Shown here one piece after another: positions 1 through 64,000 of a stretch of 64,000 nucleotides of DNA. Origin of the DNA: Parasphingopyxis sp. GTDB lineage: Bacteria; Pseudomonadota; Alphaproteobacteria; Sphingomonadales; Sphingomonadaceae. The notes under the pieces were generated by a model. It was given only the letters and a program-made list of their open reading frames with translations, had not been told where the DNA came from and searched no databases. The position numbers and the translations under genes are program-made. The DNA lies in NCBI RefSeq assembly GCF_028279465.1, contig NZ_JANQNS010000003.1:165386-229385 (forward strand), given 5' to 3'. The stretch's first letter is position 1; each line of letters starts with the position of its first letter.

Positions 1-312
1 CGCTGGATGGCCGGGCCAGACCGGGCAGGCCTCGCCTGCGGCATTGTCGCAAACGGTGAAGATGAAATCGAGCTGCGGCGCGCCGGGTTCGGCGAATTCG
101 TCCCAGCTTTTGGGCCGCAGGCCCGCGGTGGAGAAGCCATGGCGCTCCAGCGTTTCGAGCGCCATCGGATGGGGCGCGCCCTTGGGCTGGCTGCCCGCCG
201 AAAGCCCACGGAAACTGTCGCCGCCCTTATGATTGAGCAGCGCCTCGGCAAGGATTGAGCGGGCGGAGTTGCCCGTGCACAGGAAGAGCACGCTGCGCGG
301 CGTGTCGGACAT
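1..312 (-). CDS. arsC: Arsenate reductase, LMW-PTP/thioredoxin type (partial, C-terminus off window)
   Basis: The N-terminal 104 codons of a low-molecular-weight phosphatase-fold arsenate reductase, which reduces arsenate to arsenite for export. The signature loop CX5R is visible as CTGNSAR at residues 12-18, directly after a beta strand (SVLFL), and a later TVCDNA stretch supplies a further cysteine typical of this class. The gene runs off the left edge, so the C-terminal redox cysteine cannot be seen. It follows arsI by 14 bases on the same strand and is the third gene of an arsR-arsI-arsC operon. An arsenite exporter is expected beyond the edge but not seen. LMW protein tyrosine phosphatase is the alternative; the ars context favours ArsC. 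Confidence 0.88.
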
Positions 313-326
313 CGCTCAACCTCGCT

Positions 327-767
327 TCAGCAGCAGGTCGGCGCGGGGCGGTACGCCTCGAGCGCGGCGACCTCTTCGGGCGACGGGCCGCTGCCATAAT
401 GGGTCGCTTCGCCATGGGTCAGGAAGGTCTCCCAGGCAATGCCGTCTGGATCGGCGACCCAGCTTTTTTCCGATTGCGCATAGCAGCAGGTCGTCTCGCC
501 CTCTTCGAGGATCGGGCGGCCCGCCTTTTCGAGGCGCGCATAAACGTCGCGCAGTTCGTTCGCATTCTCGGCCTGGATCCCGAGATGGCTGATGCCGGTT
601 TGCGCATGCTGGCCGGTCGAGATGGCGAAATTGACGCGCGGATCGTCGAGCATCCATTTGGCGTAGTCGGGCTTGGTGACGCTCGGTTCGGCATCGAACA
701 GCGCCGAATAAAAGGCGATCGAGGCATCGAGATCGGCGACGCCGACATGGAGGTGGAGCCGTTTCAT
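327..767 (-). CDS. arsI: ArsI-type VOC dioxygenase (organoarsenical C-As lyase)
   Basis: A 146-residue vicinal-oxygen-chelate protein. Family knowledge: ArsI is an Fe(II) dioxygenase that cleaves the carbon-arsenic bond of trivalent methyl- or aryl-arsenicals; CadI relatives are cadmium-induced. Candidate metal ligands His5, His61 and Glu113 sit where the characterised ArsI has its facial triad. The adjacent cysteine pair in TTCCYA (residues 94-95) matches the vicinal pair that binds the organoarsenical. The C-terminus ends APTCC, a second cysteine pair. The start overlaps the arsR stop by four bases (ATGA), implying translational coupling. The Cys pair and ars context support ArsI over a generic glyoxalase; substrate range is inferred. 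Confidence 0.85.
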   Translation of the reverse strand: MKRLHLHVGVADLDASIAFYSALFDAEPSVTKPDYAKWMLDDPRVNFAISTGQHAQTGISHLGIQAENANELRDVYARLEKAGRPILEEGETTCCYAQSEKSWVADPDGIAWETFLTHGEATHYGSGPSPEEVAALEAYRPAPTCC

Positions 768-1117
768 GAGGCGATCCTTTCAAGTGTATCGGTGAGTTCG
801 CTGACGCAGCCATCGCCGCCGCAGCAATTTTCCATGAGATAGCCGACGAGCCCGTTCATCGCGCCATAATCGGCGCGGTAGATGAGCGAGCGGCCGTCGC
901 GGGTGCGGCTGATAAGCCCGGCGCGTTCGAGATGGGCGAGATGGAAGGAGAGCGAGGAGTTGGGCACGCCGAGCCGCTCCGCAATCTCGCCGGCGGTCAT
1001 GCCGCTCTCGCCGCGCTGGACGAGGAGGCGAAACAGCGCAAGCCGGTTCGCCTGGGCCAGCGCCCCCAGCGCATCGAGCGCTTGTTGTTCGCGGAGAGAG
1101 TCGGTTTTCCGTTCCAT
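764..1117 (-). CDS. arsR: ArsR-family metalloregulator
   Basis: A 117-residue winged-helix repressor. The HTH lies around residues 41-63 (TAGEIAERLGVPNSSLSFHL) and a wing follows (RDGRSLIYRA). A cysteine cluster, ENCCGGDGC (Cys98, Cys99, Cys104), at the C-terminus is a plausible trivalent As site, as in C-terminal-site ArsR proteins. It is first in the arsR-arsI-arsC operon and overlaps arsI by four bases. The start codon lies inside a perfect 12-bp inverted repeat that also covers the -10 hexamer and reaches into the -35, so autorepression is expected. No SD precedes the ATG, and the promoter geometry suggests a leaderless message. Confidence 0.92.
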   Translation of the reverse strand: MERKTDSLREQQALDALGALAQANRLALFRLLVQRGESGMTAGEIAERLGVPNSSLSFHLAHLERAGLISRTRDGRSLIYRADYGAMNGLVGYLMENCCGGDGCVSELTDTLERIAS

Positions 1118-1152
1118 ATTTCGATATTTCCAGAATTATCGAAATATGTCAA
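1115..1152 (-). promoter_or_regulatory. arsR promoter with overlapping 12-bp inverted-repeat operator
   Basis: On the minus strand TTGACA (1152-1147), a 17-base spacer and AAATAT (1129-1124) form a good promoter. The perfect inverted repeat CATATTTCGATA / TATCGAAATATG (1115-1126 and 1137-1148, 10-base spacer) covers the -10, enters the -35 and includes the arsR ATG. A start site about seven bases after the -10 falls on the A of ATG. That this is the ArsR operator is inferred from position. Confidence 0.75.
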
Positions 1153-1194
1153 GGGAGGGGAGCTTTTCTGTGGCTCCCTGTGTAAACGAAACTG

Positions 1195-2433
1195 TTAACG
1201 AGTGCGGCGTCCAAGCAGCCTGAGGCGCAGCGCGTTGAGCTTGATAAAGCCCTCCGCATCGCGTTGATCATACGCGCCGGCATCGTCCTCGAATGTCACC
1301 ACATCCTGGCTGTAGAGATTGAACGCGACATCCGCCTTGCGGCCGACGACATCGGCGGAGCCCTTGTAGAGCTTGAGCCGCACTGTGCCCGTTACATCCT
1401 GCTGGCTATGGTCGATCGCCGCTTGGAGCATCTCGCGCTCGGGGCTGAACCACAGGCCGTTATAGATGAGTTCGGCATAGCGCGGCATCAGCTCGTCTTT
1501 CAGGTGCATCGCGCCGCGATCGAGCGTCAGCTGTTCGATCCCGCGATGCGCGGCGAGCAGGATCGTGCCGCCCGGCGTTTCGTACATGCCGCGCGATTTC
1601 ATGCCGACGAAGCGATTCTCGACGAGATCGAGCCGGCCGATGCCGTGCGTCTTGCCGAGATCGTTCAGTTTCGCGAGCAGGCCGGCCGGCGACAGGGCTT
1701 CGCCATCGATCGCCACCGGATCGCCATGCTCGAAATCGATCGTAACATATTGGGGCGTATCCGGCGCGTCCTCGGGATTATCGGTACGCGAATAGACATA
1801 ATCGGGCGTCTCTTCCCATGGATCCTCGAGCACCTTGCCCTCCGAGGAGGTATGCAGAAGATTCGCATCGGTCGAGAAGGGCGCTTCGCCGCGCTTGTCC
1901 TTGGCGACCGGGATCTGGTGCGCTTCGGCGAACTCGATCAGCTTGGTGCGGCTGGTCAGGTCCCATTCGCGCCACGGCGCAATCACCTTGATGTCCGGGT
2001 CGAGCGCGTAATAGCCGAGTTCGAAACGCACTTGGTCATTGCCCTTGCCGGTCGCGCCATGGGCGACGGCGTCCGCACCGACCTGATGCGCGATCTCGAT
2101 CTGACGTTTCGAGATAAGCGGCCGGGCGATCGAAGTGCCGAGCAGGTACAATCCTTCATAGACCGCATTGGCCCGGAACATCGGAAAGACATAATCGCGG
2201 ACGAACTCCTCGCGCAGATCGTCGATAAAGATATGCTCGTCCTTGACGCCGGCCATCTGCGCCTTGCCGCGCACCGGCTCCAGTTCCTCGCCTTGCCCGA
2301 GATCGGCGGTGAAGGTCACGACCTCGCAGCCATATTCGACCTGCAGCCATTTCAGGATGACGCTCGTGTCGAGGCCGCCCGAATAGGCGAGCACGACACG
2401 CTTGACATCGGATGGGGTGATTTTCTCGGCCAT
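1195..2433 (-). CDS. argG: Argininosuccinate synthase
   Basis: Catalyses ATP-dependent condensation of citrulline and aspartate to argininosuccinate, the penultimate step of arginine synthesis, in the cytoplasm. The N-terminal PP-loop AYSGGLDTS binds ATP. Other family signatures are [14 protein letters not shown] and the [12 protein letters not shown] region. At 412 residues it has normal length. An upstream in-frame ATG exists at 2448, but GGGAAG lies seven bases before the ATG at 2433, so MAEKITPSD is taken as the start. It stands alone, divergent from the DUF1801 gene. Confidence 0.95.
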
Positions 2434-2518
2434 CGGTACGCTTCCCATATTGCGTTATGAAACAGACCGACGCGGCCTATGCGCTATGCGGGATTCGCGC
2501 AACTGGAGAGGATGTCCG

Positions 2519-2941
2519 ATGGCGGAGAACAAGACCAAGCCGACCGAGAAAAGCCCGGCGGATTTCATCGCGGCGGTGGAACCCGACTGGAAACGGGAGG
2601 ATGCGAAAACGATCTGCGCGCTGATGGAGCGCCTGTCGGGCGAGCCACCGAAAATGTGGGGGCCTTCGATCATCGGCTTCGGCCAATATCACTATAAATA
2701 TGAAAGCGGCCGCGAGGGCGATTTTCTGCTGACCGGCTTCAGCCCGCGCAAGACTGCGCTCACGCTCTACATCATGGGCGGCTTTCCCCGCCACGAGGAG
2801 ATCATGGCGCGGCTCGGCACCTACAAGACGGGAAAATCCTGCCTCTATGTCAAACGGCTCAGCGATATCGACATGGACGTCCTTGAGGAACTCGTGACGG
2901 CTTCGCTCGCCTATATGCGGGAAACGTACGACACGGCGTGA
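2519..2941 (+). CDS. DUF1801 domain protein
   Basis: A 140-residue soluble protein of the DUF1801 (YdhG-like) fold. Diagnostic stretches are the PKMWGPSIIGFG region, a tyrosine-rich YHYKYESG, and TGKSCLYVKRLSDID near the C-terminus. The biochemical function is unknown; the fold is a small alpha/beta domain that may bind small ligands. A GGAGAGG SD precedes the ATG at 2519. It is monocistronic, divergent from argG, and followed immediately by a 16-bp perfect palindrome. Confidence 0.8.
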   Translation: MAENKTKPTEKSPADFIAAVEPDWKREDAKTICALMERLSGEPPKMWGPSIIGFGQYHYKYESGREGDFLLTGFSPRKTALTLYIMGGFPRHEEIMARLGTYKTGKSCLYVKRLSDIDMDVLEELVTASLAYMRETYDTA

Positions 2942-2942
2942 G

Positions 2943-2958
2943 ATTTCGTCGACGAAAT
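2943..2958. repeat. 16-bp perfect palindrome ATTTCGTCGACGAAAT
   Basis: It starts one base after the stop of the DUF1801 gene and lies about 100 bases upstream of the EF-hand gene. It could fold into a short hairpin followed by TT, a weak terminator, or serve as a symmetric protein-binding site. Sequence alone does not decide between them. Confidence 0.6.
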
Positions 2959-3056
2959 TTCGACGCCGTTAAACAGACATACAGAGATTTAACCCTATAT
3001 CGCCTGCATCAAGATTTACCGGTCCATCTTCACGGTCGGTTTGCAGGAGTGTGCGG

Positions 3057-3821
3057 GTGGACCGTTCAATTGCCATTGGCCTCATATCCTTCGCCGTGAC
3101 GGCATCCTTGCTGGCGATCCCGACGATTGCGAACGCGCAAGATGTGCAACACTGGGACGAACCGGTGACGCGCGCCCAGATGGAGGCGCGCATCGCCGAG
3201 CGCTTTGCCGCCGCCGATACCGATGGCAACGGCTTGCTGAGTCGTGAAGAGGCGGAGCGCTACAGCGCAGCGCGCCGGGCAGAGCGCCAGTCGCGCCGCT
3301 TTGCGCGCATGGATAGAGACGGCGATGGCGAGATCAGCATCGCCGAACGCAATGCCGCCCATATGCGGCGGCTCGAACGGCGCGGCGTGCGGCGCAGCGA
3401 TATGATCGTCGAAAACGGCAATATGCGCGCTCGACTGTCCGAGCTGGAACTGGCCCCGCTGCGGCATGGCACAGTGCGGCGGCAGGATTCTGAAGGTGCA
3501 GGGCAGCAAACATCTCGCGTCGATCAGGCTTGGGCCGCGGCCGACAGCGACGGAAACGGCGCTCTCAATGCCGCCGAGTTCGCAGCGCTGCAGGACGCGC
3601 GCCATGTGTATCGGGCTGAGCGCCGCGCGATGCGGTTCGACCGCGTCGATAGCGATAATGATGGCGCACTGACCCTGGCCGAAGTTTCCGCGCGATCGCT
3701 GGCGCGTTTCGACCGCGCCGATGCCGATAGTGACGGCACTGTCACGCCCGAGGAACGCCGCGCGGCGCGTCACGCGATGCGCGCGGAACGCCGGACCGAA
3801 CGCGAAAGCAGCATGCAATAG
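3057..3821 (+). CDS. Exported EF-hand calcium-binding protein with five canonical loops
   Basis: About 254 residues with an N-terminal signal peptide (hydrophobic GLISFAVTASLLAI, likely cleavage after ANA before QD). Five 12-residue EF loops are visible: DTDGNGLLSREE, DRDGDGEISIAE, DSDGNGALNAAE, DSDNDGALTLAE and DADSDGTVTPEE, all with the expected Asp, Gly and Glu ligand positions, separated by Arg/Ala-rich helices. A GTG at 3051 is only one base from GCAGGAG, so GTG at 3057, spaced seven bases, is preferred. The role is probably periplasmic Ca2+ buffering or sensing; no partner is visible. A terminator follows. Confidence 0.85.
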   Translation: MDRSIAIGLISFAVTASLLAIPTIANAQDVQHWDEPVTRAQMEARIAERFAAADTDGNGLLSREEAERYSAARRAERQSRRFARMDRDGDGEISIAERNAAHMRRLERRGVRRSDMIVENGNMRARLSELELAPLRHGTVRRQDSEGAGQQTSRVDQAWAAADSDGNGALNAAEFAALQDARHVYRAERRAMRFDRVDSDNDGALTLAEVSARSLARFDRADADSDGTVTPEERRAARHAMRAERRTERESSMQ

Positions 3822-3849
3822 TTCCCGCTCCCATAGCGGAAAGTGCGAA

Positions 3850-3880
3850 GGGCCGGGGCAGCGATGCGCCGGCTCTTTTT
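3850..3880 (+). terminator. Rho-independent terminator after the EF-hand gene
   Basis: A 7-bp stem with one G-U pair (3850-3856 with 3869-3875) and a 12-base loop is followed by five T (3876-3880). Confidence 0.65.
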
Positions 3881-3971
3881 CGTCGAACGGCATTTCCGCT
3901 CCGCCGAACGCCTTGTCCGACCATCAAAAAGACAATAGTCGTAATTCATCGATACGCGACGGAGAATGAGA

Positions 3972-4763
3972 ATGCGGCAAAGTTTCAGAGCGGTCTTTGC
4001 GGCACCCCTCATCGCCATGTCGCTGGCCGTCTCTGGCTGCAGCAGCCCTGCGGAATATGACGCCGGACTGACAGCGGAAGAGGTGATTGCACGTCATGTC
4101 GAGGCGATCGGGGGCGCGGAAGCGATCGAAGCGCTGCGCAATATCCGCGTCCAACCCGAAGTGATCGAGCCGGACTTCATGGTCCTCGGCGATTACCGCG
4201 CAACCCGCGATGGACGCATGCGGGTCGATATCTATGCCGGCGGAGCACGTGTCTTCAGTGAAGGCATCGATGGCGATGGCGGTTGGCAGCAGGCAGGCGC
4301 GGGAGCGGAATTCGCAGAGACCACGCCGCTGGCCCGGGCCGCACTGGAGCGCGGCATCGAATTCAACCTGTTCGGGCTCCACGATTTGGCCGCGCGCGGC
4401 CATCGGGCGTCGCTATTCGGTCGCGAGGAGATCGAGGGCGTGAACTATTATGTCCTTCATATTACGATGGAAGACGGGTTCGAGCGGTTCGCCTTCGTCA
4501 ATCCCGAGAACTGGATGGTCGAACGCTATCGGGAGACGAGTGCTTTGCACCCCGATATCGACGACGAAGCGCGGCCGGAGGAGACGATACACAGCAGTTT
4601 TGCCGAACATTGCGGCGTGCTGCGCGCCACTGAAACCCGGAAGATCGACCGCGAAACGGGAAACGAGATTCAGCGCACGCGCGCATTGTCGATCGACTGC
4701 AATATAGATCCCGACGTGTTGAACATCGGCCGCAATGAACCAGCGCCGCCTGCGCCCGGATAA
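3972..4763 (+). CDS. Lipoprotein of unknown function
   Basis: A 263-residue lipoprotein precursor. The N-terminus is RQSFRAVFAAPLIAMSLAV followed by the lipobox SGC. The mature part has an outer-membrane-lipoprotein feel, with short amphipathic strands such as MRVDIYAG, VNYYVLHITMEDG and RFAFVNPENWMVERYRE, resembling proteins that carry LolA/LolB-like folds, but I cannot assign a family. ATG 3966 is too close to GGAGA; ATG 3972 has better spacing. It is monocistronic, between a terminator and a 180-base gap in which I see no gene. Confidence 0.75.
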   Translation: MRQSFRAVFAAPLIAMSLAVSGCSSPAEYDAGLTAEEVIARHVEAIGGAEAIEALRNIRVQPEVIEPDFMVLGDYRATRDGRMRVDIYAGGARVFSEGIDGDGGWQQAGAGAEFAETTPLARAALERGIEFNLFGLHDLAARGHRASLFGREEIEGVNYYVLHITMEDGFERFAFVNPENWMVERYRETSALHPDIDDEARPEETIHSSFAEHCGVLRATETRKIDRETGNEIQRTRALSIDCNIDPDVLNIGRNEPAPPAPG

Positions 4764-4943
4764 GGGTCGCGGACGATGGATAGCCTGGCATCATCATGTT
4801 TTTGCTACCGAGGCCGCTTCATGGGGCGCCAGCCTTCGCATCTGGGGTAGCCGCTCGACGATCCGGATGGAACGCCCGGACGGAGCAGGTGCATGCGAAA
4901 AGTGCTAAGCGCATGACCGACCCGATTGAGAAGGAATTTCAGC

Positions 4944-5336
4944 ATGACCGACAAAGCCGAAGTCATCACCATCGAACCCGATCCCCTTGCGCCTTATGCG
5001 ATCGCACCGGGCTGGCGGGTTGGCGATCTGCTCTTCTTGTCCGGTCAGGCGGCGATCGACGAGAGCGGCGCTATCGTCGGCGCGGGCGATTTCGAGACGC
5101 AGCTCGCCCAGACCTTCGCCAATATCGATCGCGTGCTGGCGGCGGGCGGCAGCAGCCGGGGAAATATCGTCAAGGTCACGATCTACCTGACTGATATGAC
5201 GAACTTCCCGGCGATGGTGGAGGCGCGCAAACGCTATTTCGCGCCGCCCTGGCCGGCCGATACGATCGTCGAGGTCAAGGCGCTGGCGCTGCCTGAACTG
5301 ATGGTTGAAATCGATGTGATCGCGGTTGCGGACTAG
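4944..5336 (+). CDS. RidA family (YjgF/YER057c/UK114) deaminase-like protein
   Basis: A 130-residue RidA-fold protein. Typical elements are [13 protein letters not shown] near residues 30-42, the central [20 protein letters not shown], and the C-terminal [19 protein letters not shown]. RidA proteins hydrolyse reactive enamine/imine intermediates; the catalytic Arg of archetypal RidA is not clearly placed (ARKRYF is the nearest), so this may be a diverged subfamily. ATG 4944 has a GAGAAGGA SD; a TTG 18 bases earlier is less likely. The stop codon overlaps that of rlmN tail to tail by four bases. Confidence 0.85.
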
Positions 5337-6559
5337 CCCAGCGCGGCCTGTTTCTCGGCGGCCAGTCGATCCAGTTCGACGCGGCTCTTCTTTTCGGAAG
5401 CCGATTTGAGCTGCCCGCAGGCGGCCATGATATCGCGGCCGCGCGGCGTGCGGATCGGGGCGCTGATGCCTGCGTCGAAAATGATTTCGGAAAAGCGCGC
5501 GATGCGATCCGGGTCCGAGCATTCATAGGGCGCGCCGGGCCAGGGGTTGAACGGGATCAGGTTGACCTTGGCCGGCAGCTTGTAGTGCCGGATCAGGCGG
5601 ACCAGCTCGCGCGCGTCTGCGTCGCTGTCATTCTTGTCCTTGAGCATCACATATTCGAACGTGATCCGCCGCGCATTGTTGGCGCCCGGATAATCGGCGC
5701 AGGCCTGAAGCAGCTCCTCGATCCCGTACTTGCGGTTGAGCGGCACGATCTCGTCACGCACGTCCTTGGTCACCGCATGGAGCGAGACGGCGAGATTGAC
5801 GCTGATCTCCGCGCCCGTCCGCTCGATCATCGGGACGACGCCCGAGGTGGAGAGCGTGATCCGGCGGCGCGACAAAGCGAGGCCTTCGGCATCCATCACG
5901 ATCTTCATCGCGTCGCGGACATTGTCGAAATTATAGAGCGGCTCGCCCATGCCCATCAGCACGATATTGGTGAGCATGCGGCCGTGCGGATCGTAATTGC
6001 TCGATTCGCCCGGCCCCGGCCATTCTTCCAGCGTATCGCGCGCCAGCATCACTTGACCGACAATCTCGCCGGGCACGAGATTGCGCACGAGCCGCATCGT
6101 GCCCGTGTGGCAGAAGCGGCAGTTGAGCGTGCAACCGATCTGGCTCGAGATGCAAAGCGTGCCCCGGTCCGCGTCCGGGATGAAGACCATTTCATAGTCC
6201 TGCCCGTCGACCGTCCGCAGCAGCCATTTGCGCGTGCCGTCTTCGGAAACGAGATGCTCGACGATCTCGGGCCGGCCGATCACGAAATGCTTCTCGAACC
6301 AGGGATGCTGCGCTTTAGCGATATCGCTCATTTCGGCGAAATCGGTCTTCCCGCGATGGTAGATCTGGTGCCAGACTTGCTTGGCCCGAAGCTTGGCCTG
6401 CTTCGGCGCGAGCCCCGCCGCTTCGAACGCGGCGCGTATTTCGGCGCGCGGCAGGCCGAGCAGGTCGATACGCCCGTCTGCGCGCTGCGGCAGGTTGCGC
6501 GGCACGGGGACGGGATCGACCGTTCCCGGCCGGTTCATGGGGGCGGACGATGCGCTCAT
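5333..6559 (-). CDS. rlmN: Dual-specificity 23S rRNA A2503/tRNA A37 C2-methyltransferase
   Basis: A 408-residue radical-SAM methyltransferase that methylates C2 of adenine 2503 in 23S rRNA and of A37 in certain tRNAs. The 4Fe-4S motif CX3CX2C appears as [11 protein letters not shown]. RlmN signatures include [44 protein letters not shown] and the C-terminal [14 protein letters not shown] with the mechanistic cysteine. Length is normal. The ATG at 6559 lacks a strong SD. It converges on the RidA gene with a 4-bp CTAG stop overlap. Confidence 0.95.
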
Positions 6560-6604
6560 GCGGCGCCATGTAAGGGGATTGGCGGCGTTTTGCGAGTCGC
6601 GAGC

Positions 6605-7090
6605 CTAGCCGGCGCACCCCAGCGCAGCCGCATCGATCGCGCTTGCCGCGCCACGCAGGCTGTAATTGTCGACGAAGCGGCCGGTCCGCCGTGATCGCGC
6701 CTCGATCCGCATCGAGGCGCCGTTGCGCATAGCGGCAACGATGGCCGCGTCGTCCTGGCTCGATTCCGCCCAAGCGTCGGGGCCACGCCCGACCAGTTCG
6801 AAGCGGCGCTCGCCGATGGTGAGCACGGGTTGCGTATCCTCACCGATTTCGCGCCGGAGCCGGAAATGGACCTGACCGCGCCGGTCGCGCTGCGGCCAGG
6901 TGCCGACCGAAGCGAAGGGTTCCCATTCACCGCGCCGCTCCCGGTCCGGCCGGGCGATGGCATAACAGCGCGGCACTTCGGGATCGCGAAACGCGCCCCA
7001 ATTGCTGTAGATGCCAAGGGATTCGCGCGCGGCCGCACTCGCCGGAAGTATGAGCAGAACAATGGCCAACAGGGCGAACGGTTTCGTCAT
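6605..7090 (-). CDS. Exported protein, possibly invasion-associated locus B-like
   Basis: 161 residues with a clear signal peptide (MTKPFALLAIVLLILPASAAA). The mature protein begins with a GIYSNWGAFRD stretch and RCYAIARPD, then beta-rich sequence and a C-terminal SLRGAASAIDAAALGC. The opening Trp-Gly segment and the closing S-L-x-G-x-x-x-A-I pattern recall periplasmic IalB-family proteins, but similarity is judged by eye and weak. GGGGAG precedes the ATG. Its start overlaps the stop of the upstream histidine phosphatase by four bases, so the two are co-transcribed. Confidence 0.6.
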   Translation of the reverse strand: MTKPFALLAIVLLILPASAAARESLGIYSNWGAFRDPEVPRCYAIARPDRERRGEWEPFASVGTWPQRDRRGQVHFRLRREIGEDTQPVLTIGERRFELVGRGPDAWAESSQDDAAIVAAMRNGASMRIEARSRRTGRFVDNYSLRGAASAIDAAALGCAG

Positions 7091-7719
7091 GCCCGCTCCC
7101 CGCCATCGCCTTCGACGATCAGTGTTTCTACGCCGTCTTCGATAACCACCACCGAGCCCTGAGGCAGCCCAGCCGCCACCGGCACGCCATAGTCCGGCAA
7201 CGGATCGAGTCCGCGCAACACGCCGCGAAAGACCCGGCTCGATATGCCGTGCATGATGACAAGCTTGTCGCCAGGCCCATTGCCATGCTCGTCGAACCAG
7301 TCTGTCACACGTTCGGCGATTTCGGCATAGCTTTCGCCATCGGGCGCGGGCTTCAACAGGCGCGTATCCATATCGACGATCGGCCCATATTCCTCGGCGA
7401 CATCGGCATAGTAGCGGCCGCCCCAGCAGCCCATGCCGATCTCCACAAGCCGGTCGTCATGCCGGGCATCGTGCCAGTCCAGCCCGAGATGTTCGGCAAT
7501 AAGGGCGAGCGTCTGCGAGGCGCGACCTGCGCTCGATGACCACAATGCAAGATCTGGCTTGGGGCCGAGCCGGTGTCTCAGCACCGCGCCCATCTGGTCG
7601 ACCTGTTCGAAGCCGGCGCGCGTCAGCGGCGTATGGACATGGTCGCCCTGCAGCCGCGCCGCGGCGTTGAACACGGTCTCGCCATGCCGGGCGATAAAGA
7701 GGCGGCCGGGGCTGCTCAC
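7087..7719 (-). CDS. Histidine phosphatase family protein (phosphoglycerate mutase-like)
   Basis: Carries the catalytic RHG motif (LFIARHGETVFN), an internal Glu-containing motif (VEIGMGCWGG) and the second catalytic histidine in VIMHGISSRVFRG. Such enzymes transfer or remove phosphate through a phosphohistidine; the substrate cannot be told. The reading frame opens as far as a TTG at 7755, but neither start has a strong SD. I chose GTG 7719 because family members begin just before the first strand. It is the first gene of a pair with the exported IalB-like gene, in a 4-bp overlap. Confidence 0.8.
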   Translation of the reverse strand: MSSPGRLFIARHGETVFNAAARLQGDHVHTPLTRAGFEQVDQMGAVLRHRLGPKPDLALWSSSAGRASQTLALIAEHLGLDWHDARHDDRLVEIGMGCWGGRYYADVAEEYGPIVDMDTRLLKPAPDGESYAEIAERVTDWFDEHGNGPGDKLVIMHGISSRVFRGVLRGLDPLPDYGVPVAAGLPQGSVVVIEDGVETLIVEGDGGERA

Positions 7720-7928
7720 CGGAGCGCTGATCGCCAATCCGCGGCCCGAAAGCAACCGTGCAGAGCAAGAGTCCGTGCCGATCCGCCGTGTCGCTTGGGC
7801 TATCCACAGGAAAGTGCCGAAAACCGGGTGTCAGGGCTTGCGTTTTTCGCCGTTTTCCTTGCCAAGTTCTGCGATAAAGGGCAGGACCTTTCTCCCGAAA
7901 ACGACTATGCCGCGGGCAGGGGATGACA

Positions 7929-9041
7929 ATGAAAGCGACGATTGAACGGGCAGTGCTTTTGAAGAGCCTTGGCCATGTGCAATCGGTGGTCGAGCGCCGC
8001 AACACGATTCCGATCCTCTCCAACGTCCTGATCGAGGCCGTTGAGGGCGGCGGGCTGAAGCTGATGGCGACCGATCTCGATCTGCAGATCGTCGAGACCG
8101 TCGAAGCGCAGGTCGAGCAGGCGGGCGCGACAACGGTATCGGCGCATACCTTGTTCGATATCGCCCGCAAGCTGCCTGAGGGCAGCCAGGTGTCGCTCGA
8201 AGCGGCCGAGGGCAAAATGGCGGTCAATGCGGGCCGGGCGCGTTTCAACCTTGCTACACTGCCGCGCGACGACTTCCCCGTGATCGCCGAGGGCGATTTG
8301 CCGACGACCTTCGAATTGCCGGCTGCATCGCTGCGCGAGATTATCGACAAGACACGTTTTGCGATCTCGACCGAGGAAACGCGCTACTATCTCAACGGTA
8401 TCTTTTTCCATGTAACCGATGACGACCAGCCGGTGCTGAAAGCGGCGGCGACGGACGGCCATCGGCTGGCCCGCTTCACCCTGCCGCGCCCGGATGGGGC
8501 CGATGGCATGCCCGACGTGATCGTGCCGCGCAAATGCGTCGGTGAACTCCGCAAGATGCTCGACGAACTTGATGGCACCGTGGAAGTTGCGCTGTCCGAC
8601 AGCAAGATCCGTTTCGGGCTGGGTACGGCGGTAATGACGTCCAAGCTCATCGACGGCACTTTTCCCGATTATAGCCGTGTTATCCCGACCGGAAACGACA
8701 AGCTGCTCAAGATCGATCCTCGCAGTTTCGAGGAGGGCGTCGATCGCGTCGCGACGATTGCGACGGAAAAGACCCGCGCGGTGAAGATGGCGCTCGACGC
8801 GGACAAGATAACGCTGTCGGTGACCTCGCCTGAAAACGGTACGGCGTCCGAGGAAGTGGCCGGCCAGTACGGCTCGGATGGGTTTGAGATCGGCTTCAAC
8901 GCGCGTTACCTGCTCGATATTCTCGGCCAGGTGCAGGGCGATGCGATCGAGGTCCATCTCGCCGATGCCGCCGCGCCGACATTGATCCGCGAGAATGACA
9001 AGGCCAGCGCGCTCTATGTGCTGATGCCGATGCGGGTGTGA
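7929..9041 (+). CDS. dnaN: DNA polymerase III beta sliding clamp
   Basis: A 370-residue ring-forming processivity clamp that tethers DNA polymerases to DNA. Visible family features are the N-terminal LLKSLGHVQSVVERRNTIPILSNVLIEA, central TDGHRLARFTL, and the C-terminal ALYVLMPMRV that builds the partner-binding cleft. AGGGG abuts the ATG at 7923, whereas ATG 7929 is six bases downstream, so MKATIERAV is preferred. It begins the dnaN-recF-gyrB group; dnaA is not in the window. Confidence 0.97.
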   Translation: MKATIERAVLLKSLGHVQSVVERRNTIPILSNVLIEAVEGGGLKLMATDLDLQIVETVEAQVEQAGATTVSAHTLFDIARKLPEGSQVSLEAAEGKMAVNAGRARFNLATLPRDDFPVIAEGDLPTTFELPAASLREIIDKTRFAISTEETRYYLNGIFFHVTDDDQPVLKAAATDGHRLARFTLPRPDGADGMPDVIVPRKCVGELRKMLDELDGTVEVALSDSKIRFGLGTAVMTSKLIDGTFPDYSRVIPTGNDKLLKIDPRSFEEGVDRVATIATEKTRAVKMALDADKITLSVTSPENGTASEEVAGQYGSDGFEIGFNARYLLDILGQVQGDAIEVHLADAAAPTLIRENDKASALYVLMPMRV

Positions 9042-9073
9042 ACCTTTAGCGCAATGCCCCATAGAGGCGGCCG

Positions 9074-10153
9074 ATGACGATCCGCCGCCTCAGCCTTACG
9101 GATTTCCGCTCCTATGAAAGCGCCCTGATCGAACCAGGAGCCGGTTTCGTCGTGCTGACCGGCGAAAATGGTGCGGGCAAGACCAATATCCTTGAAGCCG
9201 TTTCGCTATTTGCGCCTGGGCGCGGGCTGAGGCGAGCGAAACTGTCGGAAATGGCGCGCGCCGACGGCCCGGGCGGTTTTTCTGTCGCGGCCGTGCTCGA
9301 CGCGCCGGGCGGCGATGTCGATCTGGGTACGGGAACATTGCCCGCGACGCCCGATCGCCGCCGGGTGCGGATCAATGGCGCGACAGCGTCCGCTACGGCC
9401 TTCACCGAATGGCTGTCGATTCTCTGGCTTACCCCGGCGATGGATCGGCTGTTCACCGACGCGCCAAGCGGCCGCCGAGCCTTTCTGGACCGGCTCGTGC
9501 TTGCGCTCGAGCCCGGCCACGCGCGGCATGCGTCGCGCTATGAGGCCGCGATGCGCGCGCGCAATCGGTTGCTGGGTGACGAGGCGCTGCTCGATATCGA
9601 ATGGTGCGCGGCGCTCGAAGTGCAGATGGCCGAGCATGGCGGCGCTGTTGCGGGCGCCCGGGAGCGGACAATCGATGCGCTTAACGCGCAACTGAGTGCG
9701 CAGCCTGATGGGCCCTTCGCCAAGGCGCATCTCGCGCTCGAAGGCTGGCAGCCGGTCGCTGATTTCCGCGCGGCGCTCGCAAATGGGCGCGACCGGGATC
9801 GTGCCGCCGGACGGTCGCTCACAGGCCCGCACAGAAGCGATCTGGCTGTCACGCACCTCGGCAAGGGGCAGGCCGCCGATCGCTGCTCTACGGGCGAGCA
9901 GAAGGCGCTGCTGCTGGCAATCGTGCTCGCCCATGCCGATCTCGTCGCCGAGCGCGCCGGGCGGCACCCGCTGATCCTGCTCGACGAGGTCGCCGCGCAT
10001 CTGGACCCGGTTCGCCGCGTTGCGTTGTTCGAGCGGCTCGCGGCCGGGAAAGGTCAAGTCTGGATGACGGGCACCGAGCCTGCATTATTTGACGCGGTTG
10101 CCGATCCCGCCGCGCATTTTCGGGTTGCCGATGGCCGCGTAAACCGAGCCTGA
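9074..10153 (+). CDS. recF: DNA replication/repair protein RecF
   Basis: A 359-residue SMC-like ATPase that loads RecA at single-strand gaps together with RecO and RecR. Walker A is GENGAGKT near residue 30, the ABC signature STGEQKA is in the C-terminal half, and Walker B is [19 protein letters not shown] is also typical. It sits 32 bases after dnaN and 74 bases before gyrB, the standard bacterial order. Confidence 0.96.
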
Positions 10154-10192
10154 AACGTGATCGCCTGATCCCCAGAAACATGGCCGTTTCGC

Positions 10193-10221
10193 TTGGGTTT
10201 TGCGCCAAAAAGGCCTATATA
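10193..10221 (+). promoter_or_regulatory. gyrB promoter; predicted start site coincides with the ATG
   Basis: TTGGGT (10193-10198), a 17-base spacer and TATATA (10216-10221). The A of the gyrB ATG is seven bases beyond the hexamer, the usual start-site distance, and there is no SD upstream, so transcripts from here would be leaderless. Confidence 0.6.
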
Positions 10222-10224
10222 TGA

Positions 10225-12723
<2,499 letters not shown>

Positions 12724-12726
12724 TCC

Positions 12727-13140
12727 GTGCACCATACCGGCGTTCTGACCATTGAAACGAGCGGACGGTCGCTCACAGAGTTCACTCGCGACGCTGCGTC
12801 ATGGATTGCCGATGGCGGCGTATCGCAGGGCCTCCTCTCCCTATTCGTCCGCCACACCTCGGCCTCGCTGTTGATTCAGGAGAATGCCGCGCCCGAGGTT
12901 CAGGACGATCTGATCGCCTTTTTTGACCGGCTTGCGCCCGAAGGGTCGCACTACCTTCACGATAGCGAGGGGCCGGACGATATGCCCGCGCATCTCAAAT
13001 CCGCGCTGACCCAGACACATCTCGCCATTCCTGTCATCGACGGGCGGCTGGCGCTCGGGACATGGCAAGGCATCTACCTGTTCGAACATCGCCGCCGCCC
13101 GCACCGGCGCGAGGTCGTGCTGCATCTGGCGGGCGAATAA
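12727..13140 (+). CDS. YjbQ/UPF0047 family protein
   Basis: A 137-residue protein of the YjbQ family. Signatures are GLLSLFVRHTSASLLIQENA, the SEGPDDMPAHLKSAL segment and the C-terminal LALGTWQGIYLFEHRRRPHRREV. Members have a thiamin-phosphate-synthase-like side activity in vitro; the physiological role is unclear. The start is GTG, three bases after the gyrB stop, so it rides on the gyrB transcript. It converges on tag with 13 bases between stops. Confidence 0.9.
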   Translation: MHHTGVLTIETSGRSLTEFTRDAASWIADGGVSQGLLSLFVRHTSASLLIQENAAPEVQDDLIAFFDRLAPEGSHYLHDSEGPDDMPAHLKSALTQTHLAIPVIDGRLALGTWQGIYLFEHRRRPHRREVVLHLAGE

Positions 13141-13153
13141 CGCGGCGCGCCCG

Positions 13154-13738
13154 TCATTCCGGATAGCGCCAGCACCCCTTCACATGATCGTTCACGACGC
13201 CGACGGCCTGCAGATAGGCGTAGATGATCGTCGTGCCGACAAAGCTCATGCCGCGCTTCTTCAGCGCTTTCGAGATCGTATCGGACAGCGGCGTCGAGAC
13301 CGGGACGTCTGCGAAGCTTTGCGGGCGGTTGATCAGCGGCTCGCCATCGACATGATCCCATAGCCAGGCGGCGAACGAGCCATATTCCTGCTGCATCGCG
13401 ATAAAGGCCCGCGAATTCTTGCGGGCGCTGTAGATTTTGAGCCTGTTGCGCACGATGCCTTCGTCTTCGCGCAGCGCTTCCAGCTCGGCGTCGCTCATTG
13501 CCGCGACGCGTTCGACATCGAATTCATGGAATGCCGCGCGATAGCCGTCGCGCTTGCGCAAGATAGTCTCCCAGCTCAACCCGGCCTGCGCGCCTTCGAG
13601 GATCAGGAACTCGAACAGTATTCGGTCGTCATGCACAGGCACGCCCCATTCCTCGTCATGATAGCGCGCGTAGAATTCCTTGCTCGGCTGCCTGCCGAAA
13701 CAGCGCTTCTTGCCGTCGGTGCCTGTCACCAATTCCAT
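13154..13738 (-). CDS. tag: DNA-3-methyladenine glycosylase I
   Basis: A 194-residue base-excision enzyme that removes 3-methyladenine from alkylated DNA. The structural zinc ligands are visible: Cys in KKRCFG, His in YHDEEWG, and the C-terminal pair NDHVKGCW (His and Cys four apart). The catalytic/aromatic pocket region YHDEEWGVPVHDD is intact. The frame is open upstream to 13906 but that part shadows the HhH gene; ATG 13738 with GGGAG nine bases upstream is preferred. Probably co-transcribed with the HhH gene 34 bases upstream. Confidence 0.94.
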   Translation of the reverse strand: MELVTGTDGKKRCFGRQPSKEFYARYHDEEWGVPVHDDRILFEFLILEGAQAGLSWETILRKRDGYRAAFHEFDVERVAAMSDAELEALREDEGIVRNRLKIYSARKNSRAFIAMQQEYGSFAAWLWDHVDGEPLINRPQSFADVPVSTPLSDTISKALKKRGMSFVGTTIIYAYLQAVGVVNDHVKGCWRYPE

Positions 13739-13772
13739 CGCGCCTGTCTCCCGATAGGGCGTGTACGCCGGT

Positions 13773-14267
13773 CTAGCCGAGCTTACCGAACTTCGCTTCG
13801 AACGCGGCGATATCGCCGGCGGCGAGCAGGCCGGCCTGTTCGACCCAGCGGTCGCGTGCGATGCGTTGCGCCATGTCGCCGAGTTCCGCGCCGATAGTTT
13901 CGACATCAGAGTCCGTCCAGCTCGCGATCTGGTCGAACTGATTTATGCCGAGTGCATTGAGCTTGGCCTCTGCCTTTGATCCTAGCCCCTTAATCTGGGT
14001 GAGCGGCTCGCTTTCGTCGCTGTTGGGATCGTCGGACGGTGCGGCTGCAGGGCTGGAATCGGGCGATTCGGGACCAACCTCCCGGACCGATTCTTCCGGT
14101 GTCGTGTCCGAGATCGGCGTGTCAGCAACGCTCGGGGGTGTCGGTGTTTCGCCGGCGTCGACCGGGTCTGCCGGCGTATCTTTCTTGCCACCCATAAGGC
14201 GCAAAAGAATGATCGCCGCGACGAGCACGGCAAGGGCAATCAGGACGTAGAGCAGCGTATCGGACAA
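13773..14267 (-). CDS. Membrane-anchored helix-hairpin-helix protein (paralogue 2)
   Basis: 164 residues: an N-terminal transmembrane helix (YVLIALAVLVAAIILLRL), then an acidic Pro/Ser/Asp-rich linker of about 65 residues, and a C-terminal domain of about 75 residues starting LTQIKGLGSKAEAKLNALGI, the helix-hairpin-helix pattern of the COG3743 group. HhH domains usually bind DNA non-specifically, but here the domain hangs on a membrane anchor. The start codon is TTG, preceded by GGAGG at five bases. It is clearly related to the protein at 16262-16828 (shared DRWV-QA-LL and AAFE-FGK ending). Function unknown. Confidence 0.75.
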   Translation of the reverse strand: MSDTLLYVLIALAVLVAAIILLRLMGGKKDTPADPVDAGETPTPPSVADTPISDTTPEESVREVGPESPDSSPAAAPSDDPNSDESEPLTQIKGLGSKAEAKLNALGINQFDQIASWTDSDVETIGAELGDMAQRIARDRWVEQAGLLAAGDIAAFEAKFGKLG

Positions 14268-14364
14268 CGGGGCCTCCGGGATCGGATATCCGGCGGCCTA
14301 TGCCGGGCGCGGGCCGCCCATGCAAGATTGCATGAACGACCCTTGCGGATCGACTTGTGTTCGC

Positions 14365-16170
14365 TTAGCGGCTGCCGCCTTCGCGCGTGCCGCCGGGCGC
14401 GCTGCGCGCTTCGGCGAGCTCCGTCAGCGTGACGAATTCGCCGCGCCAATAATCGCTGGTTCGGCCGCCGGTCTGGGCCAGTCGCCTTATATCAGCAAAG
14501 TCGAATTCGCCGAGATAGGTGTCGCCGCGGAGCCGCTGGCCGAAGGCCGCGACAGCGGTCACGAACGCCATATCGCCGCTCGGCGCCCGGGCGTTGAGCA
14601 TCGCGCTGCGGCCGATCGGCTGTTCGATCAGGCGCGATTCGTCTTCGCCCGGCAGCTTGTAGCGCAATCGGAGATGCGCGAGTTCTGCGCCCTCGCCGCC
14701 GCGCGCTTCCGGCCGGTTGCCCGAATAGCGCCGCTCCGGGAGCCAGCCGCGCGATCCCGCCGGCACGATCTCGTAGAGAGCGGTCACCTGGTGACCGGCG
14801 CCGATCTCGCCGGCATCGACGGTATCGTTATCGAAATCCTCCTCGGCGAGCAGGCGGTTTTCATAGCCGATCAACCGGTATTCGCGGACATGCATCGGAT
14901 TGAACTCGATCTGGATCTTCACGTCCGCCGCGATGGTGAACAGCGTCGAGGAGAGCTCCTGCACGAGCGCGCGATGCGCCTCCATCGCGCTGTCGATATA
15001 GGCGTAATTGCCGTTACCGTGATTGGCGATCTGCTCCATCATCGCTTCGTTGTAATTGCCGGTGCCATAGCCGAGCGTGGTAAGCGAAATCCCCGCTTCG
15101 CGCTCGCGTTCGACCATCTCGATCAGCTGGTCGCGATTGGTCGTGCCGACGTTGAAATCGCCGTCGGTCGCCAGGATGATGCGGTTGATGCCGCCCTCGA
15201 TCATATTGGCGCGGGCCGCGTCATAGGCGAGGCTGATGCCTGCCGCGCCGGCCGTCGATCCGCCTGAGCGCAGGCGGCCGAGCGCCGCGATGATCTCGTC
15301 ACGATCGTTCGAGCCGGTCAGGATCGTCTTGGTCGATCCGGCATAGGTGACGATCGACACGCGGTCGCGCGGATTTAGCTGTTCGGCCATCATCGCCATC
15401 GAGCACTGGACGAGCGGCAGCTTGTTGCGCGAATGCATCGAGCCCGAGACATCGACAAGGAAAACGAGATTGGCCGCGGGACGTTCGCCGCGCTCGATGT
15501 CATAGCCACGCAGGCCGATGCGCAGAAGCCGTGTATTCTCATTCCACGGCGTCGTTGCCATATCGGTTGTGATGCTGAACGGCCGCGTCCGGTCGGCGGG
15601 CCGAGCGTAATCGTAGCGGAAATAGTTGACCATTTCCTCGGTGCGCACAGCGGCCTGTGGTGGCACCCGCCCCTGGTTCAGGAAGCGGCGGACATTGGCA
15701 TAGCTGCCCGTGTCGACATCCACGGCGAAGGTGGAGACGGGCTCGTCAGCAACGGCCATGATGCTAGCGACGGCCTCGCCATCATAGCGCTCGCGGTTCT
15801 GTGGCATTACAGCTGCGCGGTTGACGCTGTGGCTTGCTATCCCGCCGACTGCTTGGACTGGCATTGATTGTTCGCGGTTAGGACTAGCTACACGCGAACC
15901 GGATACCACTATCGATCCATCAGCGGCTTGGCTCGGAGGGGGCGGCGGAGGTGGAGGCGGAGCGGGTGGCGGCGGAGCGCTGGCCACGGTGCCGCTACCG
16001 CGATAGCGGCGCCGCTCATATTCGGCGTCATCGGCGACGAGGAACGGCGCGCAGATTTCGTCCGCGGTCGCGGGTGTCATCGGCCGCTGCGTCGCTTCGC
16101 TCGGTTGTACGGAATAGACGAGTCCGGTCAGGACGAGCGCCGCGATGGGCGCGAAAGACAATAGGCGCAT
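14365..16170 (-). CDS. Exported VWA-domain protein (YfbK/DUF3520-like) with a TonB-receptor-like motif
   Basis: 601 residues. Signal peptide (LLSFAPIAALVLTGLVYS), an Ala/Pro-rich region with a run of nine prolines around residues 70-79, then SIVVSGSRVASPNREQS, which closely resembles the plug start of the TonB receptor at 21787. Next come a YfbK-type N-domain (STFAVDVDTGSYANVRRFLN), a VWA domain with a complete MIDAS DVSGSMHSRN and TDGDFNVG, and a DUF3520-like C-terminal domain (RYKLPG, AVAAFGQRLRG). MIDAS implies Mg2+-dependent protein binding outside the cytoplasm. A GGGAGGA SD precedes the ATG. It sits between two membrane HhH paralogues. Confidence 0.85.
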   Translation of the reverse strand: MRLLSFAPIAALVLTGLVYSVQPSEATQRPMTPATADEICAPFLVADDAEYERRRYRGSGTVASAPPPPAPPPPPPPPPSQAADGSIVVSGSRVASPNREQSMPVQAVGGIASHSVNRAAVMPQNRERYDGEAVASIMAVADEPVSTFAVDVDTGSYANVRRFLNQGRVPPQAAVRTEEMVNYFRYDYARPADRTRPFSITTDMATTPWNENTRLLRIGLRGYDIERGERPAANLVFLVDVSGSMHSRNKLPLVQCSMAMMAEQLNPRDRVSIVTYAGSTKTILTGSNDRDEIIAALGRLRSGGSTAGAAGISLAYDAARANMIEGGINRIILATDGDFNVGTTNRDQLIEMVEREREAGISLTTLGYGTGNYNEAMMEQIANHGNGNYAYIDSAMEAHRALVQELSSTLFTIAADVKIQIEFNPMHVREYRLIGYENRLLAEEDFDNDTVDAGEIGAGHQVTALYEIVPAGSRGWLPERRYSGNRPEARGGEGAELAHLRLRYKLPGEDESRLIEQPIGRSAMLNARAPSGDMAFVTAVAAFGQRLRGDTYLGEFDFADIRRLAQTGGRTSDYWRGEFVTLTELAEARSAPGGTREGGSR

Positions 16171-16261
16171 CGGATTCCTCCCTCTGCAACCGACCCGTGC
16201 GCCATAATCCGGTGCCCGCCTGAATGGGCCGTTAATGATGGTGAGGGGGCCGCGATGCCGG

Positions 16262-16828
16262 CTAGAGCGGACCGTTCATCTTGCCGAATTCCCGCTCGAA
16301 CGCGGCGACGTTGCGGGCGTTCAGGAGGCGGGCCTGATCGACCCAGCGGTCCCGCTCGATCCGGCCCCGGAAGCTGCCGAGCTGCGAATCGACTTCGGTG
16401 ACCTGATGCTCGCCCCAGTCGGCGATCTGCGCGAAATGGAACACGCCGAGATCGTGGAGCATATCGGCGAGCTTGGGCCCAACGCCTTTGATCAGGGTTA
16501 GGTTGTCCGGGTCGCCGTCGGGTTCGGTCAGAAAGGGCGATGGCGGTGTGTCTGGCTCGGGCTCCGTTTCCAACTCGGGCTCCGCTTCCGCCGATTCCGG
16601 TTCAGCCGGTGCGGCTTCCGGTTCGGGTTCTGGGTCCGGCTGTGGTTCCTCGGCTGCCTCCGCTGCTTGTGGCTCGGATGCGGCAACCGACGAACCGGCC
16701 GCCGGATAGACCAGATCGGCGGCCGATGCAGCCTGGGCTGGCCGGCGCCAGACCCATGCGCCGGTCGCCATGCCGATCACGGCCGAAAGGAGCATGGGAA
16801 GCCAGAAAGAAGCGATCAGATAGCCCAT
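16262..16828 (-). CDS. Membrane-anchored helix-hairpin-helix protein (paralogue 1)
   Basis: 188 residues: one N-terminal membrane helix (FWLPMLLSAVIGMATGAWVW), a long Glu/Pro-rich linker (repeats of EPE and PEPE, residues about 55-115), and a C-terminal HhH domain starting LTLIKGVGPKLADMLHDLGV. It shares DRWVDQARLL and the closing AAFEREFGKM with the gene at 13773. It starts three bases after the 32-residue membrane peptide gene and is the third gene of an OmpA-peptide-HhH operon. The acidic linker is long enough to span some distance from the membrane. Which side the HhH domain faces is unknown. Confidence 0.75.
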   Translation of the reverse strand: MGYLIASFWLPMLLSAVIGMATGAWVWRRPAQAASAADLVYPAAGSSVAASEPQAAEAAEEPQPDPEPEPEAAPAEPESAEAEPELETEPEPDTPPSPFLTEPDGDPDNLTLIKGVGPKLADMLHDLGVFHFAQIADWGEHQVTEVDSQLGSFRGRIERDRWVDQARLLNARNVAAFEREFGKMNGPL

Positions 16829-16831
16829 AAC

Positions 16832-16930
16832 CTATGCCTCTCCCCGCCCCCAAAGGAACCAGGCGATGGCGATTCCGATTCCGAAGGCAACCAGGTTGAG
16901 CAGCAGGACTTCGATCCATAATGCAAACAT
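16832..16930 (-). CDS. 32-residue single-pass membrane peptide
   Basis: A short gene encoding an almost wholly hydrophobic peptide: MFALWIEVLLLNLVAFG, then IGIAIAWFLWGRGEA. One transmembrane helix of about 25 residues ends in a short charged tail. Its ATG shares one base with the TGA of the OmpA gene (TGATG), and GGAGAGG at its own end is the SD for the HhH gene three bases on, so the three genes look translationally coupled. No family is recognised. Coding status rests on the exact fit between neighbours. Confidence 0.65.
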   Translation of the reverse strand: MFALWIEVLLLNLVAFGIGIAIAWFLWGRGEA

Positions 16931-17637
16931 CAGCCGGCCTCCCCGTCAGCGAGGCTGACCTCGAAGTCGACGCGCCGGTTCTCCGGATCGGCCGGGTTGC
17001 CGCCGAGCGGTTCGCCCGATCCCCGGCCCGCCGTTGTCAGCATCTCCGCGGGCAAACCGCGCTCGACCAGCGCGTCGCGCACCGTCGTCGCGCGGAAGGC
17101 GGACATCTCGTTATTGACGTTTGCTCGCCCGCTGCTGTTCGCGTGGCCGGTAATCGCGATGCGGATGCCCTCGCAGCCGTCTGCCGCTTCGGCGATCCGG
17201 TCGAGCAAACGATGCGCGGCAGGATTGAGATAGGGCGATCCGCTGCGGAACTGAATCCGTTCGCCGCCGATCGCGGTTTCGACCGTTTCGCGGCAATCTT
17301 GCGCCGCGCTATTCTCGATCGCCGCAGCCTGTTCGATCTCGGCCGGATCGGCTTCGGGCCATACGACATCGGAGACGCCCGATAGCGCCATCACCGCATC
17401 GCGCAATTCGCCACGTTCGGAATTGCCAATTTCGCCGTCAAGTTCGATCACTCGCCGCACCGGATCGGACTGGACAGCAATGTCGACATTTGCGGCACCG
17501 TGGGATGCCAGCGTTTCGCTGGCGCGCTGCTCCAGATCCTCGGCGATGGCCGCGGCTTGCCCGAATGGCTGTAGCCACAGCCATGTCACCACGATCGTTG
17601 CCAACAGCCCGATCAGCAATTTTGCCTGCGCCGGCAT
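16930..17637 (-). CDS. BON-like/OmpA-family envelope protein
   Basis: 235 residues. An N-terminal hydrophobic anchor (LLIGLLATIVVTWLWLQPF) is followed by a BON-like segment (VDIAVQSDPVRRVIELDGEI through ALSGVSDVVW) and a C-terminal OmpA domain (IQFRSGSPYLNPAAHRLLDR, ITGHANSSGRANVNNEMSAF, RRVDFEV). The RA-x-x-V-x-x-x-L-x-x-x-G pattern that contacts peptidoglycan is present as RATTVRDALVERG. The combination recalls mycobacterial ArfA. GGGGAG lies six bases before the ATG. It heads the operon with the 32-residue peptide and HhH protein; a cell-wall-linked membrane complex is the likeliest setting. Confidence 0.8.
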   Translation of the reverse strand: MPAQAKLLIGLLATIVVTWLWLQPFGQAAAIAEDLEQRASETLASHGAANVDIAVQSDPVRRVIELDGEIGNSERGELRDAVMALSGVSDVVWPEADPAEIEQAAAIENSAAQDCRETVETAIGGERIQFRSGSPYLNPAAHRLLDRIAEAADGCEGIRIAITGHANSSGRANVNNEMSAFRATTVRDALVERGLPAEMLTTAGRGSGEPLGGNPADPENRRVDFEVSLADGEAG

Positions 17638-17700
17638 ATAATGCTCCCCAACCCCCTTTATTGCGGAATTGTGTCGCCCAACGCAGGTTTTGGCAAATCG

Positions 17701-18972
17701 TTAACCACGTTCGAGTTCGCGCCAGCCGATATCGCTGCGATAGAAGCCGTCGGCAAAGTCGATCGCGTCGATTCCGGCATAGGCTGTGTCTTTGGCGTCT
17801 CGCAGCGTATCGCCGAGAGCTGTTACATTCAGCACGCGTCCGCCGCTGGCGACGAGCTGGCCGTCTTCATCGGACGTTCCTGCATGGAATATCTTCACAC
17901 CATCGGCCTCGGCGGCTTCGATCCCGGAAATCGGGCATCCCTTTTCCGGCGTGCCCGGATAGCCTTTGGCCGCCATGACGACGGTCATCGCGCTCTGCTT
18001 GCCGAGATCGGGCGGTGCGATCTCGCTCAAACGGCCCTCGGCGGTCGCCACCATCAGCGCCAGCAGATCGTCTTCGAGCCGCATCATGAGCACCTGGCAT
18101 TCCGGGTCGCCGAACCGGACATTATATTCGATCAGCTGCGGCCCGGTTTCCGTGAGCATCAGCCCGGCGAACAGCACGCCACTATAGGGCGTGCCGCGCT
18201 TGGCGAGCGTCTCGACGGTCGGCTTCACGATCTCGTCCATCACGCGCCCTGTCAGTGTCTCGTCGAGAACCGGGGCGGGGCTGTATGCGCCCATGCCGCC
18301 GGTATTGAGTCCCGTATCGCCCTCGCCGACACGCTTGTGATCCTGCGCCGAACCGAGGGGAAGTACGGTTTCGCCATCGATGAAGGCAAAGAAGCTCGCC
18401 TCCTCGCCTTCGAGAAACTCCTCGATCACGATTTCGGCGCCGGCCTTGCCGAAATCGCCGTCGAACATACCCTCGATTGCTGCTTCGGTGTCTTCAGCCG
18501 TTTCCGCGATGATCACGCCTTTGCCGGCGGCCAGTCCGTCCGCCTTGATAACGACCGGCAGCCCGAATTCCTTGAGCGCCGATAATGCGGCTTCAGCCGA
18601 GCTGAAACGCGCATAGCGGGCTGTCGGGATGTTTGCCTCGGCGCACAGGTCTTTCGTAAAGCCTTTCGATCCTTCGAGCCGTGCGGCCTCCTTGTCCGGG
18701 CCGAATACGGCGAAACCCATTGTCCGCAGATTATCCGCAAGGCCGTCGACCAGCGGTGCTTCGGGTCCGATCACGACGAGTTCGATCGATTTTTTCAGGC
18801 AGAAATCGATGGTTCCGCGATGGTCGCCATCCTTGATCTCGACGAGTTCCGCATGCTCGGCTATCCCCGGATTGCCGGGCGAGGCATATAATTTGGTCAG
18901 GTCTGGCGATTGTGCCAGCTTCCAGGCCAGCGCATGCTCGCGGCCACCCGACCCCAGCAACAGGACATTCAT
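17701..18972 (-). CDS. purD: Phosphoribosylamine-glycine ligase
   Basis: A 423-residue ATP-grasp enzyme forming glycinamide ribonucleotide, the second step of purine synthesis. Signatures are [45 protein letters not shown] and [10 protein letters not shown]. The frame is open upstream to 19149, but [10 protein letters not shown] is the universal start. The ATG (18972-18970) overlaps the xseA ATG (18971-18973) in CATG, and its SD (GAGGAAG) lies inside the xseA coding region, so its promoter must also lie within xseA. Confidence 0.96.
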
Positions 18973-20377
18973 GCAGTCTTCCTCTTCAGAACATGGCCGT
19001 AACGAACCCGCCGCTGCGCTCCTAGCCGAGAGCGCTGAAGGCGACAATGCGCAGCCGCTATCGGTTTCGGAAATATCGCAGGCACTTAAGCGCGCGGTGG
19101 AACAGCGCTTCGGCCATGTCCGTATCCGGGGCGAGATTTCCGGGTTCAAGCGGGCGGCCTCGGGCCATTGTTATCTCGGCCTCAAGGACGACAAGGCGGT
19201 GATCGACGGGGTGATCTGGAAAGGCCAGGCCGCCCGCCTCGCTTTTGCGCCGGAAGACGGCATCGAAGTCGTCGCGAGCGGCAAGCTGACCACCTATCCG
19301 GGCCGGTCCAAATATCAGATCGTTATCGAAAGTCTGGAAGTCGCGGGCGAAGGCGCGCTGATGCAGCTGCTCGAGCAACGCCGCAAGGCGCTGGCGGCGG
19401 AGGGGCTGTTCGCCGAAGAGCGCAAGCGGCATTTGCCCTTTCTGCCCCGCACCATCGGTGTGGTGACATCGCCGACCGGCGCGGTCATCCGCGATATCCT
19501 GCATCGCCTTGCGGATCGTATGCCGAGCCATGTCGTCCTCTGGCCGGTCATCGTCCAGGGCGAAGGCGCGGCGGAGCAGATCGCGCGGGCCGTGCGCGGA
19601 TTCGATTCGATGGATGCGGACGGGCCCGTTTCGCGGCCCGATCTCATCATTGTTGCGCGCGGTGGCGGATCGATCGAAGACCTCTGGGCCTTTAACGAGG
19701 AAATCGTCGTTCGGGCCATAGCCGATTGCAAAATTCCGATCATTTCGGCGGTCGGGCATGAAACGGACACAACGCTGGCTGATTTCGCGGCCGATCGCCG
19801 TGCGCCGACGCCGACGGCCGCGGCCGAACTGGCCGTGCCGGTGCGGTCGGAACTGCTCGCGATGCTCTCGCAAAGCGGGACCCGGGCAATGGGTGCGATA
19901 CGGCGGCATGCCGGTCGGTTGGCCGAGCGCCTCAGCGCCATTGCGCGGCTCCTGCCACGGCGCGAAACGCTGTTCACGGCACAGGCCCAGCGGGTCGACG
20001 AACTGGTGGAACGGCTGCCGCGCGTGCTGGAGGGACGGCTCGATCTTGCCCGGATTGCGCTTGCCCGGCGCACTGACCGGCTGAGACCGGGACTTGTCGA
20101 GGCGCGCCTGGCCGATAGACTGACTCGGCTGGATGGCCTTTCCCGCCTGCTGGAACAGCTCCATCCCGAACGGCCGCTCGAACGTGGCTATGCGCGGGTG
20201 ACGGATCGCGATGGCGGTACGCTGGTCAGCGCGGCGGCGGTTCGGAAGGCCGGTGCCTTCACGGTCCGATTGGCCGACGGGACTGTCGATGCCCGGGTTG
20301 AGGATGGCCGCAAGCGCGCCTATTCTAAGCGCCGCAAGCCCATGGCCGAATCCGGCCAGGGCGGATTGTTCGATTAG
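18971..20377 (+). CDS. xseA: Exodeoxyribonuclease VII large subunit
   Basis: A 468-residue nuclease subunit that degrades single-stranded DNA with XseB. The N-terminal OB fold shows [39 protein letters not shown] and [10 protein letters not shown]; the core has [34 protein letters not shown] and [20 protein letters not shown]. No in-frame alternative start exists near ATG 18971, which has AGGA six bases upstream inside purD. Divergent from and overlapping purD by two bases; DUF2093 and M23 peptidase genes follow. Confidence 0.95.
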
Positions 20378-20389
20378 AGGCGCAGGGAA

Positions 20390-20593
20390 ATGTTGACGAT
20401 GAGTGGCGGGCGGACCGCCAAGCTCCATTATATGGCGAACAATTACCGGATGATCGCGCCCGGCGACCATGTGCTGTGTGGGGTAACCGGCGAAGCGATT
20501 CATCTCGACGATCTGCGGTATTGGAGCGTCGAGAAGCAGGAAGCCTATGCCAGCGCCGAGATTGCCGTGCGTGCGGCAGAGGCCGCGCGATGA
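20390..20593 (+). CDS. DUF2093 protein
   Basis: A 67-residue protein with the DUF2093 pattern AKLHYMANNYRMIAPGDHV, LCGVTGEAIHLDDLRYWSV and EKQEAYASAEIA. The family is widespread in alphaproteobacteria and of unknown function; a conserved cysteine is in LCGVTG. An ATG at 20399 is an alternative start. It lies 12 bases after xseA, and its stop overlaps the M23 gene by four bases, so the three form one operon. Confidence 0.85.
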   Translation: MLTMSGGRTAKLHYMANNYRMIAPGDHVLCGVTGEAIHLDDLRYWSVEKQEAYASAEIAVRAAEAAR

Positions 20594-21513
20594 TCAAGGG
20601 GTTGGTTGGGGCGGCCCTGCTGTTTTTAGTCGCCTGTGTTTGCGCGATTGCCTATGTTCCGCCGGGCTACGCAAATGGTGCGGATAGCGCCCAGCAAGGC
20701 GTTGCTTTAGCCCAGACCGATGACCGATCCGCCCGCACAGGCTTTAGCCTGCACGGCGTTTTCCGGCAGGGCGGACTCGTGCACGGTCAGGCGCCGGCGG
20801 GCACGCGGCGGCTGCAGCTGGGCGATACTGAGATTCCGATGACCGAAACAGGGCGCTTCCTGATCGGTTTCGGGCGCGATCACGGACCTTCGGCGCGGCT
20901 TGTCGCATTTCTGGAGAACGGTGAAACGGTGAGCGAAAACCTCACCATCGCTGCGACCAATTGGCCAGTCCAGCATGTCAATGTCGCGCGACGGGGTGGC
21001 TACTCTTCGGCTGCATTTCAGCGCCGGCGCGCGCCCGAACTCGCGCAGATCGTGGCGGCGCGCGAAATTCAGTCCGATACCAATGGCTGGCAACAGGAAT
21101 TTCTCTGGCCGGTGACCGGACGAATCAGTGGCGTGTTCGGGTCGCAGCGCATCTATCGCGGCGAGCCGGGTTCCTATCATTCCGGTGTCGATATCGCCCG
21201 TCCTACTGGGACTCGGGTTGTGTCCCCGGCCGACGGTGTTGTCGTGCTGGCGACGGAGACGCCGTTCACGCTTGAAGGCCATCTGCTCATCATCGATCAT
21301 GGAATGGGGCTCAACAGCGCATTTCTGCACCTGTCGCGTATCGACGTTGAAGAGGGAGACCGGGTCGAGCGTGGCCAGAATATCGCGGCAATCGGGTCGA
21401 CCGGCCGGTCGACCGGCCCGCATCTCCATTGGGGGATGAAATGGGGCACCGAGCGAATCGATCCGCAATTCCTTGTCGGGCCGATGCCGCGTTCCGGTGC
21501 CGGAAACCGCTAA
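20590..21513 (+). CDS. M23-family metallopeptidase (LytM domain), exported
   Basis: 307 residues: an N-terminal signal/anchor (VGAALLFLVACVCAIAYV), a beta-rich N-domain, then a LytM/M23 domain. Zinc ligands are visible in YHSGVDIA (His and Asp) and HLHWGMKW (catalytic and metal His). Such enzymes cut peptide cross-links of peptidoglycan or activate amidases when degenerate; here the motif is complete, so activity is expected. ATG 20590 overlaps the DUF2093 stop in ATGA, though the open frame extends upstream. Confidence 0.92.
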   Translation: MIKGLVGAALLFLVACVCAIAYVPPGYANGADSAQQGVALAQTDDRSARTGFSLHGVFRQGGLVHGQAPAGTRRLQLGDTEIPMTETGRFLIGFGRDHGPSARLVAFLENGETVSENLTIAATNWPVQHVNVARRGGYSSAAFQRRRAPELAQIVAAREIQSDTNGWQQEFLWPVTGRISGVFGSQRIYRGEPGSYHSGVDIARPTGTRVVSPADGVVVLATETPFTLEGHLLIIDHGMGLNSAFLHLSRIDVEEGDRVERGQNIAAIGSTGRSTGPHLHWGMKWGTERIDPQFLVGPMPRSGAGNR

Positions 21514-21625
21514 AAGCCTGATTAATTTCCAAAGATCGGCGTAACCAAGCGCTTTGGCCAATGGATTGTGCGGGCCGCCCCAACAAACTGTTGCATTTTG
21601 GCGACATATCCTCGCGAACCCGCCT

Positions 21626-21672
21626 AGGAGGCCGAACCGATGCTTTACAGGCCGCCAATCTCCATGCAGTGA
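21626..21672 (+). promoter_or_regulatory. Candidate leader ORF with strong SD upstream of the TonB receptor
   Basis: AGGAGG (21626-21631), an 8-base spacer and ATG 21640 open a 10-residue ORF, MLYRPPISMQ, ending TGA at 21670-21672. The site is a better match to the anti-SD than that of the receptor gene 114 bases further on. The Arg-Pro-Pro triplet could slow ribosomes. Between the ORF and the receptor, TGGGT (21687-21691) and ACCCA can pair. The rest of the 273-base gap (21514-21786) holds no other gene I can support. Confidence 0.4.
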
Positions 21673-21786
21673 CGCTGCAAGCCTATGGGTGAGCTGCGCG
21701 GGTCGCATGCTTGGACCAACCCAGCAAAGGCTAGAATTTAGGCCGCGATTTTGCGGTATCTAACTCCAGAATAAGGGGCTGGAAAC

Positions 21787-24702
21787 GTGACCAAGACTTC
21801 CAAATTTACTCAACTGAAGGCGGGTGCCGCACCTGTCGTGATCGGCGTCGCGATGATGTCGACTCCTGCGTTCGCGCAGGATAGCGATGAGCTCGCGTCC
21901 GCAAGCACCTCGGGCCAGCCGGCCATCGTTGTCACGGGTTCGCGCATTACGAACCCGAACCTCGAACAGTCGAGCCCGATCCAGGTTGTAAGCCAGGACG
22001 AAATCGATTTTCGCCAGGCTACCAACGCTGAGGAGCTGATTGGCGATCTTCCCGGTATTTCGCCCGGCATCAACAACAGTGTTAACAACGGCAGCGGCGG
22101 TTTCGCCTCGTTGAACCTGCGTAACCTGGGCACGAACCGTAACCTCGTGCTGCTTGACGGTACGCGTCTCGTGCCTTCGAGCATCGCGTCGGTGACCGAC
22201 CTTAACATCATTCCGGTTGCGCTCGTCGAGCGGGTCGAAATCGTTACAGGCGGCGCTTCGTCGGTTTATGGTGCCGACGCTATCGCGGGTGTTGCAAACT
22301 TCGTGACGAAGCGCGATTTCGAGGGCCTCGAAGCTGCTACCACGTTCGGTATCACCGAGCGCGGCGACGGTGAACGTTTCCGTGCCGACCTCACGCTGGG
22401 CGCCAACTTCGACGACGGTCGCGGTAACGCGGTTCTCAGCGTTGGTTATCAGGAAGTCGATGACGTTCTGCAGGCCAACCGTCAGATTTCGCAGCAGGCA
22501 TTGTTCGCGAATGTTAACAGCGTCATCGGTTCGGGTACGTCGGTGCCTACTACGATCAACAGCACGTTGCAGAACGCGACCGACGGCCAGACTTTTGTGC
22601 CGGTGTTCAACACGTTCAACTTCGCGCCGTTCAACTTCTTCCAGACGCCGCTTGAACGCTACAATATCTTCGGTTCGGCTCGTTACGAAGTGACTCCGGA
22701 AATCGAAGTCTATTCACGCGGCATGTTCACAAAGAGCGTTGTTGACTTGCAGCTGGCTCCGTCCGGTCTGTTCGGCGACCCGTTCCGCTTCCCGCTGAAC
22801 AATCCATTCCTAACGGATACCCAGCTTCAGCAAATTTGCGCAACGACGTTCTTGCCCGGCGCGATAGACCCGATCGATCCGGCGACCTGTACAGCTGCTG
22901 GTGCGGCGACTGGTCCGGAAGATCCCAACTATCTTGCGCCTGACGTGATTATCAATCGCCGTCTGGTCGAGCAGGGCCCCCGTCAGACCAACATCACGAC
23001 GAACCAGTTCCAGGTATGGGCTGGTGTTCGCGGTGATCTGAGCCCGACGCTCAGCTACGATGTGTATGCCACATATGGTGAATCGGATCGTACGACGACG
23101 CGGCGCGGCTGGGGTCTCAAGTCCCGTATTGAGCAAGCGCTCGATGCGACGAGCCCGACCACCTGTGCGGATCCGAGCAATGGCTGTTTCCCGATCAACC
23201 TGTTCGGCGGCGGCGTTGGCACGAACATCGACCCGCGTGCCGTGGCCTTCTTTAACCAGCCGTCGAGCTTCACGGTTAACGTGACGCAAGCGCAGGTGAA
23301 CGCTTCGCTTGCGGGCACCTTCGGAGAGACCGGTTTCTTCACCGAAACGCCGGTCGGTTTCGCTGTCGGTGTTGAATATCGTGACCTCACAGTGGCGCAG
23401 AATCCGGGCGTCGCGGCCGGCACCCAAGACGAGGTGCTTGGTACCGGTGCGCCGGCAGCTGCATTCAGCGGCGGGTTCGACGTTATCGAAGGCTTTGCCG
23501 AGTTGATCATTCCGATCATCGAAGACGTTCCGGGCTTTTACAATCTGACGATAGAGGGCGGTATCCGTGTTTCGGATTACTCCAACACGGGTACGAGCGT
23601 TACGTGGAAAGCGGGCGGCACCTGGGAGCCTTTCCAGGGCTTCGCGATCCGTGGCATCTATCAGCGGTCGGTACGTTCGCCGAACATCGCCGAACTGTTC
23701 CAGCCCGCGGTTGTTACGCTAACGCCTCTGGCAGTTGATCCGTGCGCGGGTGCGAACCCGACCATGGATGCAACGCTGAGATCGATCTGTATTGCACAGG
23801 GTGCGCCCGCACCGTTCGTCGATGGCGGCCTTATTCCTCAACCTTCCGCTGGTCAGATCAACTCGACCCAGGCCGGTAACGCCAACTTGGACGTTGAGAC
23901 AGCCGACAGTCTCACAATCGGTCTTGTCATAACACCGCCTCAGATTCCTGGACTTGCGGTGACGATTGACTACTACAATATCGAGGTCACGGACGCGATC
24001 ACGCAGCCGACGATTGACGATATTCTGGATCCGTGCTTCGGCCCGGACCGGGCAAATCCGACACCGAATCCGGCTGCGCCGGAATGTGCTGCGGTTGGTC
24101 GTAATCCGATCAACGGTTCACTGAACGGTGGCGGCGAGACCGCTGGTGCGATCTTCCTGCTGGACAACTTGGGTACGCTTGAGACGTCAGGCATCGATTT
24201 GCGTGTTGTCTACAACTTGCCGGTCAGCTTTGGTTCGATCAACTGGGACTTCACTGGTACCTGGGTTGACGAGCAGTTGCAGCAGCCTACGCCAACATCG
24301 GTGAATCGCGATTGTGTCGGCTTGTTCAGCGGAAACTGTTTCCCGATCACGCCGGAATTCGCGTTCAACTTCCGCACCACGGTGAGCATCGACGATCTCG
24401 TTGACATCTCGCTGCTGTGGCGGTGGATCGACAGCATCGCGCTCGAAGGCGCTGCGACGAACGCCACGTTCAGCGAAGAGTTCAAATACTTCGATGATGC
24501 GAGTTATTTCGACTTGTCCTTCCGGTCGAATGTGAGCGAGAATTTCGACGTGACGTTCGCGATCCAGAACCTGCTTGATCGTGACGCGCCGATCTCGAGT
24601 TCGTTCATCGGACCGAGCACGTTCAACTCGGGTAACACATGGCCGACAACGTACGACACGCTTGGCCGTCGTTATTCGGTTACCGGACGCCTTCGCTTCT
24701 AG
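21787..24702 (+). CDS. TonB-dependent receptor with five cysteine pairs
   Basis: 971 residues. Signal peptide (VVIGVAMMSTPAFA, cleavage before QDSDE), plug domain from IVVTGSRITNPNLEQS through LRNLGTNRNLVLLDGTRLVP and ASSVYGADAIAGVANFVTKR, then a 22-strand-type barrel ending RRYSVTGRLRF, with the terminal aromatic expected for outer-membrane insertion. Exactly ten cysteines occur, in five pairs spaced 6-16 residues, apparently in extracellular loops. Codon use shifts to GGT, GTT and CGT relative to neighbours, suggesting high expression. The start is GTG with AAGGGG eight bases upstream. Substrate unknown; the downstream oxygenase and sulfotransferase-like genes are the only context. Confidence 0.93.
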   Translation: MTKTSKFTQLKAGAAPVVIGVAMMSTPAFAQDSDELASASTSGQPAIVVTGSRITNPNLEQSSPIQVVSQDEIDFRQATNAEELIGDLPGISPGINNSVNNGSGGFASLNLRNLGTNRNLVLLDGTRLVPSSIASVTDLNIIPVALVERVEIVTGGASSVYGADAIAGVANFVTKRDFEGLEAATTFGITERGDGERFRADLTLGANFDDGRGNAVLSVGYQEVDDVLQANRQISQQALFANVNSVIGSGTSVPTTINSTLQNATDGQTFVPVFNTFNFAPFNFFQTPLERYNIFGSARYEVTPEIEVYSRGMFTKSVVDLQLAPSGLFGDPFRFPLNNPFLTDTQLQQICATTFLPGAIDPIDPATCTAAGAATGPEDPNYLAPDVIINRRLVEQGPRQTNITTNQFQVWAGVRGDLSPTLSYDVYATYGESDRTTTRRGWGLKSRIEQALDATSPTTCADPSNGCFPINLFGGGVGTNIDPRAVAFFNQPSSFTVNVTQAQVNASLAGTFGETGFFTETPVGFAVGVEYRDLTVAQNPGVAAGTQDEVLGTGAPAAAFSGGFDVIEGFAELIIPIIEDVPGFYNLTIEGGIRVSDYSNTGTSVTWKAGGTWEPFQGFAIRGIYQRSVRSPNIAELFQPAVVTLTPLAVDPCAGANPTMDATLRSICIAQGAPAPFVDGGLIPQPSAGQINSTQAGNANLDVETADSLTIGLVITPPQIPGLAVTIDYYNIEVTDAITQPTIDDILDPCFGPDRANPTPNPAAPECAAVGRNPINGSLNGGGETAGAIFLLDNLGTLETSGIDLRVVYNLPVSFGSINWDFTGTWVDEQLQQPTPTSVNRDCVGLFSGNCFPITPEFAFNFRTTVSIDDLVDISLLWRWIDSIALEGAATNATFSEEFKYFDDASYFDLSFRSNVSENFDVTFAIQNLLDRDAPISSSFIGPSTFNSGNTWPTTYDTLGRRYSVTGRLRF

Positions 24703-24725
24703 TAGCGAGCTCCGGAACAAGAAAT

Positions 24726-24755
24726 GGGCGGTGAGGGAAACCTTGCCGCCCTTTT
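24726..24755 (+). terminator. Strong terminator after the TonB receptor
   Basis: An 11-bp stem (24726-24736 with 24741-24751, two G-U pairs) closed by a GAAA tetraloop, followed by TTTT (24752-24755) and CTTT. One of the clearest terminators in the window; it separates the receptor from the next gene. Confidence 0.88.
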
Positions 24756-24763
24756 CTTTGCAC

Positions 24764-24793
24764 TTGCCGGATACGCGCATGAGCCGGTATCAA
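24764..24793 (+). promoter_or_regulatory. Possible promoter for the TPR/2OG oxygenase gene
   Basis: TTGCCG (24764-24769), an 18-base spacer and TATCAA (24788-24793), placed after the receptor terminator and about 40 bases before the ATG. Only a moderate consensus match, but a promoter is needed here because the terminator isolates the gene. Confidence 0.35.
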
Positions 24794-24832
24794 AACCTTT
24801 TTGGCTAAAGCTATCGAGGTATTGCGCACGAA

Positions 24833-26341
24833 ATGGCCGAACGGAGCCGCGGGCAACAGTCAGACGGGCCGGACCCGAAGGCCATAATCGCTGAAGCCAT
24901 GCGCAAACGCGATGCCGGTACGCCGAGGGCGGCCATTCCGGCGATAAGGGCAGCGCTCGAAACGCATCCCGACCATCTGCGTTTGTGGCACGTCCTGGGT
25001 CTGATGTATCGCGCCGACGAGGACTCGGCGAATGCGATCGAGGCTTTTACGCGCGCGGTCGCGATTGCGCCCCGCGATCCGAAAGTTACCCACGCGCTAG
25101 CGCGGGTGACGATGGAAGCAGGCCGACCGGCAACGGACCTGTTCGACAAGGCTAGGCAGTATTCGCCTGCCGATGGGTCTGTTATAATGGGGCGCGCCGC
25201 TGCCCAGTCGGCCGTCGGCGACATAGAAGCGGCGATTGCCGATCTGGACGATCTGCTTGGGAGCAATCCGCTCTGGATCGAAGGGCAGGAACTGCTCGCC
25301 AATCTGCGCTGGATGAACGGCGAGCGCGACCATTTCACGGCGGGCTTTGAACGCGCTCTCGCAACACATCCCAGCAATCAAGGCCTATGGTTCAAGCTGA
25401 TCAATGCGTTGTGCCAGGTTGGTCGCTTCAACGCTGCCGATACGGTCGTCGAACGCGCTCGGAAGTATGTCACCGATGTTCGTGTGCTCGATATTAGTGA
25501 GGCGATTTGCGCGTCCGAGGTTGGCGATCCTGACCGTGCTGATCGGCTGTTCGATCGTGTTGTGCCCTACACGGAAATGCCGCTGGCAGTGCGGTACATG
25601 CGGCACATGCTAAGAACCGGAAGGCCGGAACAGGCCGCAAAATGCGGCGAGGAGCGGATGCAGGATGCCGATGCGAACGAGATGTGGCCATATCTCGGCC
25701 TCGCCTGGCGCATGACGGACGACCCCCGTTGGGACTGGCTCGAACGCGACGAGCGATTGATCAAGACCTACGACATCGGAGAACGGGTCGATATGACCGC
25801 CTTTGCCGAACATCTGCGGACGCTTCATGTGCTCAAGGCCGACATGGCTGGCCAATCGGTGCGGGGTGGCACGCAAACCGACGGGCCGCTATTCGCCCGC
25901 GCCGATCCCGAAATTCGGGAGCTGCGCGCGGCCATCGTCGATACCGTGACCGCGCATATGCATACCCTTGCGCCTATCGATTCCGATCATCCGGTCCTGC
26001 GACACAGCCCAGGCCCTTTTCAGTTCGGAGGCTCCTGGTCCGTGCGACTGGCGGGGGCCGGCCGGCATACAAACCATATCCATCCCCGGGGCTGGTACAG
26101 CTCCGCCCTCTATGTAAGCCTCCCGTTGCAGGAGGATTTCGGCGAACCGCCGGCCGGCTGGTTGGCGTTCGGGAAACCGCCCGAGGAGCTCGGCCTAGAC
26201 CTCGAACCGTTCGAGATAGTGGAGCCGAAAGTCGGTACCCTCGCGCTCTTCCCGTCGATCATGTGGCACGGCACGATCCCGTTCGATGCCGGCGAGCGGC
26301 TGACCGTTGCCTTCGACGTGCAGGCGCCGATCAGCCCATGA
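24833..26341 (+). CDS. TPR protein with C-terminal 2OG-Fe(II) oxygenase domain (PF13759-like)
   Basis: 502 residues, no signal peptide. Residues about 15-300 are tetratricopeptide-like helical hairpins (HPDHLRLWHVLGLMYRADED, NAIEAFTRAVAIAPRDPKV). The last 150 residues match the putative 2OG-Fe(II) oxygenase family: HTNHIHPRGWYSSALYVSLP with metal-binding His, LALFPSIMWHGTIPF with the distal His, and ERLTVAFDVQ with the Arg for 2-oxoglutarate. The TPR part is probably the substrate-recruiting surface and hydroxylation of a protein or peptide the likely reaction; both are inference. The stop overlaps the convergent sulfotransferase-like gene by 11 bases. Confidence 0.85.
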   Translation: MAERSRGQQSDGPDPKAIIAEAMRKRDAGTPRAAIPAIRAALETHPDHLRLWHVLGLMYRADEDSANAIEAFTRAVAIAPRDPKVTHALARVTMEAGRPATDLFDKARQYSPADGSVIMGRAAAQSAVGDIEAAIADLDDLLGSNPLWIEGQELLANLRWMNGERDHFTAGFERALATHPSNQGLWFKLINALCQVGRFNAADTVVERARKYVTDVRVLDISEAICASEVGDPDRADRLFDRVVPYTEMPLAVRYMRHMLRTGRPEQAAKCGEERMQDADANEMWPYLGLAWRMTDDPRWDWLERDERLIKTYDIGERVDMTAFAEHLRTLHVLKADMAGQSVRGGTQTDGPLFARADPEIRELRAAIVDTVTAHMHTLAPIDSDHPVLRHSPGPFQFGGSWSVRLAGAGRHTNHIHPRGWYSSALYVSLPLQEDFGEPPAGWLAFGKPPEELGLDLEPFEIVEPKVGTLALFPSIMWHGTIPFDAGERLTVAFDVQAPISP

Positions 26342-27419
26342 TACTGCCGCTGGGCCGGATCGGGATGTTCAGGCCTTCGGCAACCGTCTCGACCCAGACC
26401 GCGACCTTTTCAATCTCGTCGGCATGCGCGGATTCGCCGGCAGCCTGTTCCTCGCGCCGTTTTGAAGCATCGAAATCGTCGCCGAACTTGGAATGGCGCC
26501 GAAATACGGCGCTATCGGCGATCGCCTGCGCGCGCGCCTCGTCCATGTCGAGCGCGAAGAGCCGCCCGATTCGCGCAAGGCTCTCGGCGCCGCGGGCGAG
26601 GAAGGTCTCGCTATCGAGAGAGGCAATGCGATCGCCGCCATGTTCGGTGAGCAAATCCTCATAAATCCGGTTTTGCGCCAGCCAGGCGAGTCCGGCGATC
26701 TGTAGATCGGTCTGCCCGAAAAGTTGCTCGTCATCGAAGCCGAGATCAACATGCGCGGTTTTCTGGGTCGTGATGAAAAGCTCGCGGCCCCATAGGCGTC
26801 CGGTGATGCCTTTGCGCGCGATTGAGTTCAGGAATAGCCGAAGCGGCGCGTATAGAAATAACGCCCGGCTATTGTTGCGCACCGCTAGCAGAGTGTCGGC
26901 CAGCCCATTGACGGTGCAAGACGGCTTGGCGATTACTGCTTCGCCGGCTTCGAATGGTCGCGCGAGCAAATTCAGCGTCTGCTCGAGAACTGCGATTGCG
27001 CGATCCTTGTCCAGACTGCGCTGCCGATAACCGCTCATATCGCGCAAAACCATGGGCTCGCTGAGACCGGTGCTCATGTCTGTTTGATCCAGAGCCCGCG
27101 CAAGCAGAGTCGAGCAACAAAACCCCGAATGGAAGATGTAATGCAGCGGAGAGCCTGCATATTGTTTCAACGTGACATCTTTTCGAGCGACGACGACCGG
27201 CGTCTGATCGCCCGGCAGATTTTCTTCGGACAGGAATGTCGTCTTGCGCCGCGTATCCCGATCGAGCCGGATGAAATGGAATGCATCTGCACTTTCATCG
27301 TAACGGTGCACCAGTACTGCGGGATCATCCAGCGATAGAGAGAAGGTTTTGACCATAAACAGTGAGGGCTCCGCAATATTGAGTCTGGTGTCGACGTTTA
27401 GCGGCCGGTTGGCAATCAC
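26331..27419 (-). CDS. Sulfotransferase-like protein with FCCSTLL motif
   Basis: Up to 362 residues, cytosolic. The segment YIFHSGFCCSTLLARALD occupies the place of the 5'-phosphosulfate loop of PAPS sulfotransferases, but the usual Lys/Arg is replaced and two adjacent cysteines appear. A later AVRNNSRALFLYAPLRLFLN could be the 3'-phosphate-binding strand. Sulfotransferase activity is therefore uncertain; another nucleotide-dependent transfer is possible. The start is GTG 27419 or ATG 27356; neither has a strong SD. It is transcribed toward the TPR/2OG gene with an 11-bp tail overlap and diverges from the small secreted protein. Confidence 0.65.
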   Translation of the reverse strand: MIANRPLNVDTRLNIAEPSLFMVKTFSLSLDDPAVLVHRYDESADAFHFIRLDRDTRRKTTFLSEENLPGDQTPVVVARKDVTLKQYAGSPLHYIFHSGFCCSTLLARALDQTDMSTGLSEPMVLRDMSGYRQRSLDKDRAIAVLEQTLNLLARPFEAGEAVIAKPSCTVNGLADTLLAVRNNSRALFLYAPLRLFLNSIARKGITGRLWGRELFITTQKTAHVDLGFDDEQLFGQTDLQIAGLAWLAQNRIYEDLLTEHGGDRIASLDSETFLARGAESLARIGRLFALDMDEARAQAIADSAVFRRHSKFGDDFDASKRREEQAAGESAHADEIEKVAVWVETVAEGLNIPIRPSGSIMG

Positions 27420-27527
27420 GCCATGGACCCACCCTTGTCCATATCCAGTTTAGAGAGTAGACACTCGATTAGATACACTGGGAGGGTGTTTATCGTTATT
27501 TTCGAATAATAGTTGCGGAGTTTTGCA

Positions 27528-27803
27528 ATGAAGATAGTCGTGCCCGTTGTGGCCGCCACAATAATCGCGTTCAGTACGCCAGCTATGGCCATGATCCAGG
27601 AAGAAGCGCCTGGCGTGGAGGAAGCCGAAGAGGATCCGGATCAGCGCGTACGTTGCCAAACGCGCCGGGTGACCGGTTCGAACGCTCGGCGCATACGCAC
27701 ATGTCTGACCATTGCAGAATGGCGCGAACTCGCGCAATCCGGCAATCGCGACGCTCGCCGGATACTGGACGATACAACCCGGGACTCGATGCAACGCAAC
27801 TAG
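27528..27803 (+). CDS. Small secreted two-cysteine protein
   Basis: 91 residues with a signal peptide (VVPVVAATIIAFSTPAMA). The mature protein is acidic at first (EEAPGVEEAEEDPDQ) then basic, with the core RVRCQTRRVTGSNARRIRTC and LTIAEWRELAQSG. The two cysteines, 15 residues apart, could form a disulfide. I recall the Cys-VTG-Cys-AEW pattern in short alphaproteobacterial exported proteins of unknown function. GGAG is eight bases before ATG 27528. It diverges from the sulfotransferase-like gene, sharing a 108-base regulatory gap. Confidence 0.75.
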   Translation: MKIVVPVVAATIIAFSTPAMAMIQEEAPGVEEAEEDPDQRVRCQTRRVTGSNARRIRTCLTIAEWRELAQSGNRDARRILDDTTRDSMQRN

Positions 27804-27897
27804 CGTTCATGAGCCGGTTTGCTATCGATTGCCCGTAAGTTGGCGTGGCCAATCAATTGGAAAGACAGCCTCTTTGCGGGCGCTATAGCCCGGTCGG

Positions 27898-28455
27898 TTA
27901 TCGAATGCGCGATACCGAGATAAATCCAGTACGGCCCTCGACGCGCAGCCGATAGCCGCCGATCCCACCGCGCGAGATGGTTGCGCTTGATCCGACACGA
28001 ATCCGGCCGCGCAAGCTGCTATTGCTGCCCTCTCGCCACATTTGGCCATTCTCTAACAGGAATACACGCCGGCGCGTGCTGTCCGTGAAAGTCTCGACGA
28101 TATTCGATGTGACTTCCGTCGGTTCGGGTGGCGCTAAATCCGCGACGTCTTCCGCGTCGCCACCGCTTTCGCGCGCGCGCTCTACTTCGCGGTCGTAGCG
28201 CTCTTCGATCTGCGTGGCTGACAGGCCGAAATCCTCTACCGTGCGCCGTCGCCGCCGTTCCTGGCGCGCCTCGAGCGCGGCATCGGCGCCGGCAAGGGCG
28301 GCATCGAAACAGGCAAGCCGCGCTGGTCCTTCGGTGATCGTTCCGCATTCGCGAAACGGCTCGAGCGCTTCTTCGCCGTCATCGGCATGGGCCGGCGAAG
28401 CAAGAAAAAGGGGAGCGGCGGTAAGGCAGACAAGGGAAGATCGGAAGATACGCAT
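27898..28455 (-). CDS. Exported protein of unknown function
   Basis: 185 residues with a signal peptide (RSSLVCLTAAPLFLASPAHA). The mature N-terminus has ECGTITEGPARLACFDAAL, the two-cysteine C-x(n)-RLACFD pattern found in many periplasmic proteins, then an Arg/Glu-rich coiled-coil-prone stretch (ALEARQERRRRRTVEDF), and a C-terminal beta-rich part (RRVFLLENGQMWREG, GYRLRVEGRTGFISVSRIR) that may form a small SH3-like domain. No enzyme motif seen. Monocistronic on the minus strand, 87 bases after the methyltransferase gene. Confidence 0.7.
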   Translation of the reverse strand: MRIFRSSLVCLTAAPLFLASPAHADDGEEALEPFRECGTITEGPARLACFDAALAGADAALEARQERRRRRTVEDFGLSATQIEERYDREVERARESGGDAEDVADLAPPEPTEVTSNIVETFTDSTRRRVFLLENGQMWREGSNSSLRGRIRVGSSATISRGGIGGYRLRVEGRTGFISVSRIR

Positions 28456-28542
28456 TATCCAGACTCCGATATGGACGGCCGGGCGGCCGGAGAATCGGCT
28501 CCTTCATTACCGATAATCGCGCCCATGGCTAGCCTGAGGGCG

Positions 28543-29412
28543 TTACGCCTTGCGCCGGGCCGAGATTGACCAGGCGATCGGTCGAGCAAGCCCCTGAATT
28601 TGGATCGGTCGCGCAGCATCAGAGTCAAAATGCGCGGCGAGGCTTGCCGTGAATTCCGCCACACCGCTACTGCCGAGCGCGACATCCAGCAATGCGCTCA
28701 ATACGGCGATCTCCTGTTCCAGGCTGGCCTCGATCCGGTCGAGTTCTTTGTCAGCCCCCGCACCGCCGAAGCGAACCGCATGGTCGATCGCCGCCGCGAT
28801 TTCCCGCACGACAGGTTGATCGGGATGGCTGCGCGCGATCAGCGAAAAGGTCTGGCTTAACATTGCGGTATCGCTGCCGGGCTGGCTGGTCGCTCTGCGC
28901 GCCATGTCGCGAATGGAAGAGCGCGCGATAGCGTTTAGCGCCGCATGCCTGTTGCGATTCTGTTCTACGATTGGACTGTCCGCGTGATGGACGATGAACT
29001 GCACCATAGCGTCGGCTTTCGCGACGCGCGCGATTTCGGGGGCAGCCGCGGCAACATCGGCATATTCGATGCCGAACTGGCTGGTCAGGCCATCGAAGCG
29101 TTCGTCATCGAATGGCAGGTTGGCGATGTCCGTCGAACCGACGAGTTTGGTCTTCTTAGATCGGCTTTTCGGCAGCTCGGCATAGTCGACGCCCGTCAGA
29201 TCCAGATCGCCATTGCCGCGCAGCAGCGCGCGCATCACCGCGCCCGTACCGCAGGCGAGGTCGAGCAGCTTGGCACCACGATCGAATCGCCGGGCAAACT
29301 GCGTCCATAACTCGGTCAGCTGCGCGTCGACGGCGGGCGGCGCACCCGGCAGGCAGCCCCCCGCTTCGCCCATCTGCTTCCAATAGGCGCTCCACGCCTG
29401 TGCTTTGCTCAT
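28543..29412 (-). CDS. Class I SAM-dependent methyltransferase
   Basis: 289 residues. The SAM-binding loop is LLDLACGTGAVMRALL near residue 48, followed by the acidic end of strand 2 (LTGVDYAEL) and the post-II DIANLPFDDERFDGLTSQF. The C-terminal half is helical with no recognised acceptor signature, so the substrate is unknown. The ATG lies 10 bases after the clpB stop, so it is probably read from the clpB transcript and may be induced by heat with it. Confidence 0.82.
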   Translation of the reverse strand: MSKAQAWSAYWKQMGEAGGCLPGAPPAVDAQLTELWTQFARRFDRGAKLLDLACGTGAVMRALLRGNGDLDLTGVDYAELPKSRSKKTKLVGSTDIANLPFDDERFDGLTSQFGIEYADVAAAAPEIARVAKADAMVQFIVHHADSPIVEQNRNRHAALNAIARSSIRDMARRATSQPGSDTAMLSQTFSLIARSHPDQPVVREIAAAIDHAVRFGGAGADKELDRIEASLEQEIAVLSALLDVALGSSGVAEFTASLAAHFDSDAARPIQIQGLARPIAWSISARRKA

Positions 29413-29422
29413 GCCGCTCGGC

Positions 29423-32002
<2,580 letters not shown>

Positions 32003-32032
32003 CTGTCCATCCCTGTTCCTGTCTCCGGCCCG

Positions 32033-32060
32033 ATATAGTGTTGCAAAAATACAACACAAG
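32033..32060 (-). promoter_or_regulatory. Candidate sigma-32 promoter of clpB with inverted repeat
   Basis: On the minus strand CTTGTG (32060-32055), a 14-base spacer and CACTATAT (32040-32033) partly match the alphaproteobacterial sigma-32 pattern CTTGAA/CCCCATNT. The inverted repeat GTGTTG / CAACAC (32038-32043, 32052-32057) overlaps the spacer. Distance to the clpB ATG fits a short leader. Confidence 0.4.
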
Positions 32061-32178
32061 GCGTTGCGCACTTTATCTTTGTCGACAGATTTAGGCGTTC
32101 GTCGAGCGACCGCAACCGCTGCTTGCACGGCGCTTTCCCGCCGCTATGGTCTGTCGCGATTTTCCGGGAGAAGATGCG

Positions 32179-35058
32179 ATGCATTTCCTGAAACTGTGCC
32201 TGCTTGCGCCGCTGGCGCTGCTCGCCACGCCAGCGCTTGCGCTGGATGATCACGGCGAAGCGCCTGCCGGTCCGCAGCCCAATGTCTCGGCCGCCGATCT
32301 CGTCGGCGAGGTATCGATCCCTTACGAACGCTTCACGCTCGATAACGGCCTGCGCGTTATCGTCCATGAAGACCGCAAGGCGCCGGTCGTCGCCGTTTCG
32401 GTCTGGTATCATGTCGGATCGCGGCACGAACCGGAAGGCCAGACGGGCTTTGCCCATCTTTTCGAGCATCTGATGTTCAACGGGTCTGAGAACGCGCCGG
32501 GCATCTATTTCGAACCGCTGCGCGAAATGGGTGCAACCGATCTCAATGGTACGACCTGGTACGATCGGACCAACTATTTCCAGACCGTCCCGACCCAGGG
32601 CCTCGAGCTGGCCTTGTATCTGGAGTCGGATCGCATGGGTTACTTGCTGGGAGCGATCGACCAGCAAAAGCTCGATGACGAGCGCGGCGTCGTCCAGAAT
32701 GAAAAACGGCAAGGCGACAACCAACCCTATGGGCTCGTAAGTTACGCGCAGATCGACGCACTGTTCGGCCCCGACCACCCCTATGGCCATTCGACGATCG
32801 GCTCGATGGCCGATATCGACGCGGCGAGCCTCGACGATGTACGCGCCTGGTTTCGGGCGCATTACGGCCCGAACAATGCGGTGCTCGTCCTTGCCGGCGA
32901 CATCGACGCGGCCACCGCGCGGCCGCTCGTCGAGCGCTATTTCGGCGATATTCCGCGCGGGCCCGATACCGAACAGATTGATCCCGGCATCCCGACGCTC
33001 GATGCGCGCCGCGAAATCGTCATGCAGGACGATGTTGCGACGACGCGACTCTATCGCAGCTGGGCCGTGCCCGGACTCAACGATCCGGTGACGGCCGATC
33101 TCGATGTTGGCGCGGCGGTGTTCGGCGGGCTCTCGAGCTCGCGGCTCGACAACAGCCTGGTCCGCGAAGAGCAGGTCGCGGTGCGCGTATCTGCGGGCGT
33201 TCTCGACTTCGAATATGTCGGCATTTTCGAGATTCAAGTCGATGTCGCGCCCACGGCCGATGCGGATGCGGTGTCCGCGCGGCTTGATGCGTTGATCGCC
33301 GATTATATTGCCAACGGCCCCACGCAGGACGAGGTCGATCGCGTGGCGATGCGCCAGGTCGCAGCGCGTCTAGCCGGTCTCGAACGGGTTGGCGGTTTCA
33401 GCGGCAAGGCAGCCGTGCTGGCGAGCGGCGAACTCTATTCCGGCGATCCGGCTTTTTACCGCACGCAGCTCGCCCGGCTCGGCGCGGCGACGCCGGAGTC
33501 CGTTCGCGCCGCCATGCAGCAATGGCTGACCCGGCCGGTCCTCGCGACCCGCGTCGATCCCGGCGAACGCGGCGATTATGAAGAAAGCCTGTCGATTATA
33601 GGCGCGCAAACCGGCGGGCTGGAAAGCCCCGCGCACTATCTGCAGCCCGGCGAGGAACCGGATGTTTCTGAACAAGCCGTAGAGGAGCCAACAGGTACGC
33701 GCAGCGTCCCGCGTCCGGAAGTCGGCGCGATCGGCGATCTCGATTTCCCCGATGTCGAGCGCGGAACACTCTCTAACGGCGTCGAGATTCGCTTCGTCCG
33801 CCGTGCGGCGGTGCCGACGATCCAGATACTGCTGAGCTTCGATGCCGGAAACGCCGCCGACCGTGCAGACCAGCTCGGAACGCAGGCGCTGATGCTGTCG
33901 CTGATGCCCGAAGGCACGACCAGCCTCAATTCGACGCAGATCGCGGAAGCAGAGGAGCGACTCGGCGCATCGATCACGCCGAGCAAGAGCCGCGACCGCA
34001 CGGGGTTTGGATTGTTCGCCCTGGCGGCCAATTTCGGTCCGGCGCTCGATCTGCTCGCGGATGTCGTCCGCAACCCGGCATTCGAACCGGCCGAAATCGA
34101 GCGATTGCGCGCAACACAACTCACCCAGATCGTGGCGGAAGGCACATCGCCGCCGAGCCTTGCAAGCCGGACGCTCTGGCCAGCTTTGTTCGGGGATGCG
34201 CACCCCTATGGCCGCCCGGGTAGCGGGCTCGGCACGGCGGAGTCCGTTGCGGCGATCACGCGCGAAGACCTTTTCGCCTTTCACCGCCAATGGATCCGCC
34301 CCGACAGGCTCAGCATAATCGTGGTTGGCGATTCGACGCTGGAAGATGTGATTGCCGCGCTTGAACCGCGCTTCGGCGACTGGGAGCCGAGCGGCGAAGC
34401 GGGCACGAAGTCGATGGATGCCGCTATTCCGGCTGCGAATCCGCGGATCATTCTGGTCGACCGTCCGAATTCCCTGCAATCCTATATCTATGGCGGGCAG
34501 GTGCTCGGGCTCGAAGGCACCGACGAACTGTTGCCGCTCTTGACCGCCAATGACGCGCTGGGCGGGAGCTTCCTCTCCCGGCTCAATCTGGATCTGCGCG
34601 AGGCGCGGGGTTGGACCTATGGCGTGAGCGGCGCGATCAATCGCTTCGCCGGGCCTGTCAGCTATACCGTCCGCGCGCCGGTGCAGGCGGACCGGACGGG
34701 CGACTCCATCGCCGCGCTGCAGGAACAGATTACAACCTTCCTGACGAGCGAAGGCATCCGGCAGGACGAATTCGACCGCGCGATCAATGGCAGCATTCGC
34801 AGCCTCCCGGGCAGCTTCGAAACGTCCGGCGGGATCATCGTCGGGATGACGCGCAACATGCTCTATGAGCGGTCCGACGATTATTATGACGGGCTTGCCG
34901 CCATGTATCGGTCGTTCGACCGGGCGGAGCTCGATGCAGCGGCGCGTGCGGCCATCGACCCGGACGCATTTACGTGGATCGTCGTCGGCGATGCATCTCT
35001 CGTCCGGGAACAGCTTGACGCGCTGGGCCTGCCTGTGGAAACAGTCGGGACGGATTAA
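32179..35058 (+). CDS. Exported tandem M16 metallopeptidase (pitrilysin family)
   Basis: 959 residues with a signal peptide (LCLLAPLALLATPALA). The first M16 half has the inverted zinc motif HLFEH (HxxEH) and the downstream Glu ligand in VVQNEKRQGDNQPYG, so it should be catalytic. The second half (from about residue 530) keeps the fold but lacks HxxEH (LGTQALMLSLM), and contributes the Arg/Tyr-containing R-x-x-x-x-Y-like surface (NLDLREARGWTYGVSG). This active/inactive fusion is normal for periplasmic M16 peptidases that clear peptides. ATG 32179 follows GGGAGA. Followed 29 bases on by a small beta-rich protein. Confidence 0.93.
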   Translation: MHFLKLCLLAPLALLATPALALDDHGEAPAGPQPNVSAADLVGEVSIPYERFTLDNGLRVIVHEDRKAPVVAVSVWYHVGSRHEPEGQTGFAHLFEHLMFNGSENAPGIYFEPLREMGATDLNGTTWYDRTNYFQTVPTQGLELALYLESDRMGYLLGAIDQQKLDDERGVVQNEKRQGDNQPYGLVSYAQIDALFGPDHPYGHSTIGSMADIDAASLDDVRAWFRAHYGPNNAVLVLAGDIDAATARPLVERYFGDIPRGPDTEQIDPGIPTLDARREIVMQDDVATTRLYRSWAVPGLNDPVTADLDVGAAVFGGLSSSRLDNSLVREEQVAVRVSAGVLDFEYVGIFEIQVDVAPTADADAVSARLDALIADYIANGPTQDEVDRVAMRQVAARLAGLERVGGFSGKAAVLASGELYSGDPAFYRTQLARLGAATPESVRAAMQQWLTRPVLATRVDPGERGDYEESLSIIGAQTGGLESPAHYLQPGEEPDVSEQAVEEPTGTRSVPRPEVGAIGDLDFPDVERGTLSNGVEIRFVRRAAVPTIQILLSFDAGNAADRADQLGTQALMLSLMPEGTTSLNSTQIAEAEERLGASITPSKSRDRTGFGLFALAANFGPALDLLADVVRNPAFEPAEIERLRATQLTQIVAEGTSPPSLASRTLWPALFGDAHPYGRPGSGLGTAESVAAITREDLFAFHRQWIRPDRLSIIVVGDSTLEDVIAALEPRFGDWEPSGEAGTKSMDAAIPAANPRIILVDRPNSLQSYIYGGQVLGLEGTDELLPLLTANDALGGSFLSRLNLDLREARGWTYGVSGAINRFAGPVSYTVRAPVQADRTGDSIAALQEQITTFLTSEGIRQDEFDRAINGSIRSLPGSFETSGGIIVGMTRNMLYERSDDYYDGLAAMYRSFDRAELDAAARAAIDPDAFTWIVVGDASLVREQLDALGLPVETVGTD

Positions 35059-35087
35059 CTGACATAACTGTAAGGAAGGATTCGCAT

Positions 35088-35390
35088 ATGACAGACGTAT
35101 CAGGAACCTGGGATTCGGTCGTGAACTCCCCGATGGGCGAGCAGAAATCGACGATGACGCTGAGCCAGGATGGCGACACCGTCACGGGCACCAATGCCGG
35201 CGCGACCGGATCGGCCGAAGTCAAGGACGGCAAAATCGACGGCAACACACTGACCTGGAAGATGGACATCACGGTTCCGATGCCGATGACGCTGGAAGGC
35301 ACGGCGACTGTCGAAGGCGACAAGATGGCTGGCAACATCAAGGCCGGCGCGTTTGGCGAAATGCCGTTCTCGGCAACCAAGACCGGCTAA
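35088..35390 (+). CDS. Small beta-rich protein of unknown function
   Basis: 100 residues, no signal peptide. Alternating strands and turns: VSGTWDSVVNSPMGEQKSTM, LSQDGDTVTGTNAG, VKDGKIDGNTLTWKMD, TATVEGDKMAGNIKAG. This looks like a single small antiparallel beta barrel or sandwich that could bind a lipid or other ligand. I recall similar proteins beside metal-dependent amidohydrolases or peptidases, but no function is established. AAGGAAGGA precedes the ATG. Probably co-transcribed with the M16 peptidase 29 bases upstream. Confidence 0.7.
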   Translation: MTDVSGTWDSVVNSPMGEQKSTMTLSQDGDTVTGTNAGATGSAEVKDGKIDGNTLTWKMDITVPMPMTLEGTATVEGDKMAGNIKAGAFGEMPFSATKTG

Positions 35391-35412
35391 ATCGTTTCGG
35401 CATGCGCGGCGA

Positions 35413-36483
35413 CTAGAAGAGCTGCGTCACATGCCCCATTTTGCGGCCCGGGCGCGCTTCCCCTTTATTGTAAAGGTGGAGGTGCGCCCGGTCTTTTTTC
35501 AGCCATGACATCCAGTCATCGGCGTCCGCGCCGATCAGATTGTGCATCTCGATGCGGGCCGCGGTCAGCGCCGTATTGCCGAGCGGCAATCCGCAGATCG
35601 CCCGGATATGATTCTCGAATTGCGAGGTCGTGGCGCCCTCGATCGTCCAATGGCCGCTGTTATGGACGCGCGGCGCCATTTCGTTGAAGACCGGCCCGGC
35701 CGCGCTGGCGAAAAATTCGCAGGTGAGCACGCCGACATAATCGAGCGCTTCGGCAATACCGCGCGCGAGATCGCCGGCTGCCGCCTTTTGCTCGCCAATA
35801 ATCCCGTCTCCCGGCGCGATGGAATGGGCGAGAATGCCATCCGCGTGACGGTTTTGCGGCGCATCCCAGATCCGCGTTTCGCCGCTTGTGCCACGCGCGA
35901 GCAGGATGGAAAATTCCTTCTCGAAATCGACGAAGCTTTCGAGAACGGATGGCTGTCCGCCGATCTCCGTCCAGGCTGATGTAGCGGCCCCGGCGTCCAT
36001 GATCCGAACCTGTCCCTTGCCGTCATAGCCGAAGCGGCGTGTCTTCAGGATGGCCGGCGTACCGATATCCGCTATGGCCGTCTCCAGATCGGCGAGCGAG
36101 GACACGGCCCGATAATCGGCCGGGCGGCCGCCATGCCCGACGACATAGTCTTTCTCCGAAAGCCGGTCTTGCGCCAGCTCCAGCGCATCGACATTCGGGT
36201 GGAGCGGCGCTTCGTCCGCGATCGCGCGCAGCGGTTCGGCGGGCACATTTTCGAATTCGTAGGTCAACACATCGACGTTGCGGACGAAGTCCCGCAATGC
36301 GGACTCATCGGTATAGTCGGCGCAAATATGCAGCGCTGCGACATCGGCGGCACAGGGTGTGTCTTCCGGCGCATAGATATGGCAGCGATAGCCGAGTTGC
36401 GCGGCTGCGATGCTCAGCATCCGGCCGAGCTGCCCGCCGCCGATAATGCCGATGGTCGCGCCGGGCGCGAGCGGCGTGGTCAT
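35413..36483 (-). CDS. purK: N5-carboxyaminoimidazole ribonucleotide synthase
   Basis: A 356-residue ATP-grasp enzyme that carboxylates AIR to N5-CAIR with ATP and bicarbonate. Signatures are [47 protein letters not shown] and [17 protein letters not shown]. Its ATG overlaps the purE stop by four bases, the usual purE-purK arrangement, so the unstable intermediate is made and used by coupled products. Confidence 0.96.
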
Positions 36484-36968
36484 CCGGCCGGGTCTTCGCC
36501 GACCGCGTCGGTCTGGGCCTGCCGCCAGGCGTCGAGACGCCCCGCGACCGCGTCGTCATGCGTCGCGATGATTGCGGCGCCGAGCAGCGCCGCGTTTTTG
36601 GCGCCCGCCACGCCGATGGCGAGCGTGCCGACTGGAATGCCGGCGGGCATCTGCGCGATCGACAAGAGGCTGTCCATGCCCTTGAGCGCCTTCGATTCCA
36701 CCGGCACGCCGAGTACCGGCAATCGCGTCATCGACGCCGCCATGCCCGGCAGATGCGCCGCACCGCCCGCGCCCGCGATGATCGCCTTGAGCCCGCGATC
36801 GGCGGCGCTTTTGGCGTAATCGTAAAGCCGGTCGGGCGTGCGGTGCGCGGAGACGACCTTGCACTCATGCGCGATGCCCAGTTCGGTCAGGATTTCGGCG
36901 CCATGGCGCATCGTGTCCCAGTCGGAACTACTGCCCATGATAATGCCGATAAGCGGCGTGTCGGTCAT
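36480..36968 (-). CDS. purE: N5-carboxyaminoimidazole ribonucleotide mutase
   Basis: A 162-residue class I PurE that converts N5-CAIR to CAIR. Visible signatures: [20 protein letters not shown] at the N-terminus, [18 protein letters not shown] with the catalytic His, and [16 protein letters not shown]. An SD-like AGGA precedes the ATG. First gene of purE-purK. Confidence 0.96.
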
Positions 36969-37045
36969 GCTTCGTCCTGCGCTTTGAGCCAGAAGAAGCG
37001 ATTTCTTCTAGTGCGAAGCCGGGCGGCGCGCAATGGCGGCGCGCT

Positions 37046-37732
37046 CTAGCGCTCGGACAGGTAGTAGCGCTCATTTGCGCTTAGATCATCGGCGAGATCG
37101 TAGACGATCGGCTGGCCGGTCGGGATTTCGAGGCCGGTGATCTCGTCGTCGGGAATTTCGGACAGATGTTTGACCAGCGCGCGCAGCGAATTGCCATGAG
37201 CCGAGATCAGGACGCGCTGCCCCGCCTTGAGCACGGGCGCGATCCGCGCCTCCCAATAGGGTAGCACGCGTTGAATCGTATTCTTCAGGCTCTCGCTTTT
37301 CGGCACATCGACGCCGTTGTAGCGGCGGTCCGTGCTTAGATCGTATTCGCTGCCATCCTCCATCGGCGGCGGCGGCGTATCGAAGCTGCGCCGCCAGATA
37401 TGAACCTGCTCGTCGCCATGCTTGTCGCGCATCTCCTGTTTGTTGAGCCCAGTCAGCCCGCCATAATGGCGCTCGTTCAGCTGCCAGTTCTTCTCGACGG
37501 GCAGCCAGAGCCGATCCATCTCGGCGAGGGCGAGGTTGAGCGTCTTGATCGCGCGCGTCTGGAAGCTTGTGAAGCACAGATCGTGATCGACACCCTTTTC
37601 GCGCATCAACACGCCCGCCGCCTTGGCTTCGGCAATGCCTTTGTCCGTGAGATCGACATCCCACCAGCCGGTGAAGCGGTTCTGCAGATTCCACTCGGAT
37701 TGGCCGTGGCGGACAAGGACGAGTTGGGGCAT
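37046..37732 (-). CDS. gpmA: 2,3-bisphosphoglycerate-dependent phosphoglycerate mutase
   Basis: A 228-residue glycolytic enzyme interconverting 3- and 2-phosphoglycerate. The catalytic LVLVRHGQSEWN begins at residue 4, with NERHYGGLTGLNKQE and the second catalytic His in VLISAHGNSLRALVKHL. The start at 37732 has AGGAG seven bases upstream; the frame upstream to 37954 only shadows the divergent hydrolase gene. Monocistronic. Confidence 0.95.
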   Translation of the reverse strand: MPQLVLVRHGQSEWNLQNRFTGWWDVDLTDKGIAEAKAAGVLMREKGVDHDLCFTSFQTRAIKTLNLALAEMDRLWLPVEKNWQLNERHYGGLTGLNKQEMRDKHGDEQVHIWRRSFDTPPPPMEDGSEYDLSTDRRYNGVDVPKSESLKNTIQRVLPYWEARIAPVLKAGQRVLISAHGNSLRALVKHLSEIPDDEITGLEIPTGQPIVYDLADDLSANERYYLSER

Positions 37733-37823
37733 CGGGAAACTCCTGTAGCGATCCGCGCTTTCCTTAGCGCGGCTGGGCGGCGATACAAGCGGACGAACGG
37801 CAATTATCGAGAAGAGTCGGACC

Positions 37824-38546
37824 ATGGCGATAGAGCGCAGCGTGACAGTATATGACGGCCCCGACGGGCCGTTTGAAGGCATGGCGGTGGCCGATACGGA
37901 TTGGGACGCGCCGCGCCCGGGCGTGATGGTCGTACCCAATGTGCTGGGCACCAAGGAAGCGGATTTCCAGACGGCGGAGCGGGTCGTCGGGCTCGGCTAT
38001 GCCGCGTTCGTCGCCGATCTCTATGGCCAGGGCAATCGGGCGACGCGCGAGGATGACGATCCGGCCCGCTTCATGAACGATCTGAACGCGGATCGCGCGC
38101 TATTGCGGGACCGGCTGCACGCCTCGCTGGCGGCAATGCAGGCGCTCGATAGTGTGGATGCCGAACGACTGGCCGCCATCGGCTTCTGTTTCGGCGGGAA
38201 ATCCGTTCTCGATCTGGCGCGTAGTGGGGCCGAGGTCCGCGGCGTTGTGAGCTTTCACGGCATCTACGATCCGCCGCCCTTCGCCAATGCGGATACCATC
38301 CCTGCAAAAATTCTCGTCTGCCACGGCTGGGACGATCCGCTCGCGCCGCCCGAAGCGGTGACGACGCTGGCCGTCGAATTGACGGGCGCGGGCGTCGATT
38401 GGCAGATTCACGCCTATGGCCATACCGGTCATGCTTTCACCGACAAGAGCGCCAAGATGCCGGAGCGCGGTCTCGCCTATCAGCCCGATGCCGATCGCCG
38501 CAGCTGGAGGGCGATGACGGATTTTCTCGGTGAAGTTCTCAGCTAG
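37824..38546 (+). CDS. Dienelactone hydrolase family protein
   Basis: A 240-residue alpha/beta hydrolase. A Cys-nucleophile elbow is visible as IGFCFGGKS, the Asp in CHGWDDPLAPP and the His in GHTGHAFTD, the Cys-Asp-His triad of dienelactone hydrolases. The natural substrate is unknown; these enzymes open lactones or cleave small esters, and nothing nearby suggests aromatic degradation. Its stop overlaps that of the M14 gene tail to tail in CTAG. Confidence 0.88.
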   Translation: MAIERSVTVYDGPDGPFEGMAVADTDWDAPRPGVMVVPNVLGTKEADFQTAERVVGLGYAAFVADLYGQGNRATREDDDPARFMNDLNADRALLRDRLHASLAAMQALDSVDAERLAAIGFCFGGKSVLDLARSGAEVRGVVSFHGIYDPPPFANADTIPAKILVCHGWDDPLAPPEAVTTLAVELTGAGVDWQIHAYGHTGHAFTDKSAKMPERGLAYQPDADRRSWRAMTDFLGEVLS

Positions 38547-39667
38547 TCGCGCAGATCGTCGATCACATCGAGCAGGGCCGATAGACAGGCGCGGCCGAGC
38601 AGGGCGCAGCGCTCGGGCGACCAGCCGAACTCGTCGTCCGGCAGTTCGTGATTATCCTTGAACGGCATTTCGAGCGTCATCGCGACGCAATCGAACCGCT
38701 CGGCGACCTGATTGGTGGACATGGAGAGATTGCCCTTGCGCGGTTTGGCGATCGGATAGCCGAGTTTCGTCTGGAAATCGGGTGAGGCTTTGAGCAGCGC
38801 GGTGAGATAGGCGTCGTAGAGCTTCCCCTGCCGCTCGGTCCAGCTCGGAATGCCCTCGAAACCGGCGATGAAATTGGCCGGGATCGCCTCGTCGCCATGT
38901 ACGTCCATCGCGAAATCGACGCCGGTCTTGTCCATATGATTGCGCACCCACAGCACTTCCGGGCTCTTCTCCGGCGTCGGCTCGTGCCATTCGCGGTTGA
39001 GGTTCGTGCCCACTGCGTTGGTTCGCAGGTGGCCGCGAAATGAACCATCTGGGTTCATATTCGGAATGACGTGGAACGTCGCCTTGTCGCGCAGCACCCG
39101 GGCGACGGGATCGGCGGGATCAGTCAGCCGGTCGAGCGCACCCTCCATCCACCATTCGGCCATCGTCTCGCCCGGATGCTGCCGGGCGTAGAGCCAGATA
39201 GAGAGGTCTCCCGTCCCCATCGCGAAATAGTCGAGCTCGCGACCGTCCAGGGTGAGCCCGAGCGAGCTGTGGCAAACGCCATCGCGGCCCGCAATCTCGG
39301 TCACGAGATCGTAATGGCGCTCCATCGTATACGGCGCGAAATAGGCGAACCACAGGCTATCCGCTTCGGCCTTGTGCCGGATCGTTAGCGTGCCATCGGC
39401 ATAATCGGTGTCGGCCAGCCGCCACTGTTCGCGATCCGTCGATACGCGGGCCTGGTAATTGTCCCAGCCTTGGGGATAGGCGCTGCCGCCGGCATTGGCG
39501 ATTGTCAGCGTGAGGCTCTTGCCCGCGCATCCCGTGACGCGGAAATAGAACCATTGGTAGAAATCGGACTCGTTGTCCTTGACGATTTCCAGTTCCGCCG
39601 TGTCGCCAGTGGCGGACAGGACTGCGATATTGCCGCCATCGAAGGCGCTCGTAATGCTGAGTGTCAT
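38543..39667 (-). CDS. M14-type cytosolic carboxypeptidase
   Basis: 374 residues without a signal peptide. The N-domain (about residues 1-125, with FDGGNIAVLS and FYQWFYFRVTG) is that of the CCP/Nna1-like M14 group. The zinc site is ARQHPGETMAEWWMEG (His and Glu) and MDVHGDEAIP (second His), with NMNPDGSFRGH binding the C-terminal carboxylate and the catalytic Glu probably in TLEMPF. Eukaryotic relatives trim glutamates from tubulin; the bacterial substrate is unknown. Its ATG overlaps the DUF4136 stop by four bases. Confidence 0.9.
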   Translation of the reverse strand: MTLSITSAFDGGNIAVLSATGDTAELEIVKDNESDFYQWFYFRVTGCAGKSLTLTIANAGGSAYPQGWDNYQARVSTDREQWRLADTDYADGTLTIRHKAEADSLWFAYFAPYTMERHYDLVTEIAGRDGVCHSSLGLTLDGRELDYFAMGTGDLSIWLYARQHPGETMAEWWMEGALDRLTDPADPVARVLRDKATFHVIPNMNPDGSFRGHLRTNAVGTNLNREWHEPTPEKSPEVLWVRNHMDKTGVDFAMDVHGDEAIPANFIAGFEGIPSWTERQGKLYDAYLTALLKASPDFQTKLGYPIAKPRKGNLSMSTNQVAERFDCVAMTLEMPFKDNHELPDDEFGWSPERCALLGRACLSALLDVIDDLRD

Positions 39668-40254
39668 TCCACCGTGATAGTGCGGCCCGACTCTCCTGGG
39701 AAGCCTTGAAACAGTGCGGATGCGAGTGTCTGAACGATTGTCGCCGGGTCCTCCTCGCCGGGCCGCGTAACGCGCGTCGCGGTGCCCTCCCAGACGATCG
39801 TGCCCTCCGAACGGCGTTTCAGCGCGACCGATAACTCGGTGACATTCACTTCGCCGCCGCGCGATCCGCCGATACCTACGCTCGTACCGATGCCGACGCC
39901 CGTGCGGCTGCCGAAGGAGCCGCCGCCGATGCCAATGCTAAAGGGCGAGCGCCGGGCGACTTCCTGTCGCGTGCCGCGTTGAACGTCAATCACGGCAATC
40001 ATCTCGGCCTCTTCGAGCGCGGTTTCGGTAAAGCCGATGGCGCCGAGCTGCTGCGCGACGATCGCCGCATATTGGCGATGTTCGATGCTGCCCTCGCGTT
40101 CCGGATCGGCGGGCTCGATATTGATCGCCTGCGCCGGGACGGGCTGGCCGAGATGGAAACGTGTCACTTCCGTGCCGCGCTGCGATGGCGTCGCACAGGC
40201 TGCGACCAGCGCGAGCGTTGCGATGGCGGTGGAACGGATGAGTGTCTTGTGCAT
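39664..40254 (-). CDS. DUF4136 lipoprotein
   Basis: 196 residues. Lipoprotein signal with lipobox (STAIATLALVAAC). The body matches the DUF4136 layout: a strand-rich N-part, AAIVAQQLGAIGFTETALEE, then DVQRGTRQEVARRSPF, a glycine-rich loop (SIGIGGGSFGSRTGVGIGTS), and TELSVALKRRSEGTIVWEG. Outer-membrane lipoproteins of this group have no established function. It is upstream of and overlaps the M14 carboxypeptidase gene, and diverges from galE over about 86 bases. Confidence 0.85.
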   Translation of the reverse strand: MHKTLIRSTAIATLALVAACATPSQRGTEVTRFHLGQPVPAQAINIEPADPEREGSIEHRQYAAIVAQQLGAIGFTETALEEAEMIAVIDVQRGTRQEVARRSPFSIGIGGGSFGSRTGVGIGTSVGIGGSRGGEVNVTELSVALKRRSEGTIVWEGTATRVTRPGEEDPATIVQTLASALFQGFPGESGRTITVE

Positions 40255-40340
40255 GGGCTATCTCCCTAACGCGACCCAAAGCGCTATAGACAATTCAACG
40301 TTTGTGGCACGAAAAGGATGCAAAAGGGAGTCAGGCAGGG

Positions 40341-41354
40341 GTGAGCACAACGCAAACGGGCGGAAAACCGGCAGTTCTGGTGACCGGCGGTGCGGGCTAT
40401 ATCGGTAGTCACGCGGCCTTGGCGCTGCTTGACGCCGGTTGGCCGGTCGTCGTGCTCGATAATCTCGTTACGGGATTCCGCTGGGCTGTGCCGGACGATG
40501 CGGTCTTCGTCGAAGGCGATGTCGGCGATGTGCCGCTCGTCGCGTCGGTCATCGCGGAGCATGGCATCGGCGCGATCATGCATTTTGCAGGATCGGTCGT
40601 GGTGCCCGAGTCGGTCGAAAACCCGCTCAAATATTACGACAACAATACCGCGCGCAGCCGCACGCTGATCGAGACGGCGATTGCCGGTGGCGTGGCGCAT
40701 TTCCTCTTTTCTTCAACCGCCGCGACCTATGGCATTCCCGAGACGATCCCGGTCACCGAAGACATGCCGGCTATACCGATCAATCCCTATGGCCGCTCCA
40801 AGCTGATGACCGAATATATGCTGGCCGATGCGGCGGCGGCGCATCCAGTCAACTATTGCGCGTTGCGCTATTTCAACGTGGCGGGCGCCGATCCGGAGGG
40901 CCGGTCGGGGCAATCGACGGCGGGTGCGACACATCTGATCAAGGTTGCGGTCGAGGCCGCGCTCGGCAAGCGCGACGGCGTGGCCGTTTTCGGCACGGAT
41001 TATGACACGCATGACGGTACCGGCGTGCGCGATTACATCCATGTCACGGACCTTGTGGCGGCCCATATCGATGCGCTGGAAAAGCTCATCGCCGCACCGG
41101 AGGAGAGCCATATCCTCAATTGCGGTTATGGGCGCGGCTTTTCGGTGCTTGAGGTGCTCGACAGCGTCGACCGGGTGGCCGGCGTCACGCTGAACCGCAC
41201 CATCGCGCCGCGCCGCGCAGGCGATCCCGATGCGCTGATCGCCGACAATAGCGCGATATTGGAGGCTCTGCCCTGGCGGCCGCGCCATGCTGATCTCGAC
41301 GGGATCGTTGCGGACGCGCTGGCCTGGGAGGCAAAGCTCGGCGAGCAGGGTTAG
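40341..41354 (+). CDS. galE: UDP-glucose 4-epimerase
   Basis: A 337-residue extended short-chain dehydrogenase that interconverts UDP-glucose and UDP-galactose. NAD is bound by VLVTGGAGYIGSHAALAL; catalytic residues are Ser/Thr in LFSSTAATYG and Tyr in NPYGRSKLMTEY. LRYFNVAGADPEG and DGTGVRDYIHVTDL are family signatures. GTG 40341 gives the expected N-terminus. Supplies UDP-galactose for surface polysaccharide or glycolipid; no sugar-transferase genes adjoin. Tail-to-tail 4-bp overlap with the beta-propeller gene. Confidence 0.94.
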   Translation: MSTTQTGGKPAVLVTGGAGYIGSHAALALLDAGWPVVVLDNLVTGFRWAVPDDAVFVEGDVGDVPLVASVIAEHGIGAIMHFAGSVVVPESVENPLKYYDNNTARSRTLIETAIAGGVAHFLFSSTAATYGIPETIPVTEDMPAIPINPYGRSKLMTEYMLADAAAAHPVNYCALRYFNVAGADPEGRSGQSTAGATHLIKVAVEAALGKRDGVAVFGTDYDTHDGTGVRDYIHVTDLVAAHIDALEKLIAAPEESHILNCGYGRGFSVLEVLDSVDRVAGVTLNRTIAPRRAGDPDALIADNSAILEALPWRPRHADLDGIVADALAWEAKLGEQG

Positions 41355-42352
41355 TCGGCCGGCGTGATCGTCGTTATGCCCAGCCCGTCGCTATCCTCGC
41401 CCGCGGCATAATGCCGCACCACCTCGCCACGCTCCATATCGACCGTCGCGATCCGGTTGCGGCCGGTTTCCGCGACATAGAGCGTTCGCCCGTCGTCTGA
41501 AAACAGGATCGTCACCTGCCGCGTACCGGCCGAGCTCGATACCGGAATTGTCCGGTTCAGAGTCCGGCTCTCGGCGTCGATCAGGCTGAGATTGCCGCTC
41601 ATCAGATTGGAGGTGACGACCGTCGCACCATCGGGGCTGATCGCGACGCGGATCGGAAACTGGCCGACCGCGATTTCGGCGATCCGTTCGCCGCTCGTCG
41701 TGTCGAACGCAAACAGCGTCGCATTGGCGCGGTCGGCCACCCAGAGCGTCGTGCCGTCTGACGAAACCGCGAGTCCTTCCGGCATCTCGCCGGCTTCCCA
41801 GGTCGCGAGCAGCGCGCCCGTTGCGAGCTCGAGCACGCTGACCGTCCCGCTGCGCATATTGGCGACATAGGCCCGGCTGGTGTCCGGGCTGACGGCGACC
41901 ATGTGCGAGCCTTCCCCGCCCGTCGGCATGGCCGATACACCGGCATCGTCCATATCGACGATGGTCAGCGTATCGCTGCCCTCGGTGGTCGCGACGAGCC
42001 GATTGTCCACGAGCCAGAGCAGGCCGTGCGGGCGGCTGTTTGGCGCGATATCGATGGTCTGAGAAATGGCGGCCGCAGCCACGTCGATAATGTCGATGCT
42101 CGTCCCGCCATAGGCGACCACGGCCGCGCGCTGCCCGTCCGGCGAGATCGCGATCTCATGCGGCTGACTGCCGGTTTCGAGGCGGGCCAGCTCCGTCCCG
42201 CTGTCGAGGTCTATTAGGCTGACCGTGTCCTCGCCCTTGTTGCCGGTCAGCAGGATGTTGCCGGAAATCGGGCCGTCTGCCTCGAAAGACGTGCTGCCGG
42301 CAGCCGAACCGCACGAGGCGAGCAACAGGATAAGCGGGACGAGCAGTTTCAC
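41351..42352 (-). CDS. YncE-like beta-propeller lipoprotein
   Basis: 333 residues. N-terminus KLLVPLILLLASC is a lipobox, so the mature protein is anchored in the envelope. The rest is repeated four-stranded blades of the YVTN/YncE type (HEIAISPDGQRAAVVAYGG, HMVAVSPDTSRAYVANMRSG, EGLAVSSDGTTLWVADRANA). The final blade ends RNRIATVDMERGEVVRHYA. Function unknown; propellers of this kind are ligand- or protein-binding platforms. The GTG start overlaps the metallophosphatase stop in GTGA, so both are translationally coupled. Confidence 0.85.
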   Translation of the reverse strand: MKLLVPLILLLASCGSAAGSTSFEADGPISGNILLTGNKGEDTVSLIDLDSGTELARLETGSQPHEIAISPDGQRAAVVAYGGTSIDIIDVAAAAISQTIDIAPNSRPHGLLWLVDNRLVATTEGSDTLTIVDMDDAGVSAMPTGGEGSHMVAVSPDTSRAYVANMRSGTVSVLELATGALLATWEAGEMPEGLAVSSDGTTLWVADRANATLFAFDTTSGERIAEIAVGQFPIRVAISPDGATVVTSNLMSGNLSLIDAESRTLNRTIPVSSSAGTRQVTILFSDDGRTLYVAETGRNRIATVDMERGEVVRHYAAGEDSDGLGITTITPAD

Positions 42353-43110
42353 GAGGTCGGTTCTCCCTTGCTTTGGATGAACCAGCGCTCGCCGGCTTCG
42401 AGGCCGAGCGCGGTCAAGGTGTGGCTGAAATAGGCGCCCGTATCGATGCCGATCCGGTTGTGCCGGTGTTCGGGCTGCGGCGTGATCGAATGGCCATGGA
42501 CGATAACGGCACCATGATCCGCTTCGCTGTCGAGAAACTCGGATCGAATCCATAACAGGTCTTTGGGCTTCTGATCGCTGAGTTTGCGGCCGGGCCGGAT
42601 ACCGGCATGGGCGAAGAGATAGCCGCCGCGGCGGATCGAAAGCGGCCGGTCTTTCAGCCATGCCGCGTGCGTATCGGGCACATAGGCCTGCACGGCCTCG
42701 GCAATTTCCGCGAGGCTGCCGCGCCTCAGCAGGTCCGCCGGAACGTCATAGCTGAGCAGCGTTTCCCGGCCGCCATAGCCGAGCCAGCTCTCGAGCCATT
42801 GCGTGTCGCCATCCAGCACCGAAAGCAGCGAGGCCTCATGATTGCCGAGGATCGCGTCGACTGCGGCGAAATCCGCGTTCCAGGATCGCACATATTCGAC
42901 CACGCCGGCGGAATCATCGCCTCGGTCGATCAGGTCGCCGAGCAGGAGAATCCGGGTATCCGCCGCCTCGCGCCGGGTATTATCGGCTTCGATCTTCCCG
43001 ATTATCGCTTCGAGCAGATCAAGCCGGCCGTGAATGTCGCCGATGGCGTACACCCGTTCTCCGGCGGGCAGCATTCCCGATTCGTCCTTGCGGAATGGCA
43101 AATTCAACAC
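42349..43110 (-). CDS. Metallophosphoesterase (serine/threonine phosphatase PrpA-like)
   Basis: 253 residues with the complete metallophosphatase signature in order: GDIHGR near residue 24, GDLIDRGDDS near 58, GNHEAS near 89, and distal histidines in FAHAGIRPG and VHGHSITP. Lambda-phosphatase/PrpA-type enzymes hydrolyse phospho-Ser/Thr or dinucleoside polyphosphates using two metals. Protein substrate unknown. First gene of a pair with the beta-propeller lipoprotein; divergent from rpmJ. Confidence 0.9.
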   Translation of the reverse strand: MLNLPFRKDESGMLPAGERVYAIGDIHGRLDLLEAIIGKIEADNTRREAADTRILLLGDLIDRGDDSAGVVEYVRSWNADFAAVDAILGNHEASLLSVLDGDTQWLESWLGYGGRETLLSYDVPADLLRRGSLAEIAEAVQAYVPDTHAAWLKDRPLSIRRGGYLFAHAGIRPGRKLSDQKPKDLLWIRSEFLDSEADHGAVIVHGHSITPQPEHRHNRIGIDTGAYFSHTLTALGLEAGERWFIQSKGEPTS

Positions 43111-43142
43111 ACACTCCCTGCCGCTCTCCGGCGGCCAAATGC

Positions 43143-43171
43143 TTGACTTTCACGCGGTTCGACCATAGGTG
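43143..43171 (+). promoter_or_regulatory. Candidate promoter of rpmJ
   Basis: TTGACT (43143-43148), a 17-base spacer and TAGGTG (43166-43171), about 49 bases before the L36 ATG. Good -35, poor -10. Confidence 0.4.
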
Positions 43172-43219
43172 CACCGTTCGTTTCCGACAATCGAGATAGC
43201 AAAAAGGCCGGGCAGCGCC

Positions 43220-43345
43220 ATGAAAGTCCGTAACTCACTGAAATCACTCAAGGGCCGCCATCGCGACAACCGCGTGATTCGCCGCCGCGGTCGCACCTAT
43301 GTGATCAACAAGACCAATCGCAGGTTCAAAGCTCGCCAGGGCTAA
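43220..43345 (+). CDS. rpmJ: 50S ribosomal protein L36, cysteine-free form
   Basis: 41 residues reading [18 protein letters not shown] and then [18 protein letters not shown] plus KARQG. This is the alphaproteobacterial, zinc-free L36: none of the three Cys and one His of the zinc-ribbon form are present, as in YkgO-type L36. Basic throughout, as expected for an rRNA-contacting peptide. Its TAA shares the last A with the ATG of the HAD gene (TAATG), so the two are coupled. Confidence 0.95.
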
Positions 43346-43959
43346 TGGCAGTGCACGCCGTCGTCTTCGATGTCGGCAATGTCTTGTATCGCTGGGATCC
43401 GCGCTTTCTGTTCGAAAAACTGATCCCGGACCCTGAGGAGCGGGACTGGTTTCTCGACAATGTGGTCACCCTGGACTGGCATGTTCAGCATGATGCCGGT
43501 CGGCCGCTCGCGGCCATGGTCGCCGAACGCAAAGCCGAATTTCCGGAACATGCGCCGCTGATCGATGCTTATGTCGATCGCTGGCTCGAAACGATCCCCG
43601 GGCCGGTGCCCGGCGTACATGCGCTGGTGGACGCACTGGCGCGGCGGAACGTTCCGCTTTTCGCGATCACCAATTTCGGCACAGAGTTCTGGGACATTTT
43701 CCGGCCGACGGCGCCGGTAATCGATCATTTTGCCGATATCGTGATTTCCGGTGAAGAGAAGGTGATAAAGCCCGACCCCGCGATCTATCGCTTGGCGCTG
43801 GACCGATTTGGGTTGGAGCCGGGCACGGCAATCTTCATCGACGATCGCGAGGAGAATGTCCGCGCCAGCGAAGGCGAAGGTTTTGTCGGCCATCATTTCC
43901 GCGATGCCGACACGCTTGCCGAGGATTTACACGAGAAAGGCCTGTTGAACTCGGCTTAG
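43345..43959 (+). CDS. HAD-family hydrolase (subfamily IA, YihX-like)
   Basis: 204 residues. Motif I is VVFDVGNVLYRWD: the nucleophile Asp is present but the usual second Asp is Gly, as in YihX-type sugar-phosphatases. Motif II is FAITNFG, motif III Lys is in EKVIKPDPAIY and motif IV is FIDDREENV. The substrate is probably a small phosphate ester, perhaps glucose 1-phosphate by analogy. Coupled to L36 by a one-base overlap; tail-to-tail 4-bp overlap with pyk. Confidence 0.87.
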   Translation: MAVHAVVFDVGNVLYRWDPRFLFEKLIPDPEERDWFLDNVVTLDWHVQHDAGRPLAAMVAERKAEFPEHAPLIDAYVDRWLETIPGPVPGVHALVDALARRNVPLFAITNFGTEFWDIFRPTAPVIDHFADIVISGEEKVIKPDPAIYRLALDRFGLEPGTAIFIDDREENVRASEGEGFVGHHFRDADTLAEDLHEKGLLNSA

Positions 43960-45434
43960 CGGTCCCGAGCGATCTCGGCCTGTGTGTGGCGCTGCAATTC
44001 ATCGCCGAGCAGCCGCACGATATGCAGCACATTGGTCGATCCCGGCGTTCCGAAGGGCACGCCTGCCATAACGATAACACGATCCCCGCCATTGGCGATG
44101 CGCGCGCGCAGCGCCATGCGCTTCGACTTCGCGACCATCTGCTCGAAATTATTGACGTCGCGCGTATGCACCGAATGCGCGCCCCATAAAAGGCCGAGCC
44201 GCCGGGCGGTTTTGAGCTTCGGTGTCAGCACGAGCAGCGGCACCGACGGCCGCTCGCGCGAAACGCGCCGCGCCGTGGACCCCGATGTCGTGAAACAGAT
44301 GATCGCGCTGGCCGATACGGTCTCGGCGATGCCGTTCGAGGCTTCAGCCAGCGCGTCTGCGCTCGTCGAATCGGGCATGGTCTCAGTAAAATGCACGCGC
44401 GCCCAATGGCTGGGATCGGCCTCCACAGCCGTTGCGATCTTGTCCATCATCGCAACCGATTCTTCTGGCCAATCGCCGGCCGCGCTCTCCGCAGAGAGCA
44501 TGATCGCATCGGCCCCGTCATAAACGGCCGTTGCGACATCGGAGACTTCGGCCCGGGTCGGGCTCGGCGAGCGGACCATGGACTCCAGCATCTGCGTCGC
44601 AACGACCACCGGCCGGCCGAGCATCCGCGCCTTTTCGATAATCTGCTTCTGAAGCGGCGGCACTTCTTCCGGCGGGATTTCCACGCCGAGATCGCCGCGC
44701 GCGACCATCACCGCATCGACGGCTTCGAGTATCTCGTCGATGCGCCGCACGGCGGACGGTTTCTCGATCTTGGCGAGCAGGGCGGCGCGCCCATGGATGA
44801 GTTTCCGCGCTTCGGCCGCGTCTTCGGGTTTCTGCACGAAAGACAGCGCGATCCAGTCGACGCCCTGGTCCAGCGCAAAGGCGAGATCGCTCCGGTCCTT
44901 GTCGGTCAACGCCGCCATCGGGATCACAACGTCCGGGACGTTAAGCCCCTTATTGTTCGTGAGCGGACCGCCCACTTCAACGACCGTTTCGATCCGGTCC
45001 GGTTCGGCGGCGGTGACCTTTAAGGCCACCTTGCCGTCGTCGAGCAGCAACCGGGCGCCTTCTTCGATCGCCGCGAAAATTTCCGGATGCGGCAGCGATA
45101 CGCGGCTCCGGTCGCCAGGGCTCTCGTCGCGGTCCAGCGTGAAAATACTGTCTTTTTCGAGCTGGACGAGCCCGTCCGCGAATTCGCCGATCCGCAATTT
45201 GGGTCCCTGAAGATCGGCGAGGATCGTCATCGGCCGGCGCGCGTCTTTCTCCAGCTTGCGGATCGCGGCGATCACCTTTTTGTGATCGGCATGGCTGCCA
45301 TGGCTCATATTCAGCCGGAACGCATCGGCACCCGCCAGATAGAGTTTGCGGATCATCTCCGGGTCGTCGCTGGACGGACCGAGGGTTGCGAGAATTCGCA
45401 CCTTGCGCTGGCGAGGATCTGTATCCGAAACCAC
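43956..45434 (-). CDS. pyk: Pyruvate kinase
   Basis: A 492-residue final glycolytic enzyme that transfers phosphate from PEP to ADP. Signatures are KVRILATLGPSS, AFRLNMSHGSHADH, the active-site LLAKIEKPSAVRRIDEILEA, VMVARGDLGVEIPPEEVP and PVVVATQMLESM. The C-terminal domain carries CFTTSGSTARRVSRERP. The start is GTG 45434 with AGGAAG four bases before it. Monocistronic; convergent with the HAD gene. Confidence 0.96.
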   Translation of the reverse strand: MVSDTDPRQRKVRILATLGPSSDDPEMIRKLYLAGADAFRLNMSHGSHADHKKVIAAIRKLEKDARRPMTILADLQGPKLRIGEFADGLVQLEKDSIFTLDRDESPGDRSRVSLPHPEIFAAIEEGARLLLDDGKVALKVTAAEPDRIETVVEVGGPLTNNKGLNVPDVVIPMAALTDKDRSDLAFALDQGVDWIALSFVQKPEDAAEARKLIHGRAALLAKIEKPSAVRRIDEILEAVDAVMVARGDLGVEIPPEEVPPLQKQIIEKARMLGRPVVVATQMLESMVRSPSPTRAEVSDVATAVYDGADAIMLSAESAAGDWPEESVAMMDKIATAVEADPSHWARVHFTETMPDSTSADALAEASNGIAETVSASAIICFTTSGSTARRVSRERPSVPLLVLTPKLKTARRLGLLWGAHSVHTRDVNNFEQMVAKSKRMALRARIANGGDRVIVMAGVPFGTPGSTNVLHIVRLLGDELQRHTQAEIARDR

Positions 45435-45506
45435 AATGCTTCCTAGACTTATGATCTTGGCTCTATAGCCTTAACGTTACAGTGCAACTGCAATGGAGGC
45501 GAAACG

Positions 45507-45812
45507 ATGCCCGATTCCGCAATCATGCCCGAAATCGACGATGCTGTGGCAGCGGCTGCATTCCGCAGGCTTGTCGCCCATCTCCGGCACCGGACCGATG
45601 CGGAGAATATCGATCTTATGGGGCTTTCGGGTTTTTGCCGCAATTGTCTGGCCGACTGGATCATGGACGCCGCGGACGGCTCGCTGACCAAGGAACAGGC
45701 GCGCGCGGCGATCTACGGCATGCCCTATGCGGTATGGAAAGACCGCTATCAGGGCGATGCGACGCCGGAGCAATTGCAGCGGATGAAAGAAAGCGTTGCG
45801 AAGAACGCTTGA
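45507..45812 (+). CDS. DUF1244 protein
   Basis: 101 residues with the DUF1244 signature ENIDLMGLSGFCRNCLADWI, two cysteines three apart, then KEQARAAIYGMPYAVWKDRY. The family is common in alpha- and gammaproteobacteria with no known activity; a metal or redox role of the Cys pair is possible. GGAGGCGAAACG precedes the ATG. Same direction as gapR, 61 bases upstream of it. Confidence 0.88.
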   Translation: MPDSAIMPEIDDAVAAAAFRRLVAHLRHRTDAENIDLMGLSGFCRNCLADWIMDAADGSLTKEQARAAIYGMPYAVWKDRYQGDATPEQLQRMKESVAKNA

Positions 45813-45873
45813 GGCTTGCCGCGCGCTCGCCTAGAGCCTCGCGCTTTCCATACTCACGCAGAAAGAGATGACC

Positions 45874-46116
45874 ATGGCGGACGGCGCAATTCAGGCGGAC
45901 AGGCTCAAGCTCCTGATCGAGCGGATCGAACGGCTCGAGGAAGAAAAGAAGGGCATCGCTGACGATATCAAGGACGTCTATGCCGAGGCGAAGGCGGTCG
46001 GCTATGACCCGAAAATCATGCGCAAGGTCGTTAGCCTCAGGAAGATGGATACCAACGATCGCCGCGAACAGGACGATCTTCTCGAAACCTACAAATCCGC
46101 GCTCGGCATGGACTGA
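45874..46116 (+). CDS. gapR: GapR family nucleoid-associated protein (DUF2312)
   Basis: 80 residues, mostly one long coiled coil: [36 protein letters not shown], then [20 protein letters not shown]. In Caulobacter, GapR clamps overtwisted DNA ahead of forks and stimulates topoisomerases. The basic C-half contacts DNA in the known structures. ATG 45868 is an alternative start; 45874 gives the usual MADG N-terminus. Confidence 0.9.
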
Positions 46117-46179
46117 CACCGGGCTGGCATAATCGAACCGATCGGCTAGGGTGATCCGCGCACAGACAGGGAGCCCGGC

Positions 46180-46500
46180 ATGATCATCACCACCACGCCT
46201 GAGGTCGAAGGCCGGCCGATCACGCGCTATTGCGGCGTTGTGACCGGCGAAGCTATTATCGGCGCCAATGTGTTTTCCGACATGTTCGCCAAGGTGCGCG
46301 ATATCGTCGGCGGCCGGGCAGGCGCGTATGAGAAGGCGCTCAAGACCGCGCGGCGCGAGGCTTTCGCCGATCTCGAACATGAGGCCGAGGATGCGGACGC
46401 GGATGCCGTGGTTGGGGTCGATCTCGATTATGAAGTGATCGGCGAGACGGGATCGATGCTCATGGTCTCGGTATCGGGCACGGCGGTGAAACTCGGTTGA
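46180..46500 (+). CDS. YbjQ/UPF0145 family protein
   Basis: 106 residues matching the YbjQ family: [20 protein letters not shown] at the N-terminus, [20 protein letters not shown] and the ending [16 protein letters not shown]. Structures of the family show pentameric rings, and it is sometimes called a heavy-metal-binding domain; the role is not established. Seven bases before the GNAT gene, likely co-transcribed. Confidence 0.9.
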
Positions 46501-46507
46501 AGCGGGC

Positions 46508-47002
46508 GTGACGGTGAAGGTCCGCCCCGGCGGCATCGAAGATGCCGAAGCGTGTCAGGCGATCTATGCGCCATTCGTCGAAGAGACCTGGGTCAGTTTC
46601 GAAGAAGAAGTACCGTCGGTGCGTGAGATGGCACGGCGGATCGATGGGTTCCGCGCATCGCATGGCTGGGTCGTGGCCGAGCTGGACGGGGCGGTCGCCG
46701 GCTATGCCTATGGCTCGCCGCACCGGCTGCGCCACGCCTATCGCTTCTCTTGCGACGTCGCGATCTATGTGCCGGATGCGCATACGGGCAAAGGCGTCGG
46801 CACGGCCCTATACGAGGCGCTCTTCCCGATCCTCGCGGCGCATGACATTCACGCCGCCTATGCCGGTATCGCGCTGCCCAACGACGCTAGCGAGGGGCTG
46901 CACAAATCGGTCGGCTTCACGCCGGTCGGCATCTATCGCGAAGTCGGCTGGAAATTCGGCGCCTGGCGCGATGTGGCCTGGCAGCGGATTGTCGATGCCT
47001 GA
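46508..47002 (+). CDS. GNAT acetyltransferase, phosphinothricin/methionine-sulfoximine type
   Basis: A 164-residue GCN5-related acetyltransferase of the Pat/Bar group. Acetyl-CoA loop: VPDAHTGKGVGTALYEALFP. Other signatures: VRPGGIEDAEACQAIYAPFV and the C-terminal KSVGFTPVGIYREVGWKFG, GAWRDVAWQ. Chromosomal members acetylate methionine sulfoximine or related amino-acid analogues; the physiological substrate is unproven. Start GTG 46508 (GTG 46514 possible). It follows ybjQ closely. Confidence 0.87.
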   Translation: MTVKVRPGGIEDAEACQAIYAPFVEETWVSFEEEVPSVREMARRIDGFRASHGWVVAELDGAVAGYAYGSPHRLRHAYRFSCDVAIYVPDAHTGKGVGTALYEALFPILAAHDIHAAYAGIALPNDASEGLHKSVGFTPVGIYREVGWKFGAWRDVAWQRIVDA

Positions 47003-47085
47003 TCCGCTTTTCGGCGGAAGCGTTGCGCGGGGCCACACTGCTACGCTAAGGCCTCGCCAGATACACAGCTAGACAGACGAGACCG

Positions 47086-47829
47086 ATGGCAGGCCATAGT
47101 AAATTCGCAAATATCAAGCATCGCAAGGGCGCGCAGGACAAGAAGCGCTCGGCGCTTTTCTCCAAACTCAGCCGCGAAATCACGGTCGCGGCCAAGATGG
47201 GTACGCCCGATCCCGACATGAACCCCCGCCTGCGGCTCGCCGTGCAGACGGCGCGTGCGCAATCGATGCCCAAGGACAATATCCAGCGCGCGATCGACAA
47301 GGCGAGCGGAGGCGATGCCGAGGATTATGAGGAAATCACGTTCGAAGGCTTCGGGCCGGGCGGCGTCAGCCTGATCGTCGAAACGCTGAGCGACAATCGC
47401 AACCGCACCGTCTCCGACGTCCGCTCGATCTTCGCGAAGAATGGCGGCAATATGGGCGAGAGCGGCTCGGTCGCGCACGGTTTCGAGCGGCTCGGGCTGA
47501 TCACCTATAAATCCGATGCGGGCGATGAGGAGAAAGTGCTCGAAGCCGCGATGGAGGCCGGCGCCGAGGACATTTCATCCGACGATGAGAGTCATGAAAT
47601 CTGGACAGCGGCCGACGATCTCCACGCGGTCGCCAGCGCGCTGGAAAAATCGCTCGGCGAGCCGGACGGCGCAAAACTCGCCTGGCGGCCCAGTATCGAG
47701 GTGACGGTCGATGAAAAGGATGCGCAGACGCTGCTCAACCTGATCGACACGCTTGACGATAATGACGACGTTCAGACCGTCTGGGGCAATTACGATGTCT
47801 CGGACGAGATTATGGAGAAGCTCAACTGA
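47086..47829 (+). CDS. YebC/PmpR family (TACO1-like) protein
   Basis: 247 residues. Signature N-terminus [20 protein letters not shown], then [19 protein letters not shown] and [20 protein letters not shown]; the acidic C-terminal domain is [18 protein letters not shown]. Annotated as a transcription regulator of Holliday-junction genes in older literature, while recent work and mitochondrial TACO1 point to helping ribosomes through difficult, proline-rich sequences. Here it is directly upstream of ruvC and overlaps its likely start, so it leads the ruv operon. Confidence 0.95.
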
Positions 47830-48320
47830 AGCTGATCGGCCTCGATCCGGGGCTCGGCTGCACCGGCTGGGGCGTCATTACGGCGAAGGGCAACAGCCTG
47901 TCGCATATCGCGAACGGGCAAATCCGGACCGATGCGAAGGCGTCGATGTCGGAGCGGCTGGCGACGCTGGCCGAAGGATTGCGCGCTATACTCGCCGAAC
48001 ACGCACCCGATGAAGCCGGGATTGAGGAAGTGTTCGTCAACACCAATGCGCAATCCACGCTGAAGCTCGGCCAGGCGCGCGGCGCGCTGATGCTCGTGCT
48101 CGCGGATACCGGCGTGCCGATCGGCGAATATGCGGCGCGCTTCGTAAAGAAGGCCGTTGTCGGTACGGGCGGCGCGGACAAGGCGCAGATCCATGCGATG
48201 GTGTCCGTCCTGCTGCCCGGCGCGAAGATCGCGGGCGCAGACGCGGCTGACGCACTGGCGATTGCAATCACCCACGCCCATCACCGGGCCAGTGCGCGAG
48301 CGGTTGGGGCAGCGGCATGA
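47826..48320 (+). CDS. ruvC: Holliday junction endonuclease RuvC, probable CTG start
   Basis: 164 residues. The frame reads [18 protein letters not shown] immediately after the first codon, carrying the first catalytic Asp; Glu is in [20 protein letters not shown] and the last Asp pair in [18 protein letters not shown]. Cuts Holliday junctions made accessible by RuvAB. No ATG, GTG or TTG can serve: the first ATG (47946) would remove the catalytic Asp. CTG 47826 overlaps the yebC TGA (CTGA) and has GGAGAAG five bases upstream. Overlaps ruvA by four bases. Confidence 0.9.
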
Positions 48321-48913
48321 TCGCCAAGCTCAAAGGGGTGCTCGAGGCAAGCGCCGCCGATCATGCGGTGATCGATGTGCAAGGCGTCGGCTATCAGGTT
48401 GCGGCATCGACGCGGACATTGGAAGCGCTCGGCCCGGTCGGCGGCGATGTGACGATCCATACCGAGATGCTGGTCGGCGACGATTTCATCCGGCTTGTCG
48501 GCTTTGCGAGCGCCGGCGAGCGCGACTGGTTCCGGATGCTCGGCAGCGTGCAGGGCGTCGGTAGCAAGGTCGCGCTGGCGATCCTCTCGACGCTGGAGAC
48601 GGCGGAGATTCAGACGGCGATCGCGGCGGGCGATGCCGCGATGCTCGCGCGCACGCCGGGCGTCGGCCCGAAACTCGCCAGCCGCATCGCGAACGAGCTG
48701 AAGGACAAGGTCGGCGCTATTCCGGCAGCAGCGGGTGGTAGCGCTGCGTCCGCACCGTCCGGCCCCTCCGCCGACGCTGTGTCTGCGCTCCTCAATCTCG
48801 GCTTCAAGCCTGCGGAAGCGAGCGCGGCCGTGGCGGCCGCGCAGGGCGAGCTTGGCGCGGATGCGGGGCTGGATGCGCTCGTCCGCGTCGCGCTAAAAAG
48901 GGCAGCGAAGTGA
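48317..48913 (+). CDS. ruvA: Holliday junction DNA helicase subunit RuvA
   Basis: 198 residues. OB-fold N-domain ([28 protein letters not shown]), two HhH motifs ([36 protein letters not shown]), an Ala/Ser/Pro linker and a C-terminal domain that engages RuvB ([20 protein letters not shown]). Binds four-way junctions as a tetramer. ATG overlaps the ruvC stop; its own stop overlaps the next gene's GTG. Confidence 0.96.
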
Positions 48914-49242
48914 GGACGGCACCAAAACGTCTCCCGCTATCGACCGAGTACGGCCGGACAGGTGCCGCTCTTTTGCTGAGCCTATTTCTATTTTGCTTGT
49001 CCTTTGTCATCGCCGCATTTGAGACTGTGCCATTTGATGTCGTCATGGTTTTGTTCTGCGCAGCATTTGTAGCATATGCGCTCACGGTCGCATTTGCCGG
49101 GTGCCCCTCATGTGGGAAATCGCCGCTCCGGACTGAGGATGAAAACGGGCGTATTGGTCCTTTTGTTGGTGGAAACCGACTATGGCCGAAGCGTGTATGT
49201 AGCGAATGTGGAACGCATCTCGACGAGGCAGCGAATGACTGA
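48910..49242 (+). CDS. Small membrane protein with zinc-ribbon-like cysteines
   Basis: 110 residues. Two predicted membrane helices ([19 protein letters not shown] and [19 protein letters not shown]) precede a cytoplasmic or periplasmic tail with CPSCGK and, about 30 residues on, CSECGTH: two CxxC knuckles that could bind one zinc. The sequence is less GC-rich than its neighbours, which may mean recent acquisition. The GTG start overlaps the ruvA stop (GTGA). Unknown function; it lies within the ruv operon. Confidence 0.7.
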
Positions 49243-49633
49243 CCGGACCGCTTCATGCCGCTGCGGTCAGCTTTCCGCGACCTGCGAGGGCGAGCCCATC
49301 CGCGTTTCCGTCTGCCATTGCTTCGCCTGCCAGCAGCGCAGCGGGTCGCCGTTCGGCGAACAGGCGCGCTGGCCGAAGGACAAGGTCGTTATCGAAGGCG
49401 AGAGCACCCTTTGGGAACGCACGACCGATGCGGGCAATGTCACGCGCTATCATTTCTGCCCGGTCTGCGGCACGACGGTCTGGTATACTGGCGGGCCGAT
49501 GCCGGACGCGATCGCCATTCCCGTCGGGCTGTTCACGAATCCCGATTTCCCGCCGCCGAAATTTTCGGTCTGGGAAGCGCGCAAGCATAGCTGGGTGACC
49601 ATCCCGGGCGACGAGGTCGAGCATTATGACTGA
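49235..49633 (+). CDS. GFA/CENP-V family protein
   Basis: 132 residues with three metal-binding cysteine motifs: ASCRCGQLSATCEG, SVCHCFACQQRSGSPF and FCPVCGTTVWY. The fold is that of glutathione-dependent formaldehyde-activating enzyme (Gfa) and CENP-V, with structural and catalytic zinc. Actual reaction unproven; small S-hydroxymethyl or thiol adducts are likely. ATG 49235 lies inside the last codons of the membrane zinc-ribbon gene (8-base overlap). The stop overlaps the next small gene. Confidence 0.88.
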   Translation: MTDRTASCRCGQLSATCEGEPIRVSVCHCFACQQRSGSPFGEQARWPKDKVVIEGESTLWERTTDAGNVTRYHFCPVCGTTVWYTGGPMPDAIAIPVGLFTNPDFPPPKFSVWEARKHSWVTIPGDEVEHYD

Positions 49634-49769
49634 TAGCGACGACCGGCAGAATCGCGCGGATGGCGATACGCCCGATCCGCGGATCGCCTATCGGCGGCCG
49701 CTGACGCTGCTGCCCTTGCTCACCATTGCGCTTTTCATCTGCATCATCATCGTGGCGATTGTCCGATGA
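49626..49769 (+). CDS. 47-residue single-pass membrane protein upstream of ruvB
   Basis: A short gene whose product has a charged N-half ([18 protein letters not shown]) and a hydrophobic C-half ([20 protein letters not shown]) ending VR. The ATG overlaps the GFA stop by eight bases, and its TGA overlaps the ruvB ATG (ATGA). The gene fits exactly between neighbours and has one clear membrane helix, which supports it as real. No family recognised. Confidence 0.65.
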
Positions 49770-50788
49770 CCGATACTGATCGCCATGTTTCGCCAGAGCG
49801 AAAGCCGGAGGACGCCGATGCGGCACTGCGGCCCAAGACGCTTGCCGAATTTATCGGGCAGAAATCGGCCTGCGACAATCTGCGCGTCTTTATCGAGGCC
49901 GCGAAAGGGCGGTCGGATGCGCTTGACCATGTCATGCTGTTCGGTCCGCCGGGGCTCGGCAAGACGACGCTGGCGCAGATCGTCGCGCGCGAGCTCGGCG
50001 TTGGGTTTCGTGCCACATCCGGTCCGGTGATCGCCAAGGCTGGCGATCTCGCGGCGCTGCTGACGAACCTTGAGGATGGCGATGTGCTGTTCATCGACGA
50101 GATTCACCGGCTCAATCCTGCAGTCGAGGAGATCCTCTATCCGGCGATGGAGGACCGCGCGCTTGATCTCATCATCGGTGAAGGGCCTTCGGCCCGCTCA
50201 GTGCGGATCGACTTGCCGCAATTCACTTTGGTCGGCGCGACGACGCGGCAGGGGCTGATCACGACGCCGCTCCGGGATCGCTTCGGTATACCGGTGCGGC
50301 TCAATTTCTACAGCGTTGACGAACTCGAACAGGTGGTGCGGCGCGCGGCGAGCCTGCTCGATCTCGCGATCACCGAAGATGGCGCGCGCGAGATCGCGGC
50401 CCGGGCGCGCGGTACACCGCGGATCGCCGGGCGGCTGCTGCGGCGGGTTCGCGATTTCGCCAATGTCGACGGCGTTGGCGAGGTCGATGCGAAGACGGCC
50501 GACGCCGCGCTCAACCGGCTCGAAGTCGATGCGCTGGGGCTCGACCTGATGGACCGGCGCTATCTCACCATGATCGCGGACATATACAAAGGCGGCCCGG
50601 TTGGCGTCGAAACGCTGGCCGCGGGCCTCTCCGAACCGCGCGATACGATCGAGGAAGTGATCGAACCCTATCTGATCCAGCTCGGCCTCGTCGCGCGGAC
50701 GGCGCGCGGGCGGCAGTTGAACGGGCGTGGCTGGAAACATCTGGGCCTCAATCCGCCGCAGGGTGCGGAAGACGGGCTGTTCGATTAG
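49766..50788 (+). CDS. ruvB: Holliday junction branch-migration ATPase RuvB
   Basis: A 340-residue AAA+ helicase that drives branch migration with RuvA. Signatures: [20 protein letters not shown], Walker [17 protein letters not shown], Walker [11 protein letters not shown], sensor [21 protein letters not shown] with the arginine finger, and the winged-helix C-terminus ([20 protein letters not shown]). The ATG overlaps the 47-residue gene by four bases. Confidence 0.97.
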
Positions 50789-50868
50789 CACGCTCGCCCG
50801 TTCCCCCGCAGCGACAACCCGAAAATCCGTGCTTTTCCGGCGAGTCCCGCCCCGCTAAGGCTGGAGAT

Positions 50869-51324
50869 ATGAGCGACGAAACGCGCGATCGGCCGGTATC
50901 CGGCTATTTTGACGGCAAGCAGCATCGCTTTCCCGTGCGCGTCTATTTCGAGGATACGGACCTTTCCGGAATCGTCTATCATGCCAATTATCTGCGCTTC
51001 ATGGAGCGCGCCCGGTCTGACATGCTGCGGCTCGCCGGCGTCGATCAGCGCGCGCGGATGGAGGCGGGCGAGGGCGCCTATGCGGTGGTCGATCTCGCGA
51101 TCAAATACCGTGCTCCGGCCAAGCTCGATGATAATCTGGTCGTGCTCAGCCATGTGACCGGCGTGCGCGCCGCAAGCTGCGCCATTCATCAGCGAGTCAT
51201 GCGCGGGCGCGACATATTGACGCAAGGTGACGTGACGGCAGCTTTGCTTGCCGCAAACGGACGGCCGAAACGCCAGCCGCGCGAATGGATCGATGCGTTC
51301 AAGCGTTTGGAAATGGGAGACTAA
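50869..51324 (+). CDS. ybgC: YbgC-type acyl-CoA thioesterase of the tol-pal cluster
   Basis: 151-residue hot-dog fold thioesterase. The signature VYFEDTDLSGIVYHANYLRF contains the catalytic Asp; AIKYRAPAKLDDNLVVL follows. Hydrolyses short-chain or hydroxyacyl-CoA and is tied to phospholipid metabolism in the Tol-Pal operon. GGAG closely precedes the ATG. First gene of ybgC-tolQ-tolR-tolA-tolB-pal. Confidence 0.94.
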   Translation: MSDETRDRPVSGYFDGKQHRFPVRVYFEDTDLSGIVYHANYLRFMERARSDMLRLAGVDQRARMEAGEGAYAVVDLAIKYRAPAKLDDNLVVLSHVTGVRAASCAIHQRVMRGRDILTQGDVTAALLAANGRPKRQPREWIDAFKRLEMGD

Positions 51325-51332
51325 TAACCGCT

Positions 51333-52028
51333 ATGGGAGGATTCGAATTCGGCGCGAGCGAATCGCTGATGAACCCGCTGACGCTGTTCATGCAGGCCGA
51401 TATCGTCGTGAAGCTCGTGATGACCGGGCTGCTGCTTGCCAGTATCTGGACCTGGGCGATCATCATCAGCCATGGCCGCAAGATCGGCGGGATGCGCAAG
51501 CGGAGCGAGCGGTTCGAGCGTGATTTCTGGCGCGCCGAGGATATCGATCGCTTCTATGACGCGCGCGGCGGCGACGAAAACTCCGCAGCCAAGGTATTCA
51601 GTGCCGGACTCGCCGAATGGCGGCGTTCGACCAAGAATGGCACGATCGACCGGCCCGGCACGCGTCAGCGGCTGGCGACGGCGATGGGTGCGGCGGTGGC
51701 AGCCGAAATGGACAAGCTGACCGACCGGCTCAACATCCTGGCGACCGTAGGTTCGGTCGCCCCCTTTGTCGGCCTGTTCGGGACGGTCTGGGGCATCATG
51801 CGCGCCTTTACCGATATCGCGGGCCAGGCGTCGACCAGCCTCGATGTGGTCGCCCCGGGTATCGCCGAAGCGCTGTTCGCGACGGCGCTCGGCCTGTTTG
51901 CGGCCATACCGGCTGTGATCGCCTATAACCGTCTGACGCACGGCCTGAACCGGCTCGAAGCCCGATTGACGCGCTATGCGGATGGCCTGCACGCAACGCT
52001 GAGCCACGAGCTGGAGGCGACGCGTTAG
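51333..52028 (+). CDS. tolQ: Tol-Pal motor subunit TolQ
   Basis: A 231-residue inner-membrane ion-channel subunit, related to ExbB and MotA. TM1 is around residues 19-40 (VVKLVMTGLLLASIWTWAII), TM2 within NILATVGSVAPFVGLFGTVW and TM3 in PGIAEALFATALGLFAAIPA. Uses the proton gradient with TolR to energise TolA during constriction of the envelope. Start ATG 51333 has a rather distant SD, so a start at MNPLTLF is possible. Confidence 0.94.
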   Translation: MGGFEFGASESLMNPLTLFMQADIVVKLVMTGLLLASIWTWAIIISHGRKIGGMRKRSERFERDFWRAEDIDRFYDARGGDENSAAKVFSAGLAEWRRSTKNGTIDRPGTRQRLATAMGAAVAAEMDKLTDRLNILATVGSVAPFVGLFGTVWGIMRAFTDIAGQASTSLDVVAPGIAEALFATALGLFAAIPAVIAYNRLTHGLNRLEARLTRYADGLHATLSHELEATR

Positions 52029-52031
52029 GCC

Positions 52032-52559
52032 ATGGCGATGCAGCTTCCCTCCGAGTCCGTGCGTGGCCGGCGCGTGCCGATGTCCGAGATCAATGTGACG
52101 CCCTTCGTCGACGTGATGCTGGTGCTGCTGATCATCTTTATGGTGACGGCACCGCTGCTCGCGTCCGGCGTGCCGGTACAATTGCCCGAAAGCCGGGCGG
52201 GTGCGCTCGACCAGGAAAGCGAGCCGACCCAGATCGCGATCGACGAGAGTGGCCAGATTTTCGTCGACGATATTGCGGTCACCGATCTTGAACTGGCGTC
52301 GACCTTTGCCGCGATTGCCGAACAGCCGGCCGGGCCGGAAGGCCATGCGGTGTTCCTGCGCGCGGACACACGGCTCGATTATGGCCGGGTGATGCTCGTC
52401 ATGGGCGAGCTCAACCGGGCGGGGCTTAATCGGATTTCGCTGCTCACGACCGCGCCCGGAGAGAGCAGCGTGCCGGATGCGGCAGAAAGTACCGACGACG
52501 ATGCGCCTCAGGCTGACGATGTCGAGTTGCTCGACCCCGCCGATGTGGAGCCGATCTAG
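52032..52559 (+). CDS. tolR: Tol-Pal motor subunit TolR
   Basis: A 175-residue bitopic inner-membrane protein. RVPMSEINVTPFVDVMLVLL holds the conserved protonatable Asp just inside the single membrane helix (LVLLIIFMVTAPLLASGVPV). The periplasmic domain (AIDESGQIFVDDIAV, HAVFLRADTRLDYGRVMLVM) follows. The acidic C-terminal extension of about 35 residues (DDDAPQADDVELLDPAD) is longer than usual. Confidence 0.93.
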   Translation: MAMQLPSESVRGRRVPMSEINVTPFVDVMLVLLIIFMVTAPLLASGVPVQLPESRAGALDQESEPTQIAIDESGQIFVDDIAVTDLELASTFAAIAEQPAGPEGHAVFLRADTRLDYGRVMLVMGELNRAGLNRISLLTTAPGESSVPDAAESTDDDAPQADDVELLDPADVEPI

Positions 52560-53326
52560 TGGATCGGGCGGAGCGCATTGCGCTCGGCGCGGCGGCCATC
52601 GGCCATGTCGCGCTCTTCGCGATCCTGTCCGTCACCCTGCTGACGCGCGAGGAGCTGCCCCGCCGGGAGGCGGTTGCGGTCACGCTGAGCGACGATATCG
52701 GCGCCTTCGCGTCCGCCGCCGACCGGCCTGCTCCAGCTGCCGAGCGCCGCGATCTCGCGGACGAAATCGATGTTATGGATCCGCCGGATATCGAACCGCT
52801 CCCGCAACCCAGCATCACGCCGACGCCCGCCCCGCCTCGCCCGGCGGAGCGCCGTACCGAACGGCGACCCGAGACCCGCCCCGAACGCCGCCCGCCACGC
52901 GAACAGCGCCGCACGTCGCGCATTGCCGGAATCACGGATGGGATCGGCTCGACAAATGATAGCGGCACGTCCCGTTCGCAGGCGCCTGTCAGTGGGGCGG
53001 ACCGGTCCAACCTCATCAGCCGGATCGTGAATGCGGTACGGCCCTGTTACAATCTCGGCTCGTTGAGCGGGACATCGGCCGAGGACATTGTCGTCCGCCT
53101 GCGTATCCAGCCGTCGCGCGACGGTTCGCTCAGCCGCAGCCAAGTTAGCGTGCTCGGCGCACGGGGCGTGAACGGTTCGAACCGACAATATGAGTCGCAG
53201 ATGGTGGAAGCGGCGCGCAGTGCGGTGCTCAATCCGCGCTGTCCGATGCCGCCGCTGCCCGACGCGCTCTATGAGAATGGCTGGAGCGATGTGGTTCTGA
53301 ACTTCATTCCGGCGCAATTGACCTGA
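52559..53326 (+). CDS. tolA: TolA-like protein with Pro/Arg linker
   Basis: 255 residues. One N-terminal membrane helix (IALGAAAIGHVALFAILSVT), a linker rich in Pro, Glu and Arg (repeats of ERR and PER) in place of the long Lys/Ala helix of E. coli TolA, and a C-terminal TonB/TolA-type domain (LISRIVNAVRPCYNLGSL, RQYESQMVEAARSAVLNPRC) with two cysteines that can pair. GTG start sharing one base with the tolR stop. Links the inner-membrane motor to TolB/Pal. Confidence 0.9.
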   Translation: MDRAERIALGAAAIGHVALFAILSVTLLTREELPRREAVAVTLSDDIGAFASAADRPAPAAERRDLADEIDVMDPPDIEPLPQPSITPTPAPPRPAERRTERRPETRPERRPPREQRRTSRIAGITDGIGSTNDSGTSRSQAPVSGADRSNLISRIVNAVRPCYNLGSLSGTSAEDIVVRLRIQPSRDGSLSRSQVSVLGARGVNGSNRQYESQMVEAARSAVLNPRCPMPPLPDALYENGWSDVVLNFIPAQLT

Positions 53327-53340
53327 GGAGCATGCGCATC

Positions 53341-54705
53341 ATGGCTATTTCCCTTCCCACGATTTCCACCCTGCGGCGGTTCGCGCTGGGTCTGTGCCTC
53401 GCCATGCTGGGCAGCGCGGCTGTGGCACAGGAGGCCGGGATATCGGGCCCGATCGAGGGCGATGTCATCGGTGGTATCTCCAACCCGACCGCGATTGCTG
53501 TGCCGGATATGCCGACGCCCCGTGCCGTAGATACGCCGGCGGGCAATACAGCGGACCTCGGGCGGCAGGTGGCACGCGTCATCGAGGATAATCTGCGCAA
53601 TTCCGGCTTTTTCAATCCGGTCGAGCGCCAGTTCCTCCGCGATGTCGATATGCCGCAGGTGACCGCGCCCGATTATCCGGCCTGGAGCCAGGTTGGCGCG
53701 CAAAATCTGGTTCAGGGCTATGTGCAGGCCGGCAGCAACGGCCGGCTGACGGTCGGCTGCTATCTCTACGATGTGTTCGCCCAGGCGCCGCTGGAGCGTG
53801 CGGGTTACGAAGTCGATTACGCCGATTGGCGCCGCGCCGCGCATCGCTGTGCCGATATGGTCTATGCGCGGCTGACCGGCGAGGGCGCCTATTTCGACAG
53901 CCGCATCGTCTATGTTGCCGAGAGCGGCCCCAAGGATAACCGCGTGCGCCGCATCGCGGTCATGGATACCGATGGCGCCAATCACCGCTTCCTCACCAAC
54001 GGACAGTCGATCGTGCTGACGCCGCGCTTCGCACCGGACGGCCGAACGATCACCTATATGAGCTATCTGAACGACGAGCCGCGCGTCTATATCTATGACG
54101 TGGAGAGCGGGCGGCAGCGGCTGCTCGTCAATGCGCCCTATATGACCTTCGCGCCGCGCTATTCACCGGACAGCCGCTATGTCGTCTTCTCGATGGCGGT
54201 GAACGGCAATAGCGACATCTACCGTGTGGCCGTGTCGGGCGGGCAGCCGGTGCGGCTGACCAATACGCCGGGCATCGATACGAGCGCCAGCTATTCGCCC
54301 GACGGCCGCCGGATCGTGTTCGAAAGCGATCGCTCTGGCGGGCAGCAGCTATACGTGATGAATGCCGACGGTTCGAACCAGCGGCGGATCAGCTTTGGCG
54401 GCGGGCGCTATGCGACGCCTGAATGGAGCCCGCGCGGCAATCTGATCGCCTTTACGCGATTGGGCGGCGGTTTCCGGATCGGCGTGATGCGCCCCGATGG
54501 ATCGGGCGAGCGCATCCTCACGAACAGCTGGCAGGATGAAGGACCGAGCTGGGCGCCCAATGGCCGCGTCATCCATTTCTTCCGGACGCCGCGCGGCAAT
54601 GCCCTGCCGACCCTCTGGTCGGTCGATGTGACGGGGCGGATGATCCGCCGCCTACCGACGCCGGTCGGCGCGTCCGACCCCTCCTGGTCGCCGCTCAGGA
54701 ACTGA
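53341..54705 (+). CDS. tolB: Periplasmic translocation protein TolB
   Basis: 454 residues with a signal peptide (RFALGLCLAMLGSAAVAQ). The N-domain (NLVQGYVQAGSNGRLTVGCY) precedes a six-bladed beta propeller with repeats such as LTPRFAPDGRTITYMSYLND, SPDGRRIVFESDRSGGQQLY and GEPSWAPNG-like turns. Binds Pal and TolA. GAGGAG is one base from ATG 53332, so ATG 53341 is preferred. Confidence 0.95.
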   Translation: MAISLPTISTLRRFALGLCLAMLGSAAVAQEAGISGPIEGDVIGGISNPTAIAVPDMPTPRAVDTPAGNTADLGRQVARVIEDNLRNSGFFNPVERQFLRDVDMPQVTAPDYPAWSQVGAQNLVQGYVQAGSNGRLTVGCYLYDVFAQAPLERAGYEVDYADWRRAAHRCADMVYARLTGEGAYFDSRIVYVAESGPKDNRVRRIAVMDTDGANHRFLTNGQSIVLTPRFAPDGRTITYMSYLNDEPRVYIYDVESGRQRLLVNAPYMTFAPRYSPDSRYVVFSMAVNGNSDIYRVAVSGGQPVRLTNTPGIDTSASYSPDGRRIVFESDRSGGQQLYVMNADGSNQRRISFGGGRYATPEWSPRGNLIAFTRLGGGFRIGVMRPDGSGERILTNSWQDEGPSWAPNGRVIHFFRTPRGNALPTLWSVDVTGRMIRRLPTPVGASDPSWSPLRN

Positions 54706-54787
54706 TCGGCGCGCTGCATACTTGACTCCCGCTCGATATATGGCGGCATAAGGCGGGGCCGCATCGCAAGAAGAAGAGGACATGATC

Positions 54788-55306
54788 ATGACCCAGTTTT
54801 CCAGAACCGCGATTTTTCTCGCTGCGGGCTCTGCGCTCGCGCTGGGTGCCTGCTCGCGCGAAGCGCCCGACGATCTGCCGCCGCCACCCGTCGGCACGAC
54901 GACGCCGGACACCGGCCCCACGGGCCCGACCGGTCCCGCGCCGGGCAGCCGCGCGGACTTCCTCGCCCAGGCCGCGAGCGATACGATCTTCTTCGAGACC
55001 GATTCCTACGATATCGACCCGGAGGATCGTGCGATCCTCGACTCGCAAGCCGCCTGGCTGCTCGCCAATCCGAGCGTGCGCGTCACGATCGAGGGGCATT
55101 GCGACGAGCGCGGCACGCGCGAATATAATCTCGCGCTTGGCGAACGCCGCGCCAATGCCGCAGCCAACTATCTCTCCGCGCGCGGCGTCGATGCTTCGCG
55201 AATGACCGTCATCAGCTATGGCAAGGAACGCCCCGTCGCGCTCGGATCCGACCCGGCAAGCTGGGCGCAGAACCGGCGCGCGGTAACAGTTGTACCGATC
55301 GGCTAG
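54788..55306 (+). CDS. pal: Peptidoglycan-associated lipoprotein Pal
   Basis: 172 residues. Lipobox LALGAC at the signal peptide end, a Pro/Thr/Gly linker (PPPPVGTTTPDTGPTGPTGP), and an OmpA-like domain: TIFFETDSYDIDPEDRAILD, TIEGHCDERGTREYNLALGE and RRANAAANYLSARGVDASRM, including the residues that hold meso-diaminopimelate. Closes the Tol-Pal system at the outer membrane. ATG 54788 is better spaced from GAGG than ATG 54782. No CpoB gene follows. Confidence 0.96.
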   Translation: MTQFSRTAIFLAAGSALALGACSREAPDDLPPPPVGTTTPDTGPTGPTGPAPGSRADFLAQAASDTIFFETDSYDIDPEDRAILDSQAAWLLANPSVRVTIEGHCDERGTREYNLALGERRANAAANYLSARGVDASRMTVISYGKERPVALGSDPASWAQNRRAVTVVPIG

Positions 55307-55378
55307 CGCCGTCTTCATAATTGCCTGTCGACGGGGCCGGAGCAGCCGCTTTTTCGGCACCGCCATTGGGGGAGGGGC

Positions 55379-56356
55379 ATGAACGCCGAAGCCGATCGCA
55401 TCATCCTCGAGCCTATCGAGCTCATCCAGTCGAAGACCGAAGCCATTGTCGACGGCTTCTATTTTCAGCTGCCCAATATTATCGCGGCGATCCTGCTGCT
55501 GGTCTTCGCCTGGCTGTTCGGCAAGCTGCTGGCGCGCGTCGTCCGCATGTTCGCGGAGCGGCGGGACCGGCCTGATCTCGGCGCGCTGCTCGGCTCGCTC
55601 GCCAAGGTCATCCTCTATCTGCTGGCGCTGCTCGCTGCGGCGGCCATCGTCTTCCCCACCGTCAACCCGGGCGACATTTTGGCGATGCTCGGCATCGGTT
55701 CGGTGGCCATCGGCTTTGCGTTCAAGGATATTCTGCAAAACCTGCTTGCCGGGCTGCTGCTCCTGATCCGCCGTCCCTATCTGCGCGGCGATCATATCAT
55801 CGTCGACGGCTATGAGGGCGAGGTCGAGCATATCGAAAGCCGCGCGACCGTGATCCGCACCTATGACGGCCGGCGTGTGATCATTCCGAACAGCGATGTC
55901 TATACCTCTCCGGTCACGGTCAACACGGCCCATAGCGAGCGGCGGGACGAGGTCGATATCGGGATCGGCTATGGCGACGAACCGCGGGCGGCGCGGGCTG
56001 CCTTTCTCGCCGCGATCGCCAATGTGCCCGGCGTGCTCACCGATCCGCCGCCGCAGGTCATTCCCTGGGCGCTTGGCGATTCGACGATCGATCTGAAGGC
56101 GCGCTGGTGGACCGACTGGCGGCACTCGCACATGGGCCGGGTGCGGGCGGACGTGCTGCTGGCGATCTTCGAAACGGCCAAGGCGAAAGGTATCGATCTA
56201 CCCTTTCCGACCCAGGTCATGCTGTTCCACGACCAGACCGAAGAGTCCGATGGTGACCGCACGCGACAGCGCGAAGGCTGGCCGCCCGGGCACAATCCGC
56301 CTGCGCCGCGCTGGATCAAGATGCGCGACGATAAGGACGCGGACGAAACGCGCTAG
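55379..56356 (+). CDS. MscS-family mechanosensitive channel
   Basis: 325 residues. Three membrane helices (IIAAILLLVFAWLFGKLLAR, VILYLLALLAAAAIVF, and the pore-lining GIGSVAIGFAFKDILQNLLA), then a beta domain (RRPYLRGDHIIVDGYEGEVE, TYDGRRVIIPNSDVYTSPVT) and an alpha/beta C-terminus. Opens under membrane tension to release solutes. GGGGGAGGGG precedes the ATG. Follows pal by 72 bases; tail-to-tail 4-bp CTAG overlap with the next gene. Confidence 0.92.
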   Translation: MNAEADRIILEPIELIQSKTEAIVDGFYFQLPNIIAAILLLVFAWLFGKLLARVVRMFAERRDRPDLGALLGSLAKVILYLLALLAAAAIVFPTVNPGDILAMLGIGSVAIGFAFKDILQNLLAGLLLLIRRPYLRGDHIIVDGYEGEVEHIESRATVIRTYDGRRVIIPNSDVYTSPVTVNTAHSERRDEVDIGIGYGDEPRAARAAFLAAIANVPGVLTDPPPQVIPWALGDSTIDLKARWWTDWRHSHMGRVRADVLLAIFETAKAKGIDLPFPTQVMLFHDQTEESDGDRTRQREGWPPGHNPPAPRWIKMRDDKDADETR

Positions 56357-57456
56357 TCTTCGTCTCCATAGATCGCGACGTTGGCGTCCATCTCGCTCGC
56401 TGCCATGCCGCGATACATGCCCGGCGTGTTGAAGGAATAGGTGGCCGTGCCCCAGGGCGTTGTCACGATGACGCCGCCCGTGCCGCCCAGCGCGCCCATT
56501 TCGGCGATCACGCTATCGGCGATCTCCTGGACTTGATTCGGCTGCAGGCCGAATTCGCTCGCATCGACATAATATTCGGGCATGCCGTCTTCTGCCATCG
56601 GCACGGATGCGCGCGCATGGGCAAGCTCCTGCTCGAAGCGAAACCGAATCTGCGCGCAAATCTCATGCGCCACGCCGACGCGGATGAAATATTCGCCTGT
56701 GCCGGTTGCCGAAACCGCGCAGGCCCGATTATCGGCATAGGTGCCGGCGCCGATCACCGGTGAATCGCCGATCCGGCCCCAGCGCTTTCCCGTCATGCCG
56801 CCGGTCGACGTCCCGGCTGCGACATTGCCGTCCATATCAACGGCGACAGCACCGACCGTGCCATATTTCATATCGATATCGTACGCGCTCACTTCCCCGA
56901 CTTCGCGAGCGAGAAACTCGTCGAGCTGCTCCCGGCGGCGATCCGTTGCGAACCAGCTATTCTCGACCTGCTCCAGTCCCTGCTCGGCAGAGAATTGATC
57001 GGCCCCGCTGCCGCGCAGAAAGACATGCGGCGACTCCGTCATGACCCGGCGTGCGAGAGTGATGGGATAGCGGGTCTGGGATGTGCCGGTTACGGCGCCG
57101 GCAGAACGGTTGCGCCCGTCCATGATAGACGCGTCATGCTCGATCGTGCCGTCATAGGTGAAAACCGCACCGCGCCCTGCATTGAAGTTCGGATCATCCT
57201 CCAGCACGCGAATGGCGGCTTCGACCGCGTCCAGAGACGCCCCGCCTTCGCGCAGGACCGCGCTGCCGCTTTCGAGCGCTGCGTTCAGCGCGGCGCGGAT
57301 CGCCGCATCCTGTTCGGGCGTGAGGCGGTCCCGTTCGATCACGCCCGCGCCACCGTGGATTACGAGCGTCCAACGGCCCTGAACGGCGGCAGGCTGCGCC
57401 GATAGCTGACTTGCCGTAAAAAGGGTCGCGATGGCCAACGCTATTGCTACACGCAT
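56353..57456 (-). CDS. Exported plant-type asparaginase/isoaspartyl peptidase (Ntn hydrolase)
   Basis: 367 residues with a signal peptide (IALAIATLFTASQLSAQ). The N-terminal LVIHGGAGVIERD, the autocleavage/catalytic Thr in KYGTVGAVAVDMDGN, and GRIGDSPVIGAGTYAD with the substrate Arg are all present. It should self-cleave before that Thr and hydrolyse isoaspartyl dipeptides or asparagine. Its ATG is one base past the stop of the carboxylase gene, so both are on one transcript. Confidence 0.91.
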   Translation of the reverse strand: MRVAIALAIATLFTASQLSAQPAAVQGRWTLVIHGGAGVIERDRLTPEQDAAIRAALNAALESGSAVLREGGASLDAVEAAIRVLEDDPNFNAGRGAVFTYDGTIEHDASIMDGRNRSAGAVTGTSQTRYPITLARRVMTESPHVFLRGSGADQFSAEQGLEQVENSWFATDRRREQLDEFLAREVGEVSAYDIDMKYGTVGAVAVDMDGNVAAGTSTGGMTGKRWGRIGDSPVIGAGTYADNRACAVSATGTGEYFIRVGVAHEICAQIRFRFEQELAHARASVPMAEDGMPEYYVDASEFGLQPNQVQEIADSVIAEMGALGGTGGVIVTTPWGTATYSFNTPGMYRGMAASEMDANVAIYGDED

Positions 57457-57457
57457 G

Positions 57458-59002
57458 TCACTCTCCTCTGCTGTCCGCCTGTCCCGCTTGTAATTTCCGC
57501 CACGCCAGATCCGCGAACTCGCAGAGCAGCGGCCGTGTGTCGCGCGGGTCGATAATATCCTCGACGCTGAACTTCTCGGCCGTGCGGAAGGGCGATGTCA
57601 CGGCCTCCAGCTTCGCCTTGATCTCCGCGAGCCGGGCCGCCGGGTCCTCAGCGGCTTCGATGTCGGACTTGTAGGCCGCCTCGAGCCCACCGGCGATGGG
57701 CAACGACCCCCAATCGCCGCTCGGCCAGGCGAAACGGTACTGGAAGCGCTCGGCATTGCTCATTGCGCTGCCCGCAATCCCGTATGCCCGCCGCACGATC
57801 ACGCTGGCCCAGGGCACGGTCGCCTTATAGACGGCGTTCATCGCTTCCACGCCGTACCGGATCGTACCCGTCCGCTCCGCCTCGACGCCGACCATGAAGC
57901 CCGGATTGTCGACAAGGTGGACGACCGGCAGGCGGAACTGCTCGGCCAGCTCGCAAAAGCGCTTCACCTTCTGGCTCGTCAGCGCTTCCCAGGAGCCGCC
58001 GAGATAGCTGGGGTCGTTGGCGAGCACCGCGACCGGCCAGCCATCGAGCCGTGCGAAAGCCGTGATCGCCGCGCGGCCCCAGCGCCGGCCCATTTCGAAC
58101 AGGCTGTGCCGGTCGAAAACGGCCTCCATCACGGCGCGCATCGAATAGACCTGCTTGTCGTCGCGCGGGACGATGGAGAGCAAAGCCTCTTCGCGCCGGT
58201 CGACGGGGTCGTCGTTCGACCAGCGCGCCGCGCGTTCGTTCACATTGCTCGGCAGGTAAGAGAGGAAGCGCCGGGCCGCGGCAAATGCCTCGTCCTCATC
58301 TGCAACCTCGTCGTCGACCACGCCGTTGCGGGTATGGATATCGCTGCCGCCCAACCCCTCCTTATCGACATCTTCGCCGATCGCCTGCGCGACGACCGGG
58401 CCGGCCGCGAAAATCTGGGACAGGCCGCGCACCATGACCGAATAATGGCTGGCGACGGTCCGCGCTGCGCCCATGCCCGCAGTCGGGCCGAGCGCCAGCG
58501 CAACGACCGGCACGGTTTCCTGATTGCGCATGATGTCGTCCCAGCCGGGCACGGCGGGGACATAGGTGAAGCCCATGGTCTCCAGTGTTTTGACCGAACC
58601 GCCGCCGCCCGTGCCGTCGATCATGCGGATGAGGGGAATGCCGAGTTCATGCGCCATCTTCTCGCACTGGACGAATTTACGGTGGAGCGCTGCATCGGCC
58701 GCGCCGCCGCGCACGGTAAAGTCGTCGGCAGAAGCGACGACCGGCCGCCCGTCGATATCGCCGCGGCCGAAGATCAGGTTGCTCGGCGCGGCATGGACGA
58801 GAGTGTCGGCTTCGTCATAGTCCCCGCGCCCGGCAATCTTGCCGATCTCGCGAAAACTGTCTGCATCGACAAGCCGTTTGATCCGTTCCCGTGCATCGAG
58901 TTTGCCGCGATTATGCTGGCGCGCGACTTTCTCCGCGCCGCCCATCTCCTCGGCGAACGCTTCGCGCTGCCGGAGCTCCTCGATTTCCTCCTTCCAGCTC
59001 AT
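57458..59002 (-). CDS. Acyl-CoA carboxylase, carboxyltransferase (beta) subunit
   Basis: 514 residues of the AccD5/PccB/MccB fold. N-part: KLDARERIKRLVDADSFREI; crotonase-like oxyanion loops IDGTGGGGSVKTLETMG and LVDNPGFMVGVEAERTGTIR. Transfers carboxyl from biotin to an acyl-CoA. No biotin carboxylase or biotin carrier adjoins, so its partner must be elsewhere. Whether the acyl group is propionyl or methylcrotonyl cannot be told. Co-transcribed with the Thr asparaginase. The 224-base region 59003-59226 shows nothing I can call. Confidence 0.87.
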   Translation of the reverse strand: MSWKEEIEELRQREAFAEEMGGAEKVARQHNRGKLDARERIKRLVDADSFREIGKIAGRGDYDEADTLVHAAPSNLIFGRGDIDGRPVVASADDFTVRGGAADAALHRKFVQCEKMAHELGIPLIRMIDGTGGGGSVKTLETMGFTYVPAVPGWDDIMRNQETVPVVALALGPTAGMGAARTVASHYSVMVRGLSQIFAAGPVVAQAIGEDVDKEGLGGSDIHTRNGVVDDEVADEDEAFAAARRFLSYLPSNVNERAARWSNDDPVDRREEALLSIVPRDDKQVYSMRAVMEAVFDRHSLFEMGRRWGRAAITAFARLDGWPVAVLANDPSYLGGSWEALTSQKVKRFCELAEQFRLPVVHLVDNPGFMVGVEAERTGTIRYGVEAMNAVYKATVPWASVIVRRAYGIAGSAMSNAERFQYRFAWPSGDWGSLPIAGGLEAAYKSDIEAAEDPAARLAEIKAKLEAVTSPFRTAEKFSVEDIIDPRDTRPLLCEFADLAWRKLQAGQADSRGE

Positions 59003-59226
59003 GCGGACCGGTTTACACCGAGCGGCGTTTTTCTTTTGTGTGACCTTTGCCGCACATCCCCGGAAAACTGGGAATTCGAGCGGCCCAATGCGGCTTCGAC
59101 TGTGACCTTCCGGCGGCGCGTGTGAAGTCGGGTAATGCTGTAACCATCCATTGCGAGCCGGACCTTAGCGCGAAGCGGGCCCCGTAGGACAGTGTGAATT
59201 GGAAGGCGGTCGACGCAGCCGCCCGA

Positions 59227-59892
59227 TTACCAGGGAATTTCGCTCCCATCATAGGCGGTGAAGCGGCCGCTCGTCTGCAACGACAGTGCGTCGATCACCG
59301 CGCGGAGACCCGACACGCTCGTCTCGACATCGATCAGTGCGTTGGGCCCGCCCATATCGGTCTGGACCCAGCCGGGGTGCAGGATCACGACGGCGATACC
59401 CGCATCGGCGAAATCGATGGCCAGCGATTTCCAGGCCGCATTTACTGCCGCCTTGGACGAGCGATAGATGATCGCGCCACCGCGCCCATTATCGGCGATA
59501 GACCCCATCTTGCTGGTGATCACCGCCATCTTCTTGTGCTCGGACGCTGCGACATTGGGCTTGAGTCGTGCAGCAAGCAGGGTCGGCGCGACGCTGTTGA
59601 TTTCGAGCGTCTTCAGCCAGTCTTCGCGGTCGAGATCCCTGCTGCCATAGACCCCGGCATTGTTGACGAAGAGATCTATCGGGCGGTCGCCCAGCGCTGC
59701 GACAAAGGCGTCGATGCTGTCCGCATCCGCGACATCGAGCTGCTTCACCTCTACCCCGCCAATGGCCGTGAGTTCCGTCGCCGCCTCGGGCTTTCGCGCC
59801 GTAGCGATCACCGACCATCCGTCGGCCGCATATTGTCTGGCGAATTCTAGTCCGATGCCGCGATTGGCGCCGGTGACGAGCATGGCGGGCAT
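59227..59892 (-). CDS. Short-chain dehydrogenase/reductase, carbonyl-reductase type
   Basis: 221 residues. Rossmann motif MLVTGANRGIGLEFARQYAA, structural NNAG in DLFVNNAGVYGS, Ser in VITSKMGSIADN and the catalytic Tyr-x-x-x-Lys as YRSSKAAVN. Classical SDR, substrate unknown; related proteins are annotated as sniffer/carbonyl reductases. The open frame extends to 59979, but ATG 59892 gives the family start. Monocistronic, divergent from the GGDEF gene. Confidence 0.9.
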   Translation of the reverse strand: MPAMLVTGANRGIGLEFARQYAADGWSVIATARKPEAATELTAIGGVEVKQLDVADADSIDAFVAALGDRPIDLFVNNAGVYGSRDLDREDWLKTLEINSVAPTLLAARLKPNVAASEHKKMAVITSKMGSIADNGRGGAIIYRSSKAAVNAAWKSLAIDFADAGIAVVILHPGWVQTDMGGPNALIDVETSVSGLRAVIDALSLQTSGRFTAYDGSEIPW

Positions 59893-60044
59893 TGTTTCTA
59901 TCCCTTTCGACTCAATTATGTGTGACTGGACGAAATCGCTGCTGCCGCACGGGTTTTGCATGCTAGATCGCCACAACACGCCATTCCAGTCTTAACACTC
60001 TTTTCACCATAGAAATCTAGGCAGGAAAATCGTGGTTATGGAGG

Positions 60045-61223
60045 GTGGTTTTGGCGGGATTTTCGGGCAGTTATGGTGCACCGACCTTGCTACGGGCGGC
60101 CGGTGGCGGTGCGTTGCCCGGTGATGTGACGCAGCGCATCCGGTCCGTACAGATCGAACGTGCGCTCGAACATGTTCCGATGATCTATGCGGTGGCGCTA
60201 TTCAACATCACTTTGATCTTGGTGCTGTGTTTTCACAAGGGGTTGGCCGTTTCGAGCTATGCCTGGATGGGCGTGGTGGCGATTGCGGCGTTTTTGCGGA
60301 TGATCCAGTGGATCTGGCGTGCGCATTCGGCTCAACCGATGCGCAATCCGGAGAAAACGCTGCGCGGCCTTACCCTTGTTTCAGTTGGCGGAATCTCGGG
60401 GTTGAGTGCATGGTCGGTCTATGCGCTGACGACGCCCACATTCGCCGATATGATACTCATTCCGGTGTCGCTGGTTTTCGGGTCAACCTGCATCGCCCAT
60501 TGTCTGGCGCCGATCCGGCGGACGGCGATCGGTGTGCTGATAGCCGGCATCATGCCTGCGGCACTCTATCTGCTGTTGTTCGGCGATTTCGAAGGCGCGA
60601 TCCTCGGTGCCAGCATGATCTCGATCGCCGTGCTGATGATCATATTTCTCATGGAGAGCTATCAGCGGATCGTTGATGGCATCGTGATGGCGGAAGAGAT
60701 TCGGCGGCTGGCGCATACCGACGCGCTGACAAGCCTCGCCAATCGCCGCGCGATCATGGATGCGCTGGATGAAGCCGATGCTGAAGCCCGGGACGGGACG
60801 GGCTATGCGATCGCGATTCTCGATCTCAACGGCTTCAAACAGATCAATGATACGCTCGGCCATCATGTCGGCGATACATTGCTGCAGCGTGTTGCGCACA
60901 GGCTGCGCGACGCGGCGCAACCTGGCGAGCTCGTCGGTAGGCTGGGCGGCGATGAATTCCTCATCCTGATGAACGCGGTGACCGATGAGGGCGTGGCCTC
61001 GGCCCGCACCACCGCTTTCCTGGCAGCCTTGTCGCGCCCGGCCGAAGTCGATGGCCATCGCATCCCGGTTACCGGCAGTATCGGTCATGCGCTTTCAGGA
61101 CGCGACGGCGAGAGCGCCGATGCTGTCATGATGATCGCCGACAAAGCGCTCTACGCGTTGAAAAGAGGGCAAGAGGGCCGGTCTTCCGGCATAAATGACC
61201 GCAGGCGCAGTCACGCGGCATAA
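60045..61223 (+). CDS. Membrane diguanylate cyclase (GGDEF)
   Basis: Up to 392 residues. Six predicted membrane helices in residues about 45-205 (YAVALFNITLILVLCF, MILIPVSLVFGSTCIAHCLA, ASMISIAVLMIIFLMESYQ), then a GGDEF domain: LTSLANRRAIMDALDEADAE, DLNGFKQINDTLGHHVGDTL and GRLGGDEFLIL. The active-site GGDEF is intact; an RxxD inhibitory site is not evident. Makes c-di-GMP in response to an unknown membrane cue. Start is GTG 60045 or TTG 60051; GGAGG abuts the first and is six bases from the second. No EAL domain. Confidence 0.9.
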   Translation: MVLAGFSGSYGAPTLLRAAGGGALPGDVTQRIRSVQIERALEHVPMIYAVALFNITLILVLCFHKGLAVSSYAWMGVVAIAAFLRMIQWIWRAHSAQPMRNPEKTLRGLTLVSVGGISGLSAWSVYALTTPTFADMILIPVSLVFGSTCIAHCLAPIRRTAIGVLIAGIMPAALYLLLFGDFEGAILGASMISIAVLMIIFLMESYQRIVDGIVMAEEIRRLAHTDALTSLANRRAIMDALDEADAEARDGTGYAIAILDLNGFKQINDTLGHHVGDTLLQRVAHRLRDAAQPGELVGRLGGDEFLILMNAVTDEGVASARTTAFLAALSRPAEVDGHRIPVTGSIGHALSGRDGESADAVMMIADKALYALKRGQEGRSSGINDRRRSHAA

Positions 61224-61243
61224 AGCCGCGCAACCGGCCGCAC

Positions 61244-61282
61244 AAAAATTTAGGGGCCCGACTGCATCTGCCGCCGGGCCCC
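61244..61282 (-). terminator. Rho-independent terminator after ompW
   Basis: Perfect 8-bp stem GGGGCCCG / CGGGCCCC (61253-61260, 61275-61282), 14-base loop; on the minus strand the stem is followed by TAAATTTTT, as a terminator for the leftward gene requires. Confidence 0.82.
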
Positions 61283-61325
61283 TTGGGAGCTATCCAGATA
61301 CGCCCGGTCCGGACGCGCTGGAACG

Positions 61326-62000
61326 TCAGAAACGGAAGCCGAGGCCCGCGCTCACGACCCAGGGATCGAGATCGTGATCGGTGCGGATTAATTCGGTGCC
61401 GCCGGCCGAGAAGGTCGCCGTCGTACCGATGAAATAGCGCTTCACGTCGATGCCGAAGACGAGGCCGTTATCGTTGAGGGTGAAGTCCGCACCGGCCTGC
61501 AGCGCCACGCCGAATTCGTTCGACAGATTGACATCGTCGATGCCGAGCGCTGCGGCGCCTGTGCCGACATTTTCGCTGAAGATGAAGAAGAGGGCCGGTC
61601 CCGCGCCGATATAGGGCCGGACGGAATCGCCGATCGGGAAGTGCACCTTGGCGGTGACGGTGGCCGGCAGCACGATCGCGTCGTCGATCAGCTCGACGCC
61701 GGCAAGCGCATTGGTGCCTTCCACGTCATGCGGCGAGATGCAGCAGATGGTTTCGATCGAGAAAGTGTCGGAGATGAAATATTCCGCGGCGATTGTCGGC
61801 ACGATGCTGTCGGTCACGCGCGTTTGCGATCCGGCCGGCAGGCCGAAATCGTCGCGTTCCACTTCGTCGATATCGCCGCTGGGGAGGATACCCGTGGCGA
61901 AAACGCGCAGTTGCACGTCGCCCGCCTGCTGGGCGGCGGCCGGTGCCGAAACCATGAATGTGGTGGCCGCGAGCGCGGCGGCGATAGAACGGAATTTCAT
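61326..62000 (-). CDS. ompW: OmpW-family outer-membrane protein
   Basis: 224 residues. Signal peptide (IAAALAATTFMVSAPAAAQ); mature barrel of eight strands with the OmpW hallmarks VPTIAAEYFISDTFSIETIC, the following CISPHDV segment, VRPYIGAGPALFFIF and a C-terminal AGLGFRF with terminal Phe. Forms a small hydrophobic-ligand channel in E. coli; substrates here unknown. GAGG is seven bases before the ATG. Own terminator follows. Confidence 0.92.
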   Translation of the reverse strand: MKFRSIAAALAATTFMVSAPAAAQQAGDVQLRVFATGILPSGDIDEVERDDFGLPAGSQTRVTDSIVPTIAAEYFISDTFSIETICCISPHDVEGTNALAGVELIDDAIVLPATVTAKVHFPIGDSVRPYIGAGPALFFIFSENVGTGAAALGIDDVNLSNEFGVALQAGADFTLNDNGLVFGIDVKRYFIGTTATFSAGGTELIRTDHDLDPWVVSAGLGFRF

Positions 62001-62180
62001 GTTGATGCCTCGTTGGTTAGCGAATTGAACTGTCGTCTAGCGGACAAATGCGAATTGCGCGTATCGAAAGAAAGGGTATCCATCGATAGCTTTTCGCTAT
62101 GACGATATATTTCCGCGTTGGTTGGAAGGGGTTTTTCGCAGCGCGAATTGCCCGCGAGCGCGTGAGGCCGGGAGAATGCC

Positions 62181-62209
62181 TTTTATTGGTAACGGTCAGG
62201 CTCTATAGA
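62181..62209 (+). promoter_or_regulatory. Possible leaderless promoter of ispG
   Basis: TATAGA (62204-62209) ends six bases before the ATG at 62216, so a start site at the usual distance falls on the A of ATG; no SD is present. The -35 region (TTTTAT, 62181-62186) is weak. Confidence 0.35.
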
Positions 62210-62215
62210 AACCCC

Positions 62216-63340
62216 ATGTCTATACGCCCCTGGAGAGATATTGCGCGCCGCGAGACGCGGCAGATCATGGTCGGCAATGTGCCGGTCGGCGGCGATGCGC
62301 CGATCACCGTGCAGACCATGACGAACACGCCGACCTCGGACGCCAAGGCGACGATCGACCAGATCCGCCGGTGCGAGGAAGCCGGGGTCGATATCATTCG
62401 CGTCTCTTGCCCGGACGTAGAATCGACGACCGCCTTCAAACAGATCACGCGCGCCGCCAAGGTGCCCGTCGTCGCCGATATCCATTTTCACTATAAGCGC
62501 GCGCTCGAAGCCGCGGATGGCGGCGCGGCCTGCCTCAGGATCAATCCGGGCAATATCGGCAGCGAGAGCCGCGTGAAGGAAGTGATTGCGGCGGCCAAGG
62601 CCAATGGCTGCGCGATCCGCATCGGCGTCAACGCCGGGAGCCTCGAAAAGCACCTGCTCGAAAAATATGGCGAGCCCTGCCCCGAGGCGCTGGTCGAAAG
62701 CGCGCTCGACCATATCAAGATTCTGCAGGATCACGATTTCCACGAGTTCAAGGTCGCGGTGAAAGCGAGCGACGTCTTCCTTGCTGTCGCCGCTTACATG
62801 CAGCTCGGCGAGGCTGTCGACTGCCCCTTCCATGTCGGAATTACCGAGGCCGGCGGGCTGATCGGCGGCACTGTGAAATCGGCGATCGGCATCGGCAACC
62901 TGCTATGGGCGGGCATAGGTGATACGATCCGCGTCTCGCTGTCGGCGGAGCCGGAAGACGAGGTGCGCGTCGGCTATGAGATCCTCAAGAGCCTCGGCGT
63001 CCGCACACGCGGCGTCCGGGTCGTCTCCTGCCCGTCCTGCGCGCGGCAGGGATTCGATGTCATCCGCACAGTCCAGACGCTCGAAGAGCGGCTCCAGCAT
63101 ATCCATACGCCGCTCTCGCTCTCGGTGCTGGGTTGCGTGGTCAACGGGCCGGGCGAGGCGCGCGAAACCGATATCGGCATCACCGGCGGCGGCGCGGGCA
63201 AACATATGGTCTATCTCTCCGGCGTCACCGATCATCACGTCCAGGATGCGGACATGATCGACCATATCGTCGAGCTGGTCGAAGCGAAGGCGGCTGAAAT
63301 CGAGGCCGCCGAAGAAGATCGTGTCGAGGCGGCGGAATAG
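62216..63340 (+). CDS. ispG: (E)-4-hydroxy-3-methylbut-2-enyl-diphosphate synthase
   Basis: A 374-residue iron-sulfur enzyme of the MEP isoprenoid pathway, converting MEcPP to HMBPP. Signatures: [38 protein letters not shown], and Fe-S ligands [12 protein letters not shown] (two Cys) and [13 protein letters not shown] (third Cys). A Glu/Ala-rich tail ([17 protein letters not shown]) is longer than average. The open frame begins at 62099, but [20 protein letters not shown] is the family start. Confidence 0.95.
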
Positions 63341-63593
63341 TCCCGCCGAAACGGCCGAGCGGCCCCTTGCAAAGCAGCGCCGTATTTCGTCTGCGCGCGC
63401 ACTCGGCGCGGCGGCGGTCGGTGCATTGGCGGTCGGTGCCACCGCGATCGGCGCGCTGGCAATCGGCCGCCTTGCTGTCGGCTCGATACGCGCCGGCAAT
63501 GCGAAGATCGACCGGCTGCGGATCAAACGCCTCGAAGTCGACGAGCTCGTCGTGCACAAGACGGTGGGACCGGAGGCGGAATCCAAAGAATAG
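63321..63593 (+). CDS. Small protein with five-residue repeats
   Basis: 90 residues. A basic start ([20 protein letters not shown]) is followed by about ten continuous pentads of the form A-[LVI]-G-x-x ([30 protein letters not shown]), turning charged later ([15 protein letters not shown]). The period-five pattern suggests a beta-helical or glycine-zipper fold; its first part could enter a membrane. The start GTG 63321 overlaps the ispG end by 20 bases. I recall similar Ala/Gly/Ile-rich small proteins in many bacteria, function unknown. Confidence 0.7.
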
Positions 63594-63666
63594 CCCTGTA
63601 CGCGGTCGGCTTTAGACGCTTTAAGGCGTTCGCGCGGCTATGGCGCCGCCTGAGCGGGGGAGCCTT

Positions 63667-64000
63667 ATGGCCGATTTTGAAACCGATTATTTGATCATTG
63701 GCGCGGGCGCGGTCGGGATGGCCTTTGCCGATACGCTGCTCGATGAAACCGACGCGCATATCACCTTTGTCGATCGCCACGCTAAGCCGGGCGGCCACTG
63801 GAACGACGCCTATTCGTTCGTCGCGCTGCACCAGCCGTCCGCCTTTTACGGGGTGAACTCGACGCAGCTGGGCCCGCAGGAAAAGGACACGGTCGGCCTC
63901 AACGCCGGCTATTACAGCCTCGCCACAGGCTCCGAAGTCTGCGCCTATTATGAGAGCGTAATGGCTCGGCGCTTCCTACCCAGCGGGCGCGTGTCCTATT
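63667..64000 (+). CDS. FAD/NAD(P)-dependent oxidoreductase (partial, C-terminus off window)
   Basis: The first 111 codons. ADFETDYLIIGAGAVGMAFA carries the FAD dinucleotide-binding motif GAGAVG, and FVDRHAKPGGHWNDAYSFVA is the strand-2 acid and following loop of flavin monooxygenase-like proteins. HQPSAFYGVNSTQLG follows. The gene continues past the right edge, so the NADPH domain is not seen. GGGGGAG is four to five bases before the ATG. Reaction unknown. Confidence 0.85.
   Translation, partial: MADFETDYLIIGAGAVGMAFADTLLDETDAHITFVDRHAKPGGHWNDAYSFVALHQPSAFYGVNSTQLGPQEKDTVGLNAGYYSLATGSEVCAYYESVMARRFLPSGRVSY

Follow-up and report, generated by a model that had tools for sequence, protein, structure and literature searches.

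Do the genes beside a TonB-dependent receptor (TBDR) gene of Parasphingopyxis sp. belong together, and if so, what do the enzymes encoded there modify? We addressed these questions by analysing the locus within its window, the whole 64,000-nucleotide stretch of DNA under study, and by comparing it with related genomes.

Gene content of the locus

A preliminary description had recognised a ten-cysteine TBDR, a TPR protein with a 2OG-Fe(II) oxygenase domain (TPR-2OG), a convergent FCCSTLL protein (STL) and a small exported two-cysteine protein read divergently from STL. Gene positions and Pfam searches confirmed this arrangement (Table 1), in which the 3' ends of the STL and TPR-2OG genes overlap by 11 bp. 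No iron or sugar partner of the receptor had been noticed nearby, and Pfam and NCBIfam searches of the seven genes of 20593-29412 likewise found none. The gene set extends beyond the small gene to a 185-aa exported protein and a SAM-dependent methyltransferase, homologues of which lie elsewhere beside the receptor or the oxygenase; five genomes from other genera carry the methyltransferase homologue immediately next to their TPR-2OG gene. Terminator-like sites in the region (7) are about as numerous as in shuffled sequences (6.9), and the one 3' of the TBDR gene has the longest stem, so receptor and oxygenase need not share one transcript. Rfam returned nothing at gathering scores over 17000-36000.

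Table 1 Features of the locus, in window positions.
Feature	Position	Strand	Properties
TonB-dependent receptor (TBDR)	21787-24702	+	971 aa; PF07715 plug and PF00593 barrel over cut-off; ten Cys
Terminator-like stem-loop with T tail, 3' of TBDR gene	24726-24751	+	11-pair stem
TPR-2OG: TPRs and C-terminal 2OG-Fe(II) oxygenase domain (PF13759, 401-495)	24833-26341	+	502 aa; over cut-off
STL: FCCSTLL sulfotransferase-fold protein	26331-27356	-	convergent with oxygenase gene; predicted fold
Small exported protein	27528-27803	+	91 aa; signal-peptide-like start; Cys43, Cys59; predicted beta-hairpin and helix
185-aa exported protein	27898-28455	-	weak VasI-like match below cut-off
SAM-dependent methyltransferase	28543-29412	-	Pfam search

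The receptor combines plug and beta-barrel domains with an IVVTGSRI sequence near its N-terminus, which we take to be a TonB box. Each of its ten aligned cysteines is kept in 56-64 of 67 TBDRs from comparable loci.

The oxygenase and its sulfotransferase-fold neighbour

The PF13759 domain of TPR-2OG scored 66.4 bits against a cut-off of 27. Residues H412, H415, H417, H479 and R489 are kept in 35 of 36 homologues; the H415/H417 pair, the distal H479 and R489 are presumably the metal and 2OG ligands. The oxygenases of these loci include PF13759 proteins and TPR-fused PF05118 Asp/Asn hydroxylases, with the respective domains over cut-off, and the His and Arg residues are conserved in the PF13759 set. 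Human ASPH has a similar layout of TPRs and hydroxylase domain. TPR arrays, which suit polypeptide binding, are present on three enzyme types of these loci. Unlike known TPR-fused hydroxylases, the enzyme described here shares its locus with STL and an exported miniprotein; a literature search on bacterial TPR-fused PF13759 and PF05118 proteins found no substrate.

The AF2 model of STL (pLDDT 93.5) indicates a sulfotransferase fold. All 16 Foldseek matches in the PDB with E ≤0.001 are sulfotransferases, the first being human TPST2 (E 5e-5, TM 0.43 by query length, tied with two others); the match is a distant one, because TM scores by query length reach only 0.39-0.46. At the level of sequence family, neither the STL of the window nor the other STL proteins tested hit a Pfam or NCBIfam model at cut-off, and one STL paralogue scored 20.5 bits against PF13469 (cut-off 27). 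Comparison by hhalign with the TPR-sulfotransferases of the same loci gave a weak match (probability 89, P 2e-6), in which the invariant Glu of STL (E101 of alignment A1) aligns with an invariant Glu and Lys145 with an invariant Asp. The invariant PSB-loop Arg of the TPR-sulfotransferases faces a gap in STL, and the invariant Arg of their later RRDPRD stretch faces Ala. PAPS sulfotransferases use a PSB-loop Arg or Lys and a 3'-phosphate Arg for the donor; as far as this alignment places the sites, STL has neither, which makes sulfation by STL doubtful. STL thus has the predicted fold and an invariant Glu in common with TPST1/2 and bacterial PF13469 sulfotransferases, but differs from them in the absence of both conserved Arg sites and of any family model over cut-off.

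Conservation and exchange of partners

The neighbourhood was compared among 80 named loci. A scan of genome contigs with the single STL protein gave none; with alignment A1 it gave 454 relatives, of which the 80 most similar to the window-type STL were taken. One of these loci belongs to the laboratory strain Sphingobium sp. SYK-6 (L135) and holds two small genes, TPR-AspH, STL and a TBDR. Among the 57 loci in which 5 kb or more of sequence flanks STL to either side, a 2OG oxygenase lies within 5 kb in 52, a TBDR in 51 and the small gene in 46; a TPR-sulfotransferase is present in 29 and a homologue of the 185-aa protein lies within 5 kb in 32. The lack of conservation among related genomes that would have spoken against a module therefore failed to appear. 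The five loci without an oxygenase more often lack the small gene (4/5 versus 7/52; Fisher P 0.004), but these loci are not independent, since three of the four lacking it form one clade.

A second sample consisted of 60 relatives searched regardless of neighbourhood, some of which also supplied named loci (for example, L091, L092 and L094). Here 33 STL matches, minus the window copy, G031 (a 3-kb contig) and G007:C7, left 30 STL genes. A 2OG oxygenase lies within 5 kb of 24 of them, as identified with profiles seeded from neighbours already seen, and a recount by domains gave the same figure; in 19 of these pairs, the gene ends are at most 25 bp apart. The six STL genes without an oxygenase label are those of L034, L035, L057 (2.9 kb from a contig end) and L061 and two in L064. 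A TBDR and the small gene each occur within 5 kb of only 11 of the 30. The oxygenase partners come from five families, and the STL tree requires at least 6 changes of nearest-oxygenase type (10 if 'none' is counted among the states), with PF13661 and TauD partners scattered and PF13759 and YbiX/PiuC partners forming one clade each. With an oxygenase beside 24 of the 30 genes, a TBDR beside 11 and five oxygenase families involved, STL and the oxygenase constitute the core unit, and the TBDR is one frequent setting.

The receptor is also physically separable. In six Sphingomonas genomes, the oxygenase, STL, small and TPR-sulfotransferase genes lie together, apart from the TBDR, and each genome has its best-matching TBDR at the PurD-XseA-M23 site, where we recognised neither an enzyme gene nor a small gene within ~8 kb. 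The small gene stays with the enzymes, and homologues of the 185-aa protein adjoin the receptor where the enzymes lie apart. As these six genomes form one clade, the separation counts as one event. Of the proposal that oxygenase, transferase, receptor and small protein form one module, the conserved neighbourhood and the STL-oxygenase pairing stand, the latter even away from TBDRs; the obligatory place of the receptor does not, PF13759-TPR proteins often lie elsewhere, and the transferase is without the PAPS-type Arg residues.

Beyond close relatives, alignment A1 matched in 21 of 289 genomes of the class. Strong matches numbered only 4, spread over three genomes, and the window's own genome accounted for two of them. 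At 24 weak distant loci (L195-L212, L214-L219), an oxygenase label in another frame was found in 5, four of them weak (20-25 bits), so within the short flanks available there the pairing was not seen as a rule. Among PF13759-TPR loci, which were picked by hand, 13 of 21 from the window's genome and its relatives lie within 5 kb of a TBDR, none of the 21 carrying an STL label in its stretch. The figure is 3 of 18 in a hand-picked class sample, for which open frames no shorter than 480 aa were taken and 18 of the 20 loci were scored; L235 was chosen in the knowledge that STL was near.

Candidate substrates and a proposed pathway

The small gene lies directly 3' of a TPR-AspH gene, in the same direction and after a gap of 36-198 bp, in 31 of the 80 loci, and 14 of the 80 hold 2-4 copies. 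Together with its frequency near STL, this gives the short reading frame beside modifying-type enzymes expected of a tailored peptide. The family is not confined to enzyme loci, however: enzyme-free members form arrays upstream of what we read as an rpsD gene or lie beside a TBDR alone. The C, GS, C, T, W pattern is retained in them, so conservation of the small protein needs no modification. Like RaxX/RaxST and the signal-peptide-bearing bufferins, which are exported RiPP-like systems with cytosolic tailoring enzymes, the locus encodes a short exported Cys protein beside modifying-type enzymes; unlike them, it has other enzyme families and a miniprotein with enzyme-free relatives that is predicted to be folded, as most peptide precursors are not. 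Foldseek found no close relative of this fold in the PDB (best E 1.5).

Mimicry of the TonB box by the small protein was considered and dropped as likely coincidence. In all 44 loci with both motifs, the residue that follows TGS in the first small copy agrees with that of the receptor in being aliphatic or non-aliphatic. Against mimicry, all loci of the non-aliphatic type belong to a single group, the two residues disagree at L178 and L179 (though not at L084 and L188), and TGS forms the turn of the hairpin predicted for the small protein.

We tentatively propose that the 2OG oxygenase and STL form a two-enzyme modification unit, whose likeliest substrate in Sphingomonadales would be the small exported miniprotein. 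The TPRs of the oxygenase probably hold a polypeptide, a side chain of which would be hydroxylated in the cytosol. Next, STL, whose sulfotransferase fold has diverged, may attach a group to the hydroxyl so formed or act on the hydroxylated protein in some other way. The modified product would be exported and would work at the envelope, probably together with the TBDR encoded nearby. What is observed is that the genes are linked, that different oxygenase families replace one another and that, in one clade, the small gene lies with the enzymes apart from the receptor; the predicted STL fold and the conserved ligand-type residues of the oxygenase are also in hand. From these we infer the common substrate of both enzymes, its identity, the order of steps and the group transferred. 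Several findings count against the proposal: 11 of the 57 STL loci have no small gene within 5 kb, the family also occurs without these enzymes, the miniprotein is predicted to be folded, STL has no Arg at the two conserved Arg sites of the local TPR-sulfotransferases, and the separation of enzymes and receptor rests on one clade. In the text consulted of a top-down periplasmic survey of a sphingomonad, neither hydroxylation nor sulfation appears among the modifications listed (PMC3608174). A literature search, at record level apart from that paper, retrieved no description of an STL-oxygenase module.

The enzymes could instead modify the receptor itself, recruited by TPRs to the unfolded chain before export and tuning its extracellular loops, with the small protein as an accessory. 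The conserved cysteines and the closeness of TBDRs to STL (51/57) and to PF13759-TPR genes (13/21, none STL-labelled) would fit, as would TBDR, TPR-2OG and TPR-AspH genes without an STL label in other families of the order (L244-L247). We nevertheless regard this as fairly unlikely, and the miniprotein as the more likely substrate: six genomes have the enzyme genes at a different place from the best-matching receptor gene, only 11 of 30 STL genes have a TBDR close by, and at L178 and L179 this type of receptor stands where we recognised neither STL nor an oxygenase in the vicinity. Action on a small molecule or lipid, whether an imported ligand or an acyl chain as with LpxO and OlsC, is unlikely too. 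It would account for the TauD and YbiX/PiuC types among the partners, for a TPR-AspH partner that resembles OlsC and LpxO (far below cut-off) and for the frequent receptor, but less readily for polypeptide-binding TPR arrays on three enzyme types, an exported miniprotein in 46 of 57 loci and a protein-tyrosine sulfotransferase as the first fold match.

Quite improbable is that the genes merely travel together by synteny between the housekeeping blocks PurD-XseA-M23 and ClpB-M16, although these flanks recur across the order and this genome is rich in TBDRs (35 barrel matches). The STL-oxygenase adjacency persists elsewhere in the genome, with different oxygenase families, and also in the separate Sphingomonas block and in G063 from another family of the class (L235). 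The chance of a TBDR within 5 kb is ~0.15 per gene. This figure (0.148) takes the window's genome to hold 34 TBDR genes and treats the loci as independent, although they are not.

Found repeatedly among related bacteria, the gene set resembles an as yet unstudied means of chemically modifying an exported protein. Paired hydroxylation and group transfer are best known from the eukaryotic secretory pathway. A broader, speculative and rather unlikely extension is a bacterial counterpart of secretory-pathway hydroxylation and sulfation, in two cytosolic steps that precede export. In the first, 2OG hydroxylases that can stand in for one another, many of them fused to TPRs, would prepare a site on the polypeptide; in the second, a group would be added there by a new family of sulfotransferase fold with a non-PAPS-like donor site. 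Such a pathway would serve TonB-linked envelope proteins in Sphingomonadales. If the two-enzyme pathway is true, a common, culturable bacterial order would finish exported proteins by paired hydroxylation and group transfer, and the unnamed STL family, the TPR-2OG and TPR-AspH proteins and the exported miniprotein family would gain a function.

Gene content and conservation of the locus

All four genes named in the preliminary description are present in the window, with the order and strands as claimed. The TonB-dependent receptor (TBDR) has plug and barrel domains above the Pfam cut-offs and ten cysteines, and a terminator-like stem follows its gene. The TPR protein (TPR-2OG) carries a PF13759 oxygenase domain above the cut-off, and the 3' end of its gene overlaps by 11 bp that of the FCCSTLL sulfotransferase-fold protein (STL), for which Pfam gave no match with an E-value of 10 or lower and NCBIfam none at 0.01 or lower. 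The small protein, with a signal-peptide-like start and two cysteines, is encoded by the only small-family gene in this genome.

Coordinates of the genes and related loci
Feature	Position	Remark
TBDR	window 21787-24702 (+)	
TPR-2OG	window 24833-26341 (+)	
STL	window 26331-27356 (-)	
Small protein	window 27528-27803 (+)	
185-aa exported protein	window 27898-28455 (-)	weak VasI match, below cut-off
Methyltransferase (MT)	window 28543-29412 (-)	
Small-family arrays	L172:4314-6610, L173:6701-7917, L175:9252-10680, L177:9427-10182	2-6 tandem copies
Second STL and, ~50 kb away, second PF13759-TPR gene, window's genome	G000:C20:112769-113806, 163324-163602	L066, L069
Stacked receptor locus L247	G045:C1:1-19900	

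The order M23–TBDR–TPR-2OG–STL–small–185-aa–MT–ClpB–M16 is maintained in related genomes (L051–L055), with one to three small copies per locus; L055 lacks MT, and the L051 sequence begins within the TBDR. A profile scan of species genomes yielded 454 STL relatives, the best 80 of which were analysed with flanks up to 10 kb, neighbours being labelled by profiles built from genes as seeds (oxygenase and sulfotransferase seeds were checked in Pfam). For 57 of these 80 loci, sequence extended 5 kb or more to both sides; there, neighbours within 5 kb of STL included a 2OG oxygenase (52/57), a TBDR (51/57), a small gene (46/57), the 185-aa family (32/57) and a TPR-PF13469 sulfotransferase (29/57), indicating a strongly conserved neighbourhood. 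The oxygenases were TPR-PF05118 (TPR-AspH) at 47 loci, TauD at 9, PF13759 at 4 and PF13661 at 1, with two types at some. The loci represent 28 genera or unnamed records, with at least one TBDR locus in 28, oxygenase in 26 and small gene in 21. The 185-aa protein and MT, possibly a further modifying enzyme, are additional members of this recurrent gene set.

Full-text literature searches found no account of an oxygenase–STL–small–receptor module. The modifications listed in a Novosphingobium periplasm survey include signal-peptide removal, Met excision, acetylation, glutathionylation, pyroglutamate and disulfides; an attempt to match its loci to the small family did not succeed (PMC3608174).

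STL and its oxygenase partners

The AlphaFold2 (AF2) model of STL (pLDDT 93.5) matched sulfotransferases in 16 of 16 Foldseek matches at E ≤0.001, human TPST2 being first; the relationship is distant, with TM-scores of 0.39–0.46 by query length. When the STL profile was compared with that of the local TPR-sulfotransferases, 183 columns aligned (probability 89, P 2e-6). Residues F42, H77, S83, T84, E101, P102, K145 and K291 (numbered on 26331-27359) are invariant in 31 STL members. Glu101 aligns to an invariant Glu of the TPR-sulfotransferases and Lys145 to their invariant Asp, whereas their invariant PSB-loop Arg lies opposite a gap and that of the RRDPRD stretch opposite Ala. True sulfotransferases use these arginines for the donor, and their lack of a counterpart means that STL may use a different one. 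The sulfotransferase-like assignment holds for the predicted fold; sulfation itself is unproven.

In a neighbourhood-blind sample of 60 relatives with 30 STL genes, 24 STL genes had a 2OG oxygenase beside them (PF13759, PF05118, TauD, PF13661 or YbiX/PiuC), with gene ends ≤25 bp apart in 19 of the 24. By comparison, only 11/30 had a TBDR within 5 kb and 11/30 a small gene (8/30 under stricter labels), making STL plus oxygenase the general unit; the proposed oxygenase–transferase link is supported and extends further than first claimed. A quickly built tree of 111 STL rows, with several long branches, requires at least 6 changes of nearest-oxygenase type (10 with 'none' as a state). PF13759 partners form one clade, as do YbiX/PiuC partners; PF13661 and TauD partners are scattered. 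Labelling by domains thereby removed an earlier indication of two origins of the PF13759 partner. One genome from another family of the class (L235) has STL, TPR-AspH, TPR-sulfotransferase, TBDR, TPR-2OG and the PiuC type together. A YbiX/PiuC-type oxygenase gene directly follows the second STL of the window's genome, and a second PF13759-TPR gene lies ~50 kb away, a spacing also found in G002, G005 and G009.

PF13759-TPR proteins in general are not tied to TBDRs: hand-picked loci had one in 13/21 cases among the window's genome and relatives, and in 3/18 across the class (chance ~0.15). PF05118 occurred in 32/60 relatives, at STL and also elsewhere. In other families of the order, L246 and L247 combine TPR-AspH and TPR-2OG with two or three stacked receptors beside ClpB, without an STL label; L247 also has TPR-sulfotransferase and a PF13661 oxygenase. 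The MT family directly adjoins TPR-2OG in five genomes of other genera (L083, L086–L089), near receptors.

Small protein or receptor as the enzymes' cognate

C43, G50, C59 and W65 are invariant in 36 small-family members. The AF2 model (pLDDT ≥90 in 41/91 residues) has strands 41–48 and 54–61, TGS at the turn and a helix thereafter; judged from strand positions, the two cysteines would be brought together. No fold match was found for this protein. The tandem array members are exported, share the pattern C...TGS...C.T..W and lack the enzymes nearby; the gene directly downstream of the arrays is presumably rpsD. As for the receptor, each of its ten cysteines is kept in 56–64 of 67 locus receptors, and its closest solved relatives are BtuB chains; since the match is limited to the plug, no ligand can be named.

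The preliminary description proposed either the receptor or a peptide ligand as modification target. Against the small protein, 11/57 STL loci lack its gene, and enzyme-free family members occur upstream of the presumed rpsD and beside the receptor alone. However, in six Sphingomonas genomes, which form one clade, the genes for TPR-AspH, STL, small and TPR-sulfotransferase are grouped, and none of their neighbours up to 5 kb away is labelled as a TBDR. The best receptor match of each genome lies at the usual PurD–XseA–M23–185-aa site, where neither the enzymes nor a small gene were recognised nearby. The 185-aa family remains beside the receptor there (L256–L261). Moreover, the small gene is directly 3' of TPR-AspH in 31 of the best 80 of 454 loci (gap 36–198 bp), and is mostly absent where the oxygenase is missing (4/5, three of the four being one clade, vs 7/52 with oxygenase). 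Collectively, the separate block, the adjacency and the joint absence favour the small protein as the enzymes' cognate, making the receptor the less likely target.
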